Assembly (NCBI GenBank): GCA_024278345.1
Contig: JAJRTK010000120.1
Coordinates: forward strand, 1 to 35,333
Reading direction: 5' to 3'
From: a bacterium
Lineage (GTDB): Bacteria > CSSED10-310 > JAJRTK01
Length of the DNA: 35,333 bases
Shown here: positions 1 through 35,333 of the stretch, piece after piece
Layout of the letters: each line of letters begins with the position of its first letter
Numbering within the stretch: the first letter of the stretch is position 1
Notes under the pieces: generated by a model
What the model saw: only the letters and a program-made list of their open reading frames with translations
What the model was told of the DNA's origin: nothing
Databases searched by the model: none
Program-made: the position numbers and the translations under genes

Positions 1-40
1 AAACCCCTTGGACAAACGCCCTGACCTCTCCAGGCGCTCG

Positions 41-544
41 TCAATAAGTGTCTTGTTCCTCAAAGGGTAGAATACGCCTAAGCATCGGAAGCAAGAGGCA
101 GGCAAAGATCAAGTTCGACACGAGTTCCGGGAGAACCACACCGGAAAAGTGGAACAAGGCTCCCACTTCGGTGGCCCTGGAGCCAAATGCCTTCCCCATC
201 CAATAGACGACAAACCCATTCAGCAATGTCCCCAGTCCCACGACGACCAATTGCACCGATAAGTTGCTGACGATGAAAGAGTGACGTACATTCGCTCCAA
301 AATAGCCCAACAACGATTTGGCGAAGGAGCTGACCCCGGAAAGAGCCATGGAAAAGGCATCCTGCCCCAGCCCCGCGATGAAACCGGTGATGATAGCCTT
401 TTCCGGTTTCGACGCCAGGGCGACGAAAACCGTCAAGATCAGCAAGAGATCGGGACGAGCCAACGGCAACGACAAGAGCGGGAGCAGGCTCGTCTGAAGC
501 AAGGACAAGAGAAACAACATGGCTCCGATGCGAAATCCAGTCAT
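41..544 (-). CDS. mreD: rod shape-determining protein MreD
   Basis: Small integral membrane protein of the elongasome, which with MreC links cytoplasmic MreB filaments to peptidoglycan synthases. The 167-residue product is mostly hydrophobic: it opens with a membrane segment (FRIGAMLFLLSLLQTSLLP) and has several more, matching the usual 160-180 residue MreD. Identification rests on size, hydrophobicity and position; MreD is poorly conserved. Its ATG overlaps the mreC stop by 4 bases (541-544), so translation is probably coupled. About 40 bases remain downstream before the window edge; in related genomes a PBP2 gene (mrdA) often follows, but no part of it can be identified here. Confidence 0.88.
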   Translation of the reverse strand: MTGFRIGAMLFLLSLLQTSLLPLLSLPLARPDLLLILTVFVALASKPEKAIITGFIAGLGQDAFSMALSGVSSFAKSLLGYFGANVRHSFIVSNLSVQLVVVGLGTLLNGFVVYWMGKAFGSRATEVGALFHFSGVVLPELVSNLIFACLLLPMLRRILPFEEQDTY

Positions 545-1434
545 GGTGAGATCCCGTCACCCGTTGCCGGTTTCCGCAAAGCGGCTGGATCGGAAGCCTC
601 TGCTTCTCGCTCATCCTCTGGCGAAAGAAGAGAATGCTCCGCGGCGGCGAAGATGAGCACTTCCTCTACCTGCCGAAGCACGACGCTCGGCTCCACGAAC
701 ACCGTCTGGAATAGCCCGGACTCTTCGGGCAAGACCTCTATCACGTAACCGATGAGCAAACCTTTATGGTAGATCCCACCGATTCCCGAGGCAATGACCG
801 CATCGCCAGGGAAGACTTTCGCGGCCTTCGCCACGTAGCGCAATTCCAGCGGTCGATCTGCGCCACGGCCACTGACGATCCCGGGAACGCGGCTCTCCTG
901 CAGGAGTCCTGCCACATTGGAGAGCTCATCTTCCACAAGCTGAACCCGGCAGGAATAGCGCATCACACGGAGAACTCGGCCCACGAGACCATCGGCCGTC
1001 GTGACACACATATCGACCCGAACACCATCGGCGCTTCCGCGATCACAAAGGATGGAGCGAGCCATGTTCGAGGGGTCCCACCCGATGACCCGTGCCGCGA
1101 TGGCCGGACGTTCCAGGTAGCGCTGGAACCCAAGGAGGTCACGCAACCGATCCCTCTCGTGCCGGGCTTCTTGGAGTTCGATGACCTGGCGCCGATAGTC
1201 GCTGATCTGTCTTTCGGCGGCTTCAACCCGCTCCTGAACGCCCACGAGATAGAGGTAGCGATACCAGGTGCCGGCAAAGAAGCGGACCATGCCGACCGCG
1301 CCCTGTTGGAAAGGTCTCGCCAGTCTCTGGAGCCCCGCCGACAACAGGTTTTCCGGCGAACTCATCAGCAACAACGAGAGGCCCAAACAGAACACCAGCG
1401 TCGTTAAGGGGCCGTATCGATGGTACAGTTGCAC
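541..1434 (-). CDS. mreC: rod shape-determining protein MreC
   Basis: Bitopic inner-membrane/periplasmic elongasome protein that bridges MreB/MreD and the penicillin-binding proteins. The 297-residue product has a short cytoplasmic N-terminus, one membrane segment at about residues 9-26 (TTLVFCLGLSLLLMSS), a coiled-coil at about 65-105 (RVEAAERQISDYRRQVIEL and on) and the MreC beta-domain with typical segments (ARVIGWDPSNMARSILCDRG, GDAVIASGIGGIYHKGLLIG). The start is a GTG with a GGGGAG ribosome site 4 bases upstream. It sits 88 bp after mreB and overlaps mreD by ATGA. The last 35 residues are charged and probably disordered. Confidence 0.95.
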   Translation of the reverse strand: MQLYHRYGPLTTLVFCLGLSLLLMSSPENLLSAGLQRLARPFQQGAVGMVRFFAGTWYRYLYLVGVQERVEAAERQISDYRRQVIELQEARHERDRLRDLLGFQRYLERPAIAARVIGWDPSNMARSILCDRGSADGVRVDMCVTTADGLVGRVLRVMRYSCRVQLVEDELSNVAGLLQESRVPGIVSGRGADRPLELRYVAKAAKVFPGDAVIASGIGGIYHKGLLIGYVIEVLPEESGLFQTVFVEPSVVLRQVEEVLIFAAAEHSLLSPEDEREAEASDPAALRKPATGDGISP

Positions 1435-1522
1435 GTCACTCCCCAGATCCCGGTATGCCTCTCCCTCGCCAGTCTCTGCGGGAAAAGCCAGTGGATTCGC
1501 TTCTTACGGGCGATCCGGCAAC

Positions 1523-2560
<1,038 letters not shown>

Positions 2561-2566
2561 TCATTG

Positions 2567-2595
2567 CTAGAGTTTGGAAAAATTGGGTTTGTCAA
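2567..2595 (-). promoter_or_regulatory. candidate sigma-70 promoter for mreBCD
   Basis: On the minus strand a perfect TTGACA (2595-2590) is followed after 17 bases by CTCTAG (2572-2567), only about 20 bases upstream of the mreB GTG. The -35 box is consensus but the -10 box is poor, so this is tentative. The rest of the 184-bp gap shows no clear terminator for the upstream two-component operon. Confidence 0.3.
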
Positions 2596-2735
2596 GAACT
2601 ACGGACGATCAGTGCGGATGCACTATGTACTTTATCGAACTCCTTGTCCAACGGGCAAACGCCACTCCACTTTGTTTACTTTTTTTTGCTTCCCCCCGAA
2701 AGTGATTGCCAAGTCCGTTTCCCGCCGGAGGAGAG

Positions 2736-4175
2736 TCACGAATGGAGATCTCCGCGGTTCTGTTTCAACTCGGAACGTTGGTTCCTCAATCCATATTCCT
2801 TCATTTTCATCTGCAAGCTCTTGCGTGAGATTCCGAGAGCTTCGGCGGCCCGTGTGACGTTCCCGCCTGTCTCCCCCAAAGCCTGCTGGATCACGTGGCG
2901 CTCGACGCGCCTCGTATGCTCCTTGACAACTTGCTTCAAAGATGAGGGAGTCCGCCCCTCCGCTCCTAACGGTGAACTCTCACCAAGCGAAGCCGGGGAA
3001 ACTCCGTGCCTGGAAAAGGTGGGAAGGTTCTCCACGTCCAAGATGTGGCCATCCGCCAAGAGAATCGAACGCTCCACTACGTTCTCCAGCTCGCGAATAT
3101 TACCGGGCCAGCGGTAGGCACGCAGCTTCGCCATGGCTCCCGGTGTGATCCCCTCAACACTCCGGCCAAGGCGTTTATTGAAACGCTCAATGAAATATGG
3201 GACCAGCTCTTCGATATCTTCGGAGCGCTCGCGAAGCGGCGGCAGATGGATGGGAACGACGTTGAGGCGGTAAAAGAGGTCCTGGCGAAAGCGCCCGGCG
3301 GCCACCTCGGCCTCGAGGTCCTTGTTCGTCGCGGCGATGAGCCGGACATCGAATTTGATGCTCTTGAGGCCGCCGACTCTTTCGAATTCGCGCTCCTGAA
3401 GACATCGGAGCAACTTGACCTGGAGCTCCTTGGGGGTTTCGCCGATCTCGTCCAAGAAGAGCGTCCCGCTATCAGCCAACTCGAAGCGACCGGGCTTGAG
3501 GGCAACGGCCCCGGTGAACGCGCCCTTTTCGTGCCCAAACAGCTCGGATTCCAAAAGAGTTTCTGGAATCGCGGCAACATTAATGCGGATGAAGGGTTTA
3601 TCCGCCCGAGCCGAATGGCGGTGGATGGCCTGAGCCACCAGCTCCTTGCCCGTGCCTGACTCCCCCGTCACAAGGACAGTGGTGGGGGAGTCGGCGACTT
3701 TGTCCAAAATCCGGCAAAGCTCGCGAATCGCCGGCGACGACCCGATGAAATTGTAGCGGTCGGCGCCCTCGGGAGTCAGCTTGGCGTCGAGCTGTCGCTT
3801 CTCATAGGTACGTAGAGCATTCCCCACCTTGATCTTCAGCTCGGCGGCATCAAACGGCTTCGTGATAAAGTCGAAAGCCCCGTTTTTCATTGCTTCCACG
3901 GCTGTTTCAATGGTCCCGTGGGCCGTGATGAGAATGAGTTCGCAGGCCATGCCGCGCCTTCTGAGCTCTGATAGCAGCTCCAGCCCATCCATTTGCGGCA
4001 TCCGCAAATCCGAGACCACGAGCTGAAAGGAGCCCTTCCCGAGCAGCTCCAAAGCCTGGCGCCCGTTACCAGCTGTCTCCACTTTATAGCCGTCCCTGGA
4101 AAGCATCGCCGAAAGAATCCGCCGCATGTTGGCTTCGTCCTCAACGATCAGAATCCTGCTGGCTTTCGAGCTCAT
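2736..4175 (-). CDS. sigma-54-dependent response regulator (NtrC family)
   Basis: Transcriptional activator that, when phosphorylated, remodels sigma-54 RNA polymerase. From ATG 4175 (479 residues) the order is: receiver domain 6-120 with phospho-acceptor Asp56 (VVSDLRMPQMDG) and Lys106; AAA+ domain about 143-370 with Walker A GESGTGKE (171-178), the sigma-54 contact loop GAFTGA (218-223) and Walker B LFLDE (239-243); C-terminal Fis-type helix-turn-helix about 425-465 (GGNVTRAAEALGISRKSL). An ATG 17 codons upstream exists, but the chosen start has AAGGA 9 bases ahead and begins directly at the receiver fold. It follows the sensor kinase gene by 94 bp on the same strand, so the two are probably cognate. 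Target genes are not evident. Confidence 0.93.
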   Translation of the reverse strand: MSSKASRILIVEDEANMRRILSAMLSRDGYKVETAGNGRQALELLGKGSFQLVVSDLRMPQMDGLELLSELRRRGMACELILITAHGTIETAVEAMKNGAFDFITKPFDAAELKIKVGNALRTYEKRQLDAKLTPEGADRYNFIGSSPAIRELCRILDKVADSPTTVLVTGESGTGKELVAQAIHRHSARADKPFIRINVAAIPETLLESELFGHEKGAFTGAVALKPGRFELADSGTLFLDEIGETPKELQVKLLRCLQEREFERVGGLKSIKFDVRLIAATNKDLEAEVAAGRFRQDLFYRLNVVPIHLPPLRERSEDIEELVPYFIERFNKRLGRSVEGITPGAMAKLRAYRWPGNIRELENVVERSILLADGHILDVENLPTFSRHGVSPASLGESSPLGAEGRTPSSLKQVVKEHTRRVERHVIQQALGETGGNVTRAAEALGISRKSLQMKMKEYGLRNQRSELKQNRGDLHS

Positions 4176-4269
4176 GGGAGCAGATCCTTCTCTGTTCCGG
4201 GCAAATCCAGGCGGGGTCGCGCCCATGGGATGTGATTCCGGTCAAACGCTTTTCTTTCTCCAAGCTTGC

Positions 4270-6405
4270 CTAGGGGTTGGTTTCCACCTCCTCGACAACT
4301 GGTGGTTCTTCCTGGGCCACCTTCACCGGCAACCTGATCTCAAATGTCGTTCCGACTCCGACTTCACTCTGCACCGAGATGGATCCCTCGTGCGCCTGGA
4401 CAATCCGGTAAGTAATGGCCAGCCCCAAGCCGGTCCCATCTCCCTTTGTCGTGTAGAAGGGATTGAAGATCTTGTCAATCTGCTCGGGCGGGATCCCCGC
4501 TCCGTCGTCTTCGACCTGAAGAACGACCTTTCCCCTCACAAGCGGCATCTCCAGACGCTCATCTGGTGCCGGTGGATTCAGATCCCGGGACGGTAAGAAC
4601 TTGGTGCTCACGGCGATAGGACCTCCGCCCTCCATCGATTCGATTCCGTTCAACAGGAGATTCAATAGCACCTGGCGGATCTGCTCCCCATCGAGTTCCA
4701 TGGTGGGCAACTCTGGATCGAGGCGCACCTCGATGCGCACATTCCGAGCCGCGGCCTCGGGAGCCATCAACGTGATGGCTCTCTGAATGCTCTGGTTCAG
4801 GTCGAGGTTCTCCAAACGAAGCCGAAGCGGCCTGGCATAGTCAAGAAACCGAGTCACGACGTTGTTCAGGCGATCGACTTCCTCGATGAGGATCCCCAAA
4901 AACTCCCGATCCTCATTTTCCACCATCCCTGGTTCGATGTATTGAGCCGCGGCCTTGATGGCCCCAAGCGGGTTCCGGATTTCGTGGGCCAGCCCCGTGG
5001 CCATTTCGCCCACGGCGGCCAGCCGGTCTCGGCGGCGCATCCGTTCGTAGATCCTGGCATTCTCGACAGTGATCCCCAATTGACTGGCCAACGAAAGAAG
5101 AAGCTCCCTTTCCCGCATGGTAAAGGTTCCTCGTTCCTTGCTGGAGGTCAGGATCATGAGCCCATTGAGCTTATTCTGGAACCAAAGCGGCATGATGAGT
5201 TCTCCTCCAAGCTCTCGGAGCTCCTTTGCCGCGGCCGCCACTAGTTTCTGGTAGTCCGATGCGTAGAAGAGCTGTACCGATCTTTCCATTTCATCGAGAA
5301 CCAGAATCCGATTCCCCTCCGCCAACAACTGCACCAGAGGGCTTCTCCGATCCAAGCGATGCTCGGTCTCACCATCGGCATGAAAAACCGTCCGGAAGGC
5401 TTCCCCCTCCCCCTGGACAAGCAAGATCTCCGCTGACTCCACTCGCGGCGATGAAGCCAGTACCCGCAGCACCCGCTCGAAGACCTCCGAAAGCTCCAGG
5501 ATCGACACCAGCGAAGATGACAAGCTGGTGAGGCCGCGCTGAAAATCGAAGCTTTCCCGCATCAAAACCCGGTCCATCTGCGCCACTACTAGTTTCTTCA
5601 GCGGATCGAGCAAGAGCAGAAAAACGCCCGTCGCCATGATCATGCGGAAGGCGTTCATCGCTCCCACGCCCAAGAGATTCCCGAATCTAACCTCGATGAA
5701 ACCGACAAACTCGCTATAGGCGATCCACAAGAGATGCCCCGCCACCAAGATCGCCATCCCCCATCCGAGCATTGCTGGCAGATCCATGAACTTGTAGCGA
5801 ACAATGTTCACGGCGGTGGCAAGGCCAAGGGCTAGCAGGCCCAGGGTCCAAAGTCCCGACAGGCTAGAACCAGTCCATCGCGAGATCCCAAGGTCCAAGG
5901 CAGCCGCCAGCAATAGGGCGGTGTGACTGGCCATCAAGTAGGAAAGCTGGCGTTTCTCCAACCTCGAAAAACTTGTCCCAACGCGCACAGCCAGGATCTC
6001 GAGGCCATAGATTGCTGGCGCCACTCCCAACACGGCGACCCCGGACCAGAGAAGCGCTCCGGAGAGCCGCTCCTGGAAAGCCAACAACCCCAAGAACCCA
6101 CCGCACCCGTACTGGAGAGCCAGAACCAACTTCCGGGCACGGTTGTTCTCTCCCACAAAGGCCAGCGCGAAGTGGTAGTAGAGCAACATGGAAAAAACGA
6201 CGCTCACCGCCAGCACCGGTCCGGTCCAACGATGTCCCAAGACCCGGCCCATCAACGCGGCGAAACTCATTCCAAAAAGCCCCAAGCTGTAGTAGAAGTA
6301 CAGGCCACTGAGGTTCCTATGGCGCCGCCTCACGATTGAAACAACGGCCAGAGCCAACTGAACGATGGCGGAAATGATGAGATTCTGCTCCACAAAAGCG
6401 GTCAT
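4270..6405 (-). CDS. membrane sensor histidine kinase (7TM-type N-terminus, GAF, NtrB-like kinase)
   Basis: Sensor partner of the adjacent NtrC-type regulator. The 711-residue protein has about eight hydrophobic segments over residues 1-280 (including the RYKFMDLPAM element seen in 7TM-type kinase sensors), a GAF-like domain about 300-450 (ELIMPLWFQNKLNGLMIL), a HisKA H-box with His474 (GLAHEIRNPLGAIKAA), and an HATPase domain with N-box (NLLLNGIESM), G1 (DDGAGIPPE), F (FNPFYTTKGDG) and G2 (GTGLGLAI). The layout resembles the PrsK kinases of PEP-CTERM/exosortase systems, but no exosortase or PEP-CTERM protein is visible, so that name is not assigned. AAGGAG lies 7 bases before the ATG. The signal sensed is unknown. 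Confidence 0.92.
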   Translation of the reverse strand: MTAFVEQNLIISAIVQLALAVVSIVRRRHRNLSGLYFYYSLGLFGMSFAALMGRVLGHRWTGPVLAVSVVFSMLLYYHFALAFVGENNRARKLVLALQYGCGGFLGLLAFQERLSGALLWSGVAVLGVAPAIYGLEILAVRVGTSFSRLEKRQLSYLMASHTALLLAAALDLGISRWTGSSLSGLWTLGLLALGLATAVNIVRYKFMDLPAMLGWGMAILVAGHLLWIAYSEFVGFIEVRFGNLLGVGAMNAFRMIMATGVFLLLLDPLKKLVVAQMDRVLMRESFDFQRGLTSLSSSLVSILELSEVFERVLRVLASSPRVESAEILLVQGEGEAFRTVFHADGETEHRLDRRSPLVQLLAEGNRILVLDEMERSVQLFYASDYQKLVAAAAKELRELGGELIMPLWFQNKLNGLMILTSSKERGTFTMRERELLLSLASQLGITVENARIYERMRRRDRLAAVGEMATGLAHEIRNPLGAIKAAAQYIEPGMVENEDREFLGILIEEVDRLNNVVTRFLDYARPLRLRLENLDLNQSIQRAITLMAPEAAARNVRIEVRLDPELPTMELDGEQIRQVLLNLLLNGIESMEGGGPIAVSTKFLPSRDLNPPAPDERLEMPLVRGKVVLQVEDDGAGIPPEQIDKIFNPFYTTKGDGTGLGLAITYRIVQAHEGSISVQSEVGVGTTFEIRLPVKVAQEEPPVVEEVETNP

Positions 6406-6679
6406 CCGCTGGCTCCTTCACCTCCAACATACAACCTTCACGACGAAAAGTCGGTTGCTCCCACTGGGCACTGCCTCACCGGTCTCTGTGGCCGCAGCCC
6501 GTAGGGGTGCGGGGGCACCCGCGGAAAGCGGGACAGTTTATCGCCAATCCGGAGGCGGGCAGTGTGCCTCCGCCCGGGTATCCACGCAAGGCGGGACATT
6601 CCCGGGACTGTGGAATCGCAAGCGTCCGGGCAACGCCTCGCTGTCGCTCGGCCCGGGCCACCGACAAAATCGGCCATTG
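6406..6679. other. divergent intergenic region with a hairpin series
   Basis: 274 bp between the divergent kinase gene and the PBP4-like gene. It contains three imperfectly spaced inverted repeats: GGGTGC/GCACCC (6505-6520), CGGAGGC/GCCTCCG (6550-6572) and CGGGA/TCCCG (6592-6604). It then has CTCGCTGTCGCTCGG at 6637-6651, a segment shared with the repeat at 31711-31760 (opposite strand). An open frame runs through from upstream of 6680 but has no coding character. Promoters for both genes must lie here; none is convincing by eye. Confidence 0.5.
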
Positions 6680-7795
6680 ATGACCAGGATCGGAGTGCCG
6701 GTGCTGATGCTCCTTTTCTGCCTTACGGCGGGCAGTGCCTCCGGGCACATCCGCCTCCAAGGACTCTCCTCGCATCTCCCCAAAGACTGGACGGCCACAG
6801 CCTATTGCATCGAGCATGGGCGGACTCTGCTCTCCGTCGGCGGCTCTGAAAAGAGTGCCAGCCCGGCGACTCGTGCTGTTCTTTCCGCCCTCCTGGCCCT
6901 CGTGCTCCTAGGCCCGGACTACCGGTTTCAACTCCGGCTTGTGGCCCGAGGGGAGTGGAGTTCGCGAGTTCAAGTTCTCCGCGGTGACCTGATTCTTCGG
7001 GGAATCCACCCCTCCCTGATGCAGGGACCGGAGCAGTGGCAAGCGGCCCGCAAAGTCCAGGAGCTGGGGATCCGCCGCATCACCGGCAAAGTCATCTGGG
7101 AATCGACCGGAAGGAGTGCCACCGGCTGGAGCGCCGGCTGTGGCCCGGTTCCCTTGTCACAGACGCCTGCTAGTAAAGAAGCTGTTTTCCGGCGGTCTCT
7201 GGAGATTGAAGAGAAGCTGCGCCTTCTGGGGATCGATGTCTCCGGGGCGTCGCAGGCGCCTTCAGAGGTTGCCTGGCACCGGGAAAATCGCGGGGAGAAC
7301 CATGGTCGAGACCACCAACCCACTTTCGAATTGGCCAGTTTCCGTTCTAAGCCGCTGGCTCTCCTCATCCGTCAGGCCCCGACGATGCTGGAATCACTCT
7401 TCCACTGCAACCCCGGGATCGGCGTGATCCTTCGAGAGCTTGCGCCGAGTTTCACTGCCAGGGACAACCGTTCCTTGGGCATCATGAGTCCCGAACAGTC
7501 GGTAGCCCTCCTTGCCACGGCCGTCCGTCGAAGAGATGTGGGTTCCGAGCTGGAATCGGCGTTGAAACCGCTCAGTTCACGGCCCCCATTTCGTGGGTTG
7601 CGAGGAATCTTTGCCGTGGCTGGCGGAAGCAGTGAGCTCACGGGGATCGCCTATTTGGAGGGAAACCACCGGCTGCTTTTCAGCTTGCGTGTGGATGATC
7701 CCACAACGGAAGAGGAACTCACCCAGTTGGCGCGAGTGATTCTGGTTTTTCGGGGGCAGGCGGGACTTCGGGAAGAGGGGCGGGGCCGGCGGTGA
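6680..7795 (+). CDS. secreted PBP4/DacB-like (peptidase S13-type) protein lacking catalytic motifs
   Basis: 371 residues from ATG 6680, chosen because it opens a clear signal peptide (MTRIGVPVLMLLFCLTAGSASG). The fold-level match to D-Ala-D-Ala carboxypeptidase PBP4 is visible in ALLALVLLGPDYRFQLRL, LRGDLILRGIHPSL, VQELGIRRITGKVIWEST and the C-terminal GIFAVAGGSS...RLLFSLRV. The active-site motifs are not conserved: the SxxK position reads TRAV (64-67) after SPA, the SxN position appears as HCN (242-244), and no KTG is present near 303-310. The protein is also shorter than the usual 450-500 residues. It is either a non-catalytic relative, perhaps binding peptidoglycan, or a decaying gene; the intact frame favours the former. 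The assignment is by motif order, without an alignment search. Confidence 0.6.
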   Translation: MTRIGVPVLMLLFCLTAGSASGHIRLQGLSSHLPKDWTATAYCIEHGRTLLSVGGSEKSASPATRAVLSALLALVLLGPDYRFQLRLVARGEWSSRVQVLRGDLILRGIHPSLMQGPEQWQAARKVQELGIRRITGKVIWESTGRSATGWSAGCGPVPLSQTPASKEAVFRRSLEIEEKLRLLGIDVSGASQAPSEVAWHRENRGENHGRDHQPTFELASFRSKPLALLIRQAPTMLESLFHCNPGIGVILRELAPSFTARDNRSLGIMSPEQSVALLATAVRRRDVGSELESALKPLSSRPPFRGLRGIFAVAGGSSELTGIAYLEGNHRLLFSLRVDDPTTEEELTQLARVILVFRGQAGLREEGRGRR

Positions 7796-7796
7796 T

Positions 7797-7850
7797 GGTG
7801 GCGAGCGACGGCGGACGGATTGCCGACGGCGCGAGGGGAACGCAACCCAA
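7797..7850 (-). repeat. palindromic intergenic repeat, copy 1
   Basis: Read on the minus strand this gives GTCGGCAATCCGTCCGCCG flanked by TTGCGTTCCCCTCGC and TCGCTCGCC. It matches copies at 27344-27395 and 33078-33128. The shared core is an inverted repeat around the invariant loop CAATCCGT; in this copy the stem has a mismatch. It lies between the PBP4-like stop and the J/TPR gene. Confidence 0.7.
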
Positions 7851-7937
7851 AGAGAGATGAAGGGACGCGGAAAAATAGATTCTGTGGTAGAATGAGGGGC
7901 TGGATCTCGATGGATCGGTAGCCTCCAGGAGGACTTG

Positions 7938-8720
7938 ATGGAAGAGGAGCGCAACTTCTACGAAATCCTTGGTGTCGATGTCTACGCGACGCCGGAACAG
8001 ATCCGCGGGGCCTTCCAGCGGAAGATCGACAAGATCAATCAGTCGGAGAACGCCCAGGATCTTGACCTTTACGCCATGATTATCAAGGCGTATCAGATTC
8101 TGAGCGACGACGAGAAACGGATGGACTACGACCACTTCCTGAAGGTGAGTCACGAGCTTGGAATCCGGCAGGAGCCGACTTTTCTGGCGCGGACGGAGGC
8201 GGAAAGGAAGACGACTTTGAGAGTCACGCCCGATGAGCTCGGCCACAAGGATCCGTCTTTTTTGGAGAAAGTCCAGCAGATTGTCCGGAAGGGCCAGGTG
8301 AACAAGGTGCGCATCCGGTATGGCGACAAGACGGTGCTACCGGCGGTACCGCTCTCGATTTTTCTTGCGGCGGAAGCGCTGACGTTCTTGGGAGCTGGCC
8401 TGGGCAGGGCGCTCATCGCCAACGTGGGAATCGGGGCTCTTTTGGACGTCGAATTCCTCAACGATGCCGAGGAACATTTCAACGAAGGCGTCCGCCACTT
8501 CCAGTCAGGGGATTTGGACGAATCAATCGGGGAGTATCGTCAGGCAATCTCCATCGATCCGGACTATGCCGAGGCCTACCTGAACCTTGGGGTGATCTAC
8601 AAGATCCGCGGGGAGTTGGACACGTCGGAGAGTTATTTTCAGAAAGCTGTCTCGCTGGATCCTCACGGGGTTGTGGGGCGTTCGGCCAAAGAAAGTATCC
8701 GGAAGCTCCGCACGTTGTGA
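7938..8720 (+). CDS. J-like domain protein with C-terminal TPR repeats
   Basis: 260 residues. Residues 6-66 match the J-domain frame (NFYEILGVDVYATPEQIRGAF ... AYQILSDDEKRMDYD), but the HPD tripeptide that stimulates DnaK is missing: the loop reads KIDKINQSEN (29-38). A middle region (about 110-165) contains a hydrophobic stretch (AVPLSIFLAAEALTFLGAG). Residues about 172-255 form two TPR units (AEEHFNEGVRHFQSGDLDESIGEYRQA; AEAYLNLGVIYKIRGELDTSE). ATG 7938 was chosen over the TTG just before it because AGGAGG lies 5 bases ahead. Without HPD it is probably a scaffold rather than a classic co-chaperone. The substrate is unknown. Confidence 0.8.
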   Translation: MEEERNFYEILGVDVYATPEQIRGAFQRKIDKINQSENAQDLDLYAMIIKAYQILSDDEKRMDYDHFLKVSHELGIRQEPTFLARTEAERKTTLRVTPDELGHKDPSFLEKVQQIVRKGQVNKVRIRYGDKTVLPAVPLSIFLAAEALTFLGAGLGRALIANVGIGALLDVEFLNDAEEHFNEGVRHFQSGDLDESIGEYRQAISIDPDYAEAYLNLGVIYKIRGELDTSESYFQKAVSLDPHGVVGRSAKESIRKLRTL

Positions 8721-8802
8721 TCCGCCTTCACGCGCTATGGCCGTCGGTAAATAGGGATATTTGGACCCTCCTGTAGGATTTTTCGGGGTTAAAGTTTGGG
8801 AA

Positions 8803-8828
8803 AGGCCGGGCGGGGCCTCTGTTTTTTT
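8803..8828 (+). terminator. intrinsic terminator after the J/TPR gene
   Basis: A short stem AGGCC (8803-8807) / GGCCT (8814-8818) with loop GGGCGG is followed by CTG and seven T's (8822-8828). It ends the upstream unit about 85 bp after its stop and lies directly ahead of the next promoter. Confidence 0.5.
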
Positions 8829-8829
8829 C

Positions 8830-8858
8830 TTGCCAAAGTTTCCCCATTGGCCTATATT
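8830..8858 (+). promoter_or_regulatory. candidate sigma-70 promoter for peptide and giant gene
   Basis: TTGCCA (8830-8835) and TATATT (8853-8858) are separated by exactly 17 bases, immediately after the T-tract of the preceding terminator. The predicted start near 8865 gives a leader of roughly 75 bases before the peptide ATG at 8939. This is the best promoter-like match I found in the window. Confidence 0.55.
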
Positions 8859-8938
8859 AGATACGTTGGCGTTGTTGTACTTAACCTTTGGCGTTGGGAA
8901 GAGTGCAATGCCCCGTGCGCCCCAACTTTGCAGAGAAG

Positions 8939-9133
8939 ATGAACAAAATGCAACCATCGAAGCCCGACGCTCCCGCGCACCGCGCTCAATCCGTGTCCAA
9001 GCCGGCAAAGCGGCCCTACGAGGCTCCCGCGATTCTTTCGAGGGAGTTTCTTGAAGTTGTGGCGGCTGTCTGTACTCCGCCTTCGAAGGCGACTGTGGCT
9101 GAATGTCCATTCGGGAATCCCCTCGGTTCTTGA
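8939..9133 (+). CDS. candidate RiPP precursor peptide (64 aa)
   Basis: Small ORF starting MNKMQPSKPD, with a purine-rich AGAGAAG just ahead of the ATG. After a basic, Pro/Ala/Ser-rich leader (1-24), residues 24-40 read KRPYEAPAILSREFLEV. This has the [KR]-[KR]-P-Y-x-x-P-x-[ILV] pattern that I know from small peptides encoded beside PqqD-like and radical SAM proteins. The tail has Cys45 and Cys56 and ends ECPFGNPLGS. It lies downstream of a good promoter and 144 bp ahead of the giant secreted-protein gene. The only peptide-modifying enzymes in the window are at 18873-21143, convergent. The similarity is from pattern recognition; the pairing with those enzymes is inferred. It could instead be an unrelated small protein. 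Confidence 0.55.
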   Translation: MNKMQPSKPDAPAHRAQSVSKPAKRPYEAPAILSREFLEVVAAVCTPPSKATVAECPFGNPLGS

Positions 9134-9277
9134 TGATCCGCCCACGGATGTTGAACCGATGGCATGCCGGGACGATCTTCGCCGTGGGTTGGGCGCCATG
9201 CAAATGGGAGGAGCGAGATTATCCTTTGCTGCCAGGCACTTGAAAATCAATTCCATGTTGTTATGGGAAGAAATACC

Positions 9278-12200
9278 ATGAGTTTCAGAAAAAACGGATC
9301 GGGCTTGTTCCGCAGGCGGGCGCTTCTTGCGTGGGGGATCGCGTGGCTAGTTCCCTTGATCTTGGTGTCTGGAGCACGGGCGGATTACGTGGGCTCGTTG
9401 ACGAACCGGATCTTTTTGGACCCGGATTCGCTGCCGGTGTTATTGGACGGGATGCAGGCGGGAGACGAGATCTCCTACATTCTGGAAACGACACCGGCGG
9501 ACACGGGGAGCGTCAACGGGCATGCGGCGTGGATGACGCTCTACGTTCCGGCGGGGGTGGAGGTCATCGGGGCGGAGGTCGTCAAGCCCATTGGTGGGGG
9601 CCGGTATAGCACGGTACAGGCCGAGGACACCGATGTTGCTTACAATGGTTGGGGGATCCGGGGTGCCAGGGGTTTCGCGGCCCCGTTGGCGGAGGGCTAT
9701 CTGAACGAGGTGCAGCAGGATACAGGCATTTTCTTCAGCACTGATCCCAGGACGCAAATCGTCGTAGGCGGTTTGGGTCCGTTGTCACCGACGGGGATCA
9801 ACACGAACCAGCTTGCGGGCAACCTTTGGGACTTTGACCAGACGGTGGCTTTTGGCGAGGGAACGGCTTTATCGGGTAACCAGGGGAAGGGGAGCACGCC
9901 GCTGGTAACAATGGACGGGGGCGCGACCTGGGTGGGAACGGGTTCCATGGTGGCGGGGCCGGACACTTACTACACGAATGATTACGACCCCGATTGCGAT
10001 CTTGGGTCGGCAACTTTCTCTAACGACGTGGCCTGTGTCGGTCCTTGGCAGAGGCTGGACTACCCGAATTCGAAGCTTGGTGGTAGCGGTCCGATCCAGC
10101 CCGCAACAGCCACTGGATTGATTGAGTATACAGCCGTTCCGGCTACGAGCAATTGGGGGACGCTCTCTCCGAGCAATCCGCTCCCACCAGCGGTCAATGC
10201 CGTTCGATACGTTCATGGAAAGCGGCGGTTGGGAGAACTGGAGACGGGTCGAATCACCTTGAGGATTCTTGATCCGGTGGCCTTTTCCGCGACATTCCAA
10301 GACCACACCTTCTGCCTGGAAAGCACGGGCGGCGACCAGAGCGATCCGTCGGCGAAAGACAATCCGTGGCGTTATTTCGAGCCTCAGCAGGGGTGCGACT
10401 ACCTGAATCCCCAGTCGGTTTTCATCAAGCAGATTCTTTATGTGAACGGCGTCCCGGCCAGTGGGAGCTCGCTCTCCATAGGCGACGTCATCAGTTACGA
10501 GTTGACGTTCGCGAATATTTCCCCGTCGAACCCGCCTTTTTCGGATATGACCAACGTCATCTTCACGGATTCACCCGCCGATCCCGCGGTCATGACGCTC
10601 TTGGAGCCGGGAGATCCGAATTGTTTTTACGGGAGTTACGACGGTGATCTACCGGGGCCGGCCCCTACCTATGTGGGCGGGTCCGCATCCGGGGGGACAG
10701 CGACCTGGAACGCTATTGGGAGTTTCTCGTCTTCGTCGGTGGTTCGGCTGCACCTGTGCGGCAAGGTGACTGGCGGGGCCTTGGGCGCCCGCATCGACAA
10801 TAATGGGCAGGTCGATTACGTGTTCAACGGCCAGCCCTTCACGGAGACGTCGGCGGCCGGGGGAACCATTAGTACGGCCATCAGCGGCAGTGTTTGGGGT
10901 GACGCCAATGGAAACGGGGTGCTGAATCTAGGGGAAGCCGGTCTTGGAAACGTGGCCGTGGACCTTTATCTGGACAATGACGGCGATGGCGCTCTGTCGC
11001 CCGGGGATACACTGGCCTCTTCAACGCTGACGACCGTGGATGGCTTCTACGAATTCGCCGGGATTGCCGCGGGGAATTACGTGGTGGTGGAAAGCGATCC
11101 CACGGACTGGTTCTCCACCCGGGACCAAGATACAGCCTTTGGAGCATGTGGGGGAGGAAACGGGTGCAACCAGATTTCCACAACGGTGGCCGCTGGTGGA
11201 GCGAGCACGGGCAACGATTTCTATGATGCTCCTTATAACATCGTCACTGGAACGGTTTTTGGAGATCAGGACCAGGACGCCCTTTTGAACTTGGGGAATG
11301 GAGATTTCGGTCAGGGTGGAGTGACAGTCAGGATTTACGAAGACACGAACGGGAATGGGCAAGTCGATCCGGGAACCGATCTGCTTTTTGACACGACGAC
11401 CACGGCAGCGGATGGCAGTTACAAGTTCGGGGTCTACGACAGCCGTTACGTGATGGATATTGACACGGCGACGTTGCCGGCGGGATCGAACTTGACGACG
11501 GACAACGTGGAGACGGCGGTTTTCGCCGGATTCGGAGGCACGGATCCGGGCAACGATTTCGGGTTCGCGGCTCCGCCGGTTCTTTCGGTGGCCAAGAGTT
11601 CCAGCGCAGCGGGCACGACCGTGGCACCCGGGGGCACGATCTCCTACACGATCCGGCCTTCCTACCCCAGTTCCCAGTCCCTGTTGACGAACGTCCAGGT
11701 GACGGACAGCGTGCCGGCGAACAGCACGTTCGTCAGCGCGGGGCCGGCGGGATTCACCCGTTCTGGTGGAACCTTCTACTGGGATCTGGGAAGCAACGCG
11801 CCCAAGACGGCCGGCGTCGTCCTTGGCGTCACGGGCAATTGCACCTTCCTGCCCAGCCAGGACACCTTCATCGACGAGAACAACCCCAACAGCAATTATG
11901 GAGGCGACAACAAGCTGAAGATCGAGGCGCGGGCCGGGAGACGGCAGCGGCCGATGATCCAGTGGTCGCTCGCCACTTGCATCCCGGCGGGAGCAATTGT
12001 CACGTCGGCCGACATGCGGTTCTACGTGGACAAGAAATTCACGAATCACACGGTGGACATCTACCGCATCACGGCTGCGTGGCTCGATACAACCGCGACG
12101 TGGAACAATACGGGTGGAGGGAACTACAACGCGACGAGTTGGGGCTCGTTCATCCCCACGACCCAGAAGACGTACGAAGTCGTGCCCGTGACGAACCTGG

Positions 12201-15200
12201 TCCAGGGATGGTTGGCGGGGCTTTTCCCCAACCATGGAGTCATCCTGGTTCCGACGGGGCCCGACGGAGTCACGGAGATCGGTTCCGTGGAGAAGGGAGG
12301 AAAAGAGCCGCTGCTGGTGGTGAACTATTCTCTTCCTGGGACCAACACGCAGCTCGACGCCGAACCCTACCTGGTACTCCACAACGATACCATCAACGTG
12401 AAGATGAACGTCACGGTGGATGCCGCCGACACGGTAACCCCTTCGGCTCTGAGTGTCGCGAGTGTCAACGGAGCCGGTGCGGCGAGCTGTGGAACTCCGA
12501 CACCGCCTTCCCGGGTCCTGGCCGCGGGAGGAACGGGTGATTTCCTTTGGACCTGCACCGCGGTGGCGGGAGGCTTGGGCGGAAGCGTCACCTTTTCCAC
12601 CAGTATTACCGGCACGAATCCCAGCTTGAGCTATGCCCCGGTAACCTCGAACAGCGTCCTTGTGACGCCGGATCTGACCATGACGGTGACGGCGCCGGAC
12701 CCTATCGACCGCAACGTCAGCGTCATCGACAATACGGCCCTGCTGTCCAGCACCGGCGAGTTTTGGGCGCGATCGACAGTGCGGGATGTTTTGAGCTTCG
12801 GAGGCACCATCGGTTCACTGGTTTGGCTGGACACGGATCGCGATGGCCTTCCGGACGTAGGGGAACCGGGTCTCTCCAACGTTGAAGTAGTGCTGTACGA
12901 CGTTGGCCCGGATGGTTTGCCCGGGACAGGGGATGACATCCAGGTGGCGATGACGACGACGGCGCTCGATGGATCGTACATCTTCGAGTATCTCAGTCCG
13001 GGCACTTATTACGTAGATGTGACGGATGCGACGGTTCCGGCCGGTCTCTCCGTGGCTCCGGGCAACGTTGATCCCAGCGGCACGGTGACGATCTCGACCA
13101 CCGAGACGGACATCGGTGTCAACTTCGGGTATCTGCAAAGCGATCCGACCCTTGGTGTACTGGGTAGTGGAGTGTGGAGCGATGCCAATGGAGACGGCCT
13201 GTGGGGTCCGGGGGAACGGGGCATTGGCGGAGTCACGGTCGATCTGGTGACAGCCGGGCCTGATGGAGTTTTTGGGACCGGCGATGACGTGGTTGCCGCG
13301 ACGACGACATCGGCGGGCGATGGCAGCTACCTTTTCATGGGGGTTCCCGCCGGAGAGTATCAGGTCGATGTGACGGACACGGGAAACCTGCTGACGGGGT
13401 ACAGCTTGACGCAGGGTCCCCAGAGCAATCCCGATCCGACGTACACAATTTTCATGGAAACGGGCCAATCGTATCTCAATGCTGATTTTGGATATCAAAA
13501 CCCGGCACTCCACACGATTTCGGATCGACTTTGGTTTGACTCGAATGGTGACGGAACCTTGGATGCCGGTGAATCCGGTGTCCCTGGAGTGCAGGTGGAT
13601 CTCCTGGATGCATCGGGAAAGGTGATTGCGACGACGATGACGGCCGCGGATGGTACCTTTGCCTTCCCGGGTGTGCCCGATGGGAGCTACAGCCTTCGGT
13701 TGCCGTCGGACAACGGTGGGAGCGTCACAAAGCTGGACGGGACGACAACGCCGGCTATTAACAGGCTTCAAAACATCACGGTAGCGGGAGCGGATGTCTC
13801 TGGAACCAGTTTTGGTTTCCACCGTCCCGGAATCATCGGAGACACGATTTTCTCCGACAACAACGGGAATGGAACGTTGGATCCGGGAGAATTGGGCCTC
13901 CCCAACATCACAGTGCAATTGTGGGCTGACTCGGACGGCAACGGAGTTTTCGATTCAACGCAAGACACTCTGGTGGGGAGCACGACCACCGATGTGGCGG
14001 GAGAATATCGTTTTTCCGGCCTCTTGGATGGCACCTACTTCGTCAGTGTCGATAGCGGCCAAGTCAACCTCACGGGTTATGGCCCAACGACGACGGACCA
14101 ACAGACGGGGGCCAATGCCGCGGGAGTCCAAATCGATGCGCCGTTGACCAGCCTCGCTTCGGATTTCCTTGACGCCGATTTCGGGTTCCGGAACGCGGGA
14201 CTGCCGGACGTTTCCGGCAACGTCTTTGGAGACCTGGATGTTGATGGCATCGACGATGGTGCTTCCGAGCCGGGAATCGGCGGGGTCACCGTCGAGCTCC
14301 TCGACAGCGGTGGCAACGTTCTTGCCACCACGACGGCCGACGCCAACGGAGATTACTCCTTCCCGGACGTTCCCGCCGGGAACTACAGGGTTCACGTCAC
14401 GGACCAGAGCAAGATTCTGAGTGGGTACACCCTGACGCGTTCCCTGGACTTCATCGACGTGACGGTGGCAGCAACGAATATCACCAAGGTAGACTTTGGT
14501 TACGTGCGGGATCCGGCCACTGGAGGCATGGGGGACCGGGTCTGGCTTGACGCCGACAACGACGGCATCCAGGATGCGGGAGAACAGGGGATTTCCGGAA
14601 TCACGGTCATCTTGTATGACCCCGGCCCGGACGGAGTGCCCGGTGGCGGGGACGACGTGGCCTTGTCGTCGATGACCACGAACTCCAGCGGGGACTTCTG
14701 GTTCCCCAATCTCCCCGAAGGCAAGTACTACGTGGACGTGGATGGCGCGACTCTTCCCGCTGGACTCTCCCCCACGGCGGGGACGACGGACCCATCGCCG
14801 GTAATCCGCTTGAGTGCCGGCGAACAGGCGAACGGTGTGGATTTCGGGTATTCTTCCGGAGCTCTTCTTGGCACCATCGGGGATACGGTTTTTTACGACG
14901 CCAATGGTGATGGAGTGCAAAACCTTGGTGAAGCGGGGATCGGTGGCGTCACCCTCGAGCTTCAGGATGCGGTTTGCCAACCGGGAGTGGACTGCCCGAC
15001 GACGGTGACCAAGCCCGATGGCTCCTATCTCTTCACGGGGGTCACCCCTCGGGCCGGAGGATATGGGGTCCAGCTCGACGTCACGACCTTGCCCGTGGGC
15101 TACAATCCGGCGCCGACGAACGGACCGCCCTTCCGCTCGACGTGGGTGGGTCCCGGCGGCGCGGCACTGGATGTCGATTTCGGGATCACCGGCGGCTCCG

Positions 15201-18200
15201 TAGGTTCCATTGGAGACTCCGTCTTTTTTGACCATAACGGGGACGGCCTCTTCGGTGCCGGGGACCAAGGCATTGAGGGGATCACCCTAAACCTCGTGGA
15301 CATTTCAAGCGGCGCCATCATCGCCACGACAACCACCGATTCCGTGGGCGCTTACGACTTTACGGGGATTCCTGCCGGTACTTACCAAGTGGAGATCCTT
15401 GATCCCACAGGTGTCCTGGCAGCCTTGAATCTGTCCGGCGGAGCCACGAACCCCACCAACCCAATCCCTCTTCTTGCGGGTCAGGATTACAATAACGCTG
15501 ATTTCCCCTACGCATCATCTGGAGGATTGGGGATCATCGGAAACTTGATCTGGCACGATTTGAACCACAATGGCGTGGCGATTCCCTTGGAAAGCGGGAT
15601 GGAGCTGATCTCCGTGGAGCTCTGGTTTGACGCGAACGCGAACCAATCCATCAACCCTGGCACGGACAACCTGGTGCGCCTGGCCTGGACGGATCGCAAC
15701 GGGAATTACGAGTTCACGGCTCTGAACCCCGGAAGCTACCTGGTCAATGTTACGGATCTCCACGGGGTATTGGGAGGTTTCGTGAAGACGGTGAACGGGA
15801 CCACCGATCTGGACAACAACAGCCAGGTGCTGCCCTATCCAGCAGTGATCAATGGTTTCACGCCGTACATCGCGGCGCCGACCAGTGTGGTGGCGGACTT
15901 CGGCTACTGGGCGCCCTTGGATCTGACGTTGAGCGGTTCGATATTTTGGGACACGAACTCCAATGCCAGCCTCGACGGAGGCGGAGGGGAACCTCTCATC
16001 AACAATACGACGCTTGTTCTGTATCGCGATCTTGACGGCGACGGAGCCATTAGCCGTGGCGACCCGGTCATCGGGCAGCAGCAGGCGAGCGCTGGCACCT
16101 ATTCCTTTACGAATTTGCCGGCTGGAGACTATATTGTTGCCGCGGAGACAACAGGGACATCAGCTCTTGGGGCCCTGCAAACGACGCAGACGGCTTCGGG
16201 AAGCGTGCAGCCCGTAACTTTGGCCGCAACCGATTCCACGGGCAACGATTTTGGTTTCGTTTTCGCGGCGACCAGGGTTCTCATCGCTGATTTCCGAGCT
16301 TCCCCCGGTCCTGGCGGCAATCTTCGAATCGAGTGGACAACAGTTTCCGAAGCCAATACGGCAGGTTTCGAGCTTTATCGCTGGATTCCGGGCAAAAATG
16401 ATTTCCTACGAGTGACTTCGAGTCTTGTTCCGGCTCCATTTGGTTCCTCACAAGGAAGTCGGTACCACGTTCTGGATCGCGTGGCGCCCAATGGGGGCGA
16501 GAATCTTCGCTACATGCTGGTGGAGCGCGAAACCACCGGCGGCGAAAACTATTACGGGCCTTTCACGGTGAGCCGAAGATTGGGAGTCATTTCCTTCCGC
16601 CGCCCCGCGGGAGAGGAAGAAAGGTCCGGAGCCACGAGCATTCCCCCCGATACAACGGTCTTGCGCCGCAATGCCGAGCACCGGGAACTGGCCATGAGCT
16701 ATCGCTCCGAGATGATAAACTCAGTCTCCAAGCAGATCAAAGTGACGATCCGCGAGGAGGAAGGCATTTATCGAGTCAGCTCCGACGAGCTTTCCGCACT
16801 CTTTGGCGCCAACATCGAGACTGTACGCCAATGGATCGCCCAGGGGCGCCTGGCGGTGGAAAACGGCGGAAAACCGGTGGCCTGGCTGGCGGCGGATTCC
16901 AACGACGGGATTCTTTTCTTTGGCGAAAAGATCGGAAGCATCTATTCCAGGGACAACGTTTACTGGATTCGCCCGGGCCAAGGGGAACGGATGCAGCGGA
17001 TTGTTGGTCCGCTGGTTCCACCCAACGGTGGAAACGGGGGATTCGTCGAACATCTGCCCTTCGAGGAAGATTTTTTCCCAGTGACGATTACCGGGCCGGA
17101 TCCGGAATCGGATTACTGGCACTGGGCCGGTTTTATCGCGGGGCACGGGAGACTGGGGAGCCGCTCCTTTTCCTTGAACGTGCCTGATGTCTCAAAGCGT
17201 GCCCGGACGGCCAAGCTCACGGTCCGTTTCCGCGGTGCGACGTCGAGTCCGGTGGCGAAGGATCACCATGCGGAGATCTGGTTCAATGGGAGTAGGATCG
17301 GAGAAACATACTTCGCCGATACGGAAGAACATGAGGTGACGATTGGATTCTCCCCCACACTGCTTCAATCTGGTTCCAATACCGTGACCGTGGTGGCGTT
17401 GAAGGATACCGGAGCCCCCAGCAGTCAGTTCTTTTTGGACTCCTTCGATCTGGAGTACACTCGGCTCTACCGAGCGGAGAGCGACGTTCTCCACGCCAAT
17501 ACGGGCACGGACCCCATCACCACGATTCAGGGCTTCACGGAGCCGGACATCCTGGTTTTCGCCTACGACAAGGCGGAGCCTCGCCAGCCTCTCGTGGTTG
17601 CCAGCAAGTCGATCCGCAGGGAGCGCGGTGGAACTTACGAGGTCACCTTCGCATCACCGGGACGGCAGATGGAGATCGTCGCCTTGACGAGATCTAGGAT
17701 TCGGGCACCTCAGGCTGTGTTTCCCGATTCACCTTCGTCCCTCAAGGGGGATAGTGGGACGGATTACCCGATAATTGGAGCCGATTACCTGGTGATCACG
17801 ACGGGCGAACTCTTGGAGGCGGCCAACGCCCTTGCCGAGTACCGTCAAGGCCAAGGGCTGGAATCGATGGTGGTGGATCTCGAAGACATCATGGACGAAT
17901 TCAATGACGGGATCTTCAATCCCCACGCGGTCCAGGATTTCTTGAAGTATGCCACGGAAAACTGGGAGATCCCGCCCCGGTACGTCGTCCTTGCGGGTGA
18001 CGGACATTTGGATTACCGGGAAATCTGGAATCGGGGCGGCAACTTGATCCCGCCCATCATGGTCTCGACGCCCTACGGCCTTTTCGCATCGGACAACTCA
18101 TTCGCGGATTTCGATGGGGACGCGGTCCCCGACGTGGCCATCGGCCGGCTGCCGGTCGTGACGAGCGGGGAGTTGAGCCTGATGATCGACAAGATCACCG

Positions 18201-18817
18201 GTTACGAGGCCTCGCGGGGAGACTGGAGTTCGGAGGCCTTGTTGATTGCTGACAACCCGGACAACGGAGGCAACTTCAACCTTCACTCGGACGCATTTGC
18301 GGGCGAAGTGGCGAATAAACTCGATCTACTGCGCATCCGGCTTTCGGAGATGACCTCCTCCATGGCCCGCGACGCCCTTCTGGACAAGATCCAGTCGGGT
18401 GTGGGTCTTATTCACTACGTGGGGCATGGCGGCATGGATCGGCTGGCGTCGGAGGCTCTGCTCAAGACGAGCGATGTAGACAGTCTGTACAACGGAGATG
18501 CCCTGACTATTCTGTTGAGCATGACCTGCAATGTCTCTCGATTCGAGCTTCCCGGTTTCCTCTCTCTGGGTGAAGCCATGGTTCTCCGAGACGGTGGAGG
18601 CGCCATCGCCGTGTGGGCGCCGACGGGTCTCTCTCTGGACTTCGAGGGAGCCAAACTGAGCCGCGCCTTTGGGAGGGCCTTGAACACCAAGGAAACCGGC
18701 AGGCTCGGAGACGCTGTCGTCAGAGCCTTGGTGGATTTCTCCCAGGAAAAGAACTTCCGGTTCCCGCTGGAAGTGTATATCCTTCTGGGAGATCCTGCCC
18801 TGAATCTGAAACGCTGA
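9278..18817 (+). CDS. giant secreted SdrD-B-repeat protein with DNRLRE domain and C25 (gingipain-like) peptidase
   Basis: 3179 residues. ATG 9278 was chosen because GGGAAG lies 7 bases upstream and a signal peptide follows (RRRALLAWGIAWLVPLILVSGARA). Order: N-terminal beta-rich region (30-530); two SdrD-B-like domains (about 534-765); a DUF11-like stretch (768-850); a DNRLRE-type domain (about 855-1017, SQDTFIDENNPNSNYGGDN ... RPMIQWSL); a second DUF11-like region (1031-1170); ten more SdrD-B-like domains (1178-2329) with Ca-binding loops such as DANGDG; an Fn3-like segment (2333-2433, TVSEANTAGFELYR); then an extended region leading to a C25 caspase-like peptidase (about 2830-3179). The likely catalytic pair is His3050 (YVGHGG) and Cys3084 (SMTCN), 34 residues apart, close to the gingipain spacing. 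There is no PEP-CTERM, LPXTG or type IX sorting signal that I recognise, so the mode of surface attachment is unclear. Probably a cell-surface or secreted protease/adhesin. Confidence 0.85.
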   Translation: MSFRKNGSGLFRRRALLAWGIAWLVPLILVSGARADYVGSLTNRIFLDPDSLPVLLDGMQAGDEISYILETTPADTGSVNGHAAWMTLYVPAGVEVIGAEVVKPIGGGRYSTVQAEDTDVAYNGWGIRGARGFAAPLAEGYLNEVQQDTGIFFSTDPRTQIVVGGLGPLSPTGINTNQLAGNLWDFDQTVAFGEGTALSGNQGKGSTPLVTMDGGATWVGTGSMVAGPDTYYTNDYDPDCDLGSATFSNDVACVGPWQRLDYPNSKLGGSGPIQPATATGLIEYTAVPATSNWGTLSPSNPLPPAVNAVRYVHGKRRLGELETGRITLRILDPVAFSATFQDHTFCLESTGGDQSDPSAKDNPWRYFEPQQGCDYLNPQSVFIKQILYVNGVPASGSSLSIGDVISYELTFANISPSNPPFSDMTNVIFTDSPADPAVMTLLEPGDPNCFYGSYDGDLPGPAPTYVGGSASGGTATWNAIGSFSSSSVVRLHLCGKVTGGALGARIDNNGQVDYVFNGQPFTETSAAGGTISTAISGSVWGDANGNGVLNLGEAGLGNVAVDLYLDNDGDGALSPGDTLASSTLTTVDGFYEFAGIAAGNYVVVESDPTDWFSTRDQDTAFGACGGGNGCNQISTTVAAGGASTGNDFYDAPYNIVTGTVFGDQDQDALLNLGNGDFGQGGVTVRIYEDTNGNGQVDPGTDLLFDTTTTAADGSYKFGVYDSRYVMDIDTATLPAGSNLTTDNVETAVFAGFGGTDPGNDFGFAAPPVLSVAKSSSAAGTTVAPGGTISYTIRPSYPSSQSLLTNVQVTDSVPANSTFVSAGPAGFTRSGGTFYWDLGSNAPKTAGVVLGVTGNCTFLPSQDTFIDENNPNSNYGGDNKLKIEARAGRRQRPMIQWSLATCIPAGAIVTSADMRFYVDKKFTNHTVDIYRITAAWLDTTATWNNTGGGNYNATSWGSFIPTTQKTYEVVPVTNLVQGWLAGLFPNHGVILVPTGPDGVTEIGSVEKGGKEPLLVVNYSLPGTNTQLDAEPYLVLHNDTINVKMNVTVDAADTVTPSALSVASVNGAGAASCGTPTPPSRVLAAGGTGDFLWTCTAVAGGLGGSVTFSTSITGTNPSLSYAPVTSNSVLVTPDLTMTVTAPDPIDRNVSVIDNTALLSSTGEFWARSTVRDVLSFGGTIGSLVWLDTDRDGLPDVGEPGLSNVEVVLYDVGPDGLPGTGDDIQVAMTTTALDGSYIFEYLSPGTYYVDVTDATVPAGLSVAPGNVDPSGTVTISTTETDIGVNFGYLQSDPTLGVLGSGVWSDANGDGLWGPGERGIGGVTVDLVTAGPDGVFGTGDDVVAATTTSAGDGSYLFMGVPAGEYQVDVTDTGNLLTGYSLTQGPQSNPDPTYTIFMETGQSYLNADFGYQNPALHTISDRLWFDSNGDGTLDAGESGVPGVQVDLLDASGKVIATTMTAADGTFAFPGVPDGSYSLRLPSDNGGSVTKLDGTTTPAINRLQNITVAGADVSGTSFGFHRPGIIGDTIFSDNNGNGTLDPGELGLPNITVQLWADSDGNGVFDSTQDTLVGSTTTDVAGEYRFSGLLDGTYFVSVDSGQVNLTGYGPTTTDQQTGANAAGVQIDAPLTSLASDFLDADFGFRNAGLPDVSGNVFGDLDVDGIDDGASEPGIGGVTVELLDSGGNVLATTTADANGDYSFPDVPAGNYRVHVTDQSKILSGYTLTRSLDFIDVTVAATNITKVDFGYVRDPATGGMGDRVWLDADNDGIQDAGEQGISGITVILYDPGPDGVPGGGDDVALSSMTTNSSGDFWFPNLPEGKYYVDVDGATLPAGLSPTAGTTDPSPVIRLSAGEQANGVDFGYSSGALLGTIGDTVFYDANGDGVQNLGEAGIGGVTLELQDAVCQPGVDCPTTVTKPDGSYLFTGVTPRAGGYGVQLDVTTLPVGYNPAPTNGPPFRSTWVGPGGAALDVDFGITGGSVGSIGDSVFFDHNGDGLFGAGDQGIEGITLNLVDISSGAIIATTTTDSVGAYDFTGIPAGTYQVEILDPTGVLAALNLSGGATNPTNPIPLLAGQDYNNADFPYASSGGLGIIGNLIWHDLNHNGVAIPLESGMELISVELWFDANANQSINPGTDNLVRLAWTDRNGNYEFTALNPGSYLVNVTDLHGVLGGFVKTVNGTTDLDNNSQVLPYPAVINGFTPYIAAPTSVVADFGYWAPLDLTLSGSIFWDTNSNASLDGGGGEPLINNTTLVLYRDLDGDGAISRGDPVIGQQQASAGTYSFTNLPAGDYIVAAETTGTSALGALQTTQTASGSVQPVTLAATDSTGNDFGFVFAATRVLIADFRASPGPGGNLRIEWTTVSEANTAGFELYRWIPGKNDFLRVTSSLVPAPFGSSQGSRYHVLDRVAPNGGENLRYMLVERETTGGENYYGPFTVSRRLGVISFRRPAGEEERSGATSIPPDTTVLRRNAEHRELAMSYRSEMINSVSKQIKVTIREEEGIYRVSSDELSALFGANIETVRQWIAQGRLAVENGGKPVAWLAADSNDGILFFGEKIGSIYSRDNVYWIRPGQGERMQRIVGPLVPPNGGNGGFVEHLPFEEDFFPVTITGPDPESDYWHWAGFIAGHGRLGSRSFSLNVPDVSKRARTAKLTVRFRGATSSPVAKDHHAEIWFNGSRIGETYFADTEEHEVTIGFSPTLLQSGSNTVTVVALKDTGAPSSQFFLDSFDLEYTRLYRAESDVLHANTGTDPITTIQGFTEPDILVFAYDKAEPRQPLVVASKSIRRERGGTYEVTFASPGRQMEIVALTRSRIRAPQAVFPDSPSSLKGDSGTDYPIIGADYLVITTGELLEAANALAEYRQGQGLESMVVDLEDIMDEFNDGIFNPHAVQDFLKYATENWEIPPRYVVLAGDGHLDYREIWNRGGNLIPPIMVSTPYGLFASDNSFADFDGDAVPDVAIGRLPVVTSGELSLMIDKITGYEASRGDWSSEALLIADNPDNGGNFNLHSDAFAGEVANKLDLLRIRLSEMTSSMARDALLDKIQSGVGLIHYVGHGGMDRLASEALLKTSDVDSLYNGDALTILLSMTCNVSRFELPGFLSLGEAMVLRDGGGAIAVWAPTGLSLDFEGAKLSRAFGRALNTKETGRLGDAVVRALVDFSQEKNFRFPLEVYILLGDPALNLKR
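10877..16263 (+). repeat. coding repeats: about 12 SdrD-B-like domains
   Basis: Units of roughly 100-130 residues each begin with a pattern like IGDxVWxDxNGDGxxDxGE, run through GIxGVTVxL and xTTTxxxGxYxFxGxPxGxY, and end DFGY/F. Starts recognised by sequence: ISGSVWGDANGNG, VTGTVFGDQDQDA, IGSLVWLDTDRDG, LGSGVWSDANGDG, ISDRLWFDSNGDG, IGDTIFSDNNGNG, VSGNVFGDLDVDG, MGDRVWLDADNDG, IGDTVFYDANGDG, IGDSVFFDHNGDG, IGNLIWHDLNHNG and LSGSIFWDTNSNA. The DUF11/DNRLRE block separates units 2 and 3. DNA copies have diverged; this is an old protein-level array. Confidence 0.8.
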
Positions 18818-18872
18818 CCGTCGAACCGGGGGGAGGAATCCCTGGGCGACCCTTTTTCCCGAGGAACCGTCG

Positions 18873-19925
18873 TCAGGCTGTTTCGGGATCCAAGAGCTGC
18901 GGGTAGAGGGCGAGGGGGTCTCCCGTCAATTCCTCGGCCAGCCCGAGGCAGAAGGTGCGCGGTCGTTCTTTTCGAGGCATCCCGGAGACCAGGCGGTGGG
19001 CCTGTTCGTTGATTCTCCGAATTTCAGGCAACTGGGGCGAATGAAACCATATCTGGCGAATGGTCTGCTGGTGGAGGTTTCCCACGGGTCGCCGCCACTG
19101 GACGCAGGGATAGACGTTGCCATAGGGATCGATGGTCAAGGTGGTGGCGCCGGTTCCGCAGTGCTTCTTGGGGAACAGGGGAGTCTTGGAAGCCGTGTAG
19201 GAGTCTGGGGAAGCCGTCGTTGTTTTGCCTGAGACCGGCTCAAGGGTGCAAGCGGTTCGAACTTGGGCTTCTTGGAGAAGGCGCAGGCGGTTCCCAGCGG
19301 CTGGCGAAGGAGCGATGGACAAGGGGGTCCGATCTCCGTCATCCCGTGGAGTCACCACGCTATCGACGATGAGAAGGGCGTCCAGACTTTGAGCGAGTTC
19401 GAACATGGATTCGATTTCGGCTTCGTTCCAGCGGGTCATGGTGGTCTGAAGCCGAAAGCGCAAGCCCAATGCTCGAAGCCCTTGAAGATTCGAAAGCAAC
19501 CGGTCAAAACTTCCTACGACCTGGGTTTGGCGGTCGTGGGTCTTCGCGGTGGCCCCGTGGAGGCTGATTTCGATGACGTAGGGATCGAGTTCCCGTTGGA
19601 TGCGCTTGGCGACATTCTCCCCGAGAGCGTGGCCGTTGCTTTTGAGGCGAAGGACGAATCCCAGCTCGCGGGCTTTTCTGCCCACGGGCCAGAAACAGGG
19701 GCTCGCCAGAGGCTCGCCTCCGGAAAGGGTCAGTTCGAGGACTTGGAGTTCGGCCAGTTCCTCCAGGAGACGCTCATAGTCCTGCCGTTGGAGGGGTTTT
19801 CCCGTCAGTCCGAGATCGTTGTAGCAGAAAAAGCAATCGAGATTGCAGCGGTAGGTCAATTCCAGCAACACCGAGAGCAGGCAATTCTTGGCCCGCCCTT
19901 CTTCCACGAGCTTGAAGTAGGTCAT
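18873..19925 (-). CDS. radical SAM enzyme with reduced SPASM-type C-terminus (peptide modification)
   Basis: 350 residues. The radical SAM [4Fe-4S] motif CX3CX2C is at Cys27/31/34 (TYRCNLDCFFCYND), followed by the SGGEPL motif (68-73) and the ISLHGATAKTHD segment typical of PqqE-like enzymes. The C-terminal part has Cys256-x12-Gly269-x4-Cys274 (CGTGATTLTIDPYGNVYPC), the first half of a SPASM motif, but downstream only Cys326 remains where SPASM proteins usually have four to five cysteines. It may therefore bind one auxiliary cluster. The ATG overlaps the stop of the PqqD-like gene (ATGA, 19922-19925). The expected reaction is radical modification of a PqqD-bound ribosomal peptide; the chemistry cannot be told from sequence. 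Confidence 0.88.
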   Translation of the reverse strand: MTYFKLVEEGRAKNCLLSVLLELTYRCNLDCFFCYNDLGLTGKPLQRQDYERLLEELAELQVLELTLSGGEPLASPCFWPVGRKARELGFVLRLKSNGHALGENVAKRIQRELDPYVIEISLHGATAKTHDRQTQVVGSFDRLLSNLQGLRALGLRFRLQTTMTRWNEAEIESMFELAQSLDALLIVDSVVTPRDDGDRTPLSIAPSPAAGNRLRLLQEAQVRTACTLEPVSGKTTTASPDSYTASKTPLFPKKHCGTGATTLTIDPYGNVYPCVQWRRPVGNLHQQTIRQIWFHSPQLPEIRRINEQAHRLVSGMPRKERPRTFCLGLAEELTGDPLALYPQLLDPETA

Positions 19926-20197
19926 GCAGTCTCTCCGGGAGCTGGTTCCAGAACTCCGAGCTCCAAGAGCTCCTCGACGAAACGGTTCGTATCTTCCTTC
20001 AAGATTCTCTTCTCAACGTCGAACTCGCCCGTCAACAAGGAAACGATTTCGGGCACGGAACGTCCCTCCACAAGGAGCTGGAGAATCCGAGCACCCACGC
20101 CGTTGATCCCAAGAGCCTCACCGGCTGCCTGGCGGATGAGGACTCCCTGCTGGAGAATGCGGCGAAATCGAACGTCTTTAGCAAGAACCAGTTTCAT
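19922..20197 (-). CDS. PqqD-like peptide chaperone (RRE)
   Basis: 91 residues from ATG 20197 (MKLVLAKDVRFRRILQQGVL), preferred over an upstream TTG because a GGAGAGGA ribosome site precedes it. PqqD features are the early beta-hairpin, the GVLIRQAAGEALGINGVGARIL segment and the LLTGEFDVEKRILKEDTNRFVEELLELGVL helices. PqqD-family proteins bind the leader of a ribosomal peptide and deliver it to a radical SAM partner. It overlaps the upstream kinase-like gene by 20 bases and the downstream radical SAM gene by 4, so the three are translated as one unit. Confidence 0.85.
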   Translation of the reverse strand: MKLVLAKDVRFRRILQQGVLIRQAAGEALGINGVGARILQLLVEGRSVPEIVSLLTGEFDVEKRILKEDTNRFVEELLELGVLEPAPGETA

Positions 20198-21143
20198 TCC
20201 ATCCTCTCCGGTCTCTTTCCTCAACAAGCTCTACCAGGCCCTGCAGCTGGCCATCGAGGGAAAAATCCAAGACATAGCCCGGAACCTCTTCTACCAGTGC
20301 CAAAAGGTTCTCCTCAAGGCGATGAATGCGGAACGGATCGCAATTGACAAAGGGGGCGCAAGCAACCAGCAGAGCAAAAGTACTACCCGTTTCCATGATG
20401 GCTACGGCATCGGCCTCCGACTGGCGGAGCTTGCAAAGAAACTCCAGAGGCCTGGGGGGCAAAATCTCCAGCCTTTCCCTGCCAAAATCCCCCGCAAAGG
20501 GGACCTGTTGAACAGAGACTCTCTTCCCCGTCGGTACGATGGCGTTGAGGTCGTCGCTATAGATTTCCCATCCTCGATGAGCAGCGAGACGGCTGAGAGT
20601 ACTCTTGCCAGCCCCCGAATGGCCCGGGAACAACCAGCTACGGTAACCATCGCTCAGGGCAGCGCTGTGAATGAGGACTCCGCCATTTTCCAACAACGCG
20701 TAGGCGCTGGCAACGCGGAGGAGATTCGCGAATCCCAAGATGAAATCGCTCTTCGTTTCACTGCAAGTCCAGAGGCCCACGCGAAGCCGGGGATAGAGAG
20801 AAAGAAAGCCCATGAGCTGGTAGCCGGCCATCTTCACATGCTCGGAGTGGTATTGGAAGTCGAATTGGACGTCCCAGCCGGCCAGGTCGAAGTGGTGAAA
20901 GTCCTCTCTTGCCGAGCGGAAGACTTTGAACTCGATGGCTTTTTTGTCTGTTTCAATATCTGGTGCAACGACCAGGTCGCCGAAACGCTCTTCGATGGCC
21001 TCTTGGAAGCCGGGGGTCAGACCGGTCATGGAATAGGTCGCTCCCAGAAAGTCCAGGCTCACCTGAGCGGTTCCCCAGTGCTCCCCGGCCAACCGAGCGG
21101 GAAAGAGATCCGGGACAGAAACGAATCGATCTGCAAAGGCCAT
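20178..21143 (-). CDS. HprK-like kinase of peptide-modification cassette
   Basis: 321 residues from ATG 21143; TTG/GTG starts up to 21161 are also possible and no strong ribosome site decides. Residues about 150-210 carry the HPr kinase/phosphorylase core: VLIHSAAL, Walker A GHSGAGKST (174-182) and the acidic SDDLN (196-200). The N-terminal 140 residues (beta-rich) do not match the HprK N-domain that I know. HprK-like proteins without a phosphotransferase context occur next to PqqD and radical SAM genes in proposed peptide cassettes such as the SynChlorMet type; their substrate is unknown. First gene of the hprK-like/pqqD-like/radical SAM unit. Confidence 0.78.
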   Translation of the reverse strand: MAFADRFVSVPDLFPARLAGEHWGTAQVSLDFLGATYSMTGLTPGFQEAIEERFGDLVVAPDIETDKKAIEFKVFRSAREDFHHFDLAGWDVQFDFQYHSEHVKMAGYQLMGFLSLYPRLRVGLWTCSETKSDFILGFANLLRVASAYALLENGGVLIHSAALSDGYRSWLFPGHSGAGKSTLSRLAAHRGWEIYSDDLNAIVPTGKRVSVQQVPFAGDFGRERLEILPPRPLEFLCKLRQSEADAVAIMETGSTFALLVACAPFVNCDPFRIHRLEENLLALVEEVPGYVLDFSLDGQLQGLVELVEERDRRGWNETGSC

Positions 21144-21206
21144 GGACGCCGACACCGGCAAGGGTTATGGGTTCGGCCACGGGGTCGTGGCAGGCAATGG
21201 GGTAAA

Positions 21207-21240
21207 AGGAAAAGGGCGTGACTAAGCACGCCCTTTTCCT
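21207..21240 (-). terminator. perfect 14-bp hairpin, likely (bidirectional) terminator or attenuator
   Basis: AGGAAAAGGGCGTG (21207-21220) and CACGCCCTTTTCCT (21227-21240) are fully complementary around a 6-base loop. On the minus strand the right arm ends CCCTTTTCCTTTT, giving a modest U-rich tail. It lies between rpsU and the HprK-like/PqqD/radical SAM cassette. Confidence 0.5.
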
Positions 21241-21243
21241 CAA

Positions 21244-21369
21244 TCATTGGCAACAAATCTCACACGCCAGCGATGGAGCCACCAACCCAGGACCGTAGCT
21301 TGAAGCAGCGCAAGCTGTCCCAGCGCTCCCCGGCAGGGTCCTCAGGAGCCGGAGAAGCTCGAAGGCCAC
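21244..21369 (-). CDS. possible small Cys-rich ORF (41 aa), uncertain
   Basis: GTG-initiated frame beginning MAFELLRLLRTLPG and ending LACEICCQ, with four cysteines in the second half (one at residue 20, three in the last six residues). The stop is 3 bases ahead of the 14-bp hairpin and it lies just upstream of the peptide-modification cassette, a typical place for a precursor gene. Against it: GGAGG is only 2 bases from the GTG, there is no ATG, and no RiPP leader motif is recognisable. It may be chance in a GC-rich rpsU 3' region. Confidence 0.15.
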   Translation of the reverse strand: MAFELLRLLRTLPGSAGTACAASSYGPGLVAPSLACEICCQ

Positions 21370-21448
21370 GGCCTCCGGGGCAACTCGGCCTCAAAGCCCC
21401 CAAGGGAGCAGTGAGAACAGGCTGAAAGCCGCTTCGAGAATCCTGGAT

Positions 21449-21661
21449 TCAACCGTGTTCCTTCATCTCTTTGAGGCGGTTTTTGCGAGCGCGGCGGACA
21501 GCTTTGATCTTTTTCCTGCGGCGGACAGCGCTCGGCTTTTCGAAGGCCATATTCTTCTTGATATCTCGAATGATGCCTTCGCGTTCGGTCTTTTTCTTGA
21601 AACGGCGGAGTGCTTTTTTGAAATCGCCGTCGACTTTGACTTCAACTCTTGTAACCGGCAT
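21449..21661 (-). CDS. rpsU: 30S ribosomal protein bS21
   Basis: 70 residues from ATG 21661 (MPVTRVEVKVDGDFKKALRR), the normal bS21 length. The FKKKTEREGIIRDIKKNMAFEKPSA and RRRKKIKAVRRARKNRLKEMK segments are characteristic of the family. Upstream in-frame starts would add 41 residues unlike bS21 and were not used. It is divergent from mgtE and may share a transcript with the downstream peptide-modification cassette if the intervening hairpin is leaky. Confidence 0.95.
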   Translation of the reverse strand: MPVTRVEVKVDGDFKKALRRFKKKTEREGIIRDIKKNMAFEKPSAVRRRKKIKAVRRARKNRLKEMKEHG

Positions 21662-21761
21662 AAAGAACAACGGAACTCTTAACGAGTCCCTCTCCCTCAC
21701 TCCCTTCTCTTTCGCGTCTTCAAGCTTCAGTGCTTTCCTTCGGTCTGAAGGTTCGGGCGGG

Positions 21762-21791
21762 ATTAAAGCATACCCGACGCTCACTTGGCAA
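21762..21791 (-). promoter_or_regulatory. candidate rpsU promoter
   Basis: On the minus strand TTGCCA (21791-21786) and TTTAAT (21767-21762) are spaced by 18 bases, leaving a leader of about 100 bases before the rpsU ATG. It is weak but is the only reasonable match in the 169-bp divergent region. Confidence 0.3.
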
Positions 21792-21830
21792 GCGCACGCG
21801 GCTTTTCCTGCTCACCTTCGGAGATACTCC

Positions 21831-23213
21831 ATGCTAGGTTCCAAGAACCGAATACGGCTCCAATCCTTCAAGATATTTGTCTCCCGCGGGGCGATGTCGA
21901 AGGTCCAGAAGCTCCTCCAGAAGTCGCATCCGGCGGATCTGGGGATGATCCTACCCTACCTTCGGCCCTCGGAAGCTCAGACAATCCTCACCCAGATAGC
22001 CCACCGCGGGAAGCAGGCTCAAGTCCTAGCCAGCGCCAGACCGGACAGCGCCGCGGAGCTTCTTCGGCAGCTCGACATCCCCCTGAGCGCCGCGATTCTC
22101 CAGGAAATGTCGCCAGACGACTCGGCGCAACTTCTGGAACTTCTGGACGAAGATCTACGGACAAAGCTCTTCGAGCAGATGGCCGAGCTCGAGTCGGAGC
22201 AACTCCAAGATCACCTCGTGTACAAAACCGAGACCGCCGGTCGGCTGATGGTGACTGATTTCTTGGCCCTCAGCCCGAAGGAGACGGTGGCGGACGCCAT
22301 CGAGGCACTTCGGAAAGCGCCCTCTTTAGAGGTAGTGTACTATCTTTATCTGGTCTCGGGATCGGGAAAGCTCCAGGGCGTCGTCTCGCTGCGGCAACTT
22401 CTTCTTGTGGCACCCGAGACGGAGCTCCGGGAGATTATGTCTCCCAACGTGATTTCAGCTCGGATCGACGAGGATCAGGAGGTGGTGGCGGCAAGGGTCG
22501 ATAGGTACGACCTTCTGGCACTGCCGGTGGTGGACCACGTGGGCCGGATGGTGGGCGTGGTCACCGTGGACGACGTCATCGACGTCATCAAGGACGAAGC
22601 GACGGAAGACATGCTGCGGATGGCGGGCGCCAGCGCGGACGATCCGCTACTCACGGGTTCGACTCTCACCAGCGTCCGCTTGCGGTCGCCTTGGCTCTTG
22701 GCTTCCTCGTTTGCGGGGATGTTCAATTTTTTCGTCATGCACCAGTTCGAGGATCTCTTGTCGAGGGCCGTGCTTTTGGCGGGGTTCGTTCCCATCGTCC
22801 TCGGGATGGGGGGGAATGTGGGTTCCCAGTCAGCCACGCTCCTCGTACGCGGACTGGCCCTGCGCATCGTGGATGGCAGTCAGTATTTCCGGCTGATGCT
22901 TCGGCAGCTCAAGGTGGGCCTGACCCTGGGAGTGGGGTATGGGATCATCGTTGCGGGCCTGGTTCTTGGCGCGAACCTAGTGGGCGGCTTCGGGAGCGAG
23001 GGAGCGACAGTCTTCCAGTTGGCGGGGACAGCCGGGCTGGGCATCTTTTGTTCGATGATGGTGGCCACGACTATCGGCACGACGGTTCCGCTGGTTCTGG
23101 ACTGGCTGGGGATCGATCCGGCCATCGCTACAGGCCCCATCGTCACGACCTCTACTGACATGTTCGGCTGCTTGGCCTATTTCGGGATCGCCACGTTGCT
23201 GATTGGGGGTTGA
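21831..23213 (+). CDS. mgtE: magnesium transporter MgtE
   Basis: 460-residue Mg2+ channel/transporter. ATG 21831 has GGAG 7 bases upstream and starts the MgtE N-domain (about 10-125), a superhelical Mg2+-sensing module. Two CBS domains follow (about 130-255; MSPNVISARIDEDQEVVAAR, VDDVIDVIKDEATEDM), a connecting helix, and five membrane helices from about 280 with the hallmark GMGGNVGSQSATLLVRGLA and the TTSTD element near the C-terminus. All regions and the expected length are present. Divergent from rpsU. I see no clear M-box-like element in the 169-bp upstream region. Confidence 0.96.
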   Translation: MLGSKNRIRLQSFKIFVSRGAMSKVQKLLQKSHPADLGMILPYLRPSEAQTILTQIAHRGKQAQVLASARPDSAAELLRQLDIPLSAAILQEMSPDDSAQLLELLDEDLRTKLFEQMAELESEQLQDHLVYKTETAGRLMVTDFLALSPKETVADAIEALRKAPSLEVVYYLYLVSGSGKLQGVVSLRQLLLVAPETELREIMSPNVISARIDEDQEVVAARVDRYDLLALPVVDHVGRMVGVVTVDDVIDVIKDEATEDMLRMAGASADDPLLTGSTLTSVRLRSPWLLASSFAGMFNFFVMHQFEDLLSRAVLLAGFVPIVLGMGGNVGSQSATLLVRGLALRIVDGSQYFRLMLRQLKVGLTLGVGYGIIVAGLVLGANLVGGFGSEGATVFQLAGTAGLGIFCSMMVATTIGTTVPLVLDWLGIDPAIATGPIVTTSTDMFGCLAYFGIATLLIGG

Positions 23214-23501
23214 AACTCAAGGCCTTCCGGCCTGCATTCGACGGATTGCGGGGGGAGGGCAACGAAAGTGCGGTAGAACGATGAAGGGGCGCGAACGGCT
23301 GTGAGCGACCCGAAAGGAACGCAACCAGGAGGAGCTGTTCCGGAGAAATGGATTCGTGCGCCTAGCTCTGAGCCCTCCGGCACTGAAAGAGAGGTCCGCG
23401 TTTGCGAGTTTTGCCCCTGGGTCTCTAGTTTCGTTCCCTGGGGCGAGGGCGTGCTGTTTTGGTGTGGCATCGGACATTGCTGGTGGAAGGGGAACAGGGA
23501 A
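23214..23501. other. leader region of the GH57 gene with repeats
   Basis: 288 bp without a supported gene. It opens with the hairpin AGGCC-TTCC-GGCCT (23220-23233), then a degenerate relative of the intergenic repeat: GACGGATTGC near 23241, GATGAAGGGGCGCG near 23281 and GGAACGCAACC near 23317, which also occur around 7815-7875. The downstream reading frame stays open through part of this stretch, but the translation has no GH57 character, so it is treated as non-coding. Confidence 0.5.
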
Positions 23502-26216
23502 ATGACGAAGGAGAAGGCGAGATATATTTGCATTCACGGGCACTTCTATCAGCCGCCGCGGGAGAGTCCGTGGCTCGATGCAGTGGAGCGGCAGGATTCG
23601 GCTCATCCTTACCATGACTGGAACGAGCGGATCACGGCGGAATGTTATGCTCCCAATTCGTCGTCGCGGATTCTGGATGAGCGGGGCGACATTGCGCGCA
23701 TCGTCAACAACTATTCGAGGATAAGCTTCAATTTTGGAGCGACATTGCTGTCCTGGATGGAGACGAATGCGCCTCGAACGTACCAGAAGATTCTTGCGGC
23801 GGACCGGGAGAGCCAGGGTCGGTTTTCCGGGCATGGGTCGGCGCTGGCGCAAGCCTACAACCACGTTATCCTGCCTCTGGCCAACCGGCGGGACAAAGAG
23901 ACTCAAGTGATCTGGGGGATCCGGGACTTCCGGCACCGGTTCGGTCGGATGCCCGAAGGGATGTGGCTTCCGGAGACGGCGGTGGACCTGGAGACGCTGG
24001 AAGTCCTGGCGGAGCATGGGATTCGTTTCACCATCCTGGCGCCCGGGCAGGCGGGAAAAGTGCGGCCGTTGACGGCGGGGAGCGACGCTGCGGTAAGTGG
24101 TGGCGAGGGCCGGCCGCAAGCGCCTGGAGCGGGTCGATCCTTGGCGGCGGAAGGCAAGGAGGGAGCGGCGCCGGAAGCAGGAGTGTTCAGGAGGGAAAAA
24201 AGCGGCAGGGGCGAGGCGGATCTGCCGAATGGACATGCGGACCCGTTCGATGGCCTTTTCGACGGGCGGGCTGATGAAGTGACCCAGGCGGATCCGCCGA
24301 ATGGAAGCATGGACCCGTCCGATGACCTTTCCGTTGGCCGGGCCGAGGAAGCGAACTGGGAGGATGTGTCGGACGGAAGCGTCGATCCGACTCGGGCCTA
24401 TCTCCAGAAACTCCCGTCTGGCCGCAGCATCGCGATTTTTTTCTACGAGGGTGCGGTGTCGAAGGCGGTGGCGTTCGAGCACCTCTTGAACGACGGAGTG
24501 CAGTTCGCTCGGCGGCTAGAAGGCATTTTCGGGGCGAATGCCGACCACCCGGAGCTCGCACACATCGCCGCCGACGGCGAGACCTATGGCCACCATCACC
24601 GCCACGGAGAGATGGCCCTGAGCTTTGCGCTGGAATTCGTCGAGAACGAGGGCCTGGCACAGTTGACGAACTATGGGGAGTACCTGGCGCTCCACCCGCC
24701 GACTCACCAGGTGCGAATTCAGGAAAAGACATCCTGGAGCTGTATCCACGGGGTGGAGCGTTGGCGGAGTGACTGCGGGTGCGGTTCCACGGGGCAGCCG
24801 GGATGGAGCCTGGAGTGGCGCAAAGATCTCCGGGATGCGCTGGACTGGTTGCGGGACGAGCTGGCGGGGTTTTACGAGGAGCGGGCCGGGAAGCTCCTTC
24901 GGGACCCGTGGGCGGCGCGGAACGACTACCTGGAGCTGGTCCTGGACCGTTCCCGGTCGGCTCGGGCGCGGTTCCTGCATCGCCACGCGGTGCGGCGGCT
25001 GGGCGAAGACGAAATCCTGGCGGTCTATAGGCTCCTGGAGATGCAACGGCATGCGCAGCTCATGTACACGAGCTGCGGTTGGTTTTTCGAAGAACTCTCA
25101 AGGATCGAAGGAGTCCAGATCCTTCGGTATGCGAGCCGGGCGATCCAGCTTGGGGAATCTCTCGGGTGCGACGACCTGGAGAAGGGATTCCTGGAACGGT
25201 TGGAACGGGCGAAGAGCAATCTACCGCAGTGGGAAGACGGGCGACGGCTCTATGAAGGGCAGGTGCGTCCTTCCATCGTCACCTTGCGCGACGTTGGCGC
25301 CCACTATGCTGTTACATCCCTATTCCAGGGGCTCAACGGCTCCGAGGGAGACAATGCCCACGAAGTGGAGCGGACAGATTCCCGCATCCTGGCTGTGGGT
25401 AAGGCGCGGCTGGCGACGGGGCGGCTTCTTGTCCGCTCGCGGATCACGCGGGAATCCGCTCACCTTTGCTTCGGGATCCTCCATTTTGGCGACCACAACC
25501 TGAGCGGCGGCATTTGCGAGTTCCCCGGTGAAGTCCGCTATCGCCACATTGCGCGAGACCTGGCAGCTGCCTTTTCAAGAGCCGATCTCACGGAAGTTCT
25601 AAAGCTCATCGACCACCACTTCCAAGGAGCTTCCTATTCGGTGAAGTCGCTCTTTCGGGATGCACAGCGGCGGATTCTCGGGCAGGTTTTGGCCTCCAAC
25701 CTCAAAGAGGTCCAGCAGACTTACGAAAAGCTCTACAACGACCAAGCACCCCTCATGCATTTCCTGACGAACCTGGAGATCCCTCTTCCCAAGGCCTTCC
25801 AGGTGGCGGCGGAGCAGGTCTTGAACCACCGCCTCCAAAGGGAAATCGAAAAAAAGGAGCCCGACGTCGAACGAATCTCCCATCTCTTCCAGGAGGCTCA
25901 GAGGGGAGGCATCCCCGTGGATCACGCCGGAATCGGCTTTGCCCTATGCCAAAGCTTCAGGGAAAAGATGCGCCGGTTCCTCCACGAGCCACAAAACCTC
26001 GAGATTCTGAAACAGGCGCAAAAAATGTCGGCGATGATCCGAAAGCTCTCTCTTTCGGTGGACATCTGGGAAGCACAAAACCTCTACTATCGGGTGCTGC
26101 AAGGGGAGCATGCCGCCGCTGGGCGGCGTGCGGAAGAAGGCGACGGCGCAAGCCGCGTCTGGCTGCGCTATTTCGAGGCTCTTGGAAAGAGCCTCAAGGT
26201 GCGGATCCGTCGGTAG
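23502..26216 (+). CDS. glycoside hydrolase family 57 protein with DUF3536-type region
   Basis: 904 residues from ATG 23502, which begins the GH57 fold (ICIHGHFYQPPRE, 9-21) and has GGAAGGGG about 9 bases ahead. Conserved segments: RMPEGMWLPETAVDLETL (Glu/Asp-rich, from about 151), SGRSIAIFFYEGAVSKAVAFE and DGETYGHHHR (from Asp358), then a long helical C-terminal part as in DUF3536 proteins (SWSCIHGVERWRSDCGC; MYTSCGWFFEELSRIE). It probably acts on alpha-glucans such as glycogen in the cytoplasm; no signal peptide is seen. An acidic insert (about 195-290) ends in three 24-residue repeats not expected in the family. Its last 23 bases overlap the convergent phosphatase gene. Confidence 0.9.
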   Translation: MTKEKARYICIHGHFYQPPRESPWLDAVERQDSAHPYHDWNERITAECYAPNSSSRILDERGDIARIVNNYSRISFNFGATLLSWMETNAPRTYQKILAADRESQGRFSGHGSALAQAYNHVILPLANRRDKETQVIWGIRDFRHRFGRMPEGMWLPETAVDLETLEVLAEHGIRFTILAPGQAGKVRPLTAGSDAAVSGGEGRPQAPGAGRSLAAEGKEGAAPEAGVFRREKSGRGEADLPNGHADPFDGLFDGRADEVTQADPPNGSMDPSDDLSVGRAEEANWEDVSDGSVDPTRAYLQKLPSGRSIAIFFYEGAVSKAVAFEHLLNDGVQFARRLEGIFGANADHPELAHIAADGETYGHHHRHGEMALSFALEFVENEGLAQLTNYGEYLALHPPTHQVRIQEKTSWSCIHGVERWRSDCGCGSTGQPGWSLEWRKDLRDALDWLRDELAGFYEERAGKLLRDPWAARNDYLELVLDRSRSARARFLHRHAVRRLGEDEILAVYRLLEMQRHAQLMYTSCGWFFEELSRIEGVQILRYASRAIQLGESLGCDDLEKGFLERLERAKSNLPQWEDGRRLYEGQVRPSIVTLRDVGAHYAVTSLFQGLNGSEGDNAHEVERTDSRILAVGKARLATGRLLVRSRITRESAHLCFGILHFGDHNLSGGICEFPGEVRYRHIARDLAAAFSRADLTEVLKLIDHHFQGASYSVKSLFRDAQRRILGQVLASNLKEVQQTYEKLYNDQAPLMHFLTNLEIPLPKAFQVAAEQVLNHRLQREIEKKEPDVERISHLFQEAQRGGIPVDHAGIGFALCQSFREKMRRFLHEPQNLEILKQAQKMSAMIRKLSLSVDIWEAQNLYYRVLQGEHAAAGRRAEEGDGASRVWLRYFEALGKSLKVRIRR
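24216..24401 (+). repeat. 72-bp tandem repeat inside the GH57 gene
   Basis: Starts at 24216, 24288 and 24360 are exactly 72 bases apart and in frame. The copies begin ADLPNGHADPFDG, ADPPNGSMDPSDD and EDVSDGSVDPTRA. The third copy runs into normal GH57 sequence (DGSVDPTRAY ... LPSGRSIA), so the first two look like duplications of the family's own segment. Confidence 0.8.
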
Positions 26217-27111
26217 CGTCATCCAGAGCCCCGAACAAGCGGTGGAGGCGAACGCCCCTGGGAAGGCCGTAGTTGTAGCCGATGAGCGCTCCATGCCACG
26301 ACCCGTAGCCGGGATTGGGCAGGATAATCCAGCGGTCTCCAAAATAGTCGGCGACTTTGCTGAAGAGCGCGTCACGCTCGGTGGGAATTCCCTTGGCGTT
26401 CGTCACGAAATCGTTGAAGTCATCGCCCACAAGAAGGAGGATCCGGTAGTTTTGTGCAATGAGCCGCCGCCGCGCAGTTTTGTCGGACGTCCATCCCTTT
26501 TCGCCCTGCATGAGAAGAGAGTTCAACCCTTTCTGGACGGGGAAACCGTACCGCTGGAGGTTTTGCAGAGTCGCCTTTTCCTGAGCCACTCTTCGGTTGG
26601 TCACGTAAAAGACAGCCACGCCCCGATCGTCGGCATACTGGGTGAACGCCACGGCTCCGGCCAGGGGACGGGCCTTCTTTTCTTCGGCCCAAGCGGCAAA
26701 ACTACCCGAGTCATATTCCAGGCCGCTCAAGATACGCCGAGCCTGGTACGGTGAATTGTCCAACACCGTTTCATCGACATCAAGGATCACGGCTGGAGCC
26801 AGATCCGCGTAAGAACCCGTTTGCTCAAAAGCAGCGCTCCACTGCGGATCAGCCAAAGCCCGGTCCAACTGCCCCTTGGCTCTCTTGAAGGTTTGCAGAC
26901 AGAGCGCCCTGTACTCCACGGAGGCCTGGTGCCAAAGAGTCGCGTTGAGCCCGTCAAGGAGAGAAGCTGGCGAAATCTGCTCCTCTCCCGCCGCGGAAGG
27001 AGGGGGCGAACCTTCCGCACCCCCCGCCGCCTGTTGAGCCCAAGCTCCCGCAACCAGCCCAAAGGCCCCGACCAGCAACCAGAAGAACCTCCATTCACCC
27101 TTCTTCACCAC
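26194..27111 (-). CDS. HAD-family acid phosphatase, e(P4)/class-C type, exported
   Basis: 305 residues from GTG 27111 (AGGAGG 6 bases upstream); a signal peptide follows (FFWLLVGAFGLVAGAWA). HAD motif I is ILDVDETVLDN with Asp111/Asp113, motif II is Thr171 (YVTNR), motif III Lys211 (SDKTARR) and motif IV GDDFNDF around 229-235. The C-terminal ILPNPGYGSWHGAL is typical of e(P4) acid phosphatases, which dephosphorylate nucleotides in the periplasm. No lipobox cysteine follows the signal peptide, unlike the classic lipoprotein member. It is monocistronic and convergent with the GH57 gene, their stops overlapping by 23 bp. Confidence 0.88.
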   Translation of the reverse strand: MVKKGEWRFFWLLVGAFGLVAGAWAQQAAGGAEGSPPPSAAGEEQISPASLLDGLNATLWHQASVEYRALCLQTFKRAKGQLDRALADPQWSAAFEQTGSYADLAPAVILDVDETVLDNSPYQARRILSGLEYDSGSFAAWAEEKKARPLAGAVAFTQYADDRGVAVFYVTNRRVAQEKATLQNLQRYGFPVQKGLNSLLMQGEKGWTSDKTARRRLIAQNYRILLLVGDDFNDFVTNAKGIPTERDALFSKVADYFGDRWIILPNPGYGSWHGALIGYNYGLPRGVRLHRLFGALDDATDGSAP

Positions 27112-27447
27112 AATGCTCCTCCTTTTGTGGAGTTGGTTCCCGAGGAAAGTGCTTTCCAATGCGAATCGGGCTTGGATGAAGCCCGGAATTCCGCAGGTTA
27201 TCGCCCTTCATGGCCCGAGCACAAACCCAGGCGCCCTTTTCCCGCCGGATCTCGGGCGACTGCCCAACCGGAATCCCAAGGATCTTGCCAGAAGCGGGGG
27301 AAGCCTCCTGACAACACCATCAGCGGCGTCGAGCTTGCTTTGTGTTGAGTTCCGCTCCCGGCGGCGGCAATCCGTCCGCCGCCACTCGCCCTTCACGCCG
27401 CCAGGACCGGGCTTTATCCCGCCCGGACCGCCGCCACCCCAAGCCCA
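27112..27447. other. 336-bp intergenic region with repeat and inverted repeats
   Basis: Between the C45 hydrolase stop and the phosphatase start. It holds GGAAAG-TG-CTTTCC (27144-27157) close to the phosphatase start, a possible operator; CGGGCTT-GGATG-AAGCCCG (27167-27185); and repeat copy 2 (27344-27395). No gene is supported. Confidence 0.5.
27344..27395 (+). repeat. palindromic intergenic repeat, copy 2
   Basis: The core is GGCGGCGG (27360-27367), loop CAATCCGT, CCGCCGCC (27376-27383): an 8-bp perfect stem. The 5' flank TTGAGTTCCGCTCCC and 3' flank ACTCGCCCTTC match copy 3 at 33078-33128. Confidence 0.8.
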
Positions 27448-29235
27448 TCACGAGAGCGTCACTGCCGGCAAGCCGGTGTGGACCACGATGCGCCGGAGCT
27501 TCGATTTGGTGAACCGCTTCTCCTTTCCCCGGCGCACCAGGTCCTGTTCTCCGGCTAGGAGAGGATGCCCGAGTCCCAAGAACTCATCGAGGTACTCCTG
27601 CTTTTGGGAGTTCCGGCCCAAGGCCGCGGCGGCCCGGGAAGCCCAGAGCAGTAACTGGCCCCTGTGGAAAGGCGAGCGCTCCCGTTCCAGGCCCAGCAGC
27701 AGCTCTGAAAGACCGCCTTCGAGGTCGCCATTTCGAAGACGGAAGGCACCCGTCATGATGCGGTAACCTGGTTCGTCGGGATCGGCGGCAGCGGCCTGAT
27801 CCACGGCCTGGGCAATGTTGGCGTCACTGGCGCCAGTCCCCTCGAGACGGACGGCATCCACGTAGGCGGCCACTCCGGCCCGGCCGGCGCCGTCCACGAA
27901 ACGGGAACTCTTTGGGGCGATTTTGGCCAACGATTGCAGATCCAGCTCCGTTCGGCCCACGGGCCGATCCCAATCCCAGGGAACCTCAACATAAGCGCTG
28001 TTTCCAGTGGGACAATCCCCCACGGAAAGATGGAGCAGTCCCCGCTCCGGCTCGAAAACCACGCTTTTCACCGTGTACCCCTGGGCCAGCACGCCGCCGC
28101 AAGCCCGTTCCGAGTCGAGGAGATCGGGATCCTCGTTGGACCCCAAAAGGCGCTTCAAATCCTCCGCGCCCAAGCCACCGGCTTGGGCCGCCTGTTGGAC
28201 TCGACGTCTCATGACCCGGAACCGGCCCTCACAATTCATGACGTAACCAGGGGATGGAGAAACCTCGCCAGGCAGCAAGGAAGCCTGGCGATAGCGATTG
28301 GCATGGATCAAGTAGTCTTCCCCGGACTCGGGCCTCCGGACTTCCAGGCGGCGCCCGGCAATCTCCAGAACGACGGCACTCCTCTGGCGGCCGGAGGAAA
28401 TCACCAGTCCCCATGACGAGGCGGCTGGCTTATCCCTGGCGATCCGGATCGCCTCTTCCAGGTTCGCAGCCCGCCGGGCAATTTCATGGCCAAGGTCGAT
28501 AATCCCGCGGCCCTTGAAGGTCACGTCCCGGTGAAGACAAGTATGTGCCGCGACGGTGATGCCGGCTTCGTTGAAAGCGGTAACGCCCGGAACATCGGCA
28601 CCACGGGTGGTCACGAACCCATACCGGAGACCTCTCTTCGGAGTGCAGAAGACCACCACGGGATGACGCTCCCAAAGCCCAACGCCGGGAAAATCGAAGT
28701 TCCTGGCGTGAAGCAGATCACCGGAGGTGGAAGCCTCTCCCCAGACCGCAATAGAGGAGCAGGACGGCCCCATCCCGGCGGCCTTCAAGGGGACGAGCCC
28801 CCAACGTCCCGCAAGGCCGATGATGTTCTGAAAAAGATCCATCACGAACAAATGCCGCCCCAAGTGGCCAGGCAACCCCAAAGCCTCAAAAAAGGCGCGG
28901 GATCGGTGGCTAAACTCCCGATCCTGACTCTTTTCCAGCCGCCGGAGCCCGGCGCGGATCAGCGGTCTGAGCAAGGCAACCGCAGCCCTTCGGGCCACTC
29001 CCTCGGGCACCGAGCGGCGCAACAAAATCTCAGGCATCCTTGGATAATAATCCACCACCGCCTCGTAGTCCCCCGCCTGACGAACCAGCTCCCCATGCTG
29101 CCCTCCCATCTCCGCCTGGCTCCCCTGGAGATGGTAGAGCTCCAAAGTCTGGAGCTTCCGCTCCTCAGACCGCCTCGCTACGATCTGGGACGAGATATCC
29201 TGATCTATACCGCTCATGAGGTGTCTCTTTCTCAT
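27448..29235 (-). CDS. C45-type Ntn-hydrolase/acyltransferase with helical C-terminal region
   Basis: 595 residues. The centre matches the C45 acyl-CoA:isopenicillin acyltransferase-like family: predicted self-cleavage nucleophile Cys159 (GPSCSSIAVWG), followed by SGDLLHARNFDFPGVGLWE and GVTAFNEAGITVAAHT. The N-terminal 150 residues are a helical pro-region; the last 120 (MTGAFRLRNGDLEGGLSELL, LLLWASRAAAALG) look TPR-like. Such enzymes hydrolyse or transfer acyl-amide groups; the substrate here is unknown. The ATG overlaps the stop of the ABC exporter gene (ATGA, 29232-29235), so the two proteins probably act together. No signal peptide is evident. Confidence 0.78.
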   Translation of the reverse strand: MRKRHLMSGIDQDISSQIVARRSEERKLQTLELYHLQGSQAEMGGQHGELVRQAGDYEAVVDYYPRMPEILLRRSVPEGVARRAAVALLRPLIRAGLRRLEKSQDREFSHRSRAFFEALGLPGHLGRHLFVMDLFQNIIGLAGRWGLVPLKAAGMGPSCSSIAVWGEASTSGDLLHARNFDFPGVGLWERHPVVVFCTPKRGLRYGFVTTRGADVPGVTAFNEAGITVAAHTCLHRDVTFKGRGIIDLGHEIARRAANLEEAIRIARDKPAASSWGLVISSGRQRSAVVLEIAGRRLEVRRPESGEDYLIHANRYRQASLLPGEVSPSPGYVMNCEGRFRVMRRRVQQAAQAGGLGAEDLKRLLGSNEDPDLLDSERACGGVLAQGYTVKSVVFEPERGLLHLSVGDCPTGNSAYVEVPWDWDRPVGRTELDLQSLAKIAPKSSRFVDGAGRAGVAAYVDAVRLEGTGASDANIAQAVDQAAAADPDEPGYRIMTGAFRLRNGDLEGGLSELLLGLERERSPFHRGQLLLWASRAAAALGRNSQKQEYLDEFLGLGHPLLAGEQDLVRRGKEKRFTKSKLRRIVVHTGLPAVTLS

Positions 29236-31520
29236 TCTTTTGGAAGGTCCGGTGTCGGAATTGGGGAAATCCTGTGACCGCGGGCAAACTCCCGTTCCGG
29301 CTCAAGGGGTTCCAGGCCGCCAGCAGCGTTTTCCGCCAGCCTTGCTTCCACGACGCTATCGAGCTTCTCGCGGAGCTCCGGGCGATCGGCCAGGAGATCG
29401 CGAAAGCGGCTCCGGTGGAGGGCCAGACAAATGCTGTCGGTCCGAGCCCGAACGCGGGCCACGCGGGGAACGTCCCTCAGCAGAGCGATCTCACCAAACC
29501 AATCGCCATCGCGCAAGGTGGCAATCTGTTTCAACACGCAATCTGGCGACTCAGAGTCAGCGATCTCCACGTCCAGGGTTCCTCTTGCCACAATGAAAAA
29601 CTTGTCGCCGACGTCCCCCTGGTCGAAGAGAACGCGACTTTCCCGAAAAAACTCCGTCTCAAACTGGTCGGCTAGGTTCTGCAAGAAAACGCTATCCAAG
29701 TTTTGGAAAATCTCCAGCCTTCCCAAGTAACTGGCATCGACTTTGGCATGCACGCCATCGTCACTGAGGTGGATCCGACTCTGGCGCTGCCATAACTCAT
29801 TGTAGATCCCTCCCCGGGTCAGGAGCTCGTTGTGGCTCCCGATTTCGGCAAGGCGACCTGAATTGATCACGGCAATCCGATCATACCCTTGAATGGTGGC
29901 CAAGCGGTGGGTCACCGTCAGGACGGTCCTGGAATGGCGAAGGCGATCCAGAGTCCGGTTGACGGCGGCTTCGGTTTCCGGGTCAAGCGCCGAGGTGGCC
30001 TCATCCAAGAGCAGGATCTTCGGGTTCCGGACAAGCGCCCGGGCCATGGCGATGCGCTGCCGCTGCCCGCCCGATAGACGGTTGCCACCCTCGCCAACGT
30101 CCGTATCGTATCCGTTGGGCAACGACATGATGGTCTCGTGGACCTCGGCTTCGCGAGCAGCCTCCATGACCTCTTCATCGGTGGCATCGAGGCGCCCCAT
30201 GCGGATGTTCTCTCGCACGGTCGTTTTGAAAAGGCTGGTATCCTGGGGAACGACGGCGATCTGGCTCCGAAGGGAATCAAGGGTTCCCTTGCGCAAATCG
30301 GTCCCATCAAGAACGATTTGGCCGTGCTGTGGGTCGTAGAGGCGCAACACCAGGTTCAGCACCGTGGATTTTCCCGCGCCACTGGGACCCACAAAGGCCA
30401 CGGACTGCCCAGCCCGCACAACCAGATTCAACTGCTGAATATTGACCTGATCCTCGGTGTACCCGAAGGTAACATCCTGGAAGCGCAAGTTGTCCATCAG
30501 AGTGGGAAGAGATCGCGCTCCGGATGATTCTTCCACGCCGACAGGCTCCGCCAGTAAGGCCTCAAGCCTTTGATAGCTTACCTCGCCCCGAATGAATTCG
30601 GGCATGAATCCAGCAACCCCCGCCACGGCGGTACTGACGCTGGTGAGAAGACCAAAGAAGGCTACCAGACCGCCCACGGTAAGGTGCCCGCCAAACACCA
30701 GCCACACGCCGAAACCCATGACCAAAATCTGCGTAAAAACAACGCCAAGAGCTGATATCCGCCACGTGAGGGCCCCAAAAAAACTGGCTGCCGTAGAGCG
30801 GGTCTCCATCTCCTCCTGAGCCCGGTCGAATCGAGTACAACGGTAACGCTCCAATCCAAATATCCGAATAATCCGGTGCATGGAAAGGTCCTCGTGAACG
30901 ATCTGAGCCAGCGCCCCCGCACTCTGTCGCTGCCCGTGGCTCTTGGCGAAGGCAATCTTCCGAACCCTTGTGGAAAGTGCCAAAGAGACCGGCAAAAGAA
31001 CCGCCGAAACAAGCGCCAAACGCCAGTCAAGGACAAAGAGAGTCACCAGGCCCGCCGACAAGGTCAGCAGCTTGACAAAGACACCGGGAAAGGTACGAAG
31101 GAGCAGCCGCTCGATATTCTGGAGATCCTCGGTGAAACGGGACAGCAAATCGCCCGCGTCGTAGCGCCGAAAATAGCTCTCGCCCTGAGCCTGGAACTGC
31201 TTGAAAAGCTCCGTCCGCCAACCCCGCAGAACCTTGGCGGCCAGACGCGCAAGAAGGTAGTCTTCCAGAGTGTTACAGACGGCGTTGAGAAGAAAGAGAG
31301 CCCCGATCCCGCCAAGAACCAGCCAGAGCAAACCAGTATTCCTTTCAGGGATCACGTTATCGAAAAGGATCTTGTAAGAAAGGGGAAGCAAAACCGAAAA
31401 GGCCACTCCCACCAGGGAGGTCAGCAACAAAGAAATAACAATCCCCCGATGGGCCACCATACGCCGCAGCACGGCGCGAATAAATTGCCCGAATCCCGGG
31501 CCCTTCTCCGAAGTAGTCAT
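29232..31520 (-). CDS. MsbA-like ABC exporter with C-terminal cyclic nucleotide-binding domain
   Basis: 762 residues. Six membrane helices over about 20-310, then an ABC ATPase domain (about 345-585): Walker A GPSGAGKST (378-386), signature LSGGQ (482-486), Walker B ILLLDE (502-507) and H-loop His542. Residues about 605-730 form a cNMP-binding fold (ILFDQGD-like VLFDQGDVGDKFFIVARGTL; phosphate-binding cassette FGEIALLRDVPRVARV with the key Glu and Arg present). A half-transporter of this type works as a homodimer and exports lipids, peptides or drugs; the fused domain suggests control by cAMP/cGMP or another nucleotide. Coupled to the C45 hydrolase gene, which may process the substrate. A hairpin sits just ahead of its start. 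Confidence 0.93.
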   Translation of the reverse strand: MTTSEKGPGFGQFIRAVLRRMVAHRGIVISLLLTSLVGVAFSVLLPLSYKILFDNVIPERNTGLLWLVLGGIGALFLLNAVCNTLEDYLLARLAAKVLRGWRTELFKQFQAQGESYFRRYDAGDLLSRFTEDLQNIERLLLRTFPGVFVKLLTLSAGLVTLFVLDWRLALVSAVLLPVSLALSTRVRKIAFAKSHGQRQSAGALAQIVHEDLSMHRIIRIFGLERYRCTRFDRAQEEMETRSTAASFFGALTWRISALGVVFTQILVMGFGVWLVFGGHLTVGGLVAFFGLLTSVSTAVAGVAGFMPEFIRGEVSYQRLEALLAEPVGVEESSGARSLPTLMDNLRFQDVTFGYTEDQVNIQQLNLVVRAGQSVAFVGPSGAGKSTVLNLVLRLYDPQHGQIVLDGTDLRKGTLDSLRSQIAVVPQDTSLFKTTVRENIRMGRLDATDEEVMEAAREAEVHETIMSLPNGYDTDVGEGGNRLSGGQRQRIAMARALVRNPKILLLDEATSALDPETEAAVNRTLDRLRHSRTVLTVTHRLATIQGYDRIAVINSGRLAEIGSHNELLTRGGIYNELWQRQSRIHLSDDGVHAKVDASYLGRLEIFQNLDSVFLQNLADQFETEFFRESRVLFDQGDVGDKFFIVARGTLDVEIADSESPDCVLKQIATLRDGDWFGEIALLRDVPRVARVRARTDSICLALHRSRFRDLLADRPELREKLDSVVEARLAENAAGGLEPLEPEREFARGHRISPIPTPDLPKE

Positions 31521-31546
31521 AAAAAAACCTCAGCGGCGTAGCCGCT
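31521..31546 (-). promoter_or_regulatory. hairpin plus U7 directly before the exporter start
   Basis: On the minus strand AGCGGC-TAC-GCCGCT (31546-31532) is followed by GAGG, seven T's and the ATG (31520). GAGG serves as ribosome site with the T-tract as a 7-base spacer. The stem plus U-run also has the form of an intrinsic terminator, so it might attenuate the operon or limit ribosome access. Confidence 0.4.
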
Positions 31547-31592
31547 CTTTTCACCCGCCAAAAGCGCCAAGCGTACAATGATGTGGGTCCAT

Positions 31593-31688
31593 CCAGGGAG
31601 CGTGCTCCCTGGCGAGGTCCAGGAGCAGCGCTCCTGGCGGAGGTATGGAGGCGGAGCCTCCGCCGGGTTCCAGGGCTGGAAGCCCTGG
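31593..31688. repeat. array of four short hairpins
   Basis: CCAGGGAG-CGTG-CTCCCTGG (31593-31612), CCAGGAGC-AGC-GCTCCTGG (31619-31637), GGAGGC-GGA-GCCTCC (31647-31661) and CCAGGGCT-GGA-AGCCCTGG (31670-31688). The stems are perfect but mostly different in sequence, with short loops and 6-9 base spacers. The layout resembles hairpin repeats seen between genes in Planctomycetes and some cyanobacteria. Confidence 0.75.
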
Positions 31689-31710
31689 GATTGGGTCCGA
31701 CATCCACTGG

Positions 31711-31760
31711 GTGGCCGGGTCCGAGCGACAGCGAGAGCTGCCGAAGGCACCACCGATGAC
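31711..31760 (+). repeat. intergenic repeat, inverted partner of 34172-34221
   Basis: The reverse complement of this segment matches 34172-34221 over about 47 bases with roughly three mismatches (shared core GCCTTCGGCAGCTCTCGC). The GAGCGACAGCG...TGCCGAAGGC portion is also alignable with repeat copy 1. Confidence 0.75.
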
Positions 31761-31887
31761 CGAGACCGAAGATGCCACCGACCGCGGACGGGAGGAACTC
31801 GCGCCGCAAGCCCGAACCGTGCCCGCGGTCCCGAAAGATAACGCCCCAAAAAAGACTCTTGTCTCCTGCAAAAATTGAGGAAAAACG

Positions 31888-32832
31888 CTAGTTCTGGCCG
31901 TAAACAAAGGAATAGGTTCGAGTTTCCGACAAGGTCGCGGGAAATTTTCCACCGGGCCCTTCCAAGGTCATCTCAATCACACGCTCCAGCTTTTCAAAGT
32001 GAATCAGCATGGTCTCCGGTTCCATGAGCCGCCTGACTCGGCCCTTCATGGAGGTTCTCGTCAATCGACCGCGAATCCGAGGAGGCGGAACTACCCGTGA
32101 GACATCCTCCATCACCTCGCCCAACAGAGACATCAAACCATCAAGATCCGTGTCGTAATAGGTCTCGATGACCACGCACTCCCTTCCACCACAGGCCTCA
32201 AGCCCCGAAAAACGGGTCACGAAATAGTATTTGACGAACTCCCTCGAAGGTAGCCGGTAGGAGGAAACCCCACTCCAGGTGTCACCGATTTTCACGGTTT
32301 CACCGGCGAAAGCCTCGATCCGCCCGGACCAATCGGCCCGATCACGAGACTTCATGACATCGGCATTCATCACCTTGCCCACGCTCTTGAGAAGAGCCTG
32401 GGGAACAGCCTCCTTCAACCTGGCCATCAATGACTCGTAACCTTCGATTCTCCGAAGTTTCCCCGAAGAATCCACCCGGAAGACGATCTTCGCCTTGCTC
32501 AAGGCCTCCTGAAACGCACTTGGCGCCTGACGCCCCTTCCCAGTGGCCTCCAGCTCCAGAACCTCGTTGACCAACCGATAACCATCATCCGTTTTGTCAA
32601 TGGTCAGAAGGACTTTCGACTTGCCACGTTCCACCCGCTCCCCAAGTGGCCCAAAATCCTTTCTCTTCTCCACCACCACCGTGTCCATGGCCCGGGTTCC
32701 AGCGGGCGGCGCAAACACAAAACGTACAGTCTGGCCAAAGGCACCGGTCGGCACGGATACGCCACACCAAAAGATGAAGAGGAGCACCCCCCAATTGAAG
32801 AGGAATTGCTTGCTTTCAACCATGAACCTCAT
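31888..32832 (-). CDS. secreted protein of unknown function
   Basis: 314 residues from ATG 32832; an ATG 9 bases later is also possible. The N-terminus is a signal peptide (FLFNWGVLLFIFWCGVSVPTGAFG) with likely cleavage before QTVRF. The mature part is a mixed alpha/beta protein with segments KSKVLLTIDKTDDGYRLVNE, FVKYYFVTRFSGLEACGG and RVIEMTLEGPGGKFPATLS; two cysteines near ACGGREC could pair. The alternating-strand look suggests a periplasmic beta-rich (lipid-binding-like) fold, but I do not recognise the family. It is separated by 367 bp from the downstream exporter gene and is probably transcribed on its own. Confidence 0.75.
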   Translation of the reverse strand: MRFMVESKQFLFNWGVLLFIFWCGVSVPTGAFGQTVRFVFAPPAGTRAMDTVVVEKRKDFGPLGERVERGKSKVLLTIDKTDDGYRLVNEVLELEATGKGRQAPSAFQEALSKAKIVFRVDSSGKLRRIEGYESLMARLKEAVPQALLKSVGKVMNADVMKSRDRADWSGRIEAFAGETVKIGDTWSGVSSYRLPSREFVKYYFVTRFSGLEACGGRECVVIETYYDTDLDGLMSLLGEVMEDVSRVVPPPRIRGRLTRTSMKGRVRRLMEPETMLIHFEKLERVIEMTLEGPGGKFPATLSETRTYSFVYGQN

Positions 32833-32902
32833 CCAACACCCCAATTCCAGGCAAGTCGGTGAACAGGCTACTCTGGCGAACCTTGCCACCGACGCTCTCA
32901 TC

Positions 32903-32932
32903 CCTATATCGAAGCACCCAGGTGGATGGCAA
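32903..32932 (-). promoter_or_regulatory. candidate promoter of the secreted unknown protein
   Basis: Minus strand TTGCCA (32932-32927) and TATAGG (32908-32903) with 18-base spacing, leaving about 65 bases to the ATG at 32832. Confidence 0.35.
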
Positions 32933-33077
32933 GCATCGATCCCCACGGCGCGGTTGACTTTTTGATGCAATCCACTAGCGTAATGATTCCATGCAACCAG
33001 CCAACCTCCGGGATCTAAAGAACCGACCAGAGCCGCTCCACGTAGACACATTCCTTAATCATGCCTTCTCTGCCTTG

Positions 33078-33128
33078 GGTTGACTTCCGCTCCCGCTGGC
33101 GGCAATCCGTCCGCCAGCGCTCGCCTTC
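33078..33128 (+). repeat. palindromic intergenic repeat, copy 3
   Basis: CGCTGGCGG (33094-33102), loop CAATCCGT, CCGCCAGCG (33111-33119): a perfect 9-bp stem. Compared with copy 2 the stem bases differ on both sides in a compensating way (G-C to T-A) while the loop and flanks stay the same. Confidence 0.8.
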
Positions 33129-33396
33129 TCCACACCCCCGGGATGCGCCTCCGTACCAAGGCCACGAAAAACAGAAACCCCTCCATCGCGCGATCCGCGA
33201 ATCCTCCCCCAGCGGAAGGGGGCCGAAGCTCACGGCCCGGGCTCGGACATCCGCAAACTCCGCCAGAACCGCCAGAACCCACCGCGGGAGAAACGGGACC
33301 GATCACCAGACAGGACCTTCCCGCAAACTCCGCCGCGCCAAGGCCGCTCCGGCCTAGGCTCACGGCCCCAGACCCTACCCATCAGATGGTGGACCC

Positions 33397-34149
33397 ATGG
33401 AACTCTTTGATTATCTCTATTATGGGGCGGCGCTCCTCTATCTAGCCTACGGGGTGATGGAGTTCGCCGCGCCAAGGTTCCGCAACGTCCCGCTGGGGCT
33501 TGGAATTGCCTGCCATCTGGGCGGATTCCTTTGCCGAGCGTACCAGATTTGGTATTTTCCGCTGACCAACAAGTTCGAGTCGTTCTATGCCTTTGCCCTG
33601 GCGGTCTTTGCCCTCTGCCTGGCCCTCCGGAAGAGCCCCAGCCGGTTCCACCGCCTGGGGACCTTCGGCGTCGGCGCGATCTTTTACGCGGTGGCCGCCT
33701 GGTTTCCTCGCGAGATCTTCTACCCGCCACCCCTGATGCTGACGATCTGGTATCCGCTCCACGTGCCGGCGTCGTTTTTGGCCTATGCCCTCTGGACCTC
33801 GGCAGCCTTTGCGGGAATCGCGGGGCTGGCGAAGACTGCCGAACCGCCGATCCACCGGCTGGTGGACGAAGGGGTCTTTTGGGGACAAGTCGTTTTCAGT
33901 CTTTCCATGGTCTTCGGAGGAGCCTGGGGCTACGTGGCCTGGGGAGCCTATTTCCTCTGGGACCCGAAGGTCGTCTGGTCGGTAATCTTGTGGCTCTTCT
34001 ACTCGGGGATCCTCCACCTGAAGTATTGGCCGGTCGCCAACCGGCCACGGGTTCGGGCCGTCCTTGCGGGAACGGGTTTTCTGATCATGCTCGTGGCCTA
34101 TGTGGGGACATCGTTTTTGTTTGGCCACGGATCCCATTCCTTTGGGTAG
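33397..34149 (+). CDS. ccsA: cytochrome c assembly protein, CcsA/ResC-like
   Basis: 250-residue polytopic membrane protein with about seven to eight hydrophobic segments. It carries the haem-handling WWD-type motif (AWGAYFLWDPKVVWSV, with Trp188-Asp189) and flanking histidines His122 (YPLHVPASF) and His244/His247 in the terminal HGSHSFG. In system II cytochrome c maturation CcsA with CcsB moves haem across the membrane and ligates it to apocytochrome. No ccsB is in the window. The motif variant FLWDPKVVW differs slightly from the usual GWDPKETW. The ATG follows a GGTGG-containing stretch. Confidence 0.85.
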   Translation: MELFDYLYYGAALLYLAYGVMEFAAPRFRNVPLGLGIACHLGGFLCRAYQIWYFPLTNKFESFYAFALAVFALCLALRKSPSRFHRLGTFGVGAIFYAVAAWFPREIFYPPPLMLTIWYPLHVPASFLAYALWTSAAFAGIAGLAKTAEPPIHRLVDEGVFWGQVVFSLSMVFGGAWGYVAWGAYFLWDPKVVWSVILWLFYSGILHLKYWPVANRPRVRAVLAGTGFLIMLVAYVGTSFLFGHGSHSFG

Positions 34150-34171
34150 CCGGTCTTGCCGTTTCGGGGGT

Positions 34172-34221
34172 TCTCATCGGTGGCGCCTTCGGCAGCTCTC
34201 GCGGTTGCTCGGACCCGGCTC
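34172..34221 (-). repeat. intergenic repeat, inverted partner of 31711-31760
   Basis: TCATCGGTGGCGCCTTCGGC and following bases up to GCTCGGACCCGGC; near-identical to the reverse complement of 31711-31760. It lies between ccsA and the Uma2 gene. Confidence 0.75.
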
Positions 34222-34238
34222 AGGCCTCACACGCCATT

Positions 34239-34266
34239 TTGGCACCCCGCGGGATGCTGCTATACT
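34239..34266 (+). promoter_or_regulatory. candidate promoter of the Uma2-family gene
   Basis: TTGGCA (34239-34244), 16 bases, TATACT (34261-34266), about 35 bases before the ATG at 34301. Confidence 0.4.
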
Positions 34267-34300
34267 GGCGGTGACCTCTCCCCCGAGCCAAGGAGGCGTC

Positions 34301-35206
34301 ATGCCTACTTCTTCCGCCACCATGGACGCACCCACGGAAGTGCGCCATCAGGCCATGGACGATTCCAGGACCCCCGCCCTGACCAAGGAAGAGCTCTTCG
34401 CCCAAAAGATCATCCGCGAGCTCGAAGAACTCGAGCTCGTCTTCGAGGATGGGATCCCTATGGAATCTCCCTGGCACCGCTTTCAGATGAACCTCCTCAT
34501 CGAGCTTACACACTGCCACCTCTCCCCCAGGGAAGACTTCTACGTCGGCGGCAACATGTTCATCTACTTCAGCCTCCAGCAGGTGAGGAACAAGGACTAC
34601 CGCGGCCCCGATTACTTCACGGTCTTGGGTGTCGATGGCACCAAGGAGAGGGACGGCTGGGTGGTCTGGGAAGAGGGCGGTCGCTATCCCGACCTCATTC
34701 TGGAGCTTCTTTCCCCCTCCACCCGCCAACTGGATCTGGTGACCAAGAAGCGCCTCTACCAGGATGTCTTCCGCACGCCCGAATATGTCTGTTACGGTCG
34801 CGAAGGGGCGGAGCTGATGGGGTGGCGCCTCACCAACGGCGGCTACCATCCCATGGAGGTCAATTCCGAGGGCCGCCTCTGGAGCGAGACGCTGGGGACG
34901 TTCCTGGGACCTCGCCAGGAGAAAAGGATGGGGATCGAGGCCCAATGGCTGCGCCTCTATGACTCCCGGGGGAATCTTGTTCCCACCGCCGCCGAGGCTG
35001 AAAAAGAACGCGCCGAGGCCGAAAAAGAACGCGCCGAGGCCGAAAAAGAACGCGCCGAGGCCGAAAAAGTGCGGGCCGATATGGCGGAAAAGGCGGCGCG
35101 GGCGGAAAGAGAACGAGCCGAAGCCGCTGAACAGGCGACGCTGGAGGAAAGGGAACGAGCGGAAACCGAAAGAGAACGCCTGCTGGCACGCATCCGGGAA
35201 TTGTAA
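34301..35206 (+). CDS. Uma2-family (DUF820) PD-(D/E)XK nuclease-like protein with coiled-coil tail
   Basis: 301 residues from ATG 34301, with AGGAGG 4 bases upstream. The Uma2 core spans about 40-200: PDYFTVLGV (Asp), RYPDLILELLSPSTRQLD (Asp/Glu) and KKRLYQDVFRTPEYVCYG (Lys) give the restriction-endonuclease-like D-E-K set. Uma2 proteins are common in Cyanobacteria, Planctomycetes and other environmental bacteria; their function is not established. From residue 232 the tail is a charged heptad coiled coil (EAEKERA x4, then ERERAEAAEQ) encoded by 21-bp DNA repeats, as in many Uma2 proteins. Probably monocistronic. Confidence 0.85.
   Translation: MPTSSATMDAPTEVRHQAMDDSRTPALTKEELFAQKIIRELEELELVFEDGIPMESPWHRFQMNLLIELTHCHLSPREDFYVGGNMFIYFSLQQVRNKDYRGPDYFTVLGVDGTKERDGWVVWEEGGRYPDLILELLSPSTRQLDLVTKKRLYQDVFRTPEYVCYGREGAELMGWRLTNGGYHPMEVNSEGRLWSETLGTFLGPRQEKRMGIEAQWLRLYDSRGNLVPTAAEAEKERAEAEKERAEAEKERAEAEKVRADMAEKAARAERERAEAAEQATLEERERAETERERLLARIREL
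34994..35077 (+). repeat. 21-bp tandem repeat encoding EAEKERA heptads
   Basis: Four copies starting at 34994, 35015, 35036 and 35057. The first differs from the next two by one base; the fourth has two changes (KERA to KVRA). Length change by slippage would stay in frame. Confidence 0.85.
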
Positions 35207-35333
35207 TCCGCCAAAAGCTAATCTTTCTCCGGCCTTTCGCATGGAGGCCTTCCGGCCTCCATGCTCTCCGTTGGGCGCTCCCGGTTGCCCGGCAAGAAGC
35301 GGGCGCAGGCCGGAAGGCCTGCACCCAAAATCC
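35207..35333. other. intergenic tail with two GGCC-type hairpins
   Basis: ATGGAGGCC-TTCC-GGCCTCCAT (35241-35262) and GCAGGCC-GGAA-GGCCTGC (35305-35322) share the GGCC/GGCC core with the hairpin at 23220-23233. The first could end transcription of the Uma2 gene, although no T-run follows. Confidence 0.6.

Follow-up and report, generated by a model that had tools for sequence, protein, structure and literature searches.

The HprK-like kinases PadeK, ThcoK, SyanK, and PsmK phosphorylate the C-terminal serine of lasso precursors (PMC9266682). In lasso peptides and in linear polyphosphorylated peptides (LPPs), experiments define the motif [Y/W]xxPx[L/V/I/F/A] as RRE-binding and assign to Asn33 and Asp70 of LppB a role in leader binding (PMC13381572). 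LppK, a relative of the kinase described below, phosphorylates an internal serine, not a C-terminal one (PMC13381572).

The window (the whole stretch of DNA analyzed, 35,333 nucleotides) contains a 64-residue ORF that is very likely the precursor of a RiPP family absent from the libraries and papers searched, served by a radical SAM/PqqD/kinase cassette about 10 kb away. There is no biochemical evidence for any member of the family, and the modification of the core is inferred. The features are the following:

8803 to 8828, plus strand: terminator-like hairpin with a T-run, 5′ of the peptide gene (sequence match)
8830 to 8858, plus strand: promoter-like site TTGCCA-17-TATATT (consensus match only)
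8939 to 9133, plus strand: gene of the proposed precursor peptide, 64 residues, ORF MNKMQPSKPDAPAHRAQSVSKPAKRPYEAPAILSREFLEVVAAVCTPPSKATVAECPFGNPLGS
9008 to 9034, plus strand: leader motif KRPYEAPAI, by peptide alignment the RRE-binding motif [Y/W]xxPx[I/L/V] (motif defined experimentally in PMC13381572)
9071 to 9130, plus strand: putative core C45-TPPSK50-ATVAE-C56-PFGNPLG-S64 (leader/core boundary inferred)
9278 to 18817, plus strand: giant secreted protein of about 3179 residues, with a signal-peptide-like N-terminus, SdrD_B repeats, CBM96, and a C-terminal Peptidase_C25 domain with the His/Cys dyad
18873 to 19925, minus strand: radical SAM enzyme with CxxxCxxC and three further conserved Cys (C256, C274, C326)
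19922 to 20227, minus strand: PqqD-like RiPP recognition element; the nearest solved chains by sequence are the lasso RREs TbiB1 and TfuB1
20178 to 21161, minus strand: HprK-like kinase of the PEPCK/HprK fold, with GHSGAGKS and SDD

A second in-frame ATG at 8948 is preceded by a better-spaced AGAGAAG, and a start at that position, giving 61 residues rather than 64, is equally possible. The promoter-like site matches the consensus at 10 of 12 positions, and its region holds two such sites vs. 0.3 ± 0.6 in shuffles. Searched genome-wide as a degenerate DNA pattern, the short motif gives 11 matches vs. 20 for the reversed control, which is not above chance; the case therefore rests on conservation. 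An earlier note, made from the sequence alone, had singled out the 64-residue ORF with KRPYEAPAI and two tail cysteines (C45 and C56), a promoter match following a terminator, and a cassette that lies past the 9.5-kb C25 gene, on the opposite strand. All of these hold, the promoter and the terminator hairpin as consensus matches. A lipoprotein reading, with an LAAC-like box before the Cys, was rejected: there is no hydrophobic segment, and position −1 is usually occupied by V, A, D, or I.

The peptide family and its linkage to the cassette

Pairwise scoring of the single window peptide against related genomes gives mostly noise. The sole real match occurs in a genome of the same phylum (G001), where a 39-residue peptide, MKRKKYTKPVIVHTEHLEAVAAACPEPGKTAPPCNPIQS, directly follows S26-like, HprK-like, PqqD, and radical SAM genes. 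The aligned radical SAM enzymes of the window and of G001 (36% identical) were used as the query for a scan of 84,980 species genomes, which yields 38 clear radical SAM relatives. These loci were selected with the enzyme alone, and the peptide played no part. They belong mostly to Acidobacteriota (Thermoanaerobaculia, Holophagales), the others to Competibacteraceae, Sedimenticola, Thiocapsa, Lysobacterales, Myxococcales, and Desulfobulbus. The peptide is present in 33 of the 38, normally at most a few hundred bases from the radical SAM, PqqD, and HprK-like kinase genes. Among the five loci without it, four (L047, L050, L064, L074) are loci where the enzyme gene lies at the end of its contig or close to it; in the genomes of L047 and L074 the peptide lies on another contig, and no family member was found in those of L050, L064, and L068 (Thiocapsa).

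With a profile of 12 peptides from radical SAM loci, the window excluded, the window ORF is matched at E = 3.8e-12, and a sharp gap separates the members (E < 1e-9) from the next match (0.04). A second profile, of 13 non-acidobacterial (proteobacterial and myxococcal) peptides, matches the window ORF at E = 2.2e-14 and gives matches in 21 loci from which no training peptide was taken. As a control, the best of 13,449 residue-shuffled ORFs reaches E = 0.16. In whole genomes of 2–10 Mb with the family, the number of members ranges from one to three (one in the window genome). Peptide matches occur in 48 of 297 sampled Acidobacteriota genomes. Linkage is also seen in the reverse direction: among 20 loci sampled from peptide matches in Acidobacteriota, 14 have the radical SAM gene and 16 have radical SAM and/or C25. 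Pfam, NCBIfam, and PHROGs contain no match for any family member, plasmid records none to the peptides, and a PDB profile search with the family returns noise only.

The consensus reads [KR][KR]x[YW]xxPxI..REPLEaxAxxC..PxK...C..GPxxS. Each of the 38 aligned peptides has [YW]xxP and a pair of Cys flanking a Lys. The motif Pro is strictly conserved (38/38), as are one Glu, one Ala, and the Ser at the C-terminus; the N-terminal extension is freely variable. One peptide, from a cluster without an adjacent kinase (L167), ends in Thr. A sister subtype in other Acidobacteriota has the consensus (by eye) MKKTYEKPAIVHTEKLEARAVTCAKADDAxCGAGPIQS. Over the last 45 codons of close peptide pairs, dN/dS is about 0.04–0.16 in most and well under 1 in nearly all (dN and dS of 0.021/0.208 for L043/L045, 0.041/0.474 for L063/L065, 0.078/1.053 for the L058 copies, and 0.181/1.122 for L051/L072); the pair L071/L152 (0.031/0.090) is too close to judge. 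The frame is therefore under purifying selection. The main idea of the earlier note, a precursor peptide tied to a distant PqqD/radical SAM cassette, is supported. It would have been refuted by a lack of conservation among relatives carrying the cassette or of selection on the frame, and it survived both: in 33 of the 38 loci a homologue neighbors PqqD and radical SAM, and in G001 one follows the cassette directly.

Other small peptides are present in some relatives. In L044 (13276–13350) and L045 (11132–11245), a tiny conserved peptide, MKKxYRKPSLRRLGLLRxxTRFSF, lies beside its own PqqD and HprK-like genes; its leader is lasso-like and the tail after it only a few residues long. In L079 (3016–3198), a second set of PqqD, HprK-like, and radical SAM genes, located at the opposite end of the locus, is accompanied by a divergent short peptide (KYEPPVVRRISLRAEEVLSVGCKLG...NQPGS). 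In L149 (9675–9851, contig C15 of G063), an orphan family peptide stands alone: for about 9 kb around it there is neither a radical SAM gene nor a kinase or C25 gene, and the cassette of that genome is located on another contig.

Cassette enzymes and a proposed maturation route

In the 34 peptide-bearing loci (window included), PqqD and HprK are each present in 33 and an S26-like gene in 22 (truncated contigs scored as missing); no S26-like peptidase occurs within the window. The tested genomes whose cluster has no adjacent HprK encode one elsewhere, in two cases 9–12 kb away. In the window itself, 9.7 kb and a change of strand separate the peptide from the enzymes, and co-expression is unproven.

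Full SPASM two-cluster maturases (PqqE/MftC type) have seven auxiliary Cys, including CX2CX5CX3C. Across 54 enzymes, the present radical SAM family shows CX3CX2C plus only three other conserved Cys, although Pfam SPASM scores, and it fails the seven-cysteine criterion. Because only three further Cys are conserved, we infer that the enzyme probably has one auxiliary cluster. The window enzyme is 58% identical to Acidobacteriota enzymes and about 36% to that of G001. Transfer from Acidobacteriota is not claimed, since a quick radical SAM tree has open forks and does not place the window firmly.

The window PqqD keeps the equivalents of both leader-contacting residues of LppB, N33 and D70. The W/Y of the peptide covaries with the PqqD Asp in the expected direction (36/37 vs. 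7/10, Fisher p = 0.026); with few independent lineages, this is supportive only. An AF2 model of the HprK-like kinase (pLDDT 87) matches PEPCK with Z 14.9 (rmsd 4.8 over 267) and HprK/P 1knx with a Foldseek E of 4e-5. By this model, the protein is predicted to meet the fold and P-loop criterion of RiPP kinases; phosphorylation of a Ser is inferred from the PadeK family.

The peptide family, its conservation, the purifying selection, the linkage, and the enzyme families are shown; the order of steps that follows is a proposal. By analogy with characterized relatives, and without binding data, PqqD (the RRE) would bind the leader through KRPYEAPAI and pass the peptide to the radical SAM enzyme. 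The latter would modify the short core spanning Cys45-Lys50-Cys56, probably through a cross-link or another C–H modification involving a Cys, the exact chemistry being a guess. The presence of an HprK-like kinase together with the invariant C-terminal Ser suggests C-terminal phosphorylation as in paeninodin, and, by inference from characterized relatives, we lean toward Ser64 as the residue that the kinase would phosphorylate. Against this, the C-terminal Ser is kept in clusters without an adjacent kinase and may be kept for another reason. A leader peptidase would then release the core; this inferred activity could be S26/signal-peptidase-like, as found in most relatives, and no such gene lies beside the window cassette. 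Finally, the secreted C25 protease inherited with the peptide would cooperate with the product or act on it, a role that is again a guess.

Elsewhere in the same genome, on contig C292 (L176), a second cassette at 331–3954 is much like the LPP gene set, with PqqD-like (331–633), S26-like (948–1502), NTP_transf_5-like (by eye; 1582–2691, minus strand), and HprK-like (3064–3954) genes; no precursor was identified. Its S26-like protein could conceivably serve both cassettes of the genome, which is speculation. Within the window, at 27448–31520 on the minus strand, a C45 autoproteolytic acyltransferase-like gene overlaps an MsbA-like ABC transporter with a cyclic-nucleotide-binding domain. The transporter is a possible exporter, 6–8 kb from the cassette, with the link unproven.

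The secreted C25 protease and alternative readings

The earlier note had viewed the C25 gene as a mere separator between peptide and cassette. C25 is instead a conserved partner of the peptide. It occurs in 26 of the 34 peptide-bearing loci (truncated contigs scored as missing) and abuts the peptide gene in most, nearly always on the same strand. The His/Cys dyad is intact in 50/50. Only one C25 gene and one family peptide occur in the window genome, separated by 145 bp, and in five further genomes (G061, G071, G077, G137, G197) the only C25 gene is on the peptide-bearing contig. The window arrangement is not unique: L150/L155 likewise have the peptide followed on the same strand by a giant SdrD_B/C25 protein. 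C25 together with radical SAM or PqqD is not described in the literature searched, which missed most subscription journals. In G001 (L042, 3594–7946), a 1450-residue secreted subtilase-like protein is found beside the cassette in place of C25.

The rival that survives best gives the peptide a main role as inhibitor, activator, or substrate of the C25 protease, with the maturation enzymes only tailoring it for that function. We consider it less likely than not. In its favor are the adjacency of peptide and C25, which persists in loci that lack radical SAM at a contig end, the single C25 gene on the peptide-bearing contig in the genomes just named, the intact dyad, and the Lys between the Cys in all 38 peptides, which is inferred to be a plausible site for a Lys/Arg-type protease. 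Against it, the G001 cassette adjoins a subtilase-like protease and none of the 14 C25 matches of that genome is on the cassette contig; orphan peptides without C25 also exist (L149). This reading concerns function, and RiPP maturation is not excluded by it.

In a second rival, the radical SAM enzyme would act on the C-terminal Ser, or this Ser would undergo some C-terminal tailoring other than phosphorylation, and the HprK-like protein would have another substrate. The mycofactocin maturase MftC is a relative of the radical SAM enzyme by NCBIfam score, and MftC acts on the C-terminus of its peptide; further, the Ser persists where HprK is not adjacent. We consider this reading unlikely, given the near-constant presence of HprK in the peptide-bearing loci, its occurrence elsewhere in the tested genomes without a local copy, and the action of characterized RiPP HprK-like kinases on a precursor Ser. 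Finally, a chance ORF, untranslated and with a coincidental motif, is all but excluded: the nine-residue motif alone is indeed not enriched in the genome, but the profile E-values, the residue conservation across several phyla, the low dN relative to dS, and the absence of any comparable shuffled-ORF match stand against it, and the homologues beside the same enzymes already refute it.

The preferred reading remains that of a RiPP precursor. Its family is in no library searched, yet it is found in Acidobacteriota, Gammaproteobacteria, Myxococcota, and Desulfobulbus; such tiny genes are easily missed, as in the window, with the peptide 10 kb from its enzymes. Radical SAM chemistry, RiPP kinases, and secreted proteases come together in one cassette, and exact residues can be offered for testing. 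The protease link is the surprising part. In a bolder reading, which is possible and no more, the radical-SAM-modified and C-terminally phosphorylated peptide would be dedicated to the giant secreted C25 (gingipain-type) protease, as its regulator, substrate, or covalent partner. If true, this would be a RiPP whose target is the co-inherited protease of its own producer.

Comparison with known systems

As a RiPP precursor, the window peptide satisfies two criteria: a short conserved ORF is linked to an RRE and a modifying enzyme, and an RRE-binding leader motif occurs with an RRE that has the leader-contact residues. A third, enzymatic modification of the core, is inferred. With the SynChlorMet (Scm) and GeoRSP cassettes of NCBIfam, the PqqD-like, HprK-like (ScmC), and radical SAM proteins give sub-threshold matches, all far below the curated cut-offs, and no family peptide matches any NCBIfam model. 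With lasso peptides of the paeninodin type (PadeK/ThcoK), the family shares the RRE, the [Y/W]xxP leader, the HprK-like kinase, and the conserved C-terminal Ser of the precursor. Unlike those clusters, it has a radical SAM enzyme, and neither a macrolactam cyclase nor a B2 protease was noticed next to the cassettes (macrolactam synthetase, C, and B2 protease were not recognized among the gene clusters common to the loci, with no dedicated search behind this).

The LPP systems (PMC13381572) share the PqqD-like RRE, the HprK-like kinase, and the YxxPx[VIL] leader, as well as an S26/SpI-like peptidase in most relatives and NTP_transf_5 in at least one (L051); no lasso cyclase was noticed. Of the LPP gene set (SpI, RRE, HprK, NTP transferase, MsbA-like transporter), the family loci show RRE and HprK (33/34), S26-like (22/34), NTP_transf_5 (confirmed in one locus), and an MsbA-like ABC transporter (a few). 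LPPs differ in being described from Bacillota, in a paper that mentions neither radical SAM nor C25 (PMC13381572), and in having the leader consensus YxxPxVLxHQxIxFETxxS with an internal Ser as the kinase target. That leader, with its Ser target near the core start, is not the one of the window family, where the consensus is YxxPxILxREPLEaxAxxC. What sets the window family apart from LPPs is its radical SAM enzyme, together with a C-terminal Ser and a conserved pair of Cys flanking a Lys.
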